IMG/VR virus record: IMGVR_UViG_3300037840_000047
Location: 1 to 58,085 of that record
Reading direction: 5' to 3' (one strand)
Length of the DNA: 58,085 nt
DNA from: a virus
Below the pieces are notes generated by a model. It was given only the letters and a program-made list of their open reading frames with translations. It had not been told where the DNA came from and ran no database searches. This document shows positions 1 through 58,085 of the stretch, piece by piece. Within the stretch, counting starts at the first letter, position 1. Each line of letters starts with the position of its first letter. A program made the translations under genes and the position numbers.

Positions 1-107
1 GGTAGGGCCCCCTGGTAGGTTCGGAAAGGTTGTCCAGGGTAGGGGGGGGGCGGGATGGCATTGACTCCTTCTAGCCCACTCGATTTAGAAAAAATTAGAA
101 AAAGTAG

Positions 108-135
108 TTGACACCATAGTGCCATGTGGTACTAT
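108..135 (+). promoter_or_regulatory. candidate sigma70-type promoter
   Basis: A TTGACA box at 108-113 is followed after 16 bases by TACTAT at 130-135. The -10 box lies just inside the ATG at 124, and the expected transcription start falls near the in-frame GTG at 142, so a leaderless GTG start is possible. The preceding bases 1-107 are G-rich at the left and A-rich at 85-105, and I see no gene in them. The string AGTAGTTGACA recurs near 8409. Confidence 0.5.
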
Positions 136-522
136 AGGCCCGTGGTAATCCAGAAGATTCCGGCACTACGGTGCCACTGTGAGGTATGCGGCCATGAGTG
201 GATCTCAGAAGTCGAGCCGAGGCGATGTGCGAGATGTAAAAGTCGCCGATGGCATCTTGGCCGAGGAGTTGGAGAAGATAAGGCTACGGCTGCTGCGAGA
301 AGTTCAGGAGTCGCTGATAATCACGGAATCAAACCTCCTCGGGGCGGAAATGAAACTTACGGAGGCACGGTGTCGGTGGGATGCACTAAAAGCTCAGGAA
401 CAATATCTGACGGAAGTAAGGTGGACTCCCCGGCTTGTCCGGACTGTGGTAAAACGATGCTCGTAAACGTCAAGATGAAGCGATGGGACTGTGAGTGCGG
501 GTTCCAGATGAGGGCAAAATGA
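124..522 (+). CDS. small double zinc-ribbon protein
   Basis: 132 residues. The N-terminal quarter has two CxxC pairs about 15 residues apart (CEVC and CARC), a zinc-ribbon layout common in small phage proteins. The C-terminus has a second set (CPDC ... CEC). The middle is low-complexity, Gly/Ser-rich. Zinc binding and possibly nucleic-acid contact are inferred; no specific function is recognised. No good ribosome site precedes ATG 124, and a GTG at 142 sits where transcription from the upstream promoter would begin, so the start is uncertain. The stop overlaps the next ATG (ATGA). Confidence 0.65.
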   Translation: MWYYRPVVIQKIPALRCHCEVCGHEWISEVEPRRCARCKSRRWHLGRGVGEDKATAAARSSGVADNHGIKPPRGGNETYGGTVSVGCTKSSGTISDGSKVDSPACPDCGKTMLVNVKMKRWDCECGFQMRAK

Positions 523-626
523 GCTATCTTCTGATACTAGTGTTGATGCTTGGGTTTTGGCATAAGCCCTGGGTTGTAACGTGCCACACCACTACTTGTA
601 ATCCTTTGTCGAGCACCAGAAAATGA
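519..626 (+). CDS. 35-residue hydrophobic peptide
   Basis: A very short frame starting by ATGA overlap with the gene before and ending by ATGA overlap with the gene after, which supports translation. The first half is a short hydrophobic stretch that could span or insert in a membrane; the second half has two cysteines about five residues apart. It may be a membrane peptide or a degenerate signal-anchored protein. No family is recognised. Confidence 0.45.
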   Translation: MSYLLILVLMLGFWHKPWVVTCHTTTCNPLSSTRK

Positions 627-1144
627 CGCCTCCTCCCTACACCTTCTTTTGCCGAGAGTGCGGACCTTCCGAGGCCCCCTGTAAGCATTTTCTCGATCAT
701 GAGATCATTCGGCTCTTGAAAGAGGAGATGCGGTTTAATCGGGGCGCTCTGCTAGAAATTCTGCACGACATAAAAACTCTGCTCAATCGTCCGCAATCGG
801 CTACACTCAGACTGCAACCAGACCAACCCTTTCTTTTAGGAGAAAAACAAATGCCAGCAACGATTTTGGTAGGCGGGACAGCGAGTTCGCTGTTTCAAGA
901 GTACACGGGGCCGAACGGTACGGGGACAATCGTTCCTAATGCCGGAGCGCCTGCGTTCACGTCCTCAAACACCGCAGTAGCGACGGTCGATCCGGCAAGC
1001 GGAGTAGTGACCGGAGTTTCTGCGGGGCAGGCCACAATCACCGGAGACGACCCGGCAAACAACCTATCAGCCTCGGACACGATCACCGTCAACGCTCCGA
1101 GTGTCACCGCAGTTTCGGCAACCTTGACTCTCACAGCCAATTGA
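623..1144 (+). CDS. zinc-finger plus BIG2-like Ig domain protein
   Basis: 173 residues in two parts. Residues 1-75 hold a CxxC-x5-CxH cluster near residue 10 followed by a helical Leu/Glu-rich stretch. Residues 77-173 match a bacterial Ig-like (BIG2) domain, with the characteristic pattern of ValAlaThrVal followed by SerGlyValValThrGly and GlyThr/GlnAlaThrIleThr. Such domains are common in phage virion surface proteins. A strong AGGAG site lies 8 bases before an internal in-frame ATG at 851, so the Ig domain may also be made alone as a 97-residue product. Confidence 0.65.
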   Translation: MTPPPYTFFCRECGPSEAPCKHFLDHEIIRLLKEEMRFNRGALLEILHDIKTLLNRPQSATLRLQPDQPFLLGEKQMPATILVGGTASSLFQEYTGPNGTGTIVPNAGAPAFTSSNTAVATVDPASGVVTGVSAGQATITGDDPANNLSASDTITVNAPSVTAVSATLTLTAN

Positions 1145-1149
1145 GGGCA

Positions 1150-1506
1150 ATGATGAAAAAGTACCTGATTTACGGTGGTATCTTGCTGGCGGGGGCGGGG
1201 GCAGGAGGTGGGTTTTACGCTCACCGCACTGCTTCCCCTTCGCCATATTCTTGCACTGCTGGACAAAACGAGCAGTGCGCCTCCGATCAGTGGTATCAGG
1301 ATTACGAACGCTTCGTTGCCTTGCGGACGGAATTGAATCCCAAGCCCAAACTCACGGCGGACCAGGTTCGGCAGAAAACTGACGAGATGCAAGGGATTTT
1401 GAACCGGCTTCGCATTGACGCTCCTTCGGGGTTCGATTGGGACGAAAAGAAGCTCAGGTTCGTGAAGCGTCCGTCACCGCCTCCTCCCCCAGTCCCGGTA
1501 AAGTGA
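1150..1506 (+). CDS. membrane-anchored protein, Pro-rich C-terminus
   Basis: About 119 residues: two Lys, then a Gly/Ala-rich hydrophobic segment (residues 7-24) acting as signal anchor, then a soluble domain with two Cys and a helical part, ending in a poly-Pro tail. An inner-membrane anchor with a Pro-rich tail is compatible with an envelope or spanin-like role, but no family is recognised. ATG 1150 or 1153 follows GAGGG; an earlier TTG at 1141 overlaps the previous stop and is less likely. Confidence 0.55.
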   Translation: MMKKYLIYGGILLAGAGAGGGFYAHRTASPSPYSCTAGQNEQCASDQWYQDYERFVALRTELNPKPKLTADQVRQKTDEMQGILNRLRIDAPSGFDWDEKKLRFVKRPSPPPPPVPVK

Positions 1507-1745
1507 AACGCTGGGAGCGCCGGGCTGAGAAGTGGAAACGATTTCGGCGGCGATTTAAGTTTTCACAGACTAGGCTCGGCGCTGTTCTAGGGATTACGCG
1601 GGAGACGGTTTCACATATCGAGACTGGGCGGCACGAACCGTATAAGAGAACGATTCGTAAGTTTGAGACACTGTGGAGGAAATATGCCGGAGAAAGTTCT
1701 AGCTTTAGCATTAAGCGGCGAAGAAGTCAGAAAGGCGATCTGTGA
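1503..1745 (+). CDS. XRE-like helix-turn-helix protein
   Basis: 80 residues from GTG 1503, which overlaps the previous TGA (GTGA). The core reads as a Cro/C1-type helix-turn-helix: a helix containing SerGlnThrArgLeuGly, then ValLeuGlyIleThr, then a recognition helix with ThrValSerHisIleGluThrGly. Both ends are strongly basic. The likely role is DNA binding as a phage regulator. No integrase or lysogeny module accompanies it here, so it need not be a prophage repressor. The C-terminus overlaps the next gene by 62 bases. Confidence 0.7.
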   Translation: MKRWERRAEKWKRFRRRFKFSQTRLGAVLGITRETVSHIETGRHEPYKRTIRKFETLWRKYAGESSSFSIKRRRSQKGDL

Positions 1746-2079
1746 CCGCCTCGATCAGGTTCTCGCGAAGGACTGCCGCCTGACACCAGAGAAAGCCTAC
1801 CAGTTCTTTGAGGCAAAGGTCTCAGTTCACATCGAATGCACCGACGTAGGAAGAATTGAAGTCATCGACCAAGAGGTTCCTGCAACCTATGGTGAGCCGG
1901 ACGAAAACGAGGCCCTCGACAAGTTCGATGCGGAGTTCCAGATGGAGCCAAAGCCCCCGAATGAGATCAGGGTGGAGTCTGGGCAGGGGGTTCCAGTGCA
2001 AACGAGAGAATCTGACGGGAAATCGACCGAGAAGCGAATCCGGTACTCGCGCAATAGTTTGGAGAAGGCGAAGGCGTAA
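1684..2079 (+). CDS. hypothetical phage protein
   Basis: 131 residues, starting at ATG 1684 after a strong GGAGG site. The N-terminal 70 residues look folded (alternating hydrophobic and charged); the C-terminal 60 are Glu/Pro/Lys-rich and probably disordered. No domain recognised. It ends with an ATGA-type overlap into the next gene, so it belongs to the left-end plus-strand operon leading to the terminase genes. Confidence 0.6.
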   Translation: MPEKVLALALSGEEVRKAICDRLDQVLAKDCRLTPEKAYQFFEAKVSVHIECTDVGRIEVIDQEVPATYGEPDENEALDKFDAEFQMEPKPPNEIRVESGQGVPVQTRESDGKSTEKRIRYSRNSLEKAKA

Positions 2080-2387
2080 TGACCCCGGAAGAACAAATAG
2101 CAGACGCATTGACACGGCTGGCTATAATAGCGGAGAAGTGGTTCGCGGTAGCGTATGCCCCAAGACGAAACCCCCTCGACGCCAGAGATGTCCACATTAC
2201 TTCCATCCCCACTGCCGATGAATCCCTACGCCAAGCCCAAGGCCAAACAGGGGAAGCGACGACGGAAGAATGGATTGGCAGCCGAGAGCAACGCCTGCTG
2301 GATGAAAGTGCCAAAGAACCCAAAACCGTCCAGCCTGGAAAAAAGACGAAACGACGCACTGCGAAGGCTGAAAGTAAGTCAGTCTGA
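2079..2387 (+). CDS. hypothetical small phage protein
   Basis: 102 residues. The N-terminus is helical (GluGluGlnIleAlaAspAlaLeu...), the C-terminus acidic then Lys-rich. The look resembles small conserved proteins placed next to terminase genes, but no function is recognised. Its 3-prime third overlaps the next gene in another frame, so one of the two frames there must be non-coding or the overlap is real. Confidence 0.55.
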   Translation: MTPEEQIADALTRLAIIAEKWFAVAYAPRRNPLDARDVHITSIPTADESLRQAQGQTGEATTEEWIGSREQRLLDESAKEPKTVQPGKKTKRRTAKAESKSV

Positions 2388-2937
2388 TCTCTCCGCCTCC
2401 CCGAGCATTGACGACATCCTGAAGCAAACACCACGCGGCAAAAACATCGCTATCGAAGCTCTGCGTTTCTCGCAAGAACCCCTCGCCATAGCCTTCCTAG
2501 AAAAGTACGACTCTATCCCGGAGCGCGACCGCAGAGAACTTCCTTTTGAGGCAATCGGAATAGCGGCGAATCTTGATCTCAAGACGCTGCTCGGGGAAAT
2601 CATGCTGGCGATCAGGGAGCACTCTGTAACCTCGGTAAAACTGATTGCCATCGCTGCCCACCCGAAGATCACGAAGGCGCGTGTTAAGTTTGCCAAGCAA
2701 CCGGGAGGATTCAGGGACCGCGACAAGCTGGATGAGATGCTAGGGGCAATCAAGCCCACGGCAGGGCCTACATTCATCGGAAAAGCATTCTTCGGGCGTG
2801 GTGGAGATGAAGGCCCAGAAGAAGATCAGTCGAGCGAAAAATTAGCAGACGATCTCGATTACGTTTTCCCTGATGTGTCCATCATGCAGGCCAAAATCCA
2901 GCCAATGCGCCAGAAGGTTCTAGAAGCGGGGAAATAG
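2302..2937 (+). CDS. possible small terminase subunit
   Basis: About 211 residues from ATG 2302; in-frame ATGs at 2218 and 2155 are alternatives, but their Lys/Arg-rich translation looks like a shadow of the overlapping gene. The body is mostly helical, with a central region of repeated short helices. It sits immediately upstream of the large terminase and its stop codon abuts that frame, which is the normal place for a small terminase subunit. I see no clear HTH motif, so the assignment rests on position. Confidence 0.4.
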   Translation: MKVPKNPKPSSLEKRRNDALRRLKVSQSDLSASPSIDDILKQTPRGKNIAIEALRFSQEPLAIAFLEKYDSIPERDRRELPFEAIGIAANLDLKTLLGEIMLAIREHSVTSVKLIAIAAHPKITKARVKFAKQPGGFRDRDKLDEMLGAIKPTAGPTFIGKAFFGRGGDEGPEEDQSSEKLADDLDYVFPDVSIMQAKIQPMRQKVLEAGK

Positions 2938-3086
2938 CCACGTACTCCGAAAAGATCATCGTCTCCAACCTCGCAGAGTTTGCACGCCGGGAACATTGGG
3001 AGCCTGTCTATCATTCGATTGAGCAGGTCCAGGAATTTACCGAGTACATCGAATCAATCACCAAAAAAGATACCAACGGCCGAAAC

Positions 3087-5081
3087 ATGCGGATTGAGTT
3101 CAACCGCGAGATCAAGGCAAAACGTGCCAAGGAAATCCGCCGCTGGATAGAAAACGAGCAAGTCCTATGCTGCCTAGATTCTGGGTATTACGAGCGCAAT
3201 TACGCATGGATTTGCGACGAAAAGGGCGACATCTATAAGTTCTCAAACCGTAAAGCTCAGGAAGTCTACGACAACATCATTGCAGACTTTGACGACGATC
3301 AGGTTGCAATCGAACTATTCATCCTGAAGGCGAGGCAGCAAGGCATTACCACCAAGACAGCCCTGAAGTTTCTGCACAGAATGTTGTTTCTGCCGCATAC
3401 ACAGGCCGTCATGGGTTCGGTCGATGAGAAAAAATCAGAACTGATTACTCGCATCATAGAGACCTGCATCTCGAAAACTCCGTGGTGGCTTCTGCCTGAA
3501 AGAACGACCGACCGAATCAAGATGATTGGATTCATCAACGGCTCGATTCTTTCTGTGCAGTCTGGCTCGCAGGCAACGGGCATCGCGCAAGGCTGGACTC
3601 CGACGTGCGTTCATATTTCAGAAATTGGCGACATACCGAATCCTAAAAAGACGCTTGAGGAAGGACTACTTCGTGCCACACATCCTACTCGCAAACTTTT
3701 CCAAGTCTGGGAAGGTACTGGTTCTGGAAACACTGGCTATCAGGCGGACAAGTGGCGTGCGGCGAAAGAAGACTGGCCGCTCGGGAAGTCGAGGCTCTGC
3801 CCCGTATTCATTCCTTGGCCGATGGCCCCCGATCTCTACCCAGAAGCAGACTGGATTAGGAAGTTCCCCGTTCCCGCAGGATTCAAGCCACTCGAAGTAA
3901 CGCGCAAGCATGTGCAGCGCTGTGAACTGTTCATTCACTCGACTCCGTATCTCGCAAAGGTCGCAGGCAAGAACTGGAAGATGCCCGTAGAGCAACAGTG
4001 GTTCTGGGAGTTCAATTACCTCGAAGCTGCAAAGTCGCATACCCAGAAAGTATGGCTCTCACAGATGCCAGCAGACGACTACGAAGCCCTCCAGGGCAAG
4101 AACGATCTCGTATTCGACAGCATTGTGCTCGATACCGCAAGGCAGGACCGCGCCCGAGGATATACGGTATACGCCATAACTGGAGACTCCATAGACGACG
4201 GCTTTGAGCCAGACGAAACGCAGATCGACTACGACAAGGAAAGAATCCGCGTGGTGTGGAATTCTCACCGTGGGCAGAGATTCGAGTGGGTCATGGTCCC
4301 GCTACTGCCTTTCGAGGAAGAAGATGAGCGCAAGGCCCTCGACAAAGTGCTGATCTTCGAGGAACCAAACATGGCTCCCGGTCGAGAGGGAGATGCGGAA
4401 GATTACTCTATCGGCATTGACACAGCAGATGGCCTCGGCCACGAAGACGAGGAACGATCCGCACTGGAAATCACTCGCAGCATGACGGGCGAGAATGTAG
4501 ACGTGCAGTGCGCGGAGTTGTGCTCGAATCGGATTAACGCCCCGCAGATGGTTGGATTCGCAGCTTGCCTCGCGGCATGGTATGGGCAGAACACAAAAGA
4601 CCCGCGTGGATGCAAGTTTGCCATTGAGCAGAGAATGAGGGCTGGCGACGATTGCCAGCTTCAACTCAAGCTCATGGGATTCAACTTCCACCACATCGAC
4701 ACCCGCTACGACAACAAAGAATTGAAGGAAAACAAGGGCACAAAGCAGGGATGGTTCTCGAATGCGTGGAGCGTGCCGCTACTCGTTAACCGCTTCGTGG
4801 ATGCAGTGAACAACGGCTGGTACAAAATCAACTCCCCATTTCTAATCAGGGAACTTTCCTCGCTTGAGCGAAAGGTCGTCGCTTCCGGGAAAAGCAAGAT
4901 GGAACATCAGAGCGGTAAATTCGATGATCGCTTCCGCGCAGCCGCGCAGAGTTTTTTTACCCGCCACGCCTTCGACGTGTTAGCAGATAGGGCGCAGCGC
5001 CGATACGCACCCCCTTTGGCACAAAAACCGCCCCTAGATTTAGATTGGTGTCGCACTTCGGAGATGAGTGTGGGAGAATAG
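3087..5081 (+). CDS. terL: terminase large subunit
   Basis: 664 residues from ATG 3087. This is the ATP-driven DNA packaging motor with a nuclease domain. A Walker A-like segment with ArgGlnGlnGlyIleThrThr is at residues 83-89. A Walker B-like hydrophobic strand ending SerGlu is at about 174-179. The RNase H-like nuclease half shows IleGlyIleAspThrAlaAsp (Asp445), a Glu near 514 and an AspAsp pair near 613. The reading frame continues upstream to at least 2934 with coding-like sequence but no ATG, GTG or TTG, so the true N-terminus is probably longer. It lies upstream of the portal gene, interrupted by an HNH gene. Confidence 0.92.
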   Translation: MRIEFNREIKAKRAKEIRRWIENEQVLCCLDSGYYERNYAWICDEKGDIYKFSNRKAQEVYDNIIADFDDDQVAIELFILKARQQGITTKTALKFLHRMLFLPHTQAVMGSVDEKKSELITRIIETCISKTPWWLLPERTTDRIKMIGFINGSILSVQSGSQATGIAQGWTPTCVHISEIGDIPNPKKTLEEGLLRATHPTRKLFQVWEGTGSGNTGYQADKWRAAKEDWPLGKSRLCPVFIPWPMAPDLYPEADWIRKFPVPAGFKPLEVTRKHVQRCELFIHSTPYLAKVAGKNWKMPVEQQWFWEFNYLEAAKSHTQKVWLSQMPADDYEALQGKNDLVFDSIVLDTARQDRARGYTVYAITGDSIDDGFEPDETQIDYDKERIRVVWNSHRGQRFEWVMVPLLPFEEEDERKALDKVLIFEEPNMAPGREGDAEDYSIGIDTADGLGHEDEERSALEITRSMTGENVDVQCAELCSNRINAPQMVGFAACLAAWYGQNTKDPRGCKFAIEQRMRAGDDCQLQLKLMGFNFHHIDTRYDNKELKENKGTKQGWFSNAWSVPLLVNRFVDAVNNGWYKINSPFLIRELSSLERKVVASGKSKMEHQSGKFDDRFRAAAQSFFTRHAFDVLADRAQRRYAPPLAQKPPLDLDWCRTSEMSVGE

Positions 5082-5086
5082 GTCCG

Positions 5087-5542
5087 ATGAAAACATTCAG
5101 GCTAATAAAACCTCATCTGTCCCCAGTGATCATATCTAGATTCTGGGATAAGGTCGAAAAGTCTCAAGGCTGTTGGACGTGGAATGCTTGCCGTCTTCCG
5201 AATGGATACGGGCAAATGAACGTCGGCGGTGGATTGAAGCTGTACGCGCACAGAATATCCTATGTTCTGGTGAATGGAGAAATCCCAGAGGGAAAGGACT
5301 TAGATCACCTGTGTAGAAATAGGGCCTGCGTAAATCCAATCCACCTGGAGGCTGTGAGCAGGAAAGAAAATCTATTGCGCGGTGAGACAATCCCCGCAGC
5401 TTTTGCTAATCGAGATTCATGTGTCAACGGTCATCTCTTGACTGGGAGCAACGTCTATTCTGCTGGCGGATACCGTTCATGTAGAGAGTGCCATAAACTA
5501 CGCGAGCAAAAGCGCCGCGATAGAATAAAGGCAGCAGCATGA
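5087..5542 (+). CDS. HNH homing endonuclease
   Basis: 151 residues from ATG 5087. The N-terminal half has the GlyCysTrpThrTrp ... AsnGlyTyrGly pattern, followed by the HNH core LeuAspHisLeuCys ... Cys ... AsnProxHisLeuGlu. The C-terminal part adds another zinc-binding set (CysxxxGlyHis ... CysxxCys). This is the standard free-standing phage HNH endonuclease, a selfish DNA cutter that spreads to cognate sites. It separates terminase from the next head gene and ends by ATGA overlap with it. Confidence 0.88.
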   Translation: MKTFRLIKPHLSPVIISRFWDKVEKSQGCWTWNACRLPNGYGQMNVGGGLKLYAHRISYVLVNGEIPEGKDLDHLCRNRACVNPIHLEAVSRKENLLRGETIPAAFANRDSCVNGHLLTGSNVYSAGGYRSCRECHKLREQKRRDRIKAAA

Positions 5543-5964
5543 GCACTTTATTCATTCCACGCCGCATCGCACGACCTGCGCAGAAGCCGAAAATGGTTTT
5601 CTGGCACCAGCCCAAAACGGGATTTTTGATGTGCCCACCCTCCCCGATAGCCCCACCCCCACAGGGATTCCAGAAAATAGAGTGCCAGAATGCCGCTGAA
5701 GTCGATATGTGGTCTCGCAGGTTACGGAGGCAGGAAAAACGACTTCACGAGATGAGCGAGGCGGAACGCTTTGAGTATGAAGGCCGAATCCAATCCGACA
5801 TCATCGAAGAAATGAAGAAGTGCCTCGCGGCCTCGAACGATACCCTCAATCGGGAATTCATGGCTTACTTCATCAGACTTGCAGAAGAAAAACGCGAGAA
5901 GCGACGAATGGAAGTAATTGAGACGTTTATGCACTGCGAAGCCTCAGAAGGAGTGGCCCCATGA
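5539..5964 (+). CDS. hypothetical head-module protein, coiled coil
   Basis: 141 residues. The first 45 residues are Pro/Lys-rich and probably extended; residues 50-135 are highly charged helix with heptad-like spacing (ArgArgLeuArgArgGlnGluLys ... ArgLeuAlaGluGluLysArg). It lies between terminase and portal, with ATGA overlaps on both sides, so a structural or packaging accessory role is likely. No family recognised. Confidence 0.6.
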   Translation: MSTLFIPRRIARPAQKPKMVFWHQPKTGFLMCPPSPIAPPPQGFQKIECQNAAEVDMWSRRLRRQEKRLHEMSEAERFEYEGRIQSDIIEEMKKCLAASNDTLNREFMAYFIRLAEEKREKRRMEVIETFMHCEASEGVAP

Positions 5965-6074
5965 AGAAACGAGTTAGTGCCCGTAAGGATTTCAAGATCG
6001 CAACTGGCAATGGGAAACTAAGCGTTGCCAAGCATTCAGCAGTTAAGGGCGGGAAGAAATCTCGTAAACGTTAA
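5961..6074 (+). CDS. 37-residue Lys/Arg-rich peptide
   Basis: Very short frame starting by ATGA overlap with the previous stop and ending one base before the portal ATG. Roughly a third of residues are Lys or Arg, with a LysLysSerArgLysArg tail. It could be a DNA-binding or capsid-interior peptide. It is one of five such tiny basic proteins in this genome. Confidence 0.5.
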   Translation: MKKRVSARKDFKIATGNGKLSVAKHSAVKGGKKSRKR

Positions 6075-8174
6075 ATGCCCCGCACGGAACAACTCGCTAC
6101 TTCGTGGCAAGTCCCTAGTTTTGATGCTCCGGGAGATGTTCGTCAGGCATGGGTTGAGGAGCAACTGGAAGAAGGCGAAGGCTGGCTATCCAACCAGAGG
6201 GCCTACAAAGACCTCGCCCGTAACATAAAAATCTTCGACGCAATATTCGAGGACGGAACCAAGTCCACGCTAGTCTCAAACGAACTCAAGTACAACATCA
6301 GGAAATTCATCGAGACGATCTCAGAAGTCCGCGAGATTGGCAGCTACGGCTCCGATGCCAAACAGTTCAAGCCCTACGCGGAGATGATCAACAAGGTTGC
6401 GAAGGGCGTTTACATCGAATCTCAATTCCCTCGGCAAATCAGGAAGGCCCTACAGTTCGCTACCGTCATGGGGCGGGGTTACATCTGGCCCAAGTGCAAA
6501 ACTACAGAGTACGGTTACGGAGAGCGCCAGATTGTTTTTGAACCTCTCGGCCCCCTCGATGTAGTCCCAGTGCAAATTCCCTCCGACAACGATGTGCAGA
6601 AGTCCTACGTCGTAACGATCTTCGAGTACATGCCGATTGCCGAGGCCCATGCCAAGTTCCCGCTATTCCAGTCTCAACTCTTGCCGATCAGCGGAGTCAG
6701 TTATCAGTCCCGCGTGCAGGCAAGGCGCGTGGATTACGCCGAGAAGTTCCGTTACGGCGAGCAGAATAGAAACTGGGGGAACCTGTATTGCGAGATTCGC
6801 CGCACGTTCATTCGTGACTTGCGGTTGAATATCGTTCCCAAGGGACGAAAGACGGGCATGGAAATTCCGATGGGAGAACCCGGTACGACATGGTTCTACA
6901 CAGTTCCTTGGGTTGGGCAGGAAATTGTTGGCGGAATCCGCGATGGCAAACCCTACATGCGGAAAGCCACGAATGAGGACTGCCGCATCTATCCATTCCT
7001 CCGGCAGATCATTACTAGCCGAGACATGAAGCAGCCAATGTACGACGGACCTGCGTTTGATTGGCATGGCTGTATTCCGCCCGTGCAATACGACGTAGAC
7101 GACTGGGCATGGGAAGGCATGGGGCGCTCTCTAGTGCAGGATGTTGGCTCCATCGAAATGACGAAGCGCAAGCATGAGCGCAAGATGGACCAAGTTCTGA
7201 CGACGAAAATGAACCCGCCTCTCGGCTACGACCGAACCGCCACAGGCGGACCAAAGATCGAGAACTTCGACATCTTCGGAGAGAACACAAGAGCTGGACT
7301 GGACGGCAAGCCGAAAGACGTTCTGCAATCGCTTCTTCCTGATGAAGTTCGCGTGGACGCCGAAAACTTCAAGTTCCTTGAAATGCTCTCCGCAATGGAG
7401 AAAACGCAGCTCGGAATCAATGACCTGGGCGGACTTGCTGCCCTGAAGATGAACATCACAGGCGAGAATATAGACAAAGCACTTGAGCCTATTGGACCTA
7501 TCGCCAAAGGAATCGCCGCAGGCATGGAAGCGGCGAACGCCAAAGTTGCTTACATGCTGAAGTTTATGATCCCGCAGTGGTTCGACACTAAGCGAATCAT
7601 CGAGTACATCGGCCCTGACAACGTTACGCCTGACGTGTTCGATCTCGACCCGAATTCAATGATTCCGAGCCACATGCCCGATGAGTACAAAAACGCCAAA
7701 CTCCCATTTGAGGGCGAAGGCGACAACATGCGGGTGATTCCCTCGTACTATCCGATGCTCGAAAGAGCTAGGCGCTTTGCCAAGAATCTTCGTTTGATTT
7801 CCGTGCCGAGCACGTTGCTCAAGATTACGCAGCAGCAGGAGCAGTTGAAGTTGATGACCCTGAAACGCCAGAACGCTCCGATTGGATGGTGCGACATTCT
7901 TCCTAAGTTGGGCGTGGACAACTACGGTAGCGTCAAAGGCGATACGGTGCGGGAGCGGTGGATGAATGAGGAGTTGGAAAACATCAAGTTCAAGATCGAG
8001 GAAGCGAAACTTGCAGCGGCGGCAGGAATCGACCTAGGCGGGGGCGGAGAAAAGGGTGGCGGCAAGGGCCAAGGAAAAGGTGGAGGACGACCTGCCAGCG
8101 GGAAGAAAGGGCCACAGCAATACCAGAAGGGCGGAGCAGGCGGCGATCCTCGCACAGGAATTAAGGAGAGCTGA
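6075..8174 (+). CDS. portal protein
   Basis: 699 residues, the size of podovirus-type portals. Evidence is its place right after terminase and before scaffold and capsid genes, its acidic mixed alpha/beta body, and the long helical region near residues 430-490 expected for portal crown and stem. The last 60 residues are Gly/Lys-rich, low complexity. The portal forms the dodecameric DNA gate at the head vertex and docks terminase. It ends by ATGA-type overlap with the next small gene. Confidence 0.8.
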   Translation: MPRTEQLATSWQVPSFDAPGDVRQAWVEEQLEEGEGWLSNQRAYKDLARNIKIFDAIFEDGTKSTLVSNELKYNIRKFIETISEVREIGSYGSDAKQFKPYAEMINKVAKGVYIESQFPRQIRKALQFATVMGRGYIWPKCKTTEYGYGERQIVFEPLGPLDVVPVQIPSDNDVQKSYVVTIFEYMPIAEAHAKFPLFQSQLLPISGVSYQSRVQARRVDYAEKFRYGEQNRNWGNLYCEIRRTFIRDLRLNIVPKGRKTGMEIPMGEPGTTWFYTVPWVGQEIVGGIRDGKPYMRKATNEDCRIYPFLRQIITSRDMKQPMYDGPAFDWHGCIPPVQYDVDDWAWEGMGRSLVQDVGSIEMTKRKHERKMDQVLTTKMNPPLGYDRTATGGPKIENFDIFGENTRAGLDGKPKDVLQSLLPDEVRVDAENFKFLEMLSAMEKTQLGINDLGGLAALKMNITGENIDKALEPIGPIAKGIAAGMEAANAKVAYMLKFMIPQWFDTKRIIEYIGPDNVTPDVFDLDPNSMIPSHMPDEYKNAKLPFEGEGDNMRVIPSYYPMLERARRFAKNLRLISVPSTLLKITQQQEQLKLMTLKRQNAPIGWCDILPKLGVDNYGSVKGDTVRERWMNEELENIKFKIEEAKLAAAAGIDLGGGGEKGGGKGQGKGGGRPASGKKGPQQYQKGGAGGDPRTGIKES

Positions 8175-8404
8175 TGCCAGATGAGGAGTTGGTCAAAGTG
8201 AACGTAGACTTCGTTGTTACGGAAACTACAGTCGATGCCAAAATCCCGGTAGAGAAAATAGTGTCTTGGCTGCGTAAACAGAAGGCGACGGGACTGCTGC
8301 AATTCCACATTTCTCAAGGCGGAGTGCAGAAGGTTTCTCTCACGGAGCGCACGAAGGTAGGCGAAGAAAAGCGCCAAAAGGTGCGCGGCTTACTCGGCAT
8401 CTGA
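8174..8404 (+). CDS. small conserved head-module protein
   Basis: 76 residues. It is compact: beta-strand-like N-terminus (ValLysValAsnValAspPheValVal), then a short helix with TrpLeuArgLysGln, then a beta stretch and a basic tail. It is translationally coupled to the portal gene (overlap at 8174). No known domain recognised; it might be a portal-associated or capsid accessory factor. Confidence 0.6.
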   Translation: MPDEELVKVNVDFVVTETTVDAKIPVEKIVSWLRKQKATGLLQFHISQGGVQKVSLTERTKVGEEKRQKVRGLLGI

Positions 8405-8413
8405 AAATAGTAG

Positions 8414-8442
8414 TTGACAGGCTCATTGCGGTAGGAGTATTT
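8414..8442 (+). promoter_or_regulatory. candidate promoter ahead of scaffold and capsid genes
   Basis: TTGACA at 8414-8419, with upstream context AGTAGTTGACA like the left-end promoter. The -10 is weak (GTATTT at 8437-8442 after 17 bases). It lies in the only sizeable non-coding gap of the head module, so it may boost expression of the scaffold and capsid genes. Confidence 0.4.
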
Positions 8443-8480
8443 GTTTCATTGAGATTCTCCTCGCGCCCTCCGGGAATGCG

Positions 8481-8517
8481 AAAGGCTCAGGCTGAAAAGG
8501 CTTGAGCCTTTTCTGTT
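8481..8517 (+). terminator. Rho-independent terminator or attenuator hairpin
   Basis: A perfect 9-bp stem (AAAGGCTCA at 8481-8489 with TGAGCCTTT at 8503-8511) is followed by a T-rich tract (TTCTGTTT). It lies about 40 bases downstream of the expected start of the promoter at 8414, so it could end readthrough from the portal region, attenuate that promoter, or give a short RNA. Confidence 0.6.
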
Positions 8518-8532
8518 TGCAAAGGAGACGCA

Positions 8533-8706
8533 ATGGCAAAGCGGAAGTCAAAGCGACTGAAACTTGTCGGCGTCAATCCAAAAAACGAGACGGAGGATGT
8601 CATGGCGCGTGGAAAAAAGCACGTCAAGATTCACGGCGGCAAAAAGGGTCGCGGCAAAAAGGGTCGCGGCAAGCGGCGTGGTGGGAAGCGCGGTCGTCGG
8701 AAGTAG
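8533..8706 (+). CDS. 57-residue basic protein with Gly-Lys-Arg repeats
   Basis: ATG 8533 follows an AAAGGAG site. About 45% of residues are Lys or Arg; the second half is built of repeated GlyLysLysGlyArg units, giving a protamine-like tail. Only 30 or so residues could fold. The likely role is nucleic-acid neutralisation or capsid interior protein, by analogy only. It lies directly upstream of the scaffold-type genes. Confidence 0.6.
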   Translation: MAKRKSKRLKLVGVNPKNETEDVMARGKKHVKIHGGKKGRGKKGRGKRRGGKRGRRK

Positions 8707-8712
8707 CTTCTG

Positions 8713-9000
8713 ATGGCAGCGAGTCCACAACCCGAGATTCAGGGCACAAGCCCTGCTAACCAAACCGGAGGCGGCGACCCCGCCTCCGGTGCACAACCCG
8801 GTGGTCAGCCATCGCAAGCCCCGGCAAATCCCAGTCAAATCATGCTGGCCCAGATGTATCAACTCTGTAAGCGACTTTCCGAGCAAGACCCTACGCTGGC
8901 ACCTGGCTTGGCGAAGGCCGCGCAGGGAATTCAGGAAGCGCAGACGGCGATGGTGACGCAGCCGCAGCCGCCTCCGACAGGGGCGAACCCGCCTCAGTAA
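8713..9000 (+). CDS. Pro/Gln-rich small head protein
   Basis: 95 residues. A short helical core (about residues 40-75, containing MetLeuAlaGlnMetTyrGlnLeuCysLysArgLeu) is flanked by Pro/Gly/Gln-rich disordered arms. It sits between the basic protein and the scaffold-like gene, so it is probably a capsid-assembly accessory. No family recognised. Confidence 0.6.
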   Translation: MAASPQPEIQGTSPANQTGGGDPASGAQPGGQPSQAPANPSQIMLAQMYQLCKRLSEQDPTLAPGLAKAAQGIQEAQTAMVTQPQPPPTGANPPQ

Positions 9001-9009
9001 AGGAACACT

Positions 9010-9849
9010 ATGCCTCCGACAGTCGAAGAGATTCTGAAGCAAACCGGACTAACTGATGAGCAGATCAAAGCTCTCGATCCGAAGGTGATCCCCGCCTTTA
9101 CGCAGGTTGTGTCTACCGCCTCGCAGGATTTGGAAAAAGCAGAACTCGCCAAACGAGCACAGCAACAGCAGTACGACACCGAGATTGCCCCAGCCCTAGA
9201 CAAGTGGGCGAATGACAGCGCAAACCTCGCAGCCGAGCGCGACTACTACAAGACGCTTGCACTCAAAGCAAAGGATGGTGGATTTGTGCCTGCCGCCGAA
9301 CCGTTCACTCCAATCCCCGGCTCTCCCGTCAAAGACCCTGCCACAGGCAAGTTCGTACCCAGCGGAACTGTCGTTCAGCCCAACAATCCGAACTACATGA
9401 CGAAGCAGGAAGGCTTCAGCGCCATCACTGCCTCAACGTGGGTTGTGACGGAGTACATGCGGCTGAACAACGGAGCGGTTCCCCCGGACGATATCCAGAC
9501 CTTAGCGAATGAAGCCGCCAGCCAAAGAATGCAACTTCGCGATTACGTCGAAAAGAAATACGACTTCGGCAAAAAGCGCGATGAGATCAAGGCTGCCGCC
9601 CAGAAGTCGCACGACGACGCTATCCGCAAGGAAGCCAAGGAAGCCGCAGACAAAGAGTGGGCAGAGAAAATCGGCTCCAACCCTGACATTCGGCAGGCCC
9701 AGACTTCAGGCTTCGCAGAGGTGAAGAAGGCCGTTGTGGAAGGCAAGCGTCCTGACCCGTTGAAGATGACGCGAGAGGAACGCCGCCTGAATACCAGAAA
9801 TCAGATTGCGAAAGACTTCGCGGAACACGCTGCAGAGACTGTACAGTAA
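9010..9849 (+). CDS. scaffold-like head assembly protein
   Basis: 279 residues starting after AGGAACACT. The sequence is helical and very charged, with long runs of Lys/Glu/Ala and few aromatics, and a Pro-rich linker near residues 95-125. Composition, length and position immediately before the major capsid gene fit a scaffolding protein that templates procapsid assembly and is lost on maturation. No protease motif seen. Confidence 0.6.
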   Translation: MPPTVEEILKQTGLTDEQIKALDPKVIPAFTQVVSTASQDLEKAELAKRAQQQQYDTEIAPALDKWANDSANLAAERDYYKTLALKAKDGGFVPAAEPFTPIPGSPVKDPATGKFVPSGTVVQPNNPNYMTKQEGFSAITASTWVVTEYMRLNNGAVPPDDIQTLANEAASQRMQLRDYVEKKYDFGKKRDEIKAAAQKSHDDAIRKEAKEAADKEWAEKIGSNPDIRQAQTSGFAEVKKAVVEGKRPDPLKMTREERRLNTRNQIAKDFAEHAAETVQ

Positions 9850-9858
9850 AATACTGTC

Positions 9859-10428
9859 ATGCTATTCCGAACAAGACCAAATCGACCGGAACTCGAAGCA
9901 GTGAGGGTGCCCTCGGCCTTGGATGTCGCGTGGTCCGCAGGTATTTACGAAGGCGAGGGTAACTGCCGCCTATGTGGACGAGGAAAGCGCAGTCTTGCGG
10001 TGTCCGTCGTCCAGAAAGACCCAGAACTTTTGTATCGGTTGAGAGATTGGTTCGGTGGAAGCGTCAATGTTCCATGTGGAAATCCGTGCTACAAGTGGGA
10101 TATTTGCGGAGACAGGGCGCGACTGTTTATAGCGGCCATATATGAACGCCTAACCGCGCGTCGTCGTGCCCAAGTACACGCTGCTAATGCCTTAGATTTC
10201 TTGCGTGGGCTGTCTCCGGTTGGCATGACCACTGACCAGTTAAAGATACACATGATTTCGTTTTACGAAGCCCATCGCGCCACAACGTGGAAAAACGCCG
10301 ACGCGAGGAGTGAGATCAGGAGAACTCGATATGCTACCGATGAAGCATATAGAGAGAAGTGCAAGGAGCGCACCAGGAGGGTGCGGGACCAAAAAAAGTC
10401 ATCGGCGAATGTGGTGGCCATCGCCTAA
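9859..10428 (+). CDS. LAGLIDADG-type homing endonuclease
   Basis: 189 residues. The motif TrpSerAlaGlyIleTyrGluGlyGluGly near residue 28 is a LAGLIDADG helix ending in the catalytic acid. It is followed by the expected strand pattern (SerValValGlnLysAsp ... LeuTyrArgLeuArgAspTrpPheGly). The C-terminus is basic. The protein would act as a dimer cutting a site in or near the capsid gene. It is free-standing between scaffold and capsid genes; no intron boundaries are obvious. Confidence 0.8.
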   Translation: MLFRTRPNRPELEAVRVPSALDVAWSAGIYEGEGNCRLCGRGKRSLAVSVVQKDPELLYRLRDWFGGSVNVPCGNPCYKWDICGDRARLFIAAIYERLTARRRAQVHAANALDFLRGLSPVGMTTDQLKIHMISFYEAHRATTWKNADARSEIRRTRYATDEAYREKCKERTRRVRDQKKSSANVVAIA

Positions 10429-10443
10429 TGTCAGGAGACGAAA

Positions 10444-11763
10444 ATGTTGCTTAAATGGTTTGCATTCGTAGCGCTGAGGATGTTTCAGCAAGTCCTTTGT
10501 TTTCTGACAGATCCATTGTACAACGAAATAGACGCGACCAATCTTGAGTCGGTGCGCCGCCAAGTCGTGTTCGACAACCTTTTCGTAGATACCCCATTCC
10601 AGGCCAAGCTCCGCAAGGCTGGCGTTCTCGATCCATTCCTCGGTGGCTCTGGAATGTTTGAGGGCTTCATCTACGGGCGCGTGCAAGGCCAAGCCCTTGC
10701 TCCGGGATCAACCGTTACCGTAACTCGGCAGCAGTTGAATACGGGCATGAAGTTCCTGCCGAAAGCCTACGCGACATGGGCACCGCTGGACGATTGGGAG
10801 TTGGACGATGGCAGTGGTACAGGCGGAGTTGTGAACTCTGGGTCTTCGATGATTGCCAATCAGTATCAGATTCTCATGGAAAACATGACCATGACTCTGA
10901 ACACGATGCTGGAAATGGACTCTTTCCGGCATGGCCAGCCTTCGGGAGTTGGAATCTCCGACAATCGGCAGTACAACACGAACGGTCTTGACGAGGCCCT
11001 GAACAACGGCATCGACGTTTCTCCCTTCGGAAACACGTATGCCACCTATGGCGGTGTGACTCGAAACGGTGTTGTAGGACCGGCGATGAACTCCACGCCT
11101 CTCTGGTTAGGGCAGACTCCGACCACGGGAACATCTTCGGCGCTAGTGGCTGCGGGAACTGGGCAGATCGACTTCAATGCCCTAATGAGACTATGGGCAC
11201 AGTGCATCGTGACCGGAGGCAAGCCCGACCTCGGCATCACCAATGTGTTCGGCTTTGCCGCTATCGCAAACGCACTCGATGCCCAACGGCGCGATGTTTC
11301 AAACACGAAGCACGACATCGCATGGGATGGATTCACGTTTAACGGCGTGGACATCTATCCTGACCCGCTGGCACCCTCTGCGCTGGCTGGAGATTTTCTC
11401 TCGCTAGCTCCCACGGCTGGCAAGGCGGGCAATAACAACCTGGTAGACGGCGCTGGAGTCAGCACCCAGACCTCGACCGTAAACACGGGGCAGTTCACTA
11501 CTGCTGGTGCCAACGTGACGATCTCGGGCACGGGCAGCAACCAGCCGTCGTATGCAACTTTGACTGTAGGCGAGGTGCTTTACTTCCTTGACACTCCAGA
11601 CTTCAAGTTGCGCCCGACTGACAAGAAGGGCTGGAACTTCGGCTTGAGGCGTGCGCCGATGCCGAACAACGTTTCGATGGATGCGATGTTTATGCGCCTT
11701 GGTACTAACCTGTACAACCCCATGCCACGTCACAGTGCTCTTGCGTTCGGTTTTAGCGCATAA
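10444..11763 (+). CDS. major capsid protein
   Basis: 439 residues. Position after the scaffold-like gene, length, and a mixed beta-rich body support an HK97-fold major capsid protein. The mature-looking sequence begins around ThrAspProLeuTyrAsnGluIleAsp (residue 22). The first 21 residues are hydrophobic and look unlike a capsid arm, perhaps a result of homing-gene insertion just upstream. ATG 10444 has an AGGAGACG site. A Gly/Ser/Thr-rich insertion lies at about 330-375. Confidence 0.75.
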   Translation: MLLKWFAFVALRMFQQVLCFLTDPLYNEIDATNLESVRRQVVFDNLFVDTPFQAKLRKAGVLDPFLGGSGMFEGFIYGRVQGQALAPGSTVTVTRQQLNTGMKFLPKAYATWAPLDDWELDDGSGTGGVVNSGSSMIANQYQILMENMTMTLNTMLEMDSFRHGQPSGVGISDNRQYNTNGLDEALNNGIDVSPFGNTYATYGGVTRNGVVGPAMNSTPLWLGQTPTTGTSSALVAAGTGQIDFNALMRLWAQCIVTGGKPDLGITNVFGFAAIANALDAQRRDVSNTKHDIAWDGFTFNGVDIYPDPLAPSALAGDFLSLAPTAGKAGNNNLVDGAGVSTQTSTVNTGQFTTAGANVTISGTGSNQPSYATLTVGEVLYFLDTPDFKLRPTDKKGWNFGLRRAPMPNNVSMDAMFMRLGTNLYNPMPRHSALAFGFSA

Positions 11764-11770
11764 TTGTGAA

Positions 11771-12430
11771 ATGGAAAAGAAACGACCAATTCGAGCGCAC
11801 ATGATCGGCAAGGCGGGAGAATACCGCGTAATGTCCGAGTTGTTGTTACGCGGGTACGAGCCGATGATTCCAGCCATCGACAACGGAAAGGACATCGTGT
11901 TGGATGGCGGTCTTAAGTTACAAGTTAAGACTTCCCATCTGCACACAAAGCTACAGTACAGTCACGGCCTATATCGCTTCGACCTAATGGAGATGGGCCG
12001 CAATTCCCGCTATCAGAATTTGATACGGGACTGGACCACGCGGTGTGACTTCTCCGTGCTGTGGTGCATAAACGAGGACAGATTCTTTATCGTCCCCGCC
12101 ACGACTGATCGGGGAGTTATTCTAATCACATCGAAGAAGGAAGATCGCGCCAATGTAATCGACGTAGCGGCTGCGAAGAAAATGCACGCCAGTGGCATGT
12201 CCATGTATGCAATCGCAAAAGAAATGGGCGTGTCGTGGCCAACGGTAAAAGAGCACCTCACCAATCAGCGGAGAAAGACGCGCTCGGAGTCGATGATTAG
12301 GGAAGTCTTGCAATATGAGGACCGTTGGGACTTGCTTGACGTAAACGCTGCCGTGGAGGGCTTGACTCTGACGGTGCCCAAGCCCGGTGAATATCCGATA
12401 GAGATCGACGTGTCGAAGGAGAAAATCTAA
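11771..12430 (+). CDS. PD-(D/E)XK homing-type endonuclease with HTH
   Basis: 219 residues from ATG 11771. The N-terminal domain has the GlyLysAlaGlyGluTyrArg ... GlyTyrGlu ... AsnGlyLysAspIleValLeu ... LysLeuGlnValLysThr pattern of PD-(D/E)XK nucleases related to Holliday-junction resolvases and I-Ssp6803I-like enzymes (Asp and GlnxLys as metal site). Residues 135-165 form a helix-turn-helix resembling resolvase/Hin types. It sits between capsid and decoration-like genes, so the capsid gene is flanked by two unrelated homing endonucleases. Confidence 0.75.
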   Translation: MEKKRPIRAHMIGKAGEYRVMSELLLRGYEPMIPAIDNGKDIVLDGGLKLQVKTSHLHTKLQYSHGLYRFDLMEMGRNSRYQNLIRDWTTRCDFSVLWCINEDRFFIVPATTDRGVILITSKKEDRANVIDVAAAKKMHASGMSMYAIAKEMGVSWPTVKEHLTNQRRKTRSESMIREVLQYEDRWDLLDVNAAVEGLTLTVPKPGEYPIEIDVSKEKI

Positions 12431-13068
12431 TGCCGTTTCAACCGATAGTTCCAACCTGGCTAGCGATTAATGCCTGCAACGACACGTCTCCTTCGTACTT
12501 CACCGACTTGCGACTCGGCATCGCCGTCTTCGCTGGCGGATTGAACCTCGGGGACTATTTCGATCTCACCAACGGCGAAGCGGCCAAACTTTCCTACACG
12601 ACTACGGGCCTTCTGTACGGTGGCCGCTATCGTCGCGTGCAGGTCGATTCAGGCGCTACCGCTGGCAACGTGAAAACCGGAACCATTGGCCTGATGGCAA
12701 GTCTTGCAGCAGTCATTGCGGATGGTGACCCGGCAGGCAAACCCACGGCAAATATCGTGACCAGCTACGACCAGTCCATCGGCGGAGCGGTTGCGGTACG
12801 TCCCTGCATCTTCCTGAATTCCATCACTCCCGGAAACTTCGGGTTCGTGCAGGAACTCGGAATTGCCACGGTACTCGGGAGGGCCACACTTACCAACTCT
12901 GGAACCATCTCCATCGGAGACTTTATTGATTCCAGTACCAATGGTCTCGCTGATGATCCAACCGGGCAAACGAACCGGAGTAAGAACAATATCGGGACGG
13001 CAATCGACTTGCCGAAGAACAATGGATTGTTCAGGATTTCTCTGTTCTTACCGACGTGGCAGGACTAG
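12430..13068 (+). CDS. capsid decoration or head structural protein
   Basis: 212 residues, beta-rich with Gly/Thr/Ser content and few charged residues, as in head decoration proteins. It follows the capsid gene with only the homing gene between them. A repeated GlyThrIleGly / ThrIleSerIleGly type of strand is seen. No specific family recognised; virion location is inferred from context. Confidence 0.6.
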   Translation: MPFQPIVPTWLAINACNDTSPSYFTDLRLGIAVFAGGLNLGDYFDLTNGEAAKLSYTTTGLLYGGRYRRVQVDSGATAGNVKTGTIGLMASLAAVIADGDPAGKPTANIVTSYDQSIGGAVAVRPCIFLNSITPGNFGFVQELGIATVLGRATLTNSGTISIGDFIDSSTNGLADDPTGQTNRSKNNIGTAIDLPKNNGLFRISLFLPTWQD

Positions 13069-13077
13069 GGAGGCACG

Positions 13078-13422
13078 ATGCAGCTCACTTATCTGAAGGG
13101 CTATCCTGACCGCATCGGCAAGCGATTTGCATTCTGCGGATTCGGCACTGGGCCATTGTCCTATGTAGGCGGGGCAACGGGAGGAGACCCTATTCTATTG
13201 CCCACGTTCGACACCTACATCGACGAAATTGAGTCCAGCAGCGTATTGAGCACGGATGGCACCTATATCGTGTTCTTTTACCCTTCGGCCACGGGAAACA
13301 GGCCGACGTGGAAAGCGAGATGGTTTGCTTTCACGACTGCCGGAGTAGGGGCAGAGGCGAGTAACACCACGAATCTTTCGACCAAGAATTTGCAGGTCAG
13401 TGGACTCGGGGGCGTGTACTAA
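13078..13422 (+). CDS. hypothetical head-module protein
   Basis: 114 residues, preceded by GGGAGG. It is beta-rich with aromatic residues (ThrTyrIleValPhePheTyrPro in the middle). It ends just before a strong terminator, so it closes the head-gene transcription block. No family recognised; virion accessory role inferred. Confidence 0.6.
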   Translation: MQLTYLKGYPDRIGKRFAFCGFGTGPLSYVGGATGGDPILLPTFDTYIDEIESSSVLSTDGTYIVFFYPSATGNRPTWKARWFAFTTAGVGAEASNTTNLSTKNLQVSGLGGVY

Positions 13423-13425
13423 ACG

Positions 13426-13491
13426 ATTTCTCTCGGGGAGAGGAAACCTTGGGTGCGACTTTCGGGACTCGAAGGTTGCACCCTTTGTTTT
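13426..13491 (+). terminator. tandem hairpins with Rho-independent terminator
   Basis: A first hairpin (13426-13445) pairs TTTCTCTC with GAGAGGAA. A second pairs GGGTGC (13451-13456) with GCACCC (13478-13483) and, inside, CTTTCG with CGAAGG, then runs into TTTGTTTT (13484-13491). This is a convincing intrinsic terminator after the capsid block, well placed to separate high-level capsid expression from the neck and tail genes. Confidence 0.8.
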
Positions 13492-13511
13492 AGGTACTAA
13501 CAGGAGGAAAT

Positions 13512-13682
13512 ATGGCAACCAGCATTGTCACCACCCACCACAACGGAACCAAGGGAAAGAAGAAAGGCAAGAAGTTCGCGAAACGGCTGACGCGGAAGCA
13601 TCACCGCAAGCACTCAGGATACAGCATGAAGTCTATCCTGAAAGGGCAGATGTCCTACAAGAAGAAAGGCCGCAAACGCTAA
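13512..13682 (+). CDS. 56-residue Lys/His/Arg-rich protein
   Basis: ATG 13512 follows CAGGAGGAAAT, a strong ribosome site. About 40% Lys/Arg plus six His; ends LysLysLysGlyArgLysArg. It is positioned straight after the capsid-block terminator and one base before the next GTG start. A DNA-binding or capsid-interior role is inferred from composition only. Confidence 0.6.
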   Translation: MATSIVTTHHNGTKGKKKGKKFAKRLTRKHHRKHSGYSMKSILKGQMSYKKKGRKR

Positions 13683-13683
13683 C

Positions 13684-14709
13684 GTGTCCTTTAACTCAAT
13701 GATTCAGCGGATGATCTTGGAAGTTCCGGGAGTAGTGTCTTCCTACGCCCGAACGCTGATCAATGAGTCTTTGGGGCTGATCTACGATAGCCAGATGTGG
13801 TCATGGCAGCTTCAGACTTCAGGCTGGCTCACTCCGGGACTGCTATTCCCCGCTGGGCCGGGAACAAGTGTAGGCACGATTACGACCACGCCATACCAAA
13901 ACACGGTCGTCGGAGATGCAACGGCATCGGCGCAGTGGCTTGCCTACATCACGGCGGCCAGCCTTCCATTGTTTACGCAGTTGCAGATCAGAAGTCCATA
14001 CTATTCCCTCTATAGCATCGTGGCGGTGAACGCTACCAACCCTGCCGCCATCGTCCTCACACTAGACCGTCCGTGGATGGAGCCGGGGGGCACGGCGCAG
14101 TCGTACATGATCTATCAGGCGTATTTCCCTGCTCCGGTGCCGGACTTCAAAAGATTCCTCTCGGCAAGGGATACGACCAACAACTACCCGATGGATTACT
14201 GGAGCAAGAGCCAGAAAGACCTTGCTGTGGACGACCCAGAGAGAACGATCTTTGACGACCCTGACTACTTCGTGCCGTATCAGGTGGACCAGCGTGCGAA
14301 TAGTGCAACTTTAGGGAACATGCTCTACGAATTGTGGCCCCATCCCCTAAGTGTCCTGCCGTACACCTACCAGTACCTTCGCAGGGGGCCGTTGCTCTCA
14401 GGGCCAAACGATACGGTGGTGTACCCGCTCACAGAAGAAGCCGTGTTGTGGCGTGCCAAGGAAGTCGCCTTCGTGTTCAAGGAATCCCAGAAGGGCGAGG
14501 ATATGCAGCGCGGCTCAGGTGCAGACTGGCGCTTTCTTGCAGGAGAAGCCCGAGAGCAGTTCAAGATTGCGATGAAGCCGATTAAGGACCGCGACCGCGA
14601 TCTGATCTCTGACAACTTGTACTGGTCGCAGTTCTTACGCGATGCCATCCCGGATGCAAGCGAGGGCTATGCGACCGTGACGGGCCAGTTGAATATTGGG
14701 TCCATGTAG
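13684..14709 (+). CDS. head-tail adaptor (tail tubular A-like) protein
   Basis: 341 residues from GTG 13684. The N-terminus (MetIleLeuGluValProGlyVal ... AlaArgThrLeuIleAsnGluSerLeu) gives the helix typical of adaptor proteins that ring the portal, with a beta-rich centre and long C-terminal helices. Position after capsid genes and before tail genes supports a neck role. No database check made. Confidence 0.55.
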   Translation: MSFNSMIQRMILEVPGVVSSYARTLINESLGLIYDSQMWSWQLQTSGWLTPGLLFPAGPGTSVGTITTTPYQNTVVGDATASAQWLAYITAASLPLFTQLQIRSPYYSLYSIVAVNATNPAAIVLTLDRPWMEPGGTAQSYMIYQAYFPAPVPDFKRFLSARDTTNNYPMDYWSKSQKDLAVDDPERTIFDDPDYFVPYQVDQRANSATLGNMLYELWPHPLSVLPYTYQYLRRGPLLSGPNDTVVYPLTEEAVLWRAKEVAFVFKESQKGEDMQRGSGADWRFLAGEAREQFKIAMKPIKDRDRDLISDNLYWSQFLRDAIPDASEGYATVTGQLNIGSM

Positions 14710-14717
14710 GAGGAGTC

Positions 14718-15170
14718 ATGCAATCACTTCCGCCGCCAACTCCGGGAGTCTACCCTGGTCCTGGTCTGGCTACGCTACTGCGTGCCAATGAGCAAACGAT
14801 TCTCTGGCAGCAGAACTTGATCATCGCTGGAGGCGTGGCAGCGGCAAATGGGAGTAATTCGTCCGCGAGCATCGCCGTGCAACTGGAGAGAATCAAGAGT
14901 TCGTTTTATCCGTGGGGGGCATCAGTCCAGTTCTGGTTTACCAACTCTGCAGGAGCGGCATCGAATCCCGGTGCTTTCGAGTTGGATGTGCAAACGTCTG
15001 ATTTTGATGTGGATGCTCAGTACGTCAGCGCCGCCAAGATCACAGCGGGGCTAAACACGGCCTATGCAACCCGCGTGGAACTAACCTCATTCTGGGCGAG
15101 ATTCCTTCGCGTCAATTTGATCTCGATAGCTAATTCGGGAGTTTACTCGAATGCAGCGGTGACGCGATGA
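14718..15170 (+). CDS. hypothetical neck/tail protein
   Basis: 150 residues preceded by AGGAGTC. Pro-rich N-terminus, then a beta-rich domain with Phe/Trp-rich strands (SerPheTyrProTrpGlyAlaSerValGlnPheTrpPhe). It lacks a signal peptide, unlike the following genes, and overlaps the next ATG. Function unknown; virion component likely from position. Confidence 0.55.
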   Translation: MQSLPPPTPGVYPGPGLATLLRANEQTILWQQNLIIAGGVAAANGSNSSASIAVQLERIKSSFYPWGASVQFWFTNSAGAASNPGAFELDVQTSDFDVDAQYVSAAKITAGLNTAYATRVELTSFWARFLRVNLISIANSGVYSNAAVTR

Positions 15171-15637
15171 CCAAGCGAATTATTGCCGCATTCGCTCTCG
15201 CGGTCTCATGCCTCTTATTCATGGGGCAGGGGCAAGTCCAGCAAAGCCCTCTTGTGGTCGCAGGGATTGTTGACGGGTGGGCACCCATCACGATCACGAC
15301 GACCGCAACGGCCAATCTTGGCTCTCAGTACAGTTCTGGCTATACGTTGAATCAGGATGCCACGGCTGGCGCGGCGATCACCTACACTCTGCCAGCGCCA
15401 TCTCCCGGCAAGCAGTATTGCGTCAAAAACTCCAACAATGGAAGTGCAGCGAACACTGGAACCTTGGAAATACTCGTTGCTGCAACTGCCACGCAATCAC
15501 TGATTTACAACGGCACTAAGTCTACCAGCGGGTACATCATCTCTGGCGGGGCTGGGGGAGATGCTGCATGTGCCGTGGGCATCAGCGCAACACAGTGGGA
15601 AATTTACACTCAGGTAGGAACTTGGACTTTACACTGA
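15167..15637 (+). CDS. signal-peptide-bearing small beta protein
   Basis: 156 residues. Residues 1-25 form a Sec-type signal peptide (basic start, Ala/Leu/Phe-rich core, cleavage near GlyGlnValGln). The mature part is Thr/Gly/Ser-rich and beta-like. It is the first of a run of six consecutive exported-looking proteins. Exported fibre or surface protein is inferred. Confidence 0.6.
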   Translation: MTKRIIAAFALAVSCLLFMGQGQVQQSPLVVAGIVDGWAPITITTTATANLGSQYSSGYTLNQDATAGAAITYTLPAPSPGKQYCVKNSNNGSAANTGTLEILVAATATQSLIYNGTKSTSGYIISGGAGGDAACAVGISATQWEIYTQVGTWTLH

Positions 15638-15638
15638 G

Positions 15639-18600
15639 ATGCGTCGTATTCTCCAACTCGCTATCGCTGTCGCGTTGTGGTCGCTTCCGGCTCTCGCTCA
15701 AGGTTCCTTGGCTGGGGTCACGGGCGATTGCACGATTGGTGGGCAACAGGCCCTCACCCAAGGACTGCCTAGCACAGCCACGCAGCAAATAGGGACTACG
15801 AATGTACTGGTTGGGGCAGGCGTGCAGGCATCGTTTCCGGGCTGCCTTGTAACGGTCTATGCCACAGGGACAAGCAACAAGGCCAGCATCTACTCGAACA
15901 ATCTGTTAAGCCCTACGCCGCTGTCGAATCCGTTCACTGCAAATTCAGACGGAAGCTGGACGTTATTCGTGGGCACCGGTGCTTGCTATGACATCACAAT
16001 TAGCTCGGGCACGGGGCCGTTTCTTCCCTACCCTCGGACCTATCCTGACGTGTGCGAGGGCAGCGGGTCCAGCGGAACGATTACTGGAGTTACTCCGGGT
16101 GGATTCCTGCTTCTGACGGGAACCACGGTAGGATTCCAGACTTGCGGCACCATCGGACAGGTGCCTACGTGGAATGGTGTTTCTTGGGCCTGTGGGACTC
16201 CAGGAAGCGGCAGCGTCGTCTCCGTGAGCGGAACTGCCAACGAAATCACGGTCACGAATCCCACGACCACGCCGCAGATATTCCTAGCCAATCCGGGGAT
16301 AACGCCGGGGGACTGGACTGTGGGTGGCAATGGGTTCTTCAACAACAATGCCACGGTCACGGGACTACTGACGGCCAACGGAGGCTTTTTAGCAAATACT
16401 GCAACAGTTTCTTCCCTCGTTAGCGGCCAGTGCGTACAGGCTTCTACGGCAGGCTTGCTGACGACCACGGGAAGTCCTTGCGGGAACAGCGGTGGAGGGA
16501 TTACCGGAAGTGGAAACTCAGGAAACTTGGCTGAGTTTACGGGGTCTGCCTCAATAGGAAACGCCCCCATTGTGGACGGGGGGAGTACGGGTTTGGTGGT
16601 CACAAACCCTACGGCTGGAAACTTCAATGTGAATACTGGCGGACTGACGGGTGGGCAGTTGATCGTCGCTGGCCCAACGGCCTCTCCGCAGTCTAGTTAC
16701 ATCGGGCAGTTGCCGCTCAGTCAGGTCGGAACCAGCGCGACGAACTACAGCTATTGCCGATTTAATACCGGGACTTTGGCCTGTGCCGCGCTTGGCGGGG
16801 CCACTGGAAACTCCGCCTTTCTCAACCTCAGTGATACCACTATCGCCAACCCGAGTTGGCAACTCAAAGACAGTCTTCTTGATGAGATTTACGGCCTAGG
16901 GACGGGTGGAATCGTCGTCAATGTCCCGAGCGGGGGATTCGCCACGCTGTTTGACGTAAACCTTACGCAAGTCGCTGCCATCGGGAGCATAGGCGGTAAC
17001 ACTGGAATCCAAATCAATTCTGGCAGTGTTTTGAATCTGCCCATGACTGGAACGCAGTGCCTAGAGGAAGTCTCTGGAATTGTGACGGCCACTGGTTCAG
17101 CCTGTGGTTCTGGTGGTGGTTCATCGGCTCTTTCTGCGATAACGGCGGCGACTACGACGAACACGATTGCCAACGGAAACAACGGTGGGCAGGTATGGAA
17201 CTGGGCACAGACCAGCGCCTCGCAGACCGCATTTACCTTTGGAGAAACTACAGCAGCAACAGGCTCAGGCGATCAGGAACTTCTCGTTAAGACTTTGGCT
17301 GGCTCTACTTCTGCGCCCTTAACTGTCATCAGTTCACTGACCGGCTCTCAGAATCTTCCAACCGTGCAAATTACGCCGACATGGAACACCACGGGAGTAG
17401 TGGATGCAGCGTTGTTTATCAACGTAACGAATGCGGCCTCGGGCACCGGTTCAACTCTCATTGACGCACAGGTAGGGGCAGTGAGCCAGTGGAAAGCCGA
17501 CAAGACGGGGCAAACTACGCAGAATGGCCCGGTAAATGTCCTCAGTGACGGAGTACATGCAGGGTCAGTCCAGCTACTCGGAAACACCACAGTACCGTCT
17601 TTGACCGCGAACACGTTCTCTATTATCGGCCCGAACTCGGTGTCGTTCACGGCATGGGCGATTCAGATGTCCACGAATTCTCCCAGCGTGCCGAGTTTGT
17701 TAAAAATGGGGACGTCATCTGGCGGAATCTCGCAGGGTTCTCCGATTACGATTCAAGGCACCGATACCAGCATCTTGAGTTCTGGAACTATATCAGGAAC
17801 CAGCATCCTTCTCTGCACGGATGGCAACGGCGGGGCTACGACTTCTAGTTGCCCGACTTCCAGCCTCCCCTCAGGTACGCAGGGCAACGATCTGATTAAC
17901 ACCAGCAGTGGAACGGGAACGACCTACTCCGCCCGTCCCAATGTGATTCATACAGCGTCATACCCAGCAGCCACGTTCGACGTAATCTTGGCCGCATGTT
18001 CGGCTAGCCCTACACCCTGTTATGTGATTGGAGACCCATCGGGAACACCAATTCAGGTTGGGAATACTCCGGCTGTGATCGGCTCTTTCACTCAGCAGGT
18101 TATCTTCGAGAATCAAGGCGTGGCCTTGGAGTGCGTGGGCACGGTGGGCGCGAACTGCATCGCAATCTCTCAGTGGGGGAGTATGTCGTGTCGTGCGATA
18201 GGGATTGGCACTCCCGCCTCCGGCTGTATGGTCTATACCTCCTCGTCTGCAAATATAACCAGTATGGTAACTAATGCCACTCAGGACGGAACGCAGAGCG
18301 CATTTACTCTCCGGGGATTCAACTTCGTTCCGAATGCTACCGCAACTATTGTCAATGCCGCGATATGGATTGTTGCGGTGGAGGGCAAAGGCGTAATCGA
18401 AGACAGCAGCGTCCTTGGCATCGCAGGAACGAATAGTAGCTGCAACGGCAACCCAGCCCACACATTCTGCGACCTCTCCCTTGAAGATGGCTTGACAACG
18501 GGAAGCAATAACCAGTTAGTTTTCAAAAATAACGCTTTTTATGGCAACGGCAAGGCAGGCAACGTTTCTATCAATATCGTTTCGTCCCCATCTAGCGGAA

Positions 18601-19934
18601 ACGGAACCGGCTCCGTGCTCACATTCATCGGAACCAATGTAGGCGATGGCCTAGGCGGCAGTGGGTGTATCTCCGGCGCTGGCTGCATGATCAACATCGA
18701 CGGCTCGACTGGCTTACAAGGTAGTTGCACCATCACCTGCCATTACGTAAGCACGATTACCTTTGACGGGCTATATCTTGAATCAACTTCTGGCGGACTC
18801 GGGACGACCGGCAACTTCATCGAAGTCCGTAATTGCCGAAGTTGTCAGTTCTACAACGTACTGTTCAACGGTGGACCGACTCTCACTACTGGACTCAGCA
18901 TCTCGAACTCAGGTTCGACCATCACTGGACTCGTCAGGATTAGCGGCAGATTGCTTGGCGCACACGCCACCAATATCATCAACAACTCAATCACGGGATA
19001 TACGTCGGGGAACACTGGTCCAGACTTCGACTATATGTTCCCTGGAATGCAGAGTCTCGGAACGTACATTGATGGAGTAGAAACCGTAACCGGGCTTGCT
19101 ACGTTTAGCGGGGCGGGGGCGGCTTCTACCCCTGGATTGGCCGTGACTGGTGCGCCGTATCACGGCGGCACGGCGACCACAAACTTCCCACAGCTTTACA
19201 TCAACGACGGCACGGGGCCAACGACATTCTCAACATCAGGAACAGAGTTCGGCATCAACACGCCATCTGGGTTTACAGGCAACTTCCTCGACTTCCATGT
19301 GAACGGTGCAGCGTCGATAGATACTATTAACTATCTTGGTACGCTTACAATCTCGGGAGCTACGGCAGGATTCCTGTCTTTGGGGCAAGGTTCCACCAAT
19401 TCCACGGGAACAACCAATGTCACATATCAAGCCCCCACTTCCGTTACCTCGTATTTGGTTACCGTACCGGGTACGGCGGGGCAGGGAACCATCACCGGAA
19501 CGCTATCCGGCACTACTATTACGCAGGGATTCAGCGGGGATTCTGGACATTCGGCGGTGGTCACTACGGGTTCTGGCACGTCTATTGGATCGACTCAGTT
19601 GTGCTCGACAACGATTTGCCCCGCAGGAACGTATCGCGTCAATGTCTATATCGACATCACGACCGCTTGCGGAACAACCGGAACTTACGTGGTTAATCTT
19701 ATCTACACGGACGACCAAGGGTCGAAGACCGTCCCGGTTAACATAAACGGTTCAGGTTCAGTTCCCGCTACAGGCGTGTTGACTACCACCTCAACGGCAA
19801 ACTACGGGGAGAACGCGCAGATCATTCGGTCTACCGGCGCTGCGTCGATCAATTACTCGACCACGGCTGCGGCTTGTGGTACGGCAGGCCCTATGGTGGG
19901 AAAATTATATTTGTCAGTTGAACCCTTAATGTAG
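15639..19934 (+). CDS. giant fibre-like protein with signal peptide
   Basis: 1431 residues. Residues 1-21 form a signal peptide (LeuAlaGln-type cleavage). Then comes a prefix with GlyCysxValThrValTyrAlaThrGly and SerAsnProPheThrAla segments, a style seen in tail proteins of environmental phages. A long Gly/Ser/Thr/Asn-rich beta region follows, with alternating Thr/Gly repeats and scattered Cys pairs, probably a beta-helix or fibre shaft. The C-terminal 150 residues look like a separate globular beta domain. Very low Lys/Arg/Glu content. Receptor binding or glycan contact inferred. Confidence 0.65.
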   Translation: MRRILQLAIAVALWSLPALAQGSLAGVTGDCTIGGQQALTQGLPSTATQQIGTTNVLVGAGVQASFPGCLVTVYATGTSNKASIYSNNLLSPTPLSNPFTANSDGSWTLFVGTGACYDITISSGTGPFLPYPRTYPDVCEGSGSSGTITGVTPGGFLLLTGTTVGFQTCGTIGQVPTWNGVSWACGTPGSGSVVSVSGTANEITVTNPTTTPQIFLANPGITPGDWTVGGNGFFNNNATVTGLLTANGGFLANTATVSSLVSGQCVQASTAGLLTTTGSPCGNSGGGITGSGNSGNLAEFTGSASIGNAPIVDGGSTGLVVTNPTAGNFNVNTGGLTGGQLIVAGPTASPQSSYIGQLPLSQVGTSATNYSYCRFNTGTLACAALGGATGNSAFLNLSDTTIANPSWQLKDSLLDEIYGLGTGGIVVNVPSGGFATLFDVNLTQVAAIGSIGGNTGIQINSGSVLNLPMTGTQCLEEVSGIVTATGSACGSGGGSSALSAITAATTTNTIANGNNGGQVWNWAQTSASQTAFTFGETTAATGSGDQELLVKTLAGSTSAPLTVISSLTGSQNLPTVQITPTWNTTGVVDAALFINVTNAASGTGSTLIDAQVGAVSQWKADKTGQTTQNGPVNVLSDGVHAGSVQLLGNTTVPSLTANTFSIIGPNSVSFTAWAIQMSTNSPSVPSLLKMGTSSGGISQGSPITIQGTDTSILSSGTISGTSILLCTDGNGGATTSSCPTSSLPSGTQGNDLINTSSGTGTTYSARPNVIHTASYPAATFDVILAACSASPTPCYVIGDPSGTPIQVGNTPAVIGSFTQQVIFENQGVALECVGTVGANCIAISQWGSMSCRAIGIGTPASGCMVYTSSSANITSMVTNATQDGTQSAFTLRGFNFVPNATATIVNAAIWIVAVEGKGVIEDSSVLGIAGTNSSCNGNPAHTFCDLSLEDGLTTGSNNQLVFKNNAFYGNGKAGNVSINIVSSPSSGNGTGSVLTFIGTNVGDGLGGSGCISGAGCMINIDGSTGLQGSCTITCHYVSTITFDGLYLESTSGGLGTTGNFIEVRNCRSCQFYNVLFNGGPTLTTGLSISNSGSTITGLVRISGRLLGAHATNIINNSITGYTSGNTGPDFDYMFPGMQSLGTYIDGVETVTGLATFSGAGAASTPGLAVTGAPYHGGTATTNFPQLYINDGTGPTTFSTSGTEFGINTPSGFTGNFLDFHVNGAASIDTINYLGTLTISGATAGFLSLGQGSTNSTGTTNVTYQAPTSVTSYLVTVPGTAGQGTITGTLSGTTITQGFSGDSGHSAVVTTGSGTSIGSTQLCSTTICPAGTYRVNVYIDITTACGTTGTYVVNLIYTDDQGSKTVPVNINGSGSVPATGVLTTTSTANYGENAQIIRSTGAASINYSTTAAACGTAGPMVGKLYLSVEPLM

Positions 19935-19945
19935 GAGTCAGCTAA

Positions 19946-20734
19946 ATGAGAAAAGCCTTCCTTTGTGTGGTCATGTTTTGCATCGCGGCTCTTGGGCAGA
20001 CCTCTGCCGGTGGGCAAGCAGTGGTTGGAGGCAGGGCCATCCTCGGCGGCGGCGTAACAGGCGGTGGACCAATTCAGACGGTAACCTTTGTTTCTTTTGC
20101 GGCCAGTGCGGGAGAGACGAATAGCACCCCAGTAGCTACGATGGTTACAGCTACGGCGACATATCAAGTCACGGCAGGGAATATTCTGGTGTGTTTCCCG
20201 TCCTCAGGCACTACGAGTGTAAGCTTCACGTCGCTCACCGATACCGCTGGTAACACCTTTACGCCAGTTGGCAGCGTTTCCAGTTCGACCGTGGGTTCGG
20301 TGCAGCTTTTTTATTCCATTATGACCACCAGCAACGCGGCAGACGTGGTTACGGCCAATATGAGTCCGAACGGTGCGTTCAACTCCATGACGTGTTCGCA
20401 GTTCAGTAAAGCTGGAGGGTCGTGGAATCTAGACGCAGCCCCTACGACGGCTACGGGCACTACTGGCACGTCAATGACTTCTAATACCTTCTCCACGGCC
20501 CAAACCAAGGAAGCCATCATCGCGGCAGGAAGAACGTTTGGAGGCTATACCGCAGGCACCCCAACGATTGGCGGAACGGGAGCGGGTGGATCGGTACAGA
20601 ATGGGTCAAGTGCCGATCAGGTCATGTTCTACCTTCTTCCCACCACGACGCAATCGAGTATCACCGCAACCGTAGCAGGTGTGGGCGGTGGCAATCCGTG
20701 GGCAATCGCAGTAGCGAGTTTCTATGCTCAGTAA
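19946..20734 (+). CDS. signal-peptide-bearing Ig-like beta protein
   Basis: 262 residues: signal peptide (1-19), a Gly/Val repeat linker, then a beta-sandwich domain containing LeuThrAspThrAlaGlyAsnThrPheThrPro and a LeuPheTyrSerIleMet strand. A related domain (SerAspSerAlaGlyAsnTyrTrp ... CysTrpTyrValGlnAsn) appears in the protein encoded at 25717. Likely a fibre or surface-adhesion domain. Confidence 0.6.
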   Translation: MRKAFLCVVMFCIAALGQTSAGGQAVVGGRAILGGGVTGGGPIQTVTFVSFAASAGETNSTPVATMVTATATYQVTAGNILVCFPSSGTTSVSFTSLTDTAGNTFTPVGSVSSSTVGSVQLFYSIMTTSNAADVVTANMSPNGAFNSMTCSQFSKAGGSWNLDAAPTTATGTTGTSMTSNTFSTAQTKEAIIAAGRTFGGYTAGTPTIGGTGAGGSVQNGSSADQVMFYLLPTTTQSSITATVAGVGGGNPWAIAVASFYAQ

Positions 20735-22331
20735 ACTCATCCTCGTGCTTATGCTGACGACTCCCGCATTCGGGACAACGTACTTCGTCTCACAATCAGG
20801 CACGACTTCTAATTGCCTGCCCGATGGGACTTCCTCACAGGCTACGATCTCCGTGGCGACCTTGAACGGAAGCTCTACCTATTGGCAGCCGGGGAACAAA
20901 ATTGCCCTCTGCGGCACGATCACAACTCAACTCTACGCCCAAGGCGGAGGATCAAGCGGGAGCGTCCTGACGATTCAGTTTGAGACCGGAGCTTCCATTC
21001 AAATCACCCCCGGATGCGACTCAAACGGGTGCATCCACCTTGGCTATTCCTATGTCCTCGTTGACGGCGGAGCGGGACAGCCCTGCGGCTGGAACACCGC
21101 TACGAACGTGACCGAAGGCACCTGCAACGGCCAGATAGAAAACATGCTGTCAGGAACGAATGGCCAGACTTGTCCTGGCGGAACCTGCAACGGGACACTC
21201 TATGGGAACCTCATTTACGCAGGGTCCAACGTCGGTAACATAGAGATTCGCAATCTTAATCTAGGACCACAGTACATCCACACAGCCAATGCCGCAGGGT
21301 TAGCCGATAACAACATCCCCGGAGGCGTCACTACCAATCAGGGTAGCAACTGGAATGTGCACGACAACAAAATGCACGACAGTGGGTGGTTCTTCACGTT
21401 GAACTGGGGCTCGGGAACGATCACGGGAATGCAGTTCTCGAATAATGAATTTTACTTTTGCGGACACACCTTTGCGGTCGGAGGGGCTGGAGCCGGATCG
21501 CTGACATTCGTGGTCAACGGAAATTACGATCATGACCATTACAACTGGGACATGACCTCGGACGACGAGCATCACAACTTCGTCCACGTCTTCAGTTCGG
21601 GATTGAACGGGACGGTCAACGCCACCTATTACAACAACATCATGGGCGGCCAGACGGGCACTTACGTCACCGCACAGTTCTTCTCCGAGGAAATGACCAC
21701 GGTCACGGAAGTAATTTTCAATAACGTCATCAATCTGAGCAGCAATAGCAGTGGCAATGGTTGGGGACCAGCCATGTGCAATAGCAACTGCTTCTTTTAC
21801 AACAATACCGTCAGTTATGCGGGGCAGGATGTGTCGGTCGGATACTCGACTTACACCTTCGCATCAGCCTTCGAGAACAACGCGCTTCTGAATTCCAGCA
21901 CACTGCTGAATCTCGCAGGGTCCGCTACCTCTCTTTCTCCCTTCGATTACAACGCCTACGGCCCTGCACTGAGTTCAAACATCTGGGTCTACCGAGGCGC
22001 GGATTACAACGGCTCGCAGTTCTCCGCTTGGAAAACGGCATCAGGGGAAGGTTCGCATTCTTTCTACAACGGCTCGGGACTCACGCTGAATGCCTCGCTT
22101 CAACCCCAGACCGGCTCGCCCTTAATCGCCGCTGGCGTTAATGTCTGCGTGGTTAATGCGTCTTTCTGTACTAGTTACCCGGCCATTAAAAGTGACATTG
22201 CCGGAACTGTCCGCCCCACAAGCGGGGCATGGGACATCGGGGCTTATCAGGCTGGTGTTGCTCCGCCCACAAACATCCCTTCACTTACGAATGGCGTGGT
22301 AGTTACAAACGGGGTAATCTTGTCTCAATGA
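20724..22331 (+). CDS. right-handed beta-helix protein, secreted
   Basis: 535 residues. Signal peptide (1-17), then ThrThrTyrPheValSerGlnSerGly, a start typical of DUF1565/parallel beta-helix proteins. Repeated short strands with Asn ladders (AsnAsnGluPheTyrPhe, TyrTyrAsnAsnIleMet, PheTyrAsnAsnThrVal) indicate right-handed coils as in pectate lyases. The C-terminus has the AspIleGlyAlaTyrGln closing motif of this family. It may bind or degrade polysaccharide (capsule or EPS). No catalytic residues could be assigned. The first bases overlap the previous gene. Confidence 0.7.
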   Translation: MLSKLILVLMLTTPAFGTTYFVSQSGTTSNCLPDGTSSQATISVATLNGSSTYWQPGNKIALCGTITTQLYAQGGGSSGSVLTIQFETGASIQITPGCDSNGCIHLGYSYVLVDGGAGQPCGWNTATNVTEGTCNGQIENMLSGTNGQTCPGGTCNGTLYGNLIYAGSNVGNIEIRNLNLGPQYIHTANAAGLADNNIPGGVTTNQGSNWNVHDNKMHDSGWFFTLNWGSGTITGMQFSNNEFYFCGHTFAVGGAGAGSLTFVVNGNYDHDHYNWDMTSDDEHHNFVHVFSSGLNGTVNATYYNNIMGGQTGTYVTAQFFSEEMTTVTEVIFNNVINLSSNSSGNGWGPAMCNSNCFFYNNTVSYAGQDVSVGYSTYTFASAFENNALLNSSTLLNLAGSATSLSPFDYNAYGPALSSNIWVYRGADYNGSQFSAWKTASGEGSHSFYNGSGLTLNASLQPQTGSPLIAAGVNVCVVNASFCTSYPAIKSDIAGTVRPTSGAWDIGAYQAGVAPPTNIPSLTNGVVVTNGVILSQ

Positions 22332-22339
22332 GAGGGTTT

Positions 22340-22693
22340 ATGACAAAGCGAATTTGGCTTCCGATTCTAGTCGTTGCCACACTTGCGGTAGTCGTCTGGG
22401 CACAGTCCTATAGCACTCTTGGCGGTGCCCCGATTGCCCCCACGGTGGCCGGCTGCACGCTCTCTGGGGCCGGTGCATGGTCCCTATGCCCAGTAGGGTC
22501 AGGCACAACCTATCAGATGTACGTTTCCTACAATGGTGGAGCATATCAGTTGCTCGGTGGTGGAGGTGCGAGCGGCGTAACATCATTCAATGGCAGGACT
22601 GGTGCAGTCACCTTGAGCGATGCGGACGTAACCGGGACGGGGCTTAAAGTCACGACCACGGTCACAAGCACGGCGGTGAGCACTCCCCAATGA
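22340..22693 (+). CDS. small fibre-tip-like protein with signal peptide
   Basis: 117 residues from ATG 22340 (GAGAGGG site; ATG 22328 is an alternative overlapping the previous stop). Signal peptide 1-20. The segment ValThrSerPheAsnGlyArgThrGlyAlaValThrLeu is a motif found in many phage tail fibres, ahead of trimerising repeats. Ends by ATGA-type overlap with the next gene. Fibre-associated role is inferred. Confidence 0.6.
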   Translation: MTKRIWLPILVVATLAVVVWAQSYSTLGGAPIAPTVAGCTLSGAGAWSLCPVGSGTTYQMYVSYNGGAYQLLGGGGASGVTSFNGRTGAVTLSDADVTGTGLKVTTTVTSTAVSTPQ

Positions 22694-23259
22694 AAGCCTT
22701 GTGTCAATTTGCGCTTCTCTTGCTCGCTACGACAGCCTTTGGGCAGGCCGATGCCAGAGAATGCTTTCAGGGCACAGACGTGGACCAAGGGCCTCCACTT
22801 CACTACCTTAAGGCCGTGCCATGCAACAATGTGCCTACCTTCAAGCCCTCACGGGACTGGAGGGTAGTTCCTCCCCTTGAGCCTCAGATTCACTGGTACT
22901 CACTGCCAAAAGACCCTTCTACCCCGCGCGGCAGGAAGAAACTACTGCTCTACATCCCCATCATGGGCTTTGCCATCGCGAGTGATTGGGCAGACATCCG
23001 CAACTCATCCGCAGCATTCAAACTCGGCTACATCGAAGGCAATGATTGGCTGGTGGGTCGCAAGCCTACGGAACTGCAATTAGCTGCCAGAGATGGGCTT
23101 GAACTGGCTGTATCGACCGCCCCTTCGGTTCTGATGTACAAACTGCGAAATGCTCCCTTGTTTTACGGGTTCATGTCGGGTCCGGTAGCGTTCGGCATAA
23201 GGCACATCCAAGGGGCGATTGCAGGGTATAAAGACTTGCATCCAAAGGAGGGGAAATGA
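22690..23259 (+). CDS. secreted hypothetical protein
   Basis: 189 residues with a clear signal peptide (1-18, AlaPheGlyGln cleavage). The mature part has two or three Cys and a hydrophobic patch (LeuLeuTyrIleProIleMetGlyPheAlaIle) that might be a second membrane segment. Many Pro/Trp residues. No family recognised. It links the fibre block to the lysis-type genes and may act in the envelope. Confidence 0.55.
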   Translation: MKALCQFALLLLATTAFGQADARECFQGTDVDQGPPLHYLKAVPCNNVPTFKPSRDWRVVPPLEPQIHWYSLPKDPSTPRGRKKLLLYIPIMGFAIASDWADIRNSSAAFKLGYIEGNDWLVGRKPTELQLAARDGLELAVSTAPSVLMYKLRNAPLFYGFMSGPVAFGIRHIQGAIAGYKDLHPKEGK

Positions 23260-23516
23260 TCGGATGGGTAGAGTCGCACGGCATTGAAGTTCTAGTGATG
23301 TACTACGTGTTTGCTGCGTTTAGTGGCGGGATGCCAACCCCGAGCGATACCGCAAGCGTGGCGTACCGCTGGATATTCAGCTCATTGAGTATCCTGAATG
23401 CCAGCATCGCACGTCTTGTAGCGACTCAACTCCCGTCGTCGAAGATGGGTCAGGCTCTAACGAGTGGTCCACCTGTTCAGGATGTTTCGCTAGAGCCGCC
23501 AAAGGATAAACCGTAG
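23256..23516 (+). CDS. putative holin-like small membrane protein
   Basis: 86 residues starting after AAAGGAGGGGAA. A hydrophobic N-terminal part (about residues 10-25), an amphipathic helical middle with Trp and Phe, then a Pro-rich tail. Size, membrane segment and position next to other small membrane proteins and a peptidoglycan enzyme fit a holin-type protein; experimental class unknown. Confidence 0.5.
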   Translation: MIGWVESHGIEVLVMYYVFAAFSGGMPTPSDTASVAYRWIFSSLSILNASIARLVATQLPSSKMGQALTSGPPVQDVSLEPPKDKP

Positions 23517-23567
23517 TGTTCGGATTTCGTAACAAAAGCCACTCCGTACTCTTTGGGTAAGGCAAAG

Positions 23568-23936
23568 GTGAATGAATATCTTGGCATGGTACTCGACTCC
23601 AGTAACGAGAGTGGGCAGCTTGCACTCAGCGCACTTGCTCTTGTGGGCACTGTCGTTGGTGCTGTTGTCAGTGGCTATTTACTTTCTGTTATCAAGTCTA
23701 GCCGAACTCGGACACAGCAAGACATTGCCCAACTTGGTTTACAGATTGCTAGTGAATGCGATGCTCGGCGTGCAGCAGTCGATGGCGAGGTTAGGGAACG
23801 TCAGCAGGGTGACAACAAAGAAGGGGATGTCAGGCGTGCCAAGGACGACGAACTGGGGCGTGATATCAGCCGGATTCGGGAACGCATGGCATATGATCGC
23901 GGACAGGCGCAGAAGCCATTCCCAGGAGACGACTGA
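23568..23936 (+). CDS. membrane-anchored coiled-coil protein
   Basis: About 122 residues from GTG 23568 (GGTAAGG site; TTG 23553 alternative). A transmembrane helix at about 18-40 (LeuAlaLeuSerAlaLeuAlaLeuValGly...), then a long charged coiled coil rich in Arg/Asp/Glu. This is the shape of inner-membrane spanins or of small holin-type accessory proteins. Another open frame, 23572-23985, overlaps it almost entirely. Confidence 0.55.
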   Translation: MNEYLGMVLDSSNESGQLALSALALVGTVVGAVVSGYLLSVIKSSRTRTQQDIAQLGLQIASECDARRAAVDGEVRERQQGDNKEGDVRRAKDDELGRDISRIRERMAYDRGQAQKPFPGDD

Positions 23937-23938
23937 GT

Positions 23939-24097
23939 TTATCGCCAATGAGAGGCGAGTCCAGCCGACCCAAGGAGGAGACTGAGGAAGTAGCAGGCTA
24001 TCGCGGCCCAGCCCAGGGACCAGCTTGGAGCGCCGATATTGCGTGCAGCGAGGCAGGCCAGAACAAACGCGAACACGAGCAGGATCAGTGAGATCAT
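23939..24097 (-). CDS. 52-residue two-helix membrane protein on opposite strand
   Basis: Start ATG (24097 downward) is preceded on the minus strand by GAGGTG, a strong ribosome site. Two hydrophobic helices (residues 2-18 and 27-46) are joined by an ArgAsnIleGlyAlaPro turn. It lies between plus-strand membrane-protein genes of the lysis region but points the other way. It is probably a holin/antiholin-like or small host-membrane modulator. The arrangement is unusual and worth checking. Confidence 0.6.
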   Translation of the reverse strand: MISLILLVFAFVLACLAARNIGAPSWSLGWAAIACYFLSLLLGSAGLASHWR

Positions 24098-24157
24098 GGT
24101 GTCACCTCGGGGATAGGATAGCCATTTTGCGGAAAGGGTTGCTGTGCAATTTTGACC

Positions 24158-24367
24158 ATGACGGAAGCAGTGGAGATCGCGCTAATCGTGGCAGTGCCGC
24201 CTACTATCGCGTCGGTGGCGGCGGTGATTATGTCGATCAAGAACGGGACTAAAATCCAAGAGGTGCACCTAGGCATCAACAGCCGCATGGACGAACTGGT
24301 AAGAGCATCCAAGGCCCAAGGACGACAGGATGAGCGAGACGCCACAAGAGGAACTAGCACGACTTGA
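24158..24367 (+). CDS. small membrane protein, one helix plus coil
   Basis: 69 residues from ATG 24158 (TTG 24152 is possible). N-terminal transmembrane helix (IleAlaLeuIleValAlaValPro...) with AsnGlyThrLysIleGlnGluValHisLeuGly and AsnSerArgMetAspGlu after it, a pattern I associate with small phage membrane proteins of lysis cassettes. The last 38 bases overlap the next gene. Confidence 0.6.
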   Translation: MTEAVEIALIVAVPPTIASVAAVIMSIKNGTKIQEVHLGINSRMDELVRASKAQGRQDERDATRGTSTT

Positions 24368-24482
24368 GCGCCAGCGGGATGAGACGACGGACTCGCAGGT
24401 GCGGTCGATCATTGACAACCGAATTGCGGAACTGAAGCGGAAGGCCGTGGAATTCCGCAGGAGTAACTTGGAGGAACGATAA
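24330..24482 (+). CDS. 50-residue charged helical protein
   Basis: ATG 24330 lies inside the previous gene; the frame ends at the base before the next ATG, so it is tightly packed. It is almost entirely helical, Glu/Arg/Gln-rich, with heptad spacing. Possibly an accessory of the lysis proteins. No family recognised. Confidence 0.5.
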   Translation: MSETPQEELARLERQRDETTDSQVRSIIDNRIAELKRKAVEFRRSNLEER

Positions 24483-25145
24483 ATGCCCCTCGTTGACGTT
24501 CTGAACTACATGTTGCCGGATCAGGCGTGGGCACTGGAGAACCATCTTGCCGTAGCGGGAGCAGGTGGGCAACCGCTCTACACCCTCGTCTCAGGCAAGA
24601 AGGTGTGGTACATCAAGGGCGCTGCCGGATACCCGTGGGAGATGAACAGTTTCGATGAGAGCTACATTTACCGCTCGATCACGGGGAATGTTTTAACCTC
24701 GCCTACCACATTCAGAATGTTCGCTTCGGGGACGTGGCCGTATGCCAATGGTGGGATCGTGTGGGCACCGCGATACTTCACGCCGGGAGCGTTTACCCCT
24801 CCAATCGTTACGGCAGACTCCACGTATCGTGCATACTCGGCCTGCGCGACCTTCACAACACAAACCCTTGGTGGTCCTGTGGAGACGCAAATCTCAGGCC
24901 CATATGAGATTGCCTTTGGCATTTCCCCTGGAGTGCAGGAGTCGATCATCCAAACTTACAAGTGGGGGCCGGGATACGCGACAATGGAAGTCAGCTGTTA
25001 TGCGAAGGGCTTAGGTTTGGTGCAGTGGCAGTCGTACAGCCTAGTGAATGGGGTGTACGTCCTAAAACAGTCGATTTTGTTTGGTACGCAGGTTGCTGGA
25101 GGGGTTGTTCCCCTCGATTTCCCGTGCGGTGTTCCTACGATTTAA
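24483..25145 (+). CDS. hypothetical virion or exolysin-associated protein
   Basis: 220 residues, preceded by GGAGG. Rich in Tyr, Gly, Thr and aromatic residues with beta-sandwich-like spacing; no signal peptide. Two Cys at mid-length and one near the end. It directly precedes the peptidoglycan-type enzyme gene and its last base is the A of that ATG. Function not recognised. Confidence 0.5.
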   Translation: MPLVDVLNYMLPDQAWALENHLAVAGAGGQPLYTLVSGKKVWYIKGAAGYPWEMNSFDESYIYRSITGNVLTSPTTFRMFASGTWPYANGGIVWAPRYFTPGAFTPPIVTADSTYRAYSACATFTTQTLGGPVETQISGPYEIAFGISPGVQESIIQTYKWGPGYATMEVSCYAKGLGLVQWQSYSLVNGVYVLKQSILFGTQVAGGVVPLDFPCGVPTI

Positions 25146-25510
25146 TGTGGACTTACAACCAAATATCGGGAATTCTGTCGCACAACGGGCAACAGGTTGG
25201 GTCTGGTTACTCTGGACACGGCGACGGCGTGAACAATCCAGCGATGCAGTCGGTGTCGAACGTAGGGCCGATTCCACAGGGCCAGTGGACGATAGGAGAT
25301 GGAGTGGACAACCCGAAGCTAGGCCCGATAGCGATGCCATTAGCGCCGAACATTGGTACAGAGACCTACGGCAGAGGTGGGTTTTTTATTCACGGGGACT
25401 CCGTTGAATTTGCTGGTTTGGAAGAAGCTAGTCACGGCTGTATTATCATGGGCAGAACAATTCGGGAGCAGATCAATTCTGATCTCGACAAAGACTTGCA
25501 GGTAGTCTGA
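25145..25510 (+). CDS. L,D-transpeptidase-like (DUF2778/Tlde1-type) peptidoglycan enzyme
   Basis: 121 residues. GlyPhePheIleHisGlyAsp (His83) and SerHisGlyCysIleIle (Cys99) form the HxG ... SHGC catalytic signature of the L,D-transpeptidase fold as in the DUF2778/Tlde1 family; GlyProIleProGlnGlyGlnTrp precedes it. Members cut or exchange peptidoglycan cross-links using the Cys. Its place among small membrane proteins suggests an endolysin-like role, which is unusual for a phage. No signal peptide, so a holin would have to release it. Confidence 0.8.
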   Translation: MWTYNQISGILSHNGQQVGSGYSGHGDGVNNPAMQSVSNVGPIPQGQWTIGDGVDNPKLGPIAMPLAPNIGTETYGRGGFFIHGDSVEFAGLEEASHGCIIMGRTIREQINSDLDKDLQVV

Positions 25511-25710
25511 TGCCATGGAAAGAGAGCGATGCACCGAAGAAAAACAAAAAGGCTAAGTCCCGAAGGTGCAAACATGCTTTTGCTGGGGCTAGTAATTCTA
25601 TATTTAGGAAGACGGGCGACGAGGGGCGTGCGGTCAGAGGCGGGAATGCTGCCGTCAACAAGTGCAACGCGAAGTCGAAGCGAAAGAAGCGTAGGTCTGT
25701 GAAAAGATAA
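25510..25710 (+). CDS. 66-residue basic protein
   Basis: ATG 25510 overlaps the previous stop. Around 30% Lys/Arg with clusters at both ends (LysLysAsnLysLysAla, ArgLysLysArgArg) and two Cys. Fits the series of tiny basic proteins at 5961, 8533 and 13512. Structural DNA-binding role is inferred only. Confidence 0.55.
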   Translation: MPWKESDAPKKNKKAKSRRCKHAFAGASNSIFRKTGDEGRAVRGGNAAVNKCNAKSKRKKRRSVKR

Positions 25711-25716
25711 GTATGT

Positions 25717-27654
25717 ATGCCCACGTATCAGTGGATTCAGTTATCTGGCGCGGTCACAGCTCTGGCGGGTCGTCTCGCTGACCCCACGAATGTCTTTTGG
25801 TCTCAAGCTGAATTAACGCTGTACATCCAAGAAGCTCTACGAACCTGGTCGGCTCTTACCGAACAATGGAATTCTGAATTTGTCTTCTCGCCCACATATT
25901 CTCAAATCTGGTACGACCTGTCCACGCTCTCCGGCTCGCCTCGACTCCGCACGCTGACCGACTCCTACCTCTACGAAACGATGCAGTACCACCTCCTAGA
26001 ACCGCCCACTGGGGGAGCGTGGACAGGGACTAGCCAATTCTCAATCTCTGATCTCTCAGGGGCCTTGCAGAGACGTAGAGATGAGATCATTCAGGAGACG
26101 GGCTGCAACTTGGCCCAACTCCCAAGCATTTCCACAACTCCAAACACTCGCCGCATTTTCTTTCCAGACTCAACGCTTGAGCCTCGCAGGGCGCGATGGG
26201 TTCCTGCTGTTGGTTCGCCCCAGACTCTCAGCCGAAGCGATAACCTCGCATGGGACAGCTTCGATGCCAGTCATCTTCAAAGGAATGGCACGCCGTATTC
26301 GTGGAGTGTGATCGCAGGACCGCCGTTGGCAATGGATGTTGACATTGCTCCAAACGTGTCAGGCGGATACGACATGCTTTCTTTGCAGGCGGGGCTATCC
26401 TTCGCGCCTCCCGCTGCAACTTTGCTAAATGTTCCCGATGATTGGTCTTGGCTGGCGAAGTGGGGGGCGATGGCGGACCTGCTGGGCAGGGATTCTGAAG
26501 CCACAGACCGAGAACGTGCAGACTACTGCCTGAAGCGCTATCAGCAGGGCTTAGAAGTAATGAAGCAGGCAAACTGGCTCTTGATCGCCTTGATCAATGG
26601 GGTTCCCGTAGATACGCCTTCCGTGCGGGATATGGACGGATTTTCGCCAGAATGGGAAAACGATCTCACGGCATGGCGCAGTGTGGTTACGGCGGGGGTG
26701 GACCTGTGTGCCGTGTGCCCAGTTCCTACTATCGGCGGAGCTATTTCTTTCATCGGTTCGGCCACTGGAACGGTAAGTACGACGGGCTTCAACGTTCCGC
26801 TGACGCTAGCTTATAGCAGCAGAACGGGCAACACTTTGATTCTGTTCACAGCCACGGGAGGGCAGGGAGGAGGGCCTGGAATTGTAACGTCTATCAGTGA
26901 TTCGGCGGGGAACTATTGGCAACTTGCAGGGTCGTTACCCGGACCTGGCTTCCAGTGCTGGTACGTGCAGAATGCAAAGGCGATTACATCTGTGACGGTG
27001 ACTTTCACCGGAGATGCAGCGCTTACCGGATACATTGCTGGCTTGTCCGAATACTCAAACGTAGTGGCCATCATCAATGTGCAGGCTACGCCCAATCAAC
27101 AGTCTGGAAATCCTGAGACGATTACCCAGAACATCCAATTCGCCAATGATGTTGTTGTTGTGGCATTCAATCCGAACGGTGGTGGAGCTATATTCACCCC
27201 GAGTGCAGGAAATCTTCGCTGGCAGCAGGGCGATGTCGTGAATGCGACCATGTGTTCGGCGGATAATACCGCTGGCACTGCGGGGGCGAGTGTGACCGTG
27301 GCAGTAAACGGCCCTTTGCTATGGTTTTACATCTCAGTCGAATTACAGGCGGCTCCAATCGCGCCGGGGACACCATCAAGCGTGCTGCTTACGCTAGTGG
27401 GGAATTGCCCCGTGCCAGTGAATCCAACCGACTTCGTTCAGGTGAGCCGCGACGTGTTCGATGTGATCTTGGATTACGCACAATCGCTCAGTTCGTTTAA
27501 GATGGGAGGGGATGAGTTTGCTCAGTGTAGGGAGTTGGAAAATAACTTCTTCCGTGCGGCTTTGGCGACAAACAAGCGCCTAGTCAAAATGGGGGTGTTT
27601 TCCGATCTCTTACACTCCGAGGGCAAGCGCCAAGATAAAACTCAACCGAGGTAG
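25717..27654 (+). CDS. neck/adaptor protein with inserted Ig-like domain
   Basis: 645 residues. Residues 1-330 (Trp/Arg/Leu-rich, with AlaGluLeuThrLeuTyrIleGlnGluAlaLeuArg) and the last 80 look like one adaptor-type protein. Between them, about residues 340-565, is a Gly/Thr/Val-rich beta domain similar to the protein at 19946. This looks like a domain insertion into a virion protein, giving a surface-exposed Ig-like knob. Function in head-tail joining or decoration is inferred. Confidence 0.55.
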   Translation: MPTYQWIQLSGAVTALAGRLADPTNVFWSQAELTLYIQEALRTWSALTEQWNSEFVFSPTYSQIWYDLSTLSGSPRLRTLTDSYLYETMQYHLLEPPTGGAWTGTSQFSISDLSGALQRRRDEIIQETGCNLAQLPSISTTPNTRRIFFPDSTLEPRRARWVPAVGSPQTLSRSDNLAWDSFDASHLQRNGTPYSWSVIAGPPLAMDVDIAPNVSGGYDMLSLQAGLSFAPPAATLLNVPDDWSWLAKWGAMADLLGRDSEATDRERADYCLKRYQQGLEVMKQANWLLIALINGVPVDTPSVRDMDGFSPEWENDLTAWRSVVTAGVDLCAVCPVPTIGGAISFIGSATGTVSTTGFNVPLTLAYSSRTGNTLILFTATGGQGGGPGIVTSISDSAGNYWQLAGSLPGPGFQCWYVQNAKAITSVTVTFTGDAALTGYIAGLSEYSNVVAIINVQATPNQQSGNPETITQNIQFANDVVVVAFNPNGGGAIFTPSAGNLRWQQGDVVNATMCSADNTAGTAGASVTVAVNGPLLWFYISVELQAAPIAPGTPSSVLLTLVGNCPVPVNPTDFVQVSRDVFDVILDYAQSLSSFKMGGDEFAQCRELENNFFRAALATNKRLVKMGVFSDLLHSEGKRQDKTQPR

Positions 27655-27656
27655 TT

Positions 27657-28259
27657 ATGCCAGCATTCATCGACATCACGGGAAGGCAGTTTGGTCGCTG
27701 GACGGTCATTAGTAAGTCCATCTTTACGAAGGGTGATCGCCAGTGGTCGTGCCGATGTCAGTGCGGAACCATTAGAGACGTATCGGGAAGGAACTTGCGT
27801 AATGGTTTAAGTAACAGTTGCGGCTGCTGGAATCTGGAACAGATTAGAAGCCCGAAGAAGCATGGCATGAGCAAGACGCGACAGTTTCGTAATTGGTGCC
27901 AAATGATTTCTCGCTGCAATAACCCAAACAATCCTCGCTTTGAGCGATACGGTGGGCGGGGAATCAAGGTATGCCATCGCTGGCTGGCTTCCTTCTCCGA
28001 CTTTATGCAAGACATGGGTCCACGCCCCAAGGGGTTGACGATTGAGCGCATTGATAATGACGGGGATTACGAGCCGGGAAACTGCCGCTGGGCTACGAAT
28101 AGAGAGCAGCAAAGAAATAAGCGTAGCAACCGCATAATATTTGGGTTTGGTAAATCTCAGTTGCTCGTAGATTGGGCGCGAGATTTACACATGAGCGCAT
28201 CCCTGCTTCACTATCATCTCAAACGCGGTAGAACGGTGGAGCAAATCGCCAATGCCTAA
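27657..28259 (+). CDS. HNH-type homing endonuclease
   Basis: 200 residues. N-terminal part has three Cys in a CysxCysGly pattern, then CysGlyCys, a zinc cluster. The C-terminal catalytic region contains LeuThrIleGluArgIleAspAsnAspGlyAspTyr and GluProGlyAsnCysArgTrpAlaThr, hallmarks of phage HNH nucleases. A helix near the end looks like a DNA-binding HTH. Free-standing between two virion genes with short overlaps. Confidence 0.8.
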   Translation: MPAFIDITGRQFGRWTVISKSIFTKGDRQWSCRCQCGTIRDVSGRNLRNGLSNSCGCWNLEQIRSPKKHGMSKTRQFRNWCQMISRCNNPNNPRFERYGGRGIKVCHRWLASFSDFMQDMGPRPKGLTIERIDNDGDYEPGNCRWATNREQQRNKRSNRIIFGFGKSQLLVDWARDLHMSASLLHYHLKRGRTVEQIANA

Positions 28260-31200
28260 GCCTTACCAACGCGATAAAGACGGTCTCAGGCTGGCTTTTC
28301 ATGGCATGAACACCGTCCTCCCACCCGACAAGGTGCCTCCTTCCAAGTACCCATACGCCCAGAACGTTCGCGCATACTTGCACGACCGAACCACGGGCAG
28401 GGCTACACAGGATTCCTCCGTCCAGCAGTTGCCCTATCCGGTTCATTCGGTTCGCAGGCTGAACGACACAACTCCCGCAGGCCCACCGCAGGGCTTCATT
28501 TTAGTGGAAGGGGCAGGAATCTATCTCTACGCAGGCAACACTCAAGTCGATAGCGGCCTCAGCGGAAACCCGATTTCCTTGCTTCCGTTCCGCCCGAATG
28601 CCTCAGTGCAGCCGTGGATGTACGTTGGCGACTCGGTAAAGATGGACAAAGTTCGGTCGGATGGAACCTGTTACAAGATGGGGATTGAGGAGCCGCAAGT
28701 TGCCCCTGTCGTCACCTTCGTGCCTGCCTCGGATACCGTCTCTCTGCTTGGCCCAGTGACAGTCTATGTGTTCAATAATCCTTCGCAGTCGCACAGTTCT
28801 CCCTTGGCGGGAGTCTACATCTGGAAGAATGCTAGCGACCCAGTGGGCGGTAGTGCGGTAGTTGAAACCACAGGCGAGGCAAACGACGTAGCGACCGGAA
28901 ATTCCTTGCTGTTTGACTACAATTCAGGCGGCTCCCCTGATATTAACGGCAACCCTGATACTTACGTCAACTGGTCGCAGTACACGACCTACGTTGGGAC
29001 GGTGAGCGTAAACGGGACGGCGGTGACGTGGGATGGCGGTAGTCAGTTTGGTGGGTTGTCTTCAGGCAACAAGATCGTCATCAGTGGAACCACGTACACG
29101 ATTACCGGGGCAGTGACTAACACCACCCTGAACCTCACTTCGAGTGCTGGAGTGCAAACTGCTGTTAACTATGCAGCGGCAGTGATTACTGGAACGGTGC
29201 CGCTTTTCGTGCCGTCGCTGGAATCGCAGGGCTATCAGGACTTTAATTGCTCCATTCTTGCAACCCTCTACGTCCCTGCGGCTGGAACCTATACCCTAAG
29301 CCTGACATGCAAAGACGACATCCTTTGGGGCATCGGAAACAGCGCGAGCGGAACAGCTACGTGGGCAGGACCGGGTGGTGGACAGACCCTGAGCACGATT
29401 GGTCAAACCCTGACCACGATCAGCGGCTATCCGCTCATGCCGCGCACCTATGAGTCTAGCGGAGAAGACAATCACTACACGACAGCTTCCGTGGTTGTGA
29501 CGTTCTCTGCCGCAGGGAACTACCCGATAGAGCTAGACTGGGATTACTGGTATCACCTTCCCCGTGGTCTTGCTGTCCTGTGTAATGGCGCTCTGATTCC
29601 GCCCGTCCCTGCCACTACGATTACCGACTCGCAGTATCGGTATACCTATCGTTCGTCAGCTACGGGGGCTACGTCGAACCCTTCCCCAGAATCACCAGAA
29701 ACCGGATTATCGGTGCTGTCGAACAATGTGACGGCTACCGCCTCCACCGACCCCCAGGTAGACAAGATTGACTTCTATCGACTCGACTCCGGACTGGAGA
29801 ACTTTACATACGTCGGCACAACCTCGAATCAATTAGTAAGCACTGACCTCATATTCGGCGTTGGCGTTGGCCTCATGTCTGCAACGATCCCGTTTGGCAC
29901 CGGAGTCGTTGTGGGGCAGACACTATCCATCGACGTTGGGGTGAATCAGGAGAACGTCGTTGTTGTGGCCTTTAATCCGGGGAGCGGCGCTCCTCTAATT
30001 GTGTTGCCGACATTCACCGCGACATTCACTAAGTCCCATAGTGCCGGAGCAATTGTAGCGTCGCTCGTTGTGACGCTTAACGACACACTAATCGATACCG
30101 ACATTGCCAGCAACCCGATATTGGAGTTCGACAATTTTGAGCCTTTCCCGTCGATTGACCTTCCCCAGAAGGGAACTGTAAACGTAAAGAACGGGGTGGT
30201 GACATTCGCAACTGGATTTTCCCTATTCAATACACGATGGCTTCCCGGCACAATTATCATCATCGGAACCATCGCCTACACACTGACAGCCAGACCCCCA
30301 CAGGGAGGCTTCCCAGCATTACCCGGATTCGGGTTCACGCTTACCGCCAGTAACGTTGAGAACATCGCAGGAATCGAGACCATTGTTTATCCCCCCAACG
30401 GAGTCGGCCTGCCTTACGAAATCGCAGAGCCGATTCTGGCGGCGCAGCCTATGCCGTATCTCTGGGGGCCGACCGACAACGTGAGTTTCTTCTTTGGTGT
30501 AGGCGACCCGTTAAGGCCCGGAACGCTCTACTGGTCCAAGGGGAACAACCCTGACTCTGCCCCAGACACAAACCAGCAGGACATCACCTCTCCGAGTGAG
30601 CCGCTGATGAATGGCGTGATCGTCAATGGCATTGGACTGGTCATGTCCACAGAACGCGGATTCCTGATCTATCCGAACTTCTTCAATGCTCTCGCCACGG
30701 TAGAGGGAACGATAGGCTCAACGTGGACGATTCAGGAATCCATCCAGACTCGCGGCCTGTACATGCCCCGCTGCATCACGGTAGATGGTGGCGGAAACGT
30801 ATTCTTCCGAGCGAAGGACGGTATTTATGTTTCTCCCGGTGGGCAAGGTTCAAAGTCGATCACAGACGAAGACCTTTACAACCTGTTTCCGCACGAAGGA
30901 TTTCTGCCATCTCCAGTCATTCGTGGGCCGTACACTGCCTATCCGCCAGACGACACAAAGCCTCAATCACAGCAGATGAACGTTGCCAATGGCTATCTGT
31001 ACTACGATTACCTCGATGTCACAGGCACGCCAAGAACCCTGGTTTACGACATCGCGGCAAAGGGTTGGGTGGTGGACATCTACGAGTACCAGGTGGCCGT
31101 CCATCAGCTTGAAGAAGGCGCAGGAGTCAATGGCGTGATGTGCGGTTGCTTCGATGGCACGGTAAGAAAATTAAGCGACAGCGGGGTTGAGGGGGCAAGC

Positions 31201-31290
31201 AGTGTGCTGATGCTGCCGTGCAATAATGCAGGCGACACACGCGCTCCGAAGTATTGGGGGGATTTGTACATCGAGTGCTCGGAGGATTAG
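28252..31290 (+). CDS. large virion protein, nozzle/beta-propeller type
   Basis: 1012 residues. It opens ProLysProTyrGlnArgAspLysAspGlyLeu. A PA14-like segment (about residues 325-450, with AlaGlyThrTyrThrLeuSerLeuThrCysLysAsp) is carbohydrate-binding by analogy. The C-terminal 300 residues repeat propeller-like strands (GlyValIleValAsnGlyIleGlyLeuValMet; ValPhePheArgAlaLysAspGlyIleTyr), fitting a nozzle or tail tubular B-type protein. Tight overlaps with both neighbours. Confidence 0.6.
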   Translation: MPKPYQRDKDGLRLAFHGMNTVLPPDKVPPSKYPYAQNVRAYLHDRTTGRATQDSSVQQLPYPVHSVRRLNDTTPAGPPQGFILVEGAGIYLYAGNTQVDSGLSGNPISLLPFRPNASVQPWMYVGDSVKMDKVRSDGTCYKMGIEEPQVAPVVTFVPASDTVSLLGPVTVYVFNNPSQSHSSPLAGVYIWKNASDPVGGSAVVETTGEANDVATGNSLLFDYNSGGSPDINGNPDTYVNWSQYTTYVGTVSVNGTAVTWDGGSQFGGLSSGNKIVISGTTYTITGAVTNTTLNLTSSAGVQTAVNYAAAVITGTVPLFVPSLESQGYQDFNCSILATLYVPAAGTYTLSLTCKDDILWGIGNSASGTATWAGPGGGQTLSTIGQTLTTISGYPLMPRTYESSGEDNHYTTASVVVTFSAAGNYPIELDWDYWYHLPRGLAVLCNGALIPPVPATTITDSQYRYTYRSSATGATSNPSPESPETGLSVLSNNVTATASTDPQVDKIDFYRLDSGLENFTYVGTTSNQLVSTDLIFGVGVGLMSATIPFGTGVVVGQTLSIDVGVNQENVVVVAFNPGSGAPLIVLPTFTATFTKSHSAGAIVASLVVTLNDTLIDTDIASNPILEFDNFEPFPSIDLPQKGTVNVKNGVVTFATGFSLFNTRWLPGTIIIIGTIAYTLTARPPQGGFPALPGFGFTLTASNVENIAGIETIVYPPNGVGLPYEIAEPILAAQPMPYLWGPTDNVSFFFGVGDPLRPGTLYWSKGNNPDSAPDTNQQDITSPSEPLMNGVIVNGIGLVMSTERGFLIYPNFFNALATVEGTIGSTWTIQESIQTRGLYMPRCITVDGGGNVFFRAKDGIYVSPGGQGSKSITDEDLYNLFPHEGFLPSPVIRGPYTAYPPDDTKPQSQQMNVANGYLYYDYLDVTGTPRTLVYDIAAKGWVVDIYEYQVAVHQLEEGAGVNGVMCGCFDGTVRKLSDSGVEGASSVLMLPCNNAGDTRAPKYWGDLYIECSED

Positions 31291-31868
31291 TGTATATCGC
31301 CGATCTCCAATTGAATATTTCCCCGTACACAGCCCTTTACACGGAACTGGTGCCCGATTCTGCGCTCACGGTGAATGAGGATGTTAGTCAGGGCCGACGT
31401 GCAATCATCCTGGACTTCAATGATAGCGATGGGCTTCTGGCAAGAGACCTCGGGACGATCTTTGAATGGCCGACGATGGCGGGAACGGTGCTCGATGTCT
31501 GGCAGCCAAGCATTATTCCCCTCGATGACGACGTTTACCAGAGGATGAGTTTTCACTGCCTGATGAAAAGTCTTGGCGGAACAGGTTGGCAGCACGCCCG
31601 AGAGATGAACATCGCGTATCAGTCGGTGACCCCACTCACTCTACTGCTTACGTTCGATCAGTGGCCGAGTATCACGCTGACAGTTCCGAGTTCCAATGGC
31701 TCAGAGATCAAACAGAAAGTCATCTTGCCGCCGAACAAGTGGAAGCTCATGGAAATCTTCCTATCGTCCACACAGCCATTTAAGTTGTGGGGCAGCGACC
31801 TTCAGCTAAAAATTCGATCTTGGGGGAGTACAGGGCCTTACAGAATTGCGAAGCCCGTATCTGATTAA
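31290..31868 (+). CDS. hypothetical virion protein
   Basis: 192 residues from GTG 31290 (GGAGG five bases upstream, overlapping the previous TAG). Beta-rich, with Trp and Phe strands and a SerSerThrGlnPro segment. No signal peptide or membrane helix. By position part of the tail or internal virion set; no family recognised. Confidence 0.55.
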   Translation: MYIADLQLNISPYTALYTELVPDSALTVNEDVSQGRRAIILDFNDSDGLLARDLGTIFEWPTMAGTVLDVWQPSIIPLDDDVYQRMSFHCLMKSLGGTGWQHAREMNIAYQSVTPLTLLLTFDQWPSITLTVPSSNGSEIKQKVILPPNKWKLMEIFLSSTQPFKLWGSDLQLKIRSWGSTGPYRIAKPVSD

Positions 31869-32378
31869 ATGGGTAATCTGCCTCCGACAGTGCGATTTCC
31901 GTTCAACCTTGACCCTGATAGCTATCCCGAGGGCGAGCCGCAAGAGAAAGAGCATGGATGGAAGCGCCTTGCGAATCAGGCTGTGCGTTATGTATTCAGC
32001 GGCCTGCTCGATGCACAGCAAGCAATCGCTGCCCTGAACAAGAAAATTGGGGCAGTGTCAACCAGTTCGGCTGGTCCCTCTGGCGGCAATGTTATCGGCG
32101 CAGTAAACGACCAAACGGGACAGGCAGCCTACACAGTTCAGAATGCCGATTACGGCGCACTGGTTATAGTGAACAATGGGGCAGGCGTGCAGATAGGGCT
32201 GAACGCCTTAGTGGAGAGGCCCTATTACGTGCGCATCAAGGTGGATTCCGGCTCAGGGGCAGCGATTCTTACACCAACAAACGGGACCATCAATCATGCT
32301 GGATTTATCGTGGTTGCGCCCGGTACGACAGTGCAAGCCAACATCAATTCTGCCGATGTAAACTGGTCGGCTTCGTAG
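31869..32378 (+). CDS. hypothetical virion protein with C-terminal beta domain
   Basis: 169 residues. A charged helical N-terminus (GluGlyGluProGlnGluLysGluHisGlyTrpLysArg) is followed by a Gly/Thr/Ala-rich beta domain (AlaLeuValIleValAsnAsnGlyAlaGlyValGln). Looks like a small spike or tail-tip protein. Function is inferred from position. Confidence 0.5.
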   Translation: MGNLPPTVRFPFNLDPDSYPEGEPQEKEHGWKRLANQAVRYVFSGLLDAQQAIAALNKKIGAVSTSSAGPSGGNVIGAVNDQTGQAAYTVQNADYGALVIVNNGAGVQIGLNALVERPYYVRIKVDSGSGAAILTPTNGTINHAGFIVVAPGTTVQANINSADVNWSAS

Positions 32379-32393
32379 TATAGTGGGGGCATT

Positions 32394-33077
32394 ATGCACT
32401 TCCTGATTCGAGCGTTGTGCGAGTGGTTCATGTTCGGCGGCACGGTCGCCCTGTTCGGAATTGGCATGGGGCCAAGCTCTCAGGAGAAGCAGCAGTATGG
32501 CGATCTTGGCAACCTCGCTAACTTTGCCACGTCCGCAGGCGAATCGGATATTTCCTCGGCAAACAACTTCTGGCAGTCCATCCTCTCAGGCGACCCTTCG
32601 CAGATTTCCAAAGTCCTTGGCCCACTGATGAGCACAGTGAACAAACAGGGCCAGCAGCAGAAGAAAACACTGGCAGAGTTCGGCAATCGCAGCGGCGGAA
32701 CGAATGCCACAGCACAGACGATTGACGACAGTACCCGCAGCACGGTTGACTCGGCTATTTCGTCGCTGACGGGCGGTGCAGCGTCGGCTCTAGGAACTAC
32801 AGGTTCCAGCCTCTTGAGCACGGGACTATCAGGACATGAAGCGGCCTTCAGTTCTGCGGACACGATTCAGAAGCAGAGGTCGGCACAGATTAACGACATC
32901 TTCAAGAGCATCGCATCCTTCGCGGCAGCACCGTTCACAGGAGGAGCGAGTCTCGGATTAGCCTTCTCTGGTAGTGGAGGGGGAGGCGGGAACAGTGGAG
33001 GATGGAACCCAGATTGGGGCGCAGACCCAGAGGCGGGTGGCGGAGGATATAGCGGCTCGGGAGCAGGATGGGAATAG
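32394..33077 (+). CDS. internal virion-type protein
   Basis: 227 residues from ATG 32394; ATG 32466 (MetGlyProSerSer) is an alternative that removes a hydrophobic N-terminal segment. The body has SerGlyAspProSerGlnIleSer and a region rich in Ser/Gly/Ala. The last 40 residues are Gly/Trp-rich and disordered. Probably one of the proteins ejected or packed with DNA; no catalytic motif seen. Confidence 0.5.
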   Translation: MHFLIRALCEWFMFGGTVALFGIGMGPSSQEKQQYGDLGNLANFATSAGESDISSANNFWQSILSGDPSQISKVLGPLMSTVNKQGQQQKKTLAEFGNRSGGTNATAQTIDDSTRSTVDSAISSLTGGAASALGTTGSSLLSTGLSGHEAAFSSADTIQKQRSAQINDIFKSIASFAAAPFTGGASLGLAFSGSGGGGGNSGGWNPDWGADPEAGGGGYSGSGAGWE

Positions 33078-34456
33078 CAGAAAATCTCGTTCAGGGCTTT
33101 GCTAACGCTGCTGGCGCTACAGATGCGTCTCAAGCAATCGAGAACAAGAAGTCAGATCGCCGCGCTACGGCCCACGAAGAACTCGAAGCCAATACCCACT
33201 CCATTCTGGATGACGTTAAGAAACTTCAGCAGAGGCGTGCAGCCCTAGACCCAAAATCTCCGACTTACGCGAAAGACGTTGCCGAAATAGATTCCAATCT
33301 GCACCAGGCGCGGCAAGCCTTTACAGACCTGTACCACCCTGAGAAGAATCCTGGAGCCTTGGCCAAGTTTGGCGGATTCCTGAAGTCTCACAGTGCAAAA
33401 CAGCAGGCCGACAGAGCGATGGATTACGGCACGCCGAATGTGCCCACAACTCCCGGTGACGCGAAGAAACGGTTTGACATGGCGGGGTTGGATGCGGCAG
33501 CGGCAGGACCGGGACAGACTCCAGAGAACCCCTACCTCACTAGGCAGAGGCAGAGCACCGAGGCCGGGGGTACGCCAGACGAGGTAAGGCGAGCCACATT
33601 CGGAACGGAGAAAGCAGAGCCGGAGTCATGGAAACTGGTAGACGTTACGATGCCGGACGGTTCGGTAAAGACCGTCCAGCACAACGAGAAGAATCGCGAG
33701 TTTGCTGATCTTGCAGGCAAGCCAATTCCCTCCGACCAACTGGCAGGGGCCAAGCTCAACCCCAAGACTTCTGCACATCCGGTTCGGGCATGGGTAAGCC
33801 GTAACGGGAAACCAACTTCCGTACTGCTTGACCCTGCGACAAACAAAGTGATTCCCGGCAGTGAAAACCCTGACATTCAGCCACCACCTAGCATGGCAGG
33901 CAGAATCACGACAGGCTACTACCACTTCGTAGACGAAAATGGGAACGTTCATCAGGTGCAGGAGACTCGGACATCTACGCCAATGGGCGGTGCGAATGTT
34001 CCCAAAACACCGGGAGAGGCTAAGACGAAAGCGGCAGCGACTTCCCCAGATAACGTCATCGGCCACAAAGAGACTGCGGTACAAGCCAAGGCACATAGGG
34101 ATTACATCGACGCGGTAGGACTCGCCAAGAAAGCCGACGAAGTAGCGAAGAACCCGAACGATGCCGTGAATCAGAAACGGCTAGCAGTTGCCCTTGAGCG
34201 CGTTGCAGCGGGGCGCTTTACGACTCAGGCATTGGATTACATCGTGAAGGCAGGCTGGGGCAACACCATTGAAGGCTGGGCGAACAGTTCTACCACCGGG
34301 GCACTCCCGAAGGATGTTATGCGGCAGTTGATCGACGGCGCACATCAGGAAATGGATGCAAAGAAAACTGCATGGGACGAGTCTAAAAAGGGCGGCAGTG
34401 AAGCATCAGGCGATGCCGACATAGACGCAATCGTGAAAGCCCTGAAGAACAAGTAA
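33068..34456 (+). CDS. large internal virion-type protein
   Basis: 462 residues: charged helical N-terminus (1-110), a beta-like middle, a helical C-terminus. A short motif Asn-Val-Pro-x-Thr-Pro-Gly-(Asp/Glu)-Ala-Lys appears twice (nucleotides 33437-33472 and 33995-34030), with different codons. The same motif ends the next protein. Likely ejection or internal core protein. Confidence 0.5.
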   Translation: MGIAENLVQGFANAAGATDASQAIENKKSDRRATAHEELEANTHSILDDVKKLQQRRAALDPKSPTYAKDVAEIDSNLHQARQAFTDLYHPEKNPGALAKFGGFLKSHSAKQQADRAMDYGTPNVPTTPGDAKKRFDMAGLDAAAAGPGQTPENPYLTRQRQSTEAGGTPDEVRRATFGTEKAEPESWKLVDVTMPDGSVKTVQHNEKNREFADLAGKPIPSDQLAGAKLNPKTSAHPVRAWVSRNGKPTSVLLDPATNKVIPGSENPDIQPPPSMAGRITTGYYHFVDENGNVHQVQETRTSTPMGGANVPKTPGEAKTKAAATSPDNVIGHKETAVQAKAHRDYIDAVGLAKKADEVAKNPNDAVNQKRLAVALERVAAGRFTTQALDYIVKAGWGNTIEGWANSSTTGALPKDVMRQLIDGAHQEMDAKKTAWDESKKGGSEASGDADIDAIVKALKNK

Positions 34457-36699
34457 TGGCCGACCTCACTCCAGACCAAGCGATTGAGAAGCTGAAGGCG
34501 CTGCCCGAAGATAAGCAACGTGCAGTCCTGATGAAACTCTCGCCCGATGAGCGTAAGGGCATCCTTGGAAAACTGACCTCCACGCGGCCTCCTGTTGGCC
34601 AGCCACTACCGGGTTCTCCCAAGGGAACCGTGTACACCTTCCGGCAACCCAAGGAGTTCATGCAGCAAGCCTCCCAAGAATTAGGCGAGGCTACGATGGA
34701 GCAATTCGAGAAATCGGCTTCCAGTAAAACGCTTGCAGGACAACTGGGCCACGGGGCGCTCGCTACAATCCCCGCCATCGGTGAAGTCGCTACCAAGCTA
34801 GCAGCGGGTCTTATGGACTGGAGAACTGCCGCTGGCCTAATTATGAGCAAGGTGCATCCCGCGATTGGTGCTGCGTTCTTCGGTGCTCAAGGGGTTCGGG
34901 GTGCAAAAGAGGCTTACGACAAGATACAGAATGGCGATGTAACGCCTGAGAACGTGCAGAACTTCCTCTTGGGGCTTTCTACGGCTGCTGCGTCTGGAGC
35001 GGCTTCAGGCGCAGAGGGTGGGTTGAGCAAGGTAGGCTCACTGCGTCAAAAGGCATCCGCAATGATGGAAAAGGGTCGTCAGGGCGCTCAGATGGTTGCT
35101 GGAGCTACGCCAGAACGTACTACCGCCCCAATGGTAGAAGAATACAAAACGAAAAGCGCCGACGCCCAACAAAGACAGGTCGAAGAAAACCAGCAAACCG
35201 ATGCGGCGAATCGGCAAAAAGTTGAGCAATACCATGATGCCAAGCGGACGGCCTTTCAGAAAGGCGAGGAACAAAACGCAGAGCACGCCTTGTCGAAAGA
35301 AGAAATAACTCAAGCCAATTCTCAAGAGCAGGCAAGAGTCAGAGAGATCAACGATGCGGCACAGGGCCAGCAGGGACGGCGTTCGGAATTAGCTCAATCC
35401 ATAAAACAAGGCAGCCAGCAGCTCGGTGAGGGAATTAAGCATAAGGTTGCCGAGGTCCGAGCACAAGACAATGCAAACTATGCTGCCGTCAGGGAAAAGT
35501 TAGCTAGCGACGAGGGTGTACCGATGTCGGAGCTTGCCCAAGATGCCCGGACCGCAGAGGGAATGCTGAAGGGAACCACGGAGAACATTAAGCAGTTCCG
35601 GGAGCTCATTAAAAAGGCCCCTGAGTCGGAAGGTGTTGAGACCAGCGCTGGATTCGTAAAGCCCGGAGACCCGTTATTCGACCAGCTCCAGAGCGAAGGA
35701 GCTATTGATACAGGGGGAACTATACCTTTCGATGAGTTGCAGGGTTACTCCAGCGAAATCGGCATGAAGTTGGCAAAGGGTGGACTGCCGGGAGACGTTT
35801 ATCAAGCCCTAAAGTATCTCAAGGGAAAGATCGACGCTGCCAAAGTAACCATCGCGGAGCGAAACGGGGCAGGGACAGAACTGAAGAATGCAGACGCATT
35901 TCACTACAACTTTATGGATACGTTTTACGACAAGCCTAGCGCCGTAGCAGCCTCGCTGGATCGAGTCGGAAAATTAGACCCCGAATTCTACGCAGAGCCT
36001 TTTATTACGGGCAAGGCTGGGCAAACTGGCATAGCTAAACTTCAGAGATTCGACCCTAAACTGGCAGAGCTTGCAACGTCACTACGGAAATCGCATGAGG
36101 AATTCTCGGCCCTGCCGAAACAGGCGAAGACCGTGGCACCTAAACTGAAACCAGAACCATCTCCTCCATCGCCTATCGAACCACCGAAAAGGCCGGAACT
36201 TAAAGCGCCAAAGAAGATTGAGCAACCCGCCAAACTTACCATCGAAGACGTTAGAGGCAGGAAAGCGAAAGAAGTAAAGGCTTCCGCTAGGGAAATCGGT
36301 CGCCTCAGTCGGTACGATGCTGCAATCTTAGCTAGTTCCGCAGTCGGCCCCTTTCTTGGTCGCTGGGAAACCCTGCTCATTGACCCTGCATACTTGGTGG
36401 GCAGAAAGGCCATCGGAAGAATGCTAGATCGCCCTGCGGTCCAGCGCTGGCTTTCTGAACCTTCGCCAGAAGACATACGCATCCTCAACAGTTTGCCGCC
36501 TGAAGCCAAGACAGAAGTGCAGGGAGCGATTTCTGATTACGCTGCAAGTCACTCCATAAAAACCCTATCTCCAGAGGCTAGGCGCTTCCTTGGACAGCAG
36601 AACGTTGCCCGTATCCTAGCCGGAGCAGGGACGGGAGCCAACATCCCCCAAACCCCCGGAGAAGCCCGTGAGCGTATGAGGGCTGTCGCACCACAGTGA
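34456..36699 (+). CDS. large internal virion protein
   Basis: 747 residues, predominantly long charged helices. Residues 100-160 are more hydrophobic and Gly/Ala-rich, perhaps membrane-interacting; 230-300 are Gln/Glu/Arg-rich coil; 555-590 are Pro-rich. Near the C-terminus stands AsnIleProGlnThrProGlyGluAlaArg (nt 36640-36675), matching the preceding protein. Start by overlap of one base with the previous stop. Ejection-protein role inferred from size, position and composition. Confidence 0.5.
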   Translation: MADLTPDQAIEKLKALPEDKQRAVLMKLSPDERKGILGKLTSTRPPVGQPLPGSPKGTVYTFRQPKEFMQQASQELGEATMEQFEKSASSKTLAGQLGHGALATIPAIGEVATKLAAGLMDWRTAAGLIMSKVHPAIGAAFFGAQGVRGAKEAYDKIQNGDVTPENVQNFLLGLSTAAASGAASGAEGGLSKVGSLRQKASAMMEKGRQGAQMVAGATPERTTAPMVEEYKTKSADAQQRQVEENQQTDAANRQKVEQYHDAKRTAFQKGEEQNAEHALSKEEITQANSQEQARVREINDAAQGQQGRRSELAQSIKQGSQQLGEGIKHKVAEVRAQDNANYAAVREKLASDEGVPMSELAQDARTAEGMLKGTTENIKQFRELIKKAPESEGVETSAGFVKPGDPLFDQLQSEGAIDTGGTIPFDELQGYSSEIGMKLAKGGLPGDVYQALKYLKGKIDAAKVTIAERNGAGTELKNADAFHYNFMDTFYDKPSAVAASLDRVGKLDPEFYAEPFITGKAGQTGIAKLQRFDPKLAELATSLRKSHEEFSALPKQAKTVAPKLKPEPSPPSPIEPPKRPELKAPKKIEQPAKLTIEDVRGRKAKEVKASAREIGRLSRYDAAILASSAVGPFLGRWETLLIDPAYLVGRKAIGRMLDRPAVQRWLSEPSPEDIRILNSLPPEAKTEVQGAISDYAASHSIKTLSPEARRFLGQQNVARILAGAGTGANIPQTPGEARERMRAVAPQ

Positions 36700-37628
36700 A
36701 TCCCGAATCGCTCTCCTATTTCGAGACATGTCAGAGAAAAGGCTATTGGGGGCAATTCTGGGAGGCCCAGAGGCTTTCGGGTAAGGAAATGGCCGTCCGA
36801 GCCATCCGTGAGGCTGTAATCGCCCCAGAAGCTCAGGAAGCACCGTTTGGTGAGGTTGCTGGCAGCGCCGTACTCCAGTTGGCAGAGGATAGAGGTCTGG
36901 CCGTAGAGGGCAGGACCGTATACGCCGAAGTCATACATTATGCTGCCCTGAGCGATATTCTAGTTTCAGCCATCCGCAAGCCTAAAGACCGGCCATGGAT
37001 AGCGCCCCCAGAATTCCCTCCGGACTGCTTCCTTTCGTCAGACGGAAACTATCTCAGGCGCATCGTTCTAGTAAGCCACTGGACCGACAGCCGAAAGGAA
37101 AGCGAGGCACGTAGCTGGAAGTCCCTGGGTCTCATGGCGGAACACAACCTGCCCATGCAACTTGCAGTTCTCGTAATCGGGCAGAATAGGGCAGGGAAAC
37201 GACGTGGACCGTGGACCCAAGGCTACTTGCATCCTTCTAATCATCAACTTAGGTTCCGACGCAGAAAGGGTGGATTCCGCTCAGAGGGCAACCGCTTCAA
37301 GGAAACCTGGGAGCAAATTTACAGGGAGGACCATGCCGAAATCAGCAGAGAGACTTGGCTTCAGTCGATGCTTACCGACGATGTGTTGCCGGAGGTCTGC
37401 TTCTCCATAGAATTGCCCGTTCTTGAACCTCCTCATCGTCAAAGAATTCTTCAAATGGCGGAGCATAAATTAGATGCTCTGCACTCTCTGAAGGAGAAGC
37501 CGGATGCCCAACTATCGACGTGTGACTGGCCTGTAGCATGTCAGTTCAAGAAGTGCTGTCATGTTGAACCGGAGCGGGAGCCGTCTGAGAAACTTGGCTT
37601 TGTTCGCATCCAAACGTCTCAGGGCTGA
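36696..37628 (+). CDS. Cas4-like PD-(D/E)XK nuclease with Cys cluster
   Basis: 310 residues from GTG 36696, overlapping the previous stop. N-terminus SerTyrPheGluThrCysGlnArgLysGlyTyrTrp fits the first Cys plus Arg/Lys of RecB/Cas4-type nucleases, and the C-terminal ThrCysAspTrp ... CysGlnPheLysLysCysCys gives the other Cys of an iron-sulphur cluster. A conserved Gln/Lys region lies between. Role: recombination or DNA-end processing. The 3-prime 83 bases overlap, antisense, the glycosyltransferase at 37546. Confidence 0.65.
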   Translation: MNPESLSYFETCQRKGYWGQFWEAQRLSGKEMAVRAIREAVIAPEAQEAPFGEVAGSAVLQLAEDRGLAVEGRTVYAEVIHYAALSDILVSAIRKPKDRPWIAPPEFPPDCFLSSDGNYLRRIVLVSHWTDSRKESEARSWKSLGLMAEHNLPMQLAVLVIGQNRAGKRRGPWTQGYLHPSNHQLRFRRRKGGFRSEGNRFKETWEQIYREDHAEISRETWLQSMLTDDVLPEVCFSIELPVLEPPHRQRILQMAEHKLDALHSLKEKPDAQLSTCDWPVACQFKKCCHVEPEREPSEKLGFVRIQTSQG

Positions 37629-38319
37629 AAAGGGCTTCGTAATCTGCACCTCCGGCACTCACTCCCCACTTCTGTCTCAAGTACGCTCTATCCATGTTGG
37701 CCTGTGCCTCGATCTCCATGCGCTCCTCGGGAGAAGCTAGGCGGATGGTAGAACTGCGTTCATGGTAATACGGAACTGACGCTTTGCAAAGTCGCACGCC
37801 GCGACGATGAGCGCGGATATGGAAATCTTGGTCGCTGGAATAGTGTTTCATTCCTTCGTCAAATGGTCCGACCTGTTGCCAGCATTCGCGGGTGATCAGG
37901 AAGCAGGAGAAGTCGGGGTTGTAAGTGATCGGGTCAACCTCGGGCGTTTGCATCGCCTGTTCCATATTGTCCACCGCCACGCCGGTTACAAAGGGCAGGC
38001 GATACTTCTGGCTTGTTTCCAAAAGAATGCGGTAGGTCCACGGGGCAAGTACGGTGTCGTTGCCGATTACCAGAACGTGTTCAACACTGCCCCACTTCAT
38101 CAATTCAGACAAGCCTTGGTTCCACCCCCTACTGACACCAGCATTGTCTGGCGATGCGTCGAAAAGCGTAAGGTTGCCATTGGCCCAATCCACTGTGCCA
38201 TCCGTGGACCCATTATCAATGATCTGAGTGCAAGTGAAAACGTCTTGCTTTCGCGTCGATTCTAGGCACCGCTTCGTCAGTTCCAAGTTGTTGTGTGTAA
38301 GGATGAGTACCGGATTCAC
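37546..38319 (-). CDS. GT2-type glycosyltransferase
   Basis: 257 residues from GTG 38319 (AGGAGG site). N-terminus ValLeuIleLeuThrHisAsnAsnLeuGluLeuThrLys and the AspAsnGlySerThrAspGlyThr loop mark a GT-A family 2 enzyme; IleGlyAsnAspThrVal takes the place of the DxD. A later AspPheSerCysPheLeuIle strand and SerSerAspGlnAspPhe follow. Transfers a sugar from an NDP-sugar to an unknown acceptor. Last gene of the leftward cassette. Confidence 0.8.
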   Translation of the reverse strand: MNPVLILTHNNLELTKRCLESTRKQDVFTCTQIIDNGSTDGTVDWANGNLTLFDASPDNAGVSRGWNQGLSELMKWGSVEHVLVIGNDTVLAPWTYRILLETSQKYRLPFVTGVAVDNMEQAMQTPEVDPITYNPDFSCFLITRECWQQVGPFDEGMKHYSSDQDFHIRAHRRGVRLCKASVPYYHERSSTIRLASPEERMEIEAQANMDRAYLRQKWGVSAGGADYEALFSPETFGCEQSQVSQTAPAPVQHDSTS

Positions 38320-38843
38320 CGTACCGCCTCCTGAGCGAGAATCCACCAGTCCCTAGCCGCGTTCATTCCCGGAACGTTCCTCCAGTCAAACGGTTTGTAC
38401 TCGGCCCATGCAGGAATGGCATCGTAAAGGGCGTTTCGGAGCGAACTAGGGGTGTAATGCCACCTGTGTCTGTCAGTTTCAAGACCTTGGAAGGCTCCCA
38501 TTAGGTTTACCATGTAGATGTAGTCGTTAATCTTCCCTTCAAGCCAGTGAATCGCTAGAGCACGCACGTCAGGAATGAATATCAACAGAGAGCCACCCGG
38601 CTTGAGTAGCTGGTAGCACGGCTGAAACGGGAATTCTCCTAGCCCGAAATGTTCAACGATATGGTGACACACCACGTAGTCGGCATTGCCGTGGCCAAAC
38701 TTGCCGGGAAGGTCTTTAATGTCGCAGATCACGTCCGGAACTTGATCGGGAGGGCGGCTCACGATGTCTACGTTAACCCACTCAAAACCTTGCACCGACT
38801 CAAATCTTCGTTGGCCGCTGCCCAAGTTGTAACCAAGTTTCAT
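38316..38843 (-). CDS. SAM-dependent methyltransferase (type 11-like)
   Basis: 175 residues. AsnLeuGlySerGlyGlnArg (motif I), then AspIleLysAspLeuPro, HisHisIleValGluHisPhe and LeuLeuLysProGlyGlySerLeu show a class I Rossmann methyltransferase. The preference for an O-methyl or similar target on a glycan fits the neighbours. Overlaps both neighbours by 4 bases, so it is co-translated with the flanking glycosyltransferase genes. Confidence 0.8.
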   Translation of the reverse strand: MKLGYNLGSGQRRFESVQGFEWVNVDIVSRPPDQVPDVICDIKDLPGKFGHGNADYVVCHHIVEHFGLGEFPFQPCYQLLKPGGSLLIFIPDVRALAIHWLEGKINDYIYMVNLMGAFQGLETDRHRWHYTPSSLRNALYDAIPAWAEYKPFDWRNVPGMNAARDWWILAQEAVR

Positions 38844-39520
38844 CTGAACAATCTCCTGTACATCTCCTTTTGAGGGCCATCGTTACTAGGGTTGCCATTG
38901 AAGTGAAGCGAGCAGGGCACGATTCCGGTCTTGATGTTCTTCACGCGCTGCCCGAATACGTCGATAGGGTCACCGCCGCTCAAGCTCTGGAATATCTGCG
39001 AATCTGCATCGAGGGCGAAATCTAGTTCCCCGCGCATCTTGGCCCACATCCACCATGCCTGCGAATTGTCGGCTCCAGGATGAATGCCACGGTACTTGTC
39101 GAGCAAATGCTTGAGGCACAACTGCGTGTATTCCCATGTGCCGATGTACTGCCCTGCATTGATGTAGCCCAAGGGGACGAAGTATTCCACGATCTCAGGT
39201 TCAGGAGGCCAGCAGTACCGCTCAGTAGACATAACGAGATCAGACTTGAAGGCCGTGAACTTCTCCAGAATCTCTTTCTCGCCTGCCAGAAACAGCACAT
39301 CTCGGCAGTCTGTGATCAGAACGTAATCTGCCAACTTTGTGCGCTGCACCATTAACTCGTAGAGCCTCAGGACTTGGGCATCTGCCCCGTGAGGGATGAA
39401 GGGCCACTGAATACCGTAGAGTTCCACGTTTAAGCCGTTGGCCCTAGCACTTTGCACCATGAGTTCAGCAGGCTCGGCGGTTTGGTAGAAACACGGACTA
39501 AGGACGATGAGATCACTCAA
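38840..39520 (-). CDS. PLOD-like glycosyltransferase
   Basis: 226 residues from TTG 39520, preceded by GGAGAG; an ATG at 39628 would read inside the upstream gene. The core LeuIleThrAspCysArgAspValLeuPhe with SerThrGluArgTyrCysTrpPro, later AspSerGlnIlePheGlnSerLeu and SerLeuHisPheAsnGly, resembles the glycosyltransferase domain of procollagen glycosyltransferase/PLOD proteins. A second copy of this type is at 40170. Substrate unknown. Confidence 0.7.
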   Translation of the reverse strand: MSDLIVLSPCFYQTAEPAELMVQSARANGLNVELYGIQWPFIPHGADAQVLRLYELMVQRTKLADYVLITDCRDVLFLAGEKEILEKFTAFKSDLVMSTERYCWPPEPEIVEYFVPLGYINAGQYIGTWEYTQLCLKHLLDKYRGIHPGADNSQAWWMWAKMRGELDFALDADSQIFQSLSGGDPIDVFGQRVKNIKTGIVPCSLHFNGNPSNDGPQKEMYRRLFR

Positions 39521-40091
39521 GGGGTGCTCTCCAGACCGTCGTTCTCCCGGCACGGTCAAGCAGTGACCATCCTTGGCTTTGGACGTACTTGTCGATGCAG
39601 TAAGCCACGGGTTCACAATCGCTGTCATGGAAGGCAGCTATGCCTCCGGGGACGACGTGCGGGAGCCAGTGCCTACAGTCTGGCTCGATACCAGGTAGAT
39701 CGTGCCAGCCGTCGATATGTAGGAAGTGCACTGCCTGCGTCCACGGCAACTCTGCTTGCTCGCTGGTCATCTTGTGCAGGGTGAAAGGTATGTCATTGAA
39801 GTGCTCAAGAATCATGGCGACGAACGTTCCGGTTGCACGCGCCTGATCCCATGACCAGTTATCAACCAGGTGAACCCTGAGGGACAATGTGTGCTGTAAC
39901 TGAAGGTAGAGTGAGGCAGACCGTCCGCCGTACACCCCGATCTCTACCACTGTAGAGCCTTCGCGGAGTTCAACAAGACGCATTGCCAGAGCGCGTAATT
40001 CATTCGTGGTGTAGGTGCAGTTCTGGTGATCTTCTGTGCCCTGACCTTCGATCTTGGCGGCAAAGGCTACGAGTTCATCGACGCTTTTCAT
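39513..40091 (-). CDS. SAM-dependent methyltransferase (type 24-like)
   Basis: 192 residues from ATG 40091 (GTG 40094 possible). ValValGluIleGlyValTyrGlyGlyArgSerAla is a Rossmann motif I; LeuHisIleAspGlyTrpHis and ValValProGlyGlyIle follow. This is the pattern of Methyltransf_24/CmcI-type O-methyltransferases often found in glycan and antibiotic gene clusters. Tightly coupled with its neighbours. Confidence 0.75.
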   Translation of the reverse strand: MKSVDELVAFAAKIEGQGTEDHQNCTYTTNELRALAMRLVELREGSTVVEIGVYGGRSASLYLQLQHTLSLRVHLVDNWSWDQARATGTFVAMILEHFNDIPFTLHKMTSEQAELPWTQAVHFLHIDGWHDLPGIEPDCRHWLPHVVPGGIAAFHDSDCEPVAYCIDKYVQSQGWSLLDRAGRTTVWRAPLE

Positions 40092-40173
40092 CACACCCCC
40101 AGAACACCCAGCCGATGAGTAACCCGCCGCTGAAGCAGGCCAGATTAAACAACACTTCCTTGATTTCCGTCAT
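40075..40173 (-). CDS. 32-residue membrane peptide
   Basis: The ATG at 40173 overlaps the stop of the preceding glycosyltransferase gene (ATGA) and follows GGGAGGCGAG, a good ribosome site. A 20-residue hydrophobic helix (LeuPheAsnLeuAlaCysPheSerGlyGlyLeuLeuIleGlyTrp) is followed by a charged tail. A tiny membrane protein within the glycan cassette, function unknown; possibly a scaffold that brings enzymes to the membrane. Confidence 0.5.
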   Translation of the reverse strand: MTEIKEVLFNLACFSGGLLIGWVFWGCDEKRR

Positions 40174-40949
40174 CTCGCCTCCCACGGCGGTCTTTCGGTG
40201 TATCCGCACGCCTTCCAGAACGGCTCCAGCCTTTCCCACTTCCCGTACAAAGCATGGCTATAACCGCCGTTGAAGTGCAAGATGCAGGGGTATTGCCCCG
40301 TTAGTTTGTTATAAATCCGCTGGTCCCGTAACTCGATCATGTCACCGAACATCTCTCCGTGGTCGGGTTTCGACCCGGCATTCATAAAGATTGAGCACTC
40401 GGTATCCAGTTTTAATTCTCCCGGATGGTGACGGATGAACTCACACCACCAGCCCGGGTCATCGTCTGGGAGTTCGTTATGCTCGTAGTCATTCCCGAGT
40501 TTGTAATTGTCTTGCATCCACCCTAATGCATCTGCCAAAGCCTTCGCCTCGCACAGTTGGCCGGGGGTGCCAATGTATCGAAATGGCTTCGTCATGTCCC
40601 AAGGCAGCCCTTCGTACCATGCCGCATAAGTTCCGAACACGTCGCATTGGGCCGAGAGCATCAGCGGCGGAGCGCCGTAGGCGTTGTACTTCTCTGCGAT
40701 CTCATCAGGCCCACCAAGGAACCAAGCGTCTCTCGCATCGGTATACATAATGTGCGACGTAGGGCAGGAAAGCGCCTCCTCTCGGAGCTTGTATATCTTG
40801 AGATGAGTCCAGCCGTTATAGACCTCATTCATAGCGTAAGGCCGGACGCTAAGACCGTGCTTCGCGGCGCTGGTGTCCAACATCCAAATAGGCTCTCGCG
40901 TCTCGAAAGCACACGGCACGGCTACGGTAATATCTTTTCCTGAAATCAT
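40170..40949 (-). CDS. PLOD-like glycosyltransferase, second copy
   Basis: 259 residues. HisIleMetTyrThrAspAlaArgAspAlaTrpPhe (the DxD-containing strand), CysSerIlePheMetAsnAlaGly and CysIleLeuHisPheAsnGlyGly are matches to the product at 38840, though the two differ widely elsewhere. Probably a paralogue adding a different residue to the same product. Starts by ATGA overlap with the small basic gene upstream. Confidence 0.7.
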   Translation of the reverse strand: MISGKDITVAVPCAFETREPIWMLDTSAAKHGLSVRPYAMNEVYNGWTHLKIYKLREEALSCPTSHIMYTDARDAWFLGGPDEIAEKYNAYGAPPLMLSAQCDVFGTYAAWYEGLPWDMTKPFRYIGTPGQLCEAKALADALGWMQDNYKLGNDYEHNELPDDDPGWWCEFIRHHPGELKLDTECSIFMNAGSKPDHGEMFGDMIELRDQRIYNKLTGQYPCILHFNGGYSHALYGKWERLEPFWKACGYTERPPWEAR

Positions 40950-41113
40950 TGGAACAGCCCCAGTTTGGCGAACTCACGAGCCGTTAGCTCTGCGGCACCC
41001 TTGTCCAAGCCAGAAATCAACTTCCTTCGGTTTTCGGTTTGTTTTTTACAGAGAGATAGATATTTACTGCGCGCTTTGATACGAGCCTTCTTCGCCTTCC
41101 CTTTTCTACTCAC
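40946..41113 (-). CDS. 55-residue basic protein
   Basis: GTG 41113 lies inside the end of the upstream gene and the stop overlaps the next ATG (ATGA). The first half is Lys/Arg-rich with SerArgLysGlyLysAlaLysLys; the second is a helical stretch ending LeuGlyLeuPheGln. Fifth of the tiny basic proteins in this genome, here inside the leftward cassette. Confidence 0.5.
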   Translation of the reverse strand: MSRKGKAKKARIKARSKYLSLCKKQTENRRKLISGLDKGAAELTAREFAKLGLFQ

Positions 41114-41774
41114 AAATCACCCCCGGAGGACACTGTTGCTTAACCAATTCGTATCCCGGTATCTTCTGCCCAAAACTGTTTGTGATGCCCGTATTGACTA
41201 CCAAGGCCGGAGAGACTACGCCTAGCTTGTAGCCATCGGCCTTGAGTTTGTTCGTGAAATCGACATCTTCTGATTGGCAGACCTTGCCGGGAGGAGTCTG
41301 ACAAAAGGGGCCGTACTTATCCCAAGTCTCCCAAGACATCAGCATGGACTGGAGGGCCAAAGCGTTGACTTCCCGCACTTCGTATGCACCGTACACGGGC
41401 ACCGATGCCCCCGGCTGGTGATAGGGATGGTTGTATGCCCCGATTGCGCGATAACCGAAGTCGTAAGCCTTCTCGTAGCACTTGATTAGGATTGGCAGCC
41501 ACGTCGGGTAAAAGTACACGTCGTTGTCGGAAAGGTATAGGTAGTCTCCGCGCCCGTGGCGCAATTCACTTTCTCTAATGACCTGATTCCTAGCGGCTCC
41601 TGTTCCCTTGGATACCGTGTTCCTGATGGCGCTCTCGTCCATATAGTACGGTTCAGATGCATCGTCCAGAATGGTCACGTGGCGACTCTCGGGAGTGATC
41701 GAAGATCGCAGGGAGTCGATTGCCTGCTGCGTTAACCTGCGCCGGTTTCGCACCAGCATTGTGATATTAACCAC
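41106..41774 (-). CDS. GT2-type glycosyltransferase
   Basis: 222 residues from GTG 41774 with a GAGAGG site. IleThrMetLeuValArgAsn, then IleLeuAspAspAlaSer, then LeuTyrLeuSerAspAsnAspValTyrPhe (DxD) show a family 2 fold. SerGluAspValAspPheThr fits the ED-type acceptor loop. Sugar donor and acceptor are unknown. Confidence 0.8.
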   Translation of the reverse strand: MVNITMLVRNRRRLTQQAIDSLRSSITPESRHVTILDDASEPYYMDESAIRNTVSKGTGAARNQVIRESELRHGRGDYLYLSDNDVYFYPTWLPILIKCYEKAYDFGYRAIGAYNHPYHQPGASVPVYGAYEVREVNALALQSMLMSWETWDKYGPFCQTPPGKVCQSEDVDFTNKLKADGYKLGVVSPALVVNTGITNSFGQKIPGYELVKQQCPPGVICE

Positions 41775-41783
41775 GGGAACCTC

Positions 41784-41945
41784 TCATCGCGCCGGTATTT
41801 CGATTACGTTGTGTTTCCAGAAGTTCCACCAACGTCGCCCCTCGCAGGTGTATTGGTAGAAGAAATTGTAATCAAGTGGGTTATCCATCCCCATCCACAA
41901 CCGCCTACACCGAGTTAGAAGTAATCCACATTTGCAAGTTTTCAC
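41784..41945 (-). CDS. 53-residue Cys-containing protein
   Basis: GTG 41945 follows AAGGAG at 7 bases and overlaps the previous stop (GTGA). N-terminus LysThrCysLysCysGly gives a CxCG pair, with two later Cys and several Trp/Arg: a zinc-ribbon-like miniature protein. Being between the radical-SAM gene and a glycosyltransferase gene, it might assist one of them. No family recognised. Confidence 0.5.
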   Translation of the reverse strand: MKTCKCGLLLTRCRRLWMGMDNPLDYNFFYQYTCEGRRWWNFWKHNVIEIPAR

Positions 41946-43348
41946 TTCGTGCTCCTTAGGATGTGTTGCGGTAACTGCATTCCCATGCTGTGTTCATAGT
42001 TCAAAGCCGCCGCGCCGTGCGGGTACGGAATACCCAGCGTGGCCCTGACCTCTGATTCCAGATCGTCCCGCAATTCAACTAGCCGTTCCCGGTCAAGATA
42101 ATCAGTCCACACGAAGGACGTATATTCTCCGCTCTTGCCCTTGTAGTACCCGTGGCCTTCATTGAAGTTCAAATCCTCTGAGTACAGGGCATCACCATTG
42201 ATCTCGTAGCGGTACACGGGGCCAGAGAGATGCACGGCGGAGTCGTAATATGGAGTTCCGGGATAAACGGTAATCACCGTGCAGTCGAAGTCATCCGGCT
42301 TTTCTTGCAGGAGCCATTGCTTTGTGGCTTCAATCGTTTCTTCCGACTCTCCGGGATGGCCGATGCTCATCAAAGCTTTGACTTTTAAGCCGTACTTGTG
42401 TGCGGTTCGCAGCATGGCCGTATTGTCTTCCAGAGTCGCCTTTTTGTTAATATTCCGCAGGATGCGGGGGTGAGCAGATTCAAACCCGCACAGCAGCCAG
42501 CGGAATCCAGCGGCGTACATCGCTTCCGCCTGCTCCTCGGTAAACAGTTCCGCTTTGACGAATCCACGAAGCCTCCAATCTATGCCGGTCTGTGCAACAT
42601 CTCGCATGAGCGGCACTAAGCCCTTGTTTACGTTCAATTCATCGTCATAGAACATCATGCCCTCGACTCCATAGTGTTCGTGCAGGGATTTCATTTCCGC
42701 TACAACATCAACAGCAGTTCGTGTCCTGATGCGTCGTAACATCGGAGAAAACCGTCCTCCGCAAAAACCACACTCAAAGGGGCATCCGAGCTGGGAAACC
42801 ATCGTAAGAGCGCGTTTTCCATCGACGGAGTAATGGTAGCTGTCCATGTCAACGAGGTGTCGTGCTGGCCAGGGGCTTGCATTGAATTCCTCCGACGTAT
42901 TCCATAGTGGCGATTTCGGGTCATCCGCATCCACCAACCCAAACCACTTCACTGCCTGAAAGATTGCCTTTTCTCCATCTCCTGCAACTACGCAGTCAAA
43001 GGATTCTAGTAGATGCGCCAAGGCTGCTCTGGCTCTCTTGCTGCCACGTTTCGCGGCGGCATTGACAAGCGTGGCATGAGGTCCGCCAAGGACCGTTCTG
43101 CCCTGTAGCACGTTAGAAATGGCAACGGCCATCGGCATCTGTGGCGTCGTTGCCGTAATTGCGAAGATGTTCGCGCCCTGATAGTCCTGTGCGGCTTCCA
43201 CATAATTGGTCAACCCCGTTAAATCTAGGTGGTCCACTTCGTATCCGGCTTGCTCACACGCTGCGGCCACCTTGAGTATCCCTAGGCTTACGAAAACCCT
43301 TTGGTCTAGCAAGAATTCGGAAGGAGGTGTTATAAAACATATCCTCAT
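41942..43348 (-). CDS. radical-SAM protein with B12-binding-like domain
   Basis: 468 residues. Residues 1-135 resemble a cobalamin-binding fold (PheIleThrProProSer start, ValLeuGlyGlyProHisAlaThr at 86-93, ValAlaGlyAspGlyGluLysAla) although the usual base-off His motif is not seen. GlyCysProPheGluCysGlyPheCysGlyGly at 188-198 is the CxxxCxxC cluster motif. Further radical-SAM strands follow (MetSerIleGlyHisProGlyGluSer). These enzymes do difficult C-methylation or rearrangements, for example on sugars or lipids. Substrate unknown. Confidence 0.85.
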   Translation of the reverse strand: MRICFITPPSEFLLDQRVFVSLGILKVAAACEQAGYEVDHLDLTGLTNYVEAAQDYQGANIFAITATTPQMPMAVAISNVLQGRTVLGGPHATLVNAAAKRGSKRARAALAHLLESFDCVVAGDGEKAIFQAVKWFGLVDADDPKSPLWNTSEEFNASPWPARHLVDMDSYHYSVDGKRALTMVSQLGCPFECGFCGGRFSPMLRRIRTRTAVDVVAEMKSLHEHYGVEGMMFYDDELNVNKGLVPLMRDVAQTGIDWRLRGFVKAELFTEEQAEAMYAAGFRWLLCGFESAHPRILRNINKKATLEDNTAMLRTAHKYGLKVKALMSIGHPGESEETIEATKQWLLQEKPDDFDCTVITVYPGTPYYDSAVHLSGPVYRYEINGDALYSEDLNFNEGHGYYKGKSGEYTSFVWTDYLDRERLVELRDDLESEVRATLGIPYPHGAAALNYEHSMGMQLPQHILRSTK

Positions 43349-43833
43349 GCAGTTCTCGCAAATTCCCCTCGCAGGAGCTTCGCCGCCTGACAGTATGCAG
43401 CATAAGCATCCTCCTCAGTCGAGAAGCAGCCTAGAGTTTTCGGGATTCCTTCTATGGCTATCTGGGCGCACCACCTCGCTCTCGCCTTGTGCCAGCACAC
43501 CCCTTTGTATCGAGATCGACCACGCCTATTAGGTCTTCGGTTGGCCATATTTTGTGCTCTAGTCGCTACTCTAAGGTTATCTCTACGATTGTCCAATGTA
43601 GCTGAAGGCTCTTTATGATCTCCTTGAAGCGGGTTCCCGAATTCCAAACCGAGAATCAGTCGGTGCATCCATATCGAATGGCGTTTCCCGTTGACCGTCT
43701 CGGAATGTCTAACCGCGTAAAATGTCTGCGTTCCCTCGCACCAATGGGCGTTCCACTTCCATTGATTGAGCCATTCGTAGTCTTCGTCGTCAACTAAAGC
43801 TACCTGTCCTCTGGTTAGGTTAATTGTCTTCAT
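43345..43833 (-). CDS. AP2/HNH homing endonuclease
   Basis: 162 residues. The catalytic half has HisArgLeuIleLeuGly ... GlyAspHisLys ... ArgArgAspAsnLeuArgValAlaThr, the HNH motif; the C-terminal half contains TyrLysGlyValCysTrp ... ArgTrpCysAlaGln ... LeuGlyCysPhe, an AP2-type DNA-binding domain. Classic phage homing endonuclease, sited between two enzyme genes of the cassette. Confidence 0.85.
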   Translation of the reverse strand: MKTINLTRGQVALVDDEDYEWLNQWKWNAHWCEGTQTFYAVRHSETVNGKRHSIWMHRLILGLEFGNPLQGDHKEPSATLDNRRDNLRVATRAQNMANRRPNRRGRSRYKGVCWHKARARWCAQIAIEGIPKTLGCFSTEEDAYAAYCQAAKLLRGEFARTA

Positions 43834-44513
43834 TCCTTCACTTTATACGGCATTACATCTCTATTGTGTTCGTAAAAATAACTGTGGGCTAGGGCGTAGT
43901 CCTCAGTAGGAGATATAAACCCAGAGCTTCTCCCCCCAAGGTGTTCGCAGTCAACCCCGACCAATCGTATTCGGTAACCCTGTCGGCGCGCCTCACAACA
44001 GAGCCACTCGCTATACATGAAGTATCCGTATGGTTTACCAACGGGCCATCCGGTGACCCGCCTGAGTATATGTCGCCGTATGAATAGGGCAAATCCATCC
44101 AATATCGCAACATCGCGTTCTCCCGTTAATCGTGCCCCATGCTTCTCTGCCGAGAGCATGTTGCTCATAAAGTTCTGCCGCGCCAAGTTGGGCAAATAGT
44201 AGGGCACCGTGTAGAGATCAGGCCGCCCGTGGCCCAGTGCCCCGCCAAACCCCACAACGCCGACCTGCGGGTCTTCAAACTGCTGCAAAACTCTTTCATC
44301 CCAGCCTGACTCGTAAATCTCAACATCGTCGTGCACATAGGCTAGGATCGGCTCCGTCGATAGCTCGTAGAGCGCCTGAAACGCTGGCATCACATCCTGC
44401 CCAATGACGACATACGACGGGTAGACTCTACTTGCTGTGTCTTTCCAGCTCTGGAAGCACTCCCGCCAGCCCTCCCAGTTCCTTGTCGCTATGCAATACG
44501 CCATCTGGCCCAT
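43830..44513 (-). CDS. GT-A-type glycosyltransferase
   Basis: 227 residues. TyrValHisAspAspValGluIle is a DxD-like metal-binding motif; CysIleAlaThrArgAsnTrpGlu opens the nucleotide-binding fold; AlaIleLeuAspGlyPheAlaLeu and TyrPheMetTyrSerGluTrpLeu follow. Family 2-like. The start lies inside the end of the next upstream gene (86-base overlap); ATG 44504 is a slightly shorter alternative. Confidence 0.7.
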   Translation of the reverse strand: MGQMAYCIATRNWEGWRECFQSWKDTASRVYPSYVVIGQDVMPAFQALYELSTEPILAYVHDDVEIYESGWDERVLQQFEDPQVGVVGFGGALGHGRPDLYTVPYYLPNLARQNFMSNMLSAEKHGARLTGERDVAILDGFALFIRRHILRRVTGWPVGKPYGYFMYSEWLCCEARRQGYRIRLVGVDCEHLGGRSSGFISPTEDYALAHSYFYEHNRDVMPYKVKE

Positions 44514-45711
44514 CGGCTTTTACCCCCTTTCTCAGCCATTCTTCCCAGCGAGGCCAAAGTGTAGGCCCATTCCAGTCAATAGACTCTGGGCATACCGTGT
44601 GGTGGTTATTTTGCCTTCGTGCGACTGATGCGAAATCCTTGGCAGACATTACGGGCCTCGTGCAGTTGTAAGGGCCTTCAATTCGGTAGGCGACGGGTTT
44701 TACGAGAAGATCGGCAGGGATGAACTCGCCGCCTCCGTAATCGGGGGCCACGGTAGGCACACCACAAGCCAGAGACTCCGCCGCACTAAATCCAAAGCCT
44801 TCACCAAGGCCGATTGCCAATGTGCAATCACAAGCCGAGTAGCACCATGCCATCTGCTCATCTGTGAACTCCGCAATGGTTACGATGGCGTTGTCCTGCA
44901 ACCCGAAGTCGTTGATCAGGGCAGGGATGGACCAATGGCGTTCCATTTCGTCCGTGTGAATCCAGACCCAGGTATTACGTTCTTTTGCCAACTCTGCGAC
45001 CGTTGAGAGGCCAAGTCCCCAGTCTTTCCTGATTTGATTCGTGGCCACGATACCAACAAAGAAAGCGTCGTCAGGGATAGACACAAACTGCCCCATCTTC
45101 TTGCCCTTGACGTACTTCGCATTTATTCTCTGCCCGAAACTGTGCCGAGCTTGAACTCGGGGCCTAGGATAGAAGACAGAAGTGTCGATGCCGTGCGGCA
45201 CCCAGTCTACGTCCATCGCAGGATGCAGCGTTCGCCTCAGAATGTCATGTGCCCATTGAGAATAAGCCAGAGCACGATCAAAGCCTTCGATTGTGTTCTT
45301 CAGGATGCCCGTTAATTTGTCGTGTGGCCCCGTGGCATCAATCGGTAGATAGGCGTGTTTCTCAAACGGCTGGGAGATCAGGAACTTCTTCAGGCGAGGG
45401 TCAGGGCACGTTTCAGGATGTGTTAGCCAACGGAGCCGAGATGAGTCCCAGATTGTGAGCAACGTTCCTTTGCGATCTCCAGCGAAGTCTCGCCACACCT
45501 CGGGCAAGTTGTACACGCACCAATCATGCATCTCCGTTGTGTATTGAGGAAAACCTAGAGCGCGGGAATAAGAACCTCCGTAACCGATAGTGCCCACCTC
45601 AAAAACATCAGACAGGTTGGCATGGATGCGAGTCGATATGTCTCTTGTTATCCGCCCCAGTCCAGTCGATGCGGTTGGTGCATCCGAAAGCAAAAGAATA
45701 GGTATAGGCAT
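44428..45711 (-). CDS. GT4-type (GT-B) glycosyltransferase
   Basis: 427 residues from ATG 45711. ThrAlaSerThrGlyLeuGlyArgIle near the start is the acceptor-side loop; AspTrpValProHisGlyIleAspThr and GlyGluGlyPheGlyPheSerAlaAlaGluSerLeuAlaCysGly carry the E-x7-E donor motif of GT-B family 4 enzymes. Retaining transfer from an NDP-sugar. First glycosyltransferase in transcription order of the cassette. Confidence 0.85.
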   Translation of the reverse strand: MPIPILLLSDAPTASTGLGRITRDISTRIHANLSDVFEVGTIGYGGSYSRALGFPQYTTEMHDWCVYNLPEVWRDFAGDRKGTLLTIWDSSRLRWLTHPETCPDPRLKKFLISQPFEKHAYLPIDATGPHDKLTGILKNTIEGFDRALAYSQWAHDILRRTLHPAMDVDWVPHGIDTSVFYPRPRVQARHSFGQRINAKYVKGKKMGQFVSIPDDAFFVGIVATNQIRKDWGLGLSTVAELAKERNTWVWIHTDEMERHWSIPALINDFGLQDNAIVTIAEFTDEQMAWCYSACDCTLAIGLGEGFGFSAAESLACGVPTVAPDYGGGEFIPADLLVKPVAYRIEGPYNCTRPVMSAKDFASVARRQNNHHTVCPESIDWNGPTLWPRWEEWLRKGVKADGPDGVLHSDKELGGLAGVLPELERHSK

Positions 45712-45713
45712 AT

Positions 45714-46226
45714 TTAGGTAATCCTCACGTGAACCCACAGAGCGCCTGTTCGAATCCGAGATACTTGCGCTTGGCTAATACCAAACTCGTCAGCGATAAT
45801 GCTCTGACTGACTCCGCGCCTGTTCCTGATTGCGCGAACTTGGGCAATGGTCAATTTGGCAGTGTAGTGACACTCGCCCTCCCTAGGTCTCCAACTCCGC
45901 CCCTTTATAGATCGATCACGATTGTTCTGTTCGGTGGTTCCCTCGTAAAGATGCGAGTATCTAACGCACGCTGGGTGGTCGCATTTGTGAAGGCAACACG
46001 GTTCTGGCCATCGACCGTGAGCCAGAAAGAAGGCGAGGCGATGAACGCGAACTGGGCGCGATGGACGGGGGAACGCATAAACCTCGCCATATCCGTCTTT
46101 GTCCGTGAATCCAGTCCACAACCAGCAGCGAGTGCCATCTATTTCAGGGTGGGTCGCAATGGCTGAAGCGGAAGGCCGTGGACCTTCCTTGTCAACACGC
46201 TTCCATAGACGCTGTTCTAGAGTCAT
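45714..46226 (-). CDS. HNH homing endonuclease with HTH
   Basis: 170 residues. N-terminal part has CysTrpLeuTrpThrGly ... GlyTyrGly ... ArgValHisArgLeuAlaPhe ... CysAspHisProAlaCysValArgTyrSerHisLeu, the HNH core. The C-terminal helix-turn-helix (ValSerGlnSerIleIleAlaAspGluPheGlyIleSerGlnAlaGlnVal) would provide DNA specificity. Free-standing at the cassette entry. Confidence 0.85.
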   Translation of the reverse strand: MTLEQRLWKRVDKEGPRPSASAIATHPEIDGTRCWLWTGFTDKDGYGEVYAFPRPSRPVRVHRLAFFLAHGRWPEPCCLHKCDHPACVRYSHLYEGTTEQNNRDRSIKGRSWRPREGECHYTAKLTIAQVRAIRNRRGVSQSIIADEFGISQAQVSRIRTGALWVHVRIT

Positions 46227-46615
46227 TCCCTCGTAAGCCTTTCCCCTTCAATCTCTGGAAGTAAATCGTCCTCGCTGGCAATTTTCACTGGTACGGCCTT
46301 TGCGTCAAACGGTATGCTGCCAATCCCGGTTAAGTCTTGGCGCGGCAGCAACTTTGCAATCTCGGATGGTATAGCATTCGTTGGCCCGTCAACGATGGCG
46401 GTCACGGCCTTGCGAATCTCCTCCACCTTGCCGACCGAAACCTCTTCCCCTAGCTGTTGCTGCAACACTCGAATGGTAGCCTCTAGCCTCGGTATCTCGG
46501 CATTCAGTCTGTCTACGGTATGCACGGCAGTGTCGCGCTCTGCCGTGGCCTGCCCATGTCGGGCGAGTGCCGCATCTAGTGCCACCGAGAAACTGTCTTT
46601 CTTTCGTCTTGGCAT
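46223..46615 (-). CDS. coiled-coil hypothetical protein
   Basis: 130 residues: basic start (ProArgArgLysLys), a helical coiled coil at 20-70 (LeuAsnAlaGluIleProArgLeuGluAlaThrIleArgValLeu), then a short acidic tail. ATGA overlap with the next gene. No family recognised. Confidence 0.55.
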   Translation of the reverse strand: MPRRKKDSFSVALDAALARHGQATAERDTAVHTVDRLNAEIPRLEATIRVLQQQLGEEVSVGKVEEIRKAVTAIVDGPTNAIPSEIAKLLPRQDLTGIGSIPFDAKAVPVKIASEDDLLPEIEGERLTRE

Positions 46616-46653
46616 TCCTTAGCGTCCAGCCCCGTCTTGAACCCACTTATATT

Positions 46654-46923
46654 CTACGTGCCGCGCTTTATAAGCACCGGCGCTAATATTTTTGGCCAAC
46701 ATCCGTCGCAGAGCACAATATGTTCTAGGCTGTCTATGCGGTTATGCCCAAGCGCCTCGATGCACAAGTGGCGCGGCGTTAGGGAAATCCATCCGTAGCG
46801 GTCGGAACTGTCGATAGGGTGCAACATTGTTCCCCTGCACGCCTCGCGCTGCTCATTCGTCGGAGGCCCCGGTTCTCGGCCACAGGCATCACACGTCACC
46901 ATCTCGGTTCTGTTAATTCCCAT
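46654..46923 (-). CDS. small zinc-finger protein
   Basis: 89 residues. ThrCysAspAlaCysGly near the start and ValLeuCysAspGlyCysTrp near the end make a four-Cys zinc site, as in small phage proteins resembling DksA/TraR or zinc-ribbon folds. Function unknown; nucleic-acid or protein binding is inferred. Confidence 0.6.
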   Translation of the reverse strand: MGINRTEMVTCDACGREPGPPTNEQREACRGTMLHPIDSSDRYGWISLTPRHLCIEALGHNRIDSLEHIVLCDGCWPKILAPVLIKRGT

Positions 46924-46971
46924 CCTGCCCCCACATCATTCCACTCATCACAAATAACAAATAGAAAGATT

Positions 46972-47658
46972 TCATTTCAGACCTCCCCACTGTTCTGCCA
47001 TTGCGTCTGCGATGCCCTGATAGGTCCGGCTGCGATTTTTCCAGCGTTCCGGGCCGGGCGGCATCCTGTGAATACGCTCCCACTGGTCTAACTGAGGCCC
47101 CTTGAGGACTCTGGTGGTGCGCCCGGTTAGGAAGTGAGTCGAATTATCATGCTTACCTTTCTTGCTCAGGTGTATCGAACCGTCAGCCCTAATCGCCCAC
47201 TCTGGAACCACGATGTCAGTTGGCTCTAGTATTCTTAGCCCCTTGAGCCAGATGCAAGTTGATTTCGTCTCTGCGTGCCCGAACATCCACGGCTGGATAA
47301 TTTGATCCGGCTTGCGCCACTTCGAACTGAGGACTCCAATGGGATTCTCGATGGCCACTCTAGGTACATATGATTTAGCAAGCGCTACCACGAATACGAC
47401 TGCCTCGGCCTGTTCCACGACTTTCTTACGAAACCATCTTGCGCCGCTGGATGCTAAATGCGTGCATGGGGGATGCGCGATCATCAGGTCGAACCACCCA
47501 TATACGTCGCCGCGATTGAGAACATCCATGACATCGGCCTCAAAGTGCTGGCCAGGAAGCTCGCTCGGCAGCAAATCACACGACCACGCATCGTGCCCTC
47601 TACGCCGGAACGCTTCCCGCACCACGCCGGAAAATTCGCACGCCACTAAGACTCGCAT
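46972..47658 (-). CDS. phage DNA-methyltransferase-like protein
   Basis: 228 residues from ATG 47658. The opening (ArgValLeuValAlaCysGluPheSerGlyValVal), then TrpSerCysAspLeuLeu, then MetIleAlaHisProProCysThr is the motif set of a phage family usually called DNA cytosine methyltransferase; the ProProCys lies where C5 methylases have their catalytic loop. Probably modifies DNA to protect against host restriction, but the C-terminal target-recognition part is short, so the activity is uncertain. Confidence 0.65.
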   Translation of the reverse strand: MRVLVACEFSGVVREAFRRRGHDAWSCDLLPSELPGQHFEADVMDVLNRGDVYGWFDLMIAHPPCTHLASSGARWFRKKVVEQAEAVVFVVALAKSYVPRVAIENPIGVLSSKWRKPDQIIQPWMFGHAETKSTCIWLKGLRILEPTDIVVPEWAIRADGSIHLSKKGKHDNSTHFLTGRTTRVLKGPQLDQWERIHRMPPGPERWKNRSRTYQGIADAMAEQWGGLK

Positions 47659-47698
47659 TGGCTTCCACTCATCAGGGTAAGAGAGAAGAGAAGAGATT

Positions 47699-48211
47699 TC
47701 ATCGCCCACCTCCATCGTTTTCTGGTAATGCCGAATAAAAAAGAAGCGGGGTATCTGTGTATCGTTCCCTGACTGGGTGTGCAGGATTGCCCTTGGCGGT
47801 GTGTCGAATGCAAAGTAGTTCACTATGGTGCCGCAACATCTGAATTACATCTTGGTCTCTATGGGTGGCGTACTCGGGCATTCGGTCGCAGTTGTCACCC
47901 CACGCGCACACGATGGCTTTGGCGGCTTTCGCTTCCCGGTCAATATGTGACGTATTGTCCTCGCCGACCGCCATGTGCCAACCGCCACTGGTATTCAAAA
48001 GAGCTATCAAGTCCTTTGGCTGCGTGGCGCGGTAGGCGAACAGATTCGTCACGACCAGCCCCGAGAAGCCCCACCGCTTCGCAAATCCCACGCAGCGCCG
48101 AATCGTCGCATCATCAAACACGTCATCCGCCGTCGAAGGATTGAGCATAATGAAATTAACGATTCCGCCCTCGCCCATCCAACTCCGCCGCAACACGTAA
48201 CGATGATTCAT
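47699..48211 (-). CDS. DUF1643 family protein
   Basis: 170 residues with ValAsnPheIleMetLeuAsnProSerThrAla, then AlaTrpGlyAspAsnCys, a pattern of DUF1643 proteins, which are common in phages and of unknown biochemistry. Start ATG 48211 follows GGGAGG. Placed next to the methyltransferase-like gene, so it may belong to DNA modification or protection. Confidence 0.75.
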   Translation of the reverse strand: MNHRYVLRRSWMGEGGIVNFIMLNPSTADDVFDDATIRRCVGFAKRWGFSGLVVTNLFAYRATQPKDLIALLNTSGGWHMAVGEDNTSHIDREAKAAKAIVCAWGDNCDRMPEYATHRDQDVIQMLRHHSELLCIRHTAKGNPAHPVRERYTDTPLLFYSALPENDGGGR

Positions 48212-48671
48212 CTACTTCCTCCCTATCAGGGCCAGAGAAACAACTCAAATGTTCAAATTGCAAAGTTCTTCTTCTCCCACCTCGCACAATAGAGGCTAGG
48301 GAGGTTGGCAACTGGGCGCGGCGTTTCATCTCCGCTTTGATCATCGGAATCAGGATGCGGCGGCGGCGCGCGTCACGAATTCGTTCAATCCAAAACGCGC
48401 CTCCCAATTCATTGAACGCTTGCTCAGCTTCAGAAGCGCCCGGTAAAGGATTCCCGTAAACACGATGATGTAGCGGTTCGGGCTCAGCACGTTCACCGAC
48501 TGACGCCAACGCATGTGGGGCACTGGGCACGCCAATAAAACAGCAGCACGAATCGAATGCCAATCGCCCTTCCTGCGCGTGCGCCAGCAGCATCGCCAGC
48601 CGCTCATCGGTATAGTGGGCCGCCATGAAATTCCTGATCGCCTGCTTCCGTTCCCTGAATTCCTGTTTCAT
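48156..48671 (-). CDS. hypothetical protein
   Basis: 171 residues starting after AAGGAGG. N-terminal helical part (LysGlnAlaIleArgAsnPheMet), three adjacent Cys with hydrophobic context (CysCysCysPheIle), then an Arg-rich helical middle. It overlaps the next gene by 56 bases, so the 3-prime end may be misread. No family recognised. Confidence 0.5.
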   Translation of the reverse strand: MKQEFRERKQAIRNFMAAHYTDERLAMLLAHAQEGRLAFDSCCCFIGVPSAPHALASVGERAEPEPLHHRVYGNPLPGASEAEQAFNELGGAFWIERIRDARRRRILIPMIKAEMKRRAQLPTSLASIVRGGRRRTLQFEHLSCFSGPDREEVDESSLRVAAELDGRGRNR

Positions 48672-48707
48672 TGTCCTTTTCCTCCTTCAAGTTTGTTCTC
48701 CGCAGAG

Positions 48708-48917
48708 CTACGCCACGCTTCCACATCCGCCTCCGATACGTGGCCTACGGGCGCGGTTGATCGGTAGTGGTGATTCCTGGCGCTGAAGTAGTGGTCCAGC
48801 CGAAACTCCCGCCGTAGGAGCTGCAGATGTTTCCAGGGGAGTCGTTCGGTGAATACATAGCAACGAAAAACTTACGACCATCAGGGCAAGTAACCGTTTC
48901 ACGACCTTGTTTGTCAA
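48708..48917 (-). CDS. small exported or lipoprotein-like protein
   Basis: 69 residues from TTG 48917, which follows GGAGGT at 5 bases. Basic N-terminus then a hydrophobic core (LeuLeuAlaLeuMetValValSerPheSerLeuLeuCys) and a Pro/Ala-rich remainder. Compatible with a signal peptide or an atypical lipobox, as in outer-membrane spanins. Weak evidence. Confidence 0.4.
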   Translation of the reverse strand: MTNKVVKRLLALMVVSFSLLCIHRTTPLETSAAPTAGVSAGPLLQRQESPLPINRARRPRIGGGCGSVA

Positions 48918-48981
48918 TTGGCACCTCCTTTCTCCGCAGAGTTAGAGTTCTCCTTAGCGGCCTAAAGTTCGCTTCTCGTGC

Positions 48982-49245
48982 TCAGTTTGGCTTGTCTAAT
49001 TTCTCTAGTTGACGCAGCACGTCGCAGAGAGCTACGCGATACCCGTAGTGCCAGTAAATGCGCTCGATACAGGCCGCGCCATCCACTTCGGTGTCGCAGT
49101 GCTTCTGCTCCTCAAAAATCTGCTCCTGCTTCCCATGCTTCCTTGAGTGCGGAAGGGGAGGGCTGAGCGTTAACGGCTTGCACGATTCGCTTGGCATCCA
49201 GCGCAGTCTGGCACTGGCATATCGGTCGGTCGCCTTCGTAGACAT
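48982..49245 (-). CDS. possible small protein, start unclear
   Basis: The open frame overlaps the 3-prime end of 49112-49738 by 134 bases; only the downstream 45 residues (GluGluGlnLysHisCysAspThrGluVal ... LeuGluLysLeuAspLysPro) look like protein sequence, with several Cys and Tyr. No convincing ribosome site or start; the real gene may begin near 49110 with a non-ATG codon. Confidence 0.3.
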   Translation of the reverse strand: MSTKATDRYASARLRWMPSESCKPLTLSPPLPHSRKHGKQEQIFEEQKHCDTEVDGAACIERIYWHYGYRVALCDVLRQLEKLDKPN

Positions 49246-49738
49246 TTATAGGGAAGTGTCGCCCGACACGCCAAACCGCTCCCTCTCCAACCTGCCCTGC
49301 CTCGCCCACCTGCGTTTGGTTCGGATGCGCAGCCCCCACCCCGTCAGAGGGTTGTAAATTGGCGGCCTCGTTGGGTCGTTCATTGGGCATCACCTCCTTT
49401 TTGCTCGCGGGAGCCTCGCCTACTGCATCGTAGGCTGGATGAATTATGCACTTGTGATACCGACTCTCACTTCCGCACGTAGGGCACTTCTCCGGCTTCT
49501 CTGGCATCGTAGCTCGTTCGGGCAGAGCGTGCTGGGCGAAGTCGGCTAACAATTCGATCAATGTTGGCTTGGCTTGGCCCGATTCGTAATCGACCTGCGG
49601 AATAGGCTTATTCGTAGGCCAGTAAAGCGACAAGTCACCCAAGCCCCTAGCATTAAGCCATTCTGTTGCTACGGCCTTCCATTCTTCCACTTTAGGCATT
49701 TTGGCACTCCTTGAATCAGGATTTTTCAGGCTAGACAT
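49112..49738 (-). CDS. hypothetical phage protein with Cys-rich linker
   Basis: 208 residues from ATG 49738 (AAGGAG site). Three parts: a charged N-terminus, a Cys pair CysProThrCysGly in the middle, and a C-terminal helix with GlnThrAlaLeuAspAlaLysArgIleValGlnAlaValAsn, which I associate with accessory phage proteins of uncertain role. Confidence 0.6.
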   Translation of the reverse strand: MSSLKNPDSRSAKMPKVEEWKAVATEWLNARGLGDLSLYWPTNKPIPQVDYESGQAKPTLIELLADFAQHALPERATMPEKPEKCPTCGSESRYHKCIIHPAYDAVGEAPASKKEVMPNERPNEAANLQPSDGVGAAHPNQTQVGEAGQVGEGAVWRVGRHFPINVYEGDRPICQCQTALDAKRIVQAVNAQPSPSALKEAWEAGADF

Positions 49739-49760
49739 GGAATTTAATCTCCTTATCGGC

Positions 49761-50048
49761 TTACCCTCCCTCTCCTGAGTCCCCCGGAAATTCTCGGCCC
49801 TTGTCGTACTCCTCAATGAAGTCGAGCGCAGCCTTGGGCGGCGTCCCGTCAGGCGGAAGTTCCGAGGCTGGAATCGGAATATTCACCGCCATGTCCCACC
49901 CATCGTAGTAGCCATCCTGATCGAACCAATGGCCTGCACCCGTAGCTGTGATGAACCGATTGAGCTTTTCGCCGCGCACGATTTCGACTGGCTCCGTCAG
50001 CGTAATTGCCTCTTGCTGCCCCGACTTGTGAACTACGATAATTTTCAC
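49761..50048 (-). CDS. hypothetical small phage protein
   Basis: 95 residues from GTG 50048, overlapping the previous stop (GTGA). The N-terminal part reads as beta strands with a ThrLeuThrGluProValGluIleVal segment; the C-terminus is Asp/Gly/Pro-rich. No family recognised. Confidence 0.6.
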   Translation of the reverse strand: MKIIVVHKSGQQEAITLTEPVEIVRGEKLNRFITATGAGHWFDQDGYYDGWDMAVNIPIPASELPPDGTPPKAALDFIEEYDKGREFPGDSGEGG

Positions 50049-50488
50049 GCGCGTTCCTTTTCTGGCTCCCCGGATAGTCTCAACATCGCTCTGGCTCTGC
50101 GGCGCACCTTCAACTGGCGGTCGCCGTCGCATAAGCACGCCTGTAAAACTTCCTTCATCATCGCTTCCAACTCTTTCACTCGGGACTCGGACTCTTGAAC
50201 TGGAACGCAACCAGCCTCTTTGCAATCCTCGTCCTCATAATGTGTAACGCCGGGACTATCTACTGGGCAGTGCATCAATCGCCGCCCCTGGGACTCTTGG
50301 GAGGCAGAACGGAAGGACTCAGCAAACACGCATATAAACTTGCTATCAATTAAGGGTTTCCAGTCAATGCAGTATGTGAGATCGTGCTCGCCTTTGTAGT
50401 GGGGGCGACTACAAACGTTGCATATCCCGAGTGTGCGCGGATACTTACGCTTGTAGAATTCTTCCGCTGATATTGGCTTGGTAGTCAT
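50045..50488 (-). CDS. Cys/His-rich hypothetical protein
   Basis: 147 residues. IleCysAsnValCysSerArgProHis is a zinc-site-like pair, with further Cys later; the C-terminal 50 residues form a charged helix ending in Arg/Lys/Glu. DNA contact possible. Ends by GTGA overlap. Confidence 0.55.
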   Translation of the reverse strand: MTTKPISAEEFYKRKYPRTLGICNVCSRPHYKGEHDLTYCIDWKPLIDSKFICVFAESFRSASQESQGRRLMHCPVDSPGVTHYEDEDCKEAGCVPVQESESRVKELEAMMKEVLQACLCDGDRQLKVRRRARAMLRLSGEPEKERA

Positions 50489-50498
50489 CCCAACGTCC

Positions 50499-50732
50499 TC
50501 ACTTTTCTGCGAATTCGATTACGTCCAACGGAACCGTGCGCTTCGATTGACCGACGATTTGAAGTTGAACCTTTACCGTGCGGAGGATTTCACGGGCTTG
50601 GGCCGCAATTGCATCCCCCTGAGCCGGAAGCATAGTATCCGTCTTGATCTCGTTGAGGGTTGACCACAATACGTCTTTCAGTGCTGTGGCGCTGAGTTTA
50701 GCGGGGATAACTGGTTCCTGTTTGCGTGGCAT
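50499..50732 (-). CDS. small helical phage protein
   Basis: 77 residues, almost all helix (AlaThrAlaLeuLysAspValLeuTrpSerThrLeuAsnGluIle ... IleAlaAlaGlnAlaArgGluIleLeuArg). The start lies 35 bases inside the upstream gene. Possibly a regulator or small structural factor. No family recognised. Confidence 0.6.
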   Translation of the reverse strand: MPRKQEPVIPAKLSATALKDVLWSTLNEIKTDTMLPAQGDAIAAQAREILRTVKVQLQIVGQSKRTVPLDVIEFAEK

Positions 50733-51309
50733 AGTCTCTTTTCCTTTGCGTGCTCTTGTTGAGCGTTCCGTTGGCTTGGTGACGCTGAACCCAAGTCATC
50801 CGGCGATCTAATTCGTCTTCAATCTCACGTAGTACCAGAGCCGCTTCCGCGAATGGCCCAAACTTCACCTTGGCGAGATGCTTACGGTCATAATCGCGCT
50901 TGTAGGCTTTATATCGCGGCTGGCGACAGTACTGGATATGCAGGTGCATCCGAGCCTTTCTAATCTTGCGCTCCCTCTCAGGGTCCTTTGTCCGCTGGTA
51001 GTAATCCGCTTTTTTCTTCCGCAGCACCTCTGCGTTCTTGGCTCTGTACTGAAGGTCATAATCCCGTTTCATGGCCCGAAGAATGGCTTTCGGGAGCAAC
51101 ATCCTACTTCGCCGCGCCAACCCAGAACACCTGCGTCCACAGAAGACTCGAAGCCCAGATTTACGCGCTCTCACGAGCCTCCCCTTAACGATGTGTTTCC
51201 ACTTGCGACACTGCGGACAGTGAAATCGAATCGTAGACCGCGTCCTCCCTGTGCGCTGCGGCTCTGCTGTGTCCATGTTTGCCTTCTTTGGGGCTGTGTT
51301 ACTCGGCAT
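50698..51309 (-). CDS. basic zinc-finger protein at operon head
   Basis: 203 residues from ATG 51309. PheHisCysProGlnCysArgLys and PheCysGlyArgArgCys form a two-pair zinc site near residues 30-60; the remainder is strongly Arg/Lys/Tyr-rich helix. First gene after the leftward promoter, so possibly an early regulator or DNA-binding protein. In-frame upstream ATGs lie in the promoter region and are rejected. Confidence 0.6.
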   Translation of the reverse strand: MPSNTAPKKANMDTAEPQRTGRTRSTIRFHCPQCRKWKHIVKGRLVRARKSGLRVFCGRRCSGLARRSRMLLPKAILRAMKRDYDLQYRAKNAEVLRKKKADYYQRTKDPERERKIRKARMHLHIQYCRQPRYKAYKRDYDRKHLAKVKFGPFAEAALVLREIEDELDRRMTWVQRHQANGTLNKSTQRKRDYATQTGTSYPR

Positions 51310-51330
51310 TGGCCTACCCTCGATTTGCAC

Positions 51331-51358
51331 ACAATAGCACACATTTCGTAAAAAGCAA
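51331..51358 (-). promoter_or_regulatory. leftward promoter of the 14-kb minus-strand operon
   Basis: On the minus strand, TTGCTT (51358-51353) and TATTGT (51336-51331) are spaced by 16 bases, about 20 bases ahead of the start of the first gene of the leftward operon. Context is AT-rich. The unit appears to run from 51.3 to 37.5 kb through overlapping genes. Confidence 0.55.
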
Positions 51359-51369
51359 GAAAATAATTC

Positions 51370-51398
51370 TTGACGGATGCAAATATTTATGGCAGGAT
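51370..51398 (+). promoter_or_regulatory. rightward promoter, recombination operon
   Basis: TTGACG at 51370-51375 with CAGGAT at 51393-51398 after 17 bases. The -10 matches only partly; the start of transcription would fall within a few bases of the ATG at 51407, with AGGA of the -10 box also able to act as a weak ribosome site. Divergent from the leftward promoter, forming a compact control region. Confidence 0.45.
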
Positions 51399-51406
51399 GC
51401 TCCTGT

Positions 51407-51574
51407 ATGGCAAACAAAACGATTAACCGACCTTCGACTGTGGGCATGGCCGCAACGCAGGACGACTGGAGCCTGATAGATGCCCTGAAGTGCAAAACGG
51501 GCCTATTCAAGACTGGCGACCTTCTTAGGGAGGCGCTGCGCCTTTACGCCAAGCAGCAAGGAGTTGCGAAATGA
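51407..51574 (+). CDS. ribbon-helix-helix type regulator
   Basis: 55 residues from ATG 51407 (in-frame ATGs at 51377 and 51389 lie in the promoter). After a short basic N-terminus, AspTrpSerLeuIleAspAlaLeuLysCysLysThrGly ... LeuLeuArgGluAlaLeuArgLeuTyrAla matches a CopG/Arc-type fold: a helix, a turn with Gly, a second helix. Likely dimeric DNA binder controlling the two divergent promoters next to it. Confidence 0.6.
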   Translation: MANKTINRPSTVGMAATQDDWSLIDALKCKTGLFKTGDLLREALRLYAKQQGVAK

Positions 51575-51849
51575 CCGAAACCATGAAGCAGTATCTTGCC
51601 CTGAGCGACTACGGGAAGGCGTTTTGTGGAGACCTCCTAGCCGTCCACGTTGACGAAGCCACGCTATTAGAGGCAGTGGAATATGGGCAGCTAGCCGAGG
51701 GCTTGCGTGCTGGGGTGAGCGGAGGGAAGATTTCCACTGGGATGCAGCAGTCGGATGCCTCGGCAACCCCAGCAGGCAGGCTGTCAGGTGGGGAATATTT
51801 CCGATTCCTGCATCCCGGCGCACAAGAGGAACCAGAAGCGTATGACTAA
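51571..51849 (+). CDS. hypothetical protein
   Basis: 92 residues, ATGA-type overlap with the previous stop. Helical N-terminus (AlaLeuSerAspTyrGlyLysAlaPhe) and a Ser/Gly/Glu-rich tail. Early gene in the recombination operon. No family recognised. Confidence 0.5.
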   Translation: MTETMKQYLALSDYGKAFCGDLLAVHVDEATLLEAVEYGQLAEGLRAGVSGGKISTGMQQSDASATPAGRLSGGEYFRFLHPGAQEEPEAYD

Positions 51850-52093
51850 AAAGAGGGCAGCGCGGGATTACTACTCCCTAAAATCTTCCCGCTACAGGCG
51901 GATTCTGGAATTGGCAATGTCTGACACTTGGAAGCACTCCAAGAGGGAGTTGCGCGCGATCTATGCGGCTCTACAGGGACCGCCGTGCAATTACAACGTA
52001 TTGGGCTACCGCGCACAGCTTGAGATGGCCATCAAGTACGTTAAGCGTGCAGAGAAGGCAATCAAAGCCTTGGAGAATGACGATGAAAACTGA
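51842..52093 (+). CDS. basic helical hypothetical protein
   Basis: 83 residues from ATG 51842, overlapping the previous stop by 8 bases. Lys/Arg/Tyr-rich N-terminus and a helical body (IleLeuGluLeuAlaMetSerAspThrTrpLysHisSer) with an acidic end. Probably an early DNA-associated factor. Confidence 0.55.
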   Translation: MTKKRAARDYYSLKSSRYRRILELAMSDTWKHSKRELRAIYAALQGPPCNYNVLGYRAQLEMAIKYVKRAEKAIKALENDDEN

Positions 52094-52838
52094 AGAATTG
52101 GTACTGACTTCTACCGAACCGTTGCCGAAGGGCAATCCAACGCCGATGGACTTGCTTTCCCTGGCTTTGACCAATGGGGCGGCAATCGACGTGATCGAGA
52201 GGCTATCGGCCTTGCAGGAACGCGCTCAGGACCGGGATGCAGAGATGCAGTTCAATGAGGCCATGAATGCAGCCCAGACCGAATTAGGGCGCATTGCCCC
52301 GGATTTGACCAATCCCCAGACCCACAGCAAGTACGCCTCTTACGCTGCCCTAGATCGCAAAATACGGCCTATCTACACGAAGCACGGCTTCAGCCTCTCG
52401 TTTGATAGCGGCGATAGCCCTTTGGCGGATACAGTCCGCGTGACCTGCTTTGTCTCCCATCGCGCAGGGCACACGAGGAAGTACACGGGGCCTCCGATGC
52501 CTGCGGACGGCAAGGGGGCCAAGGGCGGGGATGTGATGACGAAGACTCACGCGACCGGGGCGGCTATGTCCTACGGGGCACGCTACCTGCTGAAGTACAT
52601 CTTCAACGTAGCAGTTGGCGAGGATGATAATGACGGCAATGGTTCCACTCCGCTGTCTGAGGATATTGTGGTCAGCGCGGTAGATGGCATCCTGAATTGT
52701 GCCTCGATAGACGAGCTTCTGAAGGTGTACAAGGCTGCCTATCGTGAGGCAGGCGAGGTTAATGACATTGCAGCGCAGAAGGCGTATATCGCCGCCAAGG
52801 ACAAGCGCAAGGCTGAATTGCAGAAGGAGGCTGGCTAA
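52083..52838 (+). CDS. erf: ERF-family single-strand annealing protein
   Basis: 251 residues from ATG 52083. The core LeuThrAsnProGlnThrHisSerLysTyrAlaSerTyrAlaAla, then LysHisGlyPheSerLeuSer, GlyGlyAspValMetThrLysThrHisAlaThr, then AlaMetSerTyrGlyAlaArgTyr is the ERF family pattern. It anneals complementary strands during recombination-dependent replication. Stop codon overlaps the start of the partner exonuclease gene. Confidence 0.88.
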   Translation: MKTEELVLTSTEPLPKGNPTPMDLLSLALTNGAAIDVIERLSALQERAQDRDAEMQFNEAMNAAQTELGRIAPDLTNPQTHSKYASYAALDRKIRPIYTKHGFSLSFDSGDSPLADTVRVTCFVSHRAGHTRKYTGPPMPADGKGAKGGDVMTKTHATGAAMSYGARYLLKYIFNVAVGEDDNDGNGSTPLSEDIVVSAVDGILNCASIDELLKVYKAAYREAGEVNDIAAQKAYIAAKDKRKAELQKEAG

Positions 52839-53545
52839 TGTGGATAGACGTTGACCAGCGTTCCGTGGAGTGGCTTAAGATGCGTACTGGCTGCGTTACG
52901 GCCTCCCGCATCTTCGACATTGTGGACCGCCTGAAGAAAAACACCAGCAATGGGCAGAAAGGTGGTTACAAGCAGACTCGGCACAACTACATGGTCGAGA
53001 TTGCCTGTGAGCACCTGACGGGCAGAGCTTCAGAGCACTACGTCAGTGATTGGATGCTGCGAGGTCAGGATGACGAAATGCTGGCGATTGCGGCCTATCA
53101 GGACCAGACGGATGAGCTTGTCGAGCATGGTGGGTATGCCCTGCACGATACGATCAAGTTCTTTGGAGCCTCGCCGGATTCAAGAGTAGGCGAAAAAGGG
53201 CTTTTGGAGATCAAGAACCTTAAGCCGGAGAACCATCTGGAGACGATTCAGGCTGGCAGCATTCCGAATGAATTCGTTTGGCAAATGAATGCCCAACTAG
53301 CTTGTATGCCCGAACGGGAGTGGGTGGACTATGGTTCCTACTGCAAGGAGATGCAGAGTCCGGGCCTGAGGTTATTCCTTCGGCGGCACTATCGGGACAA
53401 GGAGCGTATTGCAGAGGTCGAAAATGAGGTTCTGGCGTTTCAGGCGGAGCTGGCTGAGATGTTGGCAGCCTTGGCCGCTTGCAAACCAATCCTCGCCCCA
53501 GAGGGCTGCAAATCACCGGAAACCGTATCACAGGAGGCATTATGA
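52838..53545 (+). CDS. YqaJ/lambda-exonuclease family nuclease
   Basis: 235 residues. SerValGluTrpLeuLysMetArgThrGlyCysValThrAlaSer opens the family; GlyAlaSerProAspSerArg ... LeuLeuGluIleLysAsnLeuLys gives the Asp and the Glu-x-Lys of a PD-(D/E)XK nuclease. Pairs with the ERF protein to make the recombination module (end resection plus annealing). The C-terminal helix is Glu/Ala-rich. Confidence 0.88.
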   Translation: MWIDVDQRSVEWLKMRTGCVTASRIFDIVDRLKKNTSNGQKGGYKQTRHNYMVEIACEHLTGRASEHYVSDWMLRGQDDEMLAIAAYQDQTDELVEHGGYALHDTIKFFGASPDSRVGEKGLLEIKNLKPENHLETIQAGSIPNEFVWQMNAQLACMPEREWVDYGSYCKEMQSPGLRLFLRRHYRDKERIAEVENEVLAFQAELAEMLAALAACKPILAPEGCKSPETVSQEAL

Positions 53546-53868
53546 GTACTAAATTGAGGGCAAAGGGAATTATGGACTCGAAGGAAGATGCACTGCCCAA
53601 CGATACCGCACTATTCTTGATTCGAGATTCGGTAGCAAGACGCCGGGAGTTGATTTATGGGCAATTGGATGATGGCTATGGCAACCATTGCGCTATCGGT
53701 GCATTCTGGGCGGATAACCCGAGAACTACGCTTAATTCGGCGCTGATTGATGAAGTTGCCGCCGTCAATGACTCAGTGCCGCCCTCTGCCACTGCCAAAG
53801 AACGCTGGAAGAAGGTTAATAGCTGGCTGCGCTTCAAGATCGCCACACTGACAAAGAAGGCCAAGTGA
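53542..53868 (+). CDS. hypothetical phage protein
   Basis: 108 residues after CAGGAGG. AsnHisCysAlaIleGlyAlaPheTrpAlaAsp in the middle and a basic C-terminus. It occurs next to recombination genes, so it may assist DNA metabolism; I do not recognise a family. Confidence 0.6.
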   Translation: MSTKLRAKGIMDSKEDALPNDTALFLIRDSVARRRELIYGQLDDGYGNHCAIGAFWADNPRTTLNSALIDEVAAVNDSVPPSATAKERWKKVNSWLRFKIATLTKKAK

Positions 53869-53984
53869 CCAAACTGATCTGGTCCCTGGTACTGGTCTGT
53901 GCCCCGATGTTCTTTGCCTTCTGGGTGCTCGATAAGATTAAGCCGGTGCGGAGTTCCAAGTTTACGGACCCTAGTCGAATCTAG
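53865..53984 (+). CDS. 39-residue membrane protein
   Basis: GTG 53865 overlaps the previous stop (GTGA). A single transmembrane helix (LeuIleTrpSerLeuValLeuValCysAla ... PheTrpValLeu), then a short Lys/Arg/Ser tail. Last gene before the structured RNA region. No function assignable. Confidence 0.5.
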   Translation: MTKLIWSLVLVCAPMFFAFWVLDKIKPVRSSKFTDPSRI

Positions 53985-53994
53985 AAAAAAGAGC

Positions 53995-54024
53995 TTGCTA
54001 ACAGTTAGCTAATATGCTTACAAT
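53995..54024 (+). promoter_or_regulatory. promoter with dyad operator ahead of structured RNA
   Basis: TTGCTA (53995-54000), an 18-base spacer, then TACAAT (54019-54024). A palindrome GCTAAC-A-GTTAGC covers 53997-54009, overlapping the -35 and the spacer, a likely repressor site. The predicted transcription start is near 54031, where the large folded RNA region begins. Confidence 0.55.
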
Positions 54025-54030
54025 GGCAGC

Positions 54031-54376
54031 GCGAGTCCATTTAGGGCGGGCGGTCCCCTGGTCAACACTCTTGCCAAGGAGCCGCCAGAGCCGCCCAACC
54101 TACTTTGACCCGTTTAGCTCCTTGGCGAATGACAATCTCCATCATTTCGAGTTTTGCAGCGCCCAAGGTCAATCTCTGCCGAGGCAATCGGGATTGTGCC
54201 CGAGAGCGTCGGTCGGTGCCCAGAGGCGCGTGCGCCGTGGCCCATCGTTAGGGGAATTAGCCCCTGCGGGGGTTAATAATAGCCGAGGCACACTGCACGC
54301 TTTGCCGAGCGAACGACCGACGATGACGGCGTTTTCAAGCAAAGGCTGGAATAATACCCCAGCTTTAGCTTCGCTC
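54031..54376 (+). ncRNA. large structured RNA with two pseudoknots
   Basis: Non-coding by look (the open frame across it is not protein-like). Helices by eye: 54073-54082 with 54117-54126 (10 bp); 54060-54065 with 54105-54110, which crosses it; 54207-54215 with 54314-54322 (9 bp); 54216-54220 with 54287-54291; hairpins 54225-54236 and 54256-54277 (9 bp, tetraloop); 54307-54313 with 54370-54376, crossing the 9-bp stem; a bulged 8-bp hairpin 54341-54366. The second pseudoknot and the hairpin between its strands are arranged like P3/P8/P7 of group I introns, but the conserved core sequence is not evident. Could be a new RNA, an intron or a leader of the downstream genes. Confidence 0.55.
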
Positions 54377-54440
54377 ACTCCCTCCGAATCAAACGTTTCA
54401 TATTCAAGGTCAACAGCAAGAACAAAAACGGAGAGGTACT

Positions 54441-54674
54441 GTGACTTTCAGTGAAGAAAGATTAGGATTGCCGACACTCTGGTTTACGGGGCAAGAGTGG
54501 GCTAGTGGCGAAGCAGAGCGAGTTCTGATAGAGCAGTACGAAGATGCTTCAGAGCGAGAACTGGAGATTGAAAGAACTAAGACCCCAGCGCAGAAACGGA
54601 AAGATGAATCTGCCCGAAAGCGAAAGAGATTTCAGAAGTGGTTTGCGTGGTCGCTGACACAGGAGAAACCATGA
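54441..54674 (+). CDS. small charged protein
   Basis: 77 residues from GTG 54441, preceded by GGAGAGGT. Very Glu/Arg/Lys-rich helical protein with a Trp-rich C-terminus. First gene after the structured RNA, with 64 bases of leader between. Ends by ATGA overlap with the replication-type gene. Function unknown. Confidence 0.6.
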   Translation: MTFSEERLGLPTLWFTGQEWASGEAERVLIEQYEDASERELEIERTKTPAQKRKDESARKRKRFQKWFAWSLTQEKP

Positions 54675-55021
54675 GTCCAGAAGAAATGCGTGAGCCGATT
54701 TATAACCTCTATCCGCGCAAAGTTGCAAAACGTGCGGCCCTCCAATCAATAGGCAAGGCCCTGCAACGAATCGTTAGCGGCGAAGTTAACCAAAAAGTGA
54801 TGACATGGGAGGATGCCTATAAATTCCTACTCACCAAGACCCGCCAATATGCAGGCTCGCCAGCGGGAAACAGGGGGGCGATGACACCACATTGCACCAC
54901 GTTTATGAACCAATCCCGCTACTTGGACTATGAGATCGAGTGGTTTAGAACCACGCCCCAAGAAGAACGGGACCTGCGAAACCAGATGGAGGCGAATGTC
55001 GGCGTATGGAGGCCGATGTGA
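54671..55021 (+). CDS. replisome-organiser/DnaT-like C-terminal domain protein
   Basis: 116 residues from ATG 54671. IleTyrAsnLeuTyrProArgLysValAlaLysArgAlaAla ... PheLeuLeuThrLysThrArgGlnTyrAlaGlySerPro ... ThrThrPheMetAsnGlnSerArgTyr resembles the C-terminal domain of phage replication-initiation and helicase-loader proteins. Here only this domain is present, without an N-terminal winged helix, so it may act with another initiator. Placed in the replication/recombination operon. Confidence 0.6.
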   Translation: MSPEEMREPIYNLYPRKVAKRAALQSIGKALQRIVSGEVNQKVMTWEDAYKFLLTKTRQYAGSPAGNRGAMTPHCTTFMNQSRYLDYEIEWFRTTPQEERDLRNQMEANVGVWRPM

Positions 55022-55245
55022 GACGAGAAAACGAACCAGACTATGAACTAGTCGCCAGAGAGCGGGAGCCTGATATTGAAGAAGTGAAAAATGAGCGAGA
55101 AAGATTGCACCTACTACCTCCGCCCACAAAGAAGTGTACCGCTATCGTGGTGCAGACACGGCTTGGAAAGGTATTTATGGCAGTTTGTGGTCGGATTAAC
55201 TGTAAGGGCCACGGCCCCGGAAAGCGGCAGGAAGTACGGTTGTGA
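55006..55245 (+). CDS. small Cys-containing protein
   Basis: 79 residues. Acidic N-terminus (GluAspAsp-type, Arg/Glu-rich helix), then ProProProThrLysLysCysThrAlaIle and CysGlyArgIleAsnCysLysGlyHis, a possible zinc site. The start overlaps the previous gene; GTG 55018 is an alternative start. GTGA overlap at its end. Confidence 0.5.
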   Translation: MEADVRRENEPDYELVAREREPDIEEVKNERERLHLLPPPTKKCTAIVVQTRLGKVFMAVCGRINCKGHGPGKRQEVRL

Positions 55246-55382
55246 CCATCTACGGCACGATCACAGGAGGTGCGTATGAAGGGCAGAGGTTCTGCAATGC
55301 AACGCCTTACCTCGACCTGCCAAGTTGGGCGAATGTGCATCTGAGAGATGAGAACGGCCACGTAGCATGGGGCGAGACGTAA
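55242..55382 (+). CDS. 46-residue hypothetical protein
   Basis: GTG 55242 overlaps the previous stop (GTGA). Beta-like composition with one Cys and several aromatic residues; ends AspGluAsnGlyHisValAlaTrpGlyGluThr. Part of a chain of tiny overlapping frames before the HNH gene. No family recognised. Confidence 0.4.
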   Translation: MTIYGTITGGAYEGQRFCNATPYLDLPSWANVHLRDENGHVAWGET

Positions 55383-55461
55383 GAATTAAGTATTTGGACC
55401 GGGCAGTGGTGAAGTTGAAACGCAAATGAGCGAAACTACACTTGAGACATTGAAACGATGA
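55367..55461 (+). other. chain of two tiny coupled frames
   Basis: A 20-residue frame (55367-55429) and an 11-residue frame (55426-55461) overlap each other and the following HNH gene by ATGA junctions. They may be leader peptides that hand ribosomes to the HNH gene, or chance. No ribosome site of their own is obvious. Confidence 0.25.
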
Positions 55462-55898
55462 CCTTACTCACAAAGCGCAAAAAGAAGAAGGGTCCTGCGA
55501 GCAAGCGGACCCAGGTCCGCCGCCGCATAATCCTAGAACTAGACAAACTGATTCGTGCGGCAGTGTTTGAGCGCGATGGCAACAAGTGTGTCCGCTGCGG
55601 GGCCATGCAATACCTTACGCCCAGCCATGTTTATCCCAAGGGCACATTTGGTAATCTGCGCTATGAGTTGGATAACCTGAAAACTCTTTGCGTTCCCTGT
55701 CACCGATGGTGGCACATGAATCCGGTTGAAGCCTCGGATTGGTGGAAAAAGAACTGGCCGGAACGGTATGAGAAACTTTGCCTAGCTCGGCACACTGCGC
55801 CGAAGCCCGACCTAAAAGCCCTGCTGGAAGAAATGACACTGCCCCCGCACAAGAGCCAGTACCTTGACCCGATTCCAGAATCGGGCCTCCCGTTTTGA
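55458..55898 (+). CDS. HNH nuclease, NinG/Rap-like
   Basis: 146 residues. Lys-rich start, then ValPheGluArgAspGlyAsnLysCysValArgCysGly ... ProSerHisValTyrProLysGly ... AspAsnLeuLysThrLeuCysValProCysHis: a zinc-supported HNH fold like recombination endonucleases (NinG/Rap). Located in the recombination operon, so it more likely processes recombination intermediates than acts as a homing enzyme. Confidence 0.75.
   Translation: MTLLTKRKKKKGPASKRTQVRRRIILELDKLIRAAVFERDGNKCVRCGAMQYLTPSHVYPKGTFGNLRYELDNLKTLCVPCHRWWHMNPVEASDWWKKNWPERYEKLCLARHTAPKPDLKALLEEMTLPPHKSQYLDPIPESGLPF
55868..55896 (+). terminator. possible terminator inside the HNH gene end
   Basis: A perfect 8-bp inverted repeat CCCGATTC-CA-GAATCGGG (55868-55885) is followed by CCTCCCG and TTTT (55893-55896). 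The spacer between stem and T-run is longer than usual, so terminator activity is uncertain. Confidence 0.35.
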
Positions 55899-55936
55899 CA
55901 CGTGGTTTACAATGCAAGATGCAACGGAGGAATCTT

Positions 55937-56566
55937 ATGAAGCGTGCTCTGGTAATCGTTCTCGCCCTATGCTCGACAGTTTGCTTTGGGCAGGTAGTGG
56001 CCTCGCCTCAGTACACTTTGAACATCAACTTCTTCGGAAGTGGCGTGTATGGCACCACGACCGCCGTCAACAACGTCTTCGGGTATCAGTTGACCACGAA
56101 TGTACAACTGGTGGCAGACCTGCTTGCGGCCCCTGGTGGCGGAGTGAACGATTATGAGGGCGGAGCTGCTTACAACCTCTGCGGCATCAAAGGCTTGGAA
56201 AACGCGTTAGCTTTGACTTCCCTGAATTGCGGCAAGATTGAGCCATTTTTCTCCGTCACTGGCGGGGAAGGCCGAGTGCAACAGGGCACTTCTCCCGTCC
56301 AGACTGCCCCTGCATTCATGGCGAAGGTCGGAATCAATATGCCCACCGCCTCAGGAACTTACTCAATCCCCCTCATGGCAGGCTATGGGTACTTTGGGCC
56401 TTCGGTAGTTGGGCAGTCAAATAAGGGATTTTTCTTCTATTCAGGCATCACGTTTGGTGGTGGAACGAGCGCTTCTGCAACGCAGGCGAAGATTGCCAGA
56501 ATGAAGCTCTCGGATGCCCGTAAGATGAAACGCCTGCAAGCGAAAATGGCAAAGGCACAGCAATGA
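55937..56566 (+). CDS. secreted outer-membrane barrel-like protein
   Basis: 209 residues from ATG 55937 (GGAGG). Signal peptide 1-19 (PheGlyGln cleavage). The mature part has alternating aromatic/Gly strands (TyrThrLeuAsnIleAsnPhePheGlySerGly; AlaTyrAsnLeuCysGly) like a small porin-type barrel, and a basic helical tail. A TTGACA at 55895-55900 lies just upstream. Could modify the host surface (superinfection exclusion) or serve as a lysis or adhesion factor. Confidence 0.5.
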   Translation: MKRALVIVLALCSTVCFGQVVASPQYTLNINFFGSGVYGTTTAVNNVFGYQLTTNVQLVADLLAAPGGGVNDYEGGAAYNLCGIKGLENALALTSLNCGKIEPFFSVTGGEGRVQQGTSPVQTAPAFMAKVGINMPTASGTYSIPLMAGYGYFGPSVVGQSNKGFFFYSGITFGGGTSASATQAKIARMKLSDARKMKRLQAKMAKAQQ

Positions 56567-57336
56567 AACGCGCTTACGGCCGCAACATTCCCGCTGCCCT
56601 CCCAGCGCATCGGATGCTCTCGCGCACCGATGTAACGATTCCCCTAAGCGTCGATCTGCGGAAGTTCTGCGGCAACGTGAAAGATCAGGGGCAACTTGGC
56701 TCCTGCACAGGCCATGCTTTCGCCTCGGCAAGCGAGTGGATATGCCGCGCCTATCTAGGAAAACAGCCTACACTCAGCCCTTTGTACGTCTATGCCAAGG
56801 AATTGATTGCAGATGGCGACTTTCCTAACGATAACGGCTCCACAGGCACAACTGGCAGCAACGTGGTCATCGCTAACGGAGCCTGCGAAGATTCCCTGTA
56901 TCCAGATGCCTCACAAACGATTCAGCAACCTACCTCGGAAATGGATGCAAATGCAGCCCAGTACACTCTTGGGGCATATCACGGCCTCGCAGGTTCCAAC
57001 ACTGCCCTCAGCGTGTTAGGCGATGCGACACCGTGGCCTGTGGAAATTGGCTTCACGGTCTACAGTTCATTCGAGAGTGACGAAGTGGCCCAGACGGGTA
57101 TTTACCAACCTGATTCCTCGTCAGAGTCAGTTCTTGGTGGGCATGAAGTCCTGGCCGTGGGCTATGATGTAGGCAGTACACCTGTACTCAGACCGGCAAA
57201 CTGTCCTCCTGCTGTGCTGATTCAAAACTCTTGGGGAGTCTCCTGGGGAATTTCTGGCTATTTCTGGATGGCCTTGCCAGTGCTCGATGCAGCCGACACG
57301 GACCTGAAGATTACCCATAGTGGGAAGCCTTGGTAA
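56563..57336 (+). CDS. papain-like (C1) cysteine protease
   Basis: 257 residues by ATGA overlap with the barrel-like gene. GlnGlyGlnLeuGlySerCysThrGlyHisAlaPheAla places the nucleophile at Cys48, GlyGlyHisGluValLeuAlaVal the base at His194, and GlnAsnSerTrpGlyValSerTrpGly the Asn at 222, in the order of papain enzymes. The propeptide is absent or very short and there is no signal peptide. A predicted active protease, substrates unknown: phage maturation, anti-host or defence-inhibiting roles are possible. Confidence 0.82.
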   Translation: MKRAYGRNIPAALPAHRMLSRTDVTIPLSVDLRKFCGNVKDQGQLGSCTGHAFASASEWICRAYLGKQPTLSPLYVYAKELIADGDFPNDNGSTGTTGSNVVIANGACEDSLYPDASQTIQQPTSEMDANAAQYTLGAYHGLAGSNTALSVLGDATPWPVEIGFTVYSSFESDEVAQTGIYQPDSSSESVLGGHEVLAVGYDVGSTPVLRPANCPPAVLIQNSWGVSWGISGYFWMALPVLDAADTDLKITHSGKPW

Positions 57337-57494
57337 GCACGCTGCACAATGCCCCGTAATCGCAACAGGAAGCCCTGAGACGGGCGATCTCGCTTCGCAT
57401 GGGCCTCGACTACCCTCCGCATTCTGGCATTCGTGCCATCCGGCTCAAGAGACTTACGCGGCTTCCTGAAGATGTAGTCGAGGCGGGGCTTCAT
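57258..57494 (-). CDS. small basic protein, convergent with the protease
   Basis: 78 residues, start by ATGA overlap with the upstream minus-strand gene. Arg/Pro-rich with a central helix; its end runs 79 bases antisense into the protease gene, which makes it less certain. No family recognised. Confidence 0.4.
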   Translation of the reverse strand: MKPRLDYIFRKPRKSLEPDGTNARMRRVVEAHAKRDRPSQGFLLRLRGIVQRAYQGFPLWVIFRSVSAASSTGKAIQK

Positions 57495-57745
57495 TTATTG
57501 ACCTCGTTGTAATCCCTATGGTCTCGCGGTACTGCAATGGGGTCTGTTCCGGCGTCCAAGTCGAGCAAATCTGCAATCTCGCCTCGCAGGCAAGAGCCAT
57601 CGCAAACCGCATCATCGTAGAATGCTGTAGTTTCACTTATCGCGCTGATGACGTAATGCGACCTATGAACCTTCGTTAGAATGTCGTATGCCGCACGAAG
57701 TAGAGTCTTTGCTCGCTCGCAGTCAAATTTCGTTTTCACAGCCAT
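57491..57745 (-). CDS. hypothetical phage protein
   Basis: 84 residues from ATG 57745 with GGCAGG ahead. Helical N-terminus (LysPheAspCysGluArgAlaLysThrLeuLeu), two Cys in a CysAspGlySerCys pattern, acidic C-terminus. First well-supported gene of the right-end minus-strand set. No family recognised. Confidence 0.55.
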   Translation of the reverse strand: MAVKTKFDCERAKTLLRAAYDILTKVHRSHYVISAISETTAFYDDAVCDGSCLRGEIADLLDLDAGTDPIAVPRDHRDYNEVNK

Positions 57746-58085
57746 CCTGCCAATCTAAGCCATAAAACGACTACACACAGAGCGGTGAACCAAACAGGAA
57801 GCCAGCCCCGCCAATCAAACTTGCTTCTCGGCACGATCTCAGACTGCCTCAGATGATCGTCGGCATGTACTTTGTGATTCCAGGGTGTGCCCAAAGGTCT
57901 ACGACGTTCCCATGCCAGGCTCACGGCTGCACCTCCAACATACGCCTTACGAGCGATAGCGCGGAGGTTTGTAGCTTGGCAACGGTAGGCTGTAGCTTTT
58001 CCCGCGCAGCAGCCCGCGCAGCAGCCCGCGCAGCATCCCGCGCAGCAGCCCACGCAGCATCCCGCGCAGCAGCCCACGCAGCAGC
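57736..58085 (-). CDS. partial gene: Cys-rich repeat plus C-terminal membrane helix
   Basis: The frame is open to the right edge, so the true start may lie outside; GTG 58077 is only one option. The first 26 residues are repeats of GlyCysCysAla/Val encoded by the 12-bp tandem repeats. The C-terminal 45 residues carry TrpLeuProValTrpPheThrAlaLeuCysValValValLeuTrp, a membrane helix. Possibly a membrane peptide with a repeat-expanded N-terminus or a sequence at the assembly end. Confidence 0.4.
   Translation of the reverse strand, partial: CCVGCCAGCCVGCCAGCCAGCCAGCCAGKATAYRCQATNLRAIARKAYVGGAAVSLAWERRRPLGTPWNHKVHADDHLRQSEIVPRSKFDWRGWLPVWFTALCVVVLWLRLAGWL
58001..58085. repeat. 12-bp tandem repeat at the right edge
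   Basis: Seven copies of a 12-base unit close to CCCGCGCAGCAG, with variants ending CAT and CCCACG starts, running off the window end. On the minus strand it encodes Gly-Cys-Cys-Ala repeats. It may mark a genome end, an assembly break or a minisatellite-like slippage tract. Confidence 0.9.

Follow-up and report, generated by a model that had tools for sequence, protein, structure and literature searches.

A few cultured phages are known to have glycosylated particles, and the genomes of chloroviruses code for the enzymes that make their virion glycans. Serotype-conversion (gtr) cassettes carry an integral-membrane glycosyltransferase/flippase, whereas a crude hydropathy scan of the cassette described here gave no clear hydrophobic span. 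AprD4, a sugar deoxygenase among the radical-SAM enzymes, strips a hydroxyl group from an antibiotic precursor that resembles a sugar; it has a B12-like domain but is not known to use cobalamin.

In one of the closest described systems, mycobacteriophage virion glycosylation (Che8 gp110, Corndog gp38), the glycosyltransferases are likewise phage-encoded and have been proposed, in PMC12363180 citing Freeman et al. 2023, to act on capsid and tail-tube proteins. The present cassette, whose target on the virion is putative, differs in having six glycosyltransferases along with methyltransferases and a radical-SAM enzyme. Glycosyltransferase clusters are already known in phages, cultured ones included: Tetrasphaera phage TJE1 keeps a nucleotidyl transferase, a nucleotide-sugar epimerase, a methyltransferase and a GT4 together, although the stretch shown has no annotated radical-SAM or PLOD gene and its GT4 is only 25% identical to the one reported here. 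The chlorovirus glycosyltransferase B736L (PDB 3oy2), which comes from a eukaryotic virus, is a weak sequence match to that GT4 (7.6e-5, over 62 residues only). The radical-SAM partner, widespread in phages, seems to be previously undescribed, as a literature search reaching a minority of subscription journals returned no description of this family in phage glycan cassettes and none of a deoxy or C-methylated sugar on any phage particle.

Organization of the cassette

The window is the full 58,085-nt stretch of IMG/VR virus record IMGVR_UViG_3300037840_000047. A block of genes within it (Table 1) is probably a compact phage glycan cassette that builds and tailors a sugar chain. The initial annotation had named six glycosyltransferases, two methyltransferases and one radical-SAM protein, arranged as a single overlapping minus-strand unit and free of membrane anchors. 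All of this was borne out: Pfam, PHROGs and NCBIfam recovered the nine enzymes, their genes overlap or nearly abut, and no clear span was seen in any of them by the crude hydropathy scan. An HNH-AP2 homing endonuclease inside the unit had, however, been omitted. Tiny membrane and Cys-rich proteins had also been described as interleaved, a minor point, for which the four-cysteine protein stands while the membrane protein comes down to one borderline hydrophobic segment.

Table 1 Features of the cassette and its flanks in the window.
Feature	Position	Strand	Evidence
Conserved convergent late gene that anchors the island, outside the cassette	36696..37628	+	
GTA, GT2-fold glycosyltransferase	37546..38319	-	Pfam Glycos_transf_2 6.6e-6; PHROG galactosyl transferase 1.5e-8
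MTa, SAM-dependent methyltransferase	38316..38843	-	Pfam Methyltransf_11 8e-5, over cut-off
PLODa, PLOD-type glycosyltransferase	38840..39628	-	Pfam GT_PLOD 1.3e-15, over cut-off
MTb, SAM-dependent methyltransferase	39513..40094	-	Pfam Methyltransf_24 2.3e-15
Hydrophobic mini-protein of 32 aa, uncertain	40075..40173	-	Sequence only; one borderline segment, hydropathy just under cut-off; GGAGG upstream
PLODb, second PLOD-type glycosyltransferase	40170..40949	-	GT_PLOD 2.7e-5, just below curated cut-off; predicted fold
Basic protein of 55 aa	40946..41113	-	Sequence only
GTB, GT2-fold glycosyltransferase	41106..41774	-	Pfam Glycos_transf_2 1.3e-7
Protein of 53 aa with 4 Cys	41784..41945	-	Sequence; good ribosome site AAGGAG
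Radical-SAM enzyme, B12-binding-like N-terminal domain	41942..43348	-	Pfam Radical_SAM 6e-23; B12-binding 4.6e-10
HNH-AP2 homing endonuclease inserted in the cassette	43345..43833	-	PHROG HNH endonuclease 2.5e-33
GTC, glycosyltransferase	43830..44513	-	Pfam Glyco_tranf_2_5 1.8e-9
GT4 glycosyltransferase	44428..45711	-	Pfam 3e-8; PHROG 6.8e-24
HNH-like endonuclease, upstream edge of the cassette	45714..46226	-	tblastn matches overlap HNH protein 5045
Protein of 130 aa	46223..46615	-	Weak coiled-coil-like Pfam matches only, none above cut-off

A ribosome-site-like AGGAG or GGAG precedes several cassette genes. GTA starts with GTG and has AGGAGG upstream, and the real start of PLODa may be a TTG at 39520. 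Promoter and terminator scans gave matches no more often than chance. Virion genes lie on the strand opposite to the cassette, an arrangement that counts against a virion target. As G+C shows no real difference (cassette 53.2% vs 54.3%), a recent foreign acquisition of the cassette, judged by composition, was rejected.

PLOD-type glycosyltransferases

The best PDB matches of the AlphaFold model of PLODb (pLDDT 86) are the glycosyltransferase domain of LH3 and mimivirus R699, the same two proteins that a profile search with PLODa matches. Both cassette enzymes have the fold and the DxxD motif of these proteins in common, and the motif is invariant across a 19-sequence alignment. Unlike LH3/PLOD and R699, they are stand-alone domains, and the 2OG oxygenase/hydroxylase family PF13640 was not found in the record by a scan whose control worked. 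Relatives of PLODb were recovered by iterated profile search, none by pattern scan. A collagen-like acceptor was considered and rejected, with no run of at least six Gly-X-Y triplets in the six frames of the window. MTb gave no match against the PDB.

The radical-SAM enzyme and its neighbours

Alignments of 11 and 49 sequences place the CxxxCxxC cluster motif of the radical-SAM enzyme at residues 189-196. Its N-terminus had been called cobalamin-binding-like, and this part does match the B12-binding domain PF02310 (39.8 bits vs a cut-off of 32.1). Use of cobalamin does not follow, because AprD4, which is the closest fold, has such a domain and is not known to use cobalamin. In structural searches with the predicted model (pLDDT 91), TsrM was best by E-value and AprD4 by TM-score (0.70/0.72), and AprD4 was also the best PDB profile match (1.4e-21). 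AprD4 (1,2-diol dehydratase, PDB 6fd2) shares the B12-like N-terminal domain and acts on a sugar-like substrate. The two proteins are only 17% identical, the cluster motif is canonical here while AprD4 has a longer spacing, and the score on the AprD4 family model is far below cut-off (69.7 vs 500 bits). The cassette has no recognisable counterpart of the reductase that partners AprD4. With AprD4 as best fold and profile match, a sugar is the favoured substrate, and by analogy the reaction may be a deoxygenation like that of AprD4 or a C-methylation.

Profile scans located the family at 119 places in viral genomes and 134 in prokaryotic ones. In a quick maximum-likelihood tree the cassette enzyme falls within a virus-only group (27 rows, SH-aLRT 96); the tree overall mixes viral and bacterial members, its well-supported branches requiring at least 10 changes, and some viral contigs rich in metabolic genes (G009) may actually be bacterial. 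Among the best 80 of the 119 viral and the best 80 of the 134 prokaryotic places, the commonest neighbour Pfams are glycosyltransferases (GT4, GT2) and methyltransferases (148 viral and 129 bacterial neighbours in dereplicated loci), with GT_PLOD among the commonest in phages, and nucleotide-sugar enzymes also surround the family in viral and prokaryotic loci alike. Individual viral neighbourhoods hold GT11, an NAD-dependent epimerase, UDP-glucose dehydrogenase, a methyltransferase and a Galactosyl_T protein (G001), a galactopyranose mutase, a sulfotransferase, a carbamoyltransferase and a DegT aminotransferase (G009), a GT17-methyltransferase fusion (G007), or GT4 and GT2 (G008). A PLOD-type gene lies near the radical-SAM gene in about a dozen further viral loci among the matches listed and directly follows it in a Nitrospirota locus (L104). 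The Methyltransf_24 family of MTb also adjoins radical-SAM genes in other phages. The bacterial relatives occur in polysaccharide-type loci, a setting that fits work on a host surface equally.

This clustering of sugar genes around the radical-SAM gene is not due to chance. A hand count over ten virus records that have the gene, the window among them, put glycosyltransferase and Methyltransf_24 matches within 10 kb of it at about 8 times the density found elsewhere (23 matches near, 9 elsewhere; binomial p ~1e-8).

The cassette as an accessory island in a soil phage lineage

Of 50,697 phage records, only those of Tunturi_1 and Tunturi_2, phages of Tunturiibacter, were matched by the portal and by a large structural protein (27-28% identity), and the order of terminase, portal, capsid and other late genes is the same as in Tunturi_1. 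The Tunturi phages, which come from tundra soil, are podoviruses that infect Acidobacteriota (PMC11924767). Judged by sequence, the phage belongs to a podovirus-like lineage in which Tunturiibacter, an acidobacterium, is the host of all cultured relatives, and the matches and shared gene order make Acidobacteriota the likely host of this soil phage. In 396 Acidobacteriota genomes the major capsid protein gave two weak matches only, and no nucleotide-level match was found among cultured phages.

Related virus records were gathered by portal and radical-SAM searches and compared with the window. In five of them (G002, G003, G005, G010, G014) a cassette lies on the opposite strand beside a homologue of the convergent late gene, at the same place as in the window; homologues of this gene are 38-48% identical and, in relatives, either flank the island or mark the site where it is missing. 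A similarly placed exonuclease of Tunturi_1 was considered as a further homologue, which alignment did not support. Near a contig end of G012, GT4, GTC, GTB, MTb and MTa follow the order of the window, the GT4 counterpart being 68% identical; GTB homologues in G012 and in the L005 cassette are 49-51% identical, and the GTC homologue in L005 60%. MTa is also kept in the G012 and G014 cassettes, both of which are without the radical-SAM gene. The HNH-like protein at the upstream edge shares 39.9% identity with a protein that L005 encodes between its GT4 and GTC, and the adjacent 130-aa protein recurs in six cassette islands and clusters with proteins from those of G002, G003, G005, G010 and G012.

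Four records (G015-G018) gave no GT2, GT4, PLOD or Methyltransf_24 match, and tblastn found no cassette homologue in Tunturi_1 apart from an HNH protein; several related records are fragments, so that absence there weighs less than presence. From relatives that have no cassette, or a cassette without the radical-SAM gene, this gene is, on sequence comparison, a tailoring module that can be missing from an island which is itself optional and has one fixed place. Throughout the lineage the cassette genes are found together at that place or are absent, and the scattering that would have spoken against a functional unit was not seen.

Proposed target of the glycan

A cassette for a methylated glycan, as initially proposed, is well supported by enzyme families, folds and neighbour context. 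Three targets had been offered, of which the virion is now favoured, the host surface is possible and DNA bases have become unlikely. On balance, we lean towards a virion protein as the carrier of a glycan that is methylated and tailored by the radical-SAM enzyme. Soluble PLOD-type, GT2-type and GT4 enzymes would draw on nucleotide sugars of the host and assemble, in the cytoplasm, a short chain that the two methyltransferases would cap or decorate by O- or N-methylation. The radical-SAM enzyme would alter a sugar at an unreactive carbon, through deoxygenation like that of AprD4 or through C-methylation, and the chain, carried by a virion protein, would shield the particle or alter host binding. 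We infer the order of steps, the reaction type and the virion as target.

The virion is favoured over the host surface because the islands of this lineage contain no membrane glycosyltransferases or flippases, and because capsid and tail-tube glycosylation in mycobacteriophages, as given in PMC12363180, provides a precedent. A crude hydropathy scan of proteins of at least 100 aa gave no clear membrane segment in the islands of G002, G003, G005, G010, G012 and G014. When GT4, GTC, GTB, PLODa and GTA were compared by tblastn with the 50,697 phage records, no mycobacteriophage matched; GT4 and PLODa reached at best 23-29% identity in cultured phages, and GTA, GTB and GTC matched none. These five queries thus gave no homologue of a proven virion glycosyltransferase, which counts against the virion reading. 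That phages widely place a deoxy or C-methylated sugar on virion glycans by means of the radical-SAM enzyme is a tentative extension, which we consider possible rather than probable. A cassette at a fixed place, together with cultured cassette-free relatives (Tunturi 1 and 2), makes the target of phage glycan cassettes testable, and would hint at the substrate of a large radical-SAM family that bacteria have in polysaccharide-type loci.

Alternatively, though with rather low probability, the cassette could modify host surface polysaccharide during infection or lysogeny, its enzymes adding or methylating sugars on the host's lipid-linked glycan in the cytoplasm before export and thereby blocking superinfection or changing the receptor. 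Bacterial loci that contain the radical-SAM family abound in genes for GT2, GT4, PMT_2, NTP-transferase and epimerase, and thus the chemistry exists in bacterial polysaccharide; viruses carrying O-antigen-type genes have also been published (PMC9723712). However, the islands of the lineage encode no membrane glycosyltransferase or flippase-like multi-span protein, and those genes that were inspected, which cover part of the window, include no recognisable integrase.

Hypermodification of phage DNA, in which bases would be hydroxylated or hydroxymethylated and then glycosylated and methylated to resist restriction, appears unlikely given the sugar-enzyme context, the AprD4-like fold and the lack of a hydroxymethylase. 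Glycosyltransferases that glycosylate DNA are known from phages (PMC6024577), the nearby gene 46972 matches the PHROG 'DNA methyltransferase' (1.3e-68), and two DNA-methylase-like genes lie beside the G014 island. Yet 46972 has no homologue in the relatives compared, and the radical-SAM gene is surrounded by genes for sugar enzymes, as in surface-polysaccharide loci. The thymidylate-synthase-type hydroxymethylase PF00303 is absent from 16 records, and the 2OG oxygenase named above from the record of this phage, each in a scan whose control worked; the lack of a TET/JBP match weighs little, since no control genome gave a signal in that scan.

It is very improbable that small molecules or lipids, such as a secreted secondary metabolite, are the substrates of these enzymes instead of a glycan chain: RiPP, hopanoid and antibiotic enzymes are among the weakly scoring radical-SAM families of assigned function, but none of these models reaches its cut-off, and the context of glycosyltransferases and nucleotide-sugar enzymes is consistent.

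Gene neighbourhoods and possible routes of exchange

Relatives of the cassette's radical-SAM gene also occur in Nitrospirota, where a PLOD-type glycosyltransferase gene lies immediately downstream of the radical-SAM gene at locus L104 and PLOD-type genes are found close by at L103 and L120. At two further loci, L142 and L209, on a metagenome-assembled Aurantimonas coralicida contig and a viral contig respectively, the encoded radical-SAM proteins are identical, which suggests a prophage or a misbinned contig.

HNH-like endonuclease genes are dispersed across the window, and two of them lie in or at the cassette. In the related virus G002, the corresponding island likewise encodes an HNH protein, together with a NUMOD3 protein and an HNH-AP2 homologue. 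Transfer of cassette genes between phages may be aided by such endonucleases.

HNH-like endonuclease genes in the window
Gene	Position
HNH-like endonuclease	5045-5542
HNH-like endonuclease	27657-28259
HNH-like endonuclease	43345-43833
HNH-like endonuclease	45714-46226

In the lineage, the island is anchored by a conserved late gene (36696-37628). Its product had no match in Pfam or PHROG searches; judged by eye, its Cys pattern would recall Cas4-like nucleases. The protein encoded at 46223-46615, which gave weak coiled-coil-like matches only, recurs with the cassettes in the window and in the islands of G002, G003, G005, G010 and G012. A putative DNA methyltransferase is encoded at 46972-47823 (PHROG 'DNA methyltransferase', 1.3e-68); it had no Pfam match and no homologue among the relatives compared with the window. 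Position 56563-57336 encodes a predicted papain-family cysteine protease (Peptidase_C1, 1.9e-14), a homologue of which is carried by G002.
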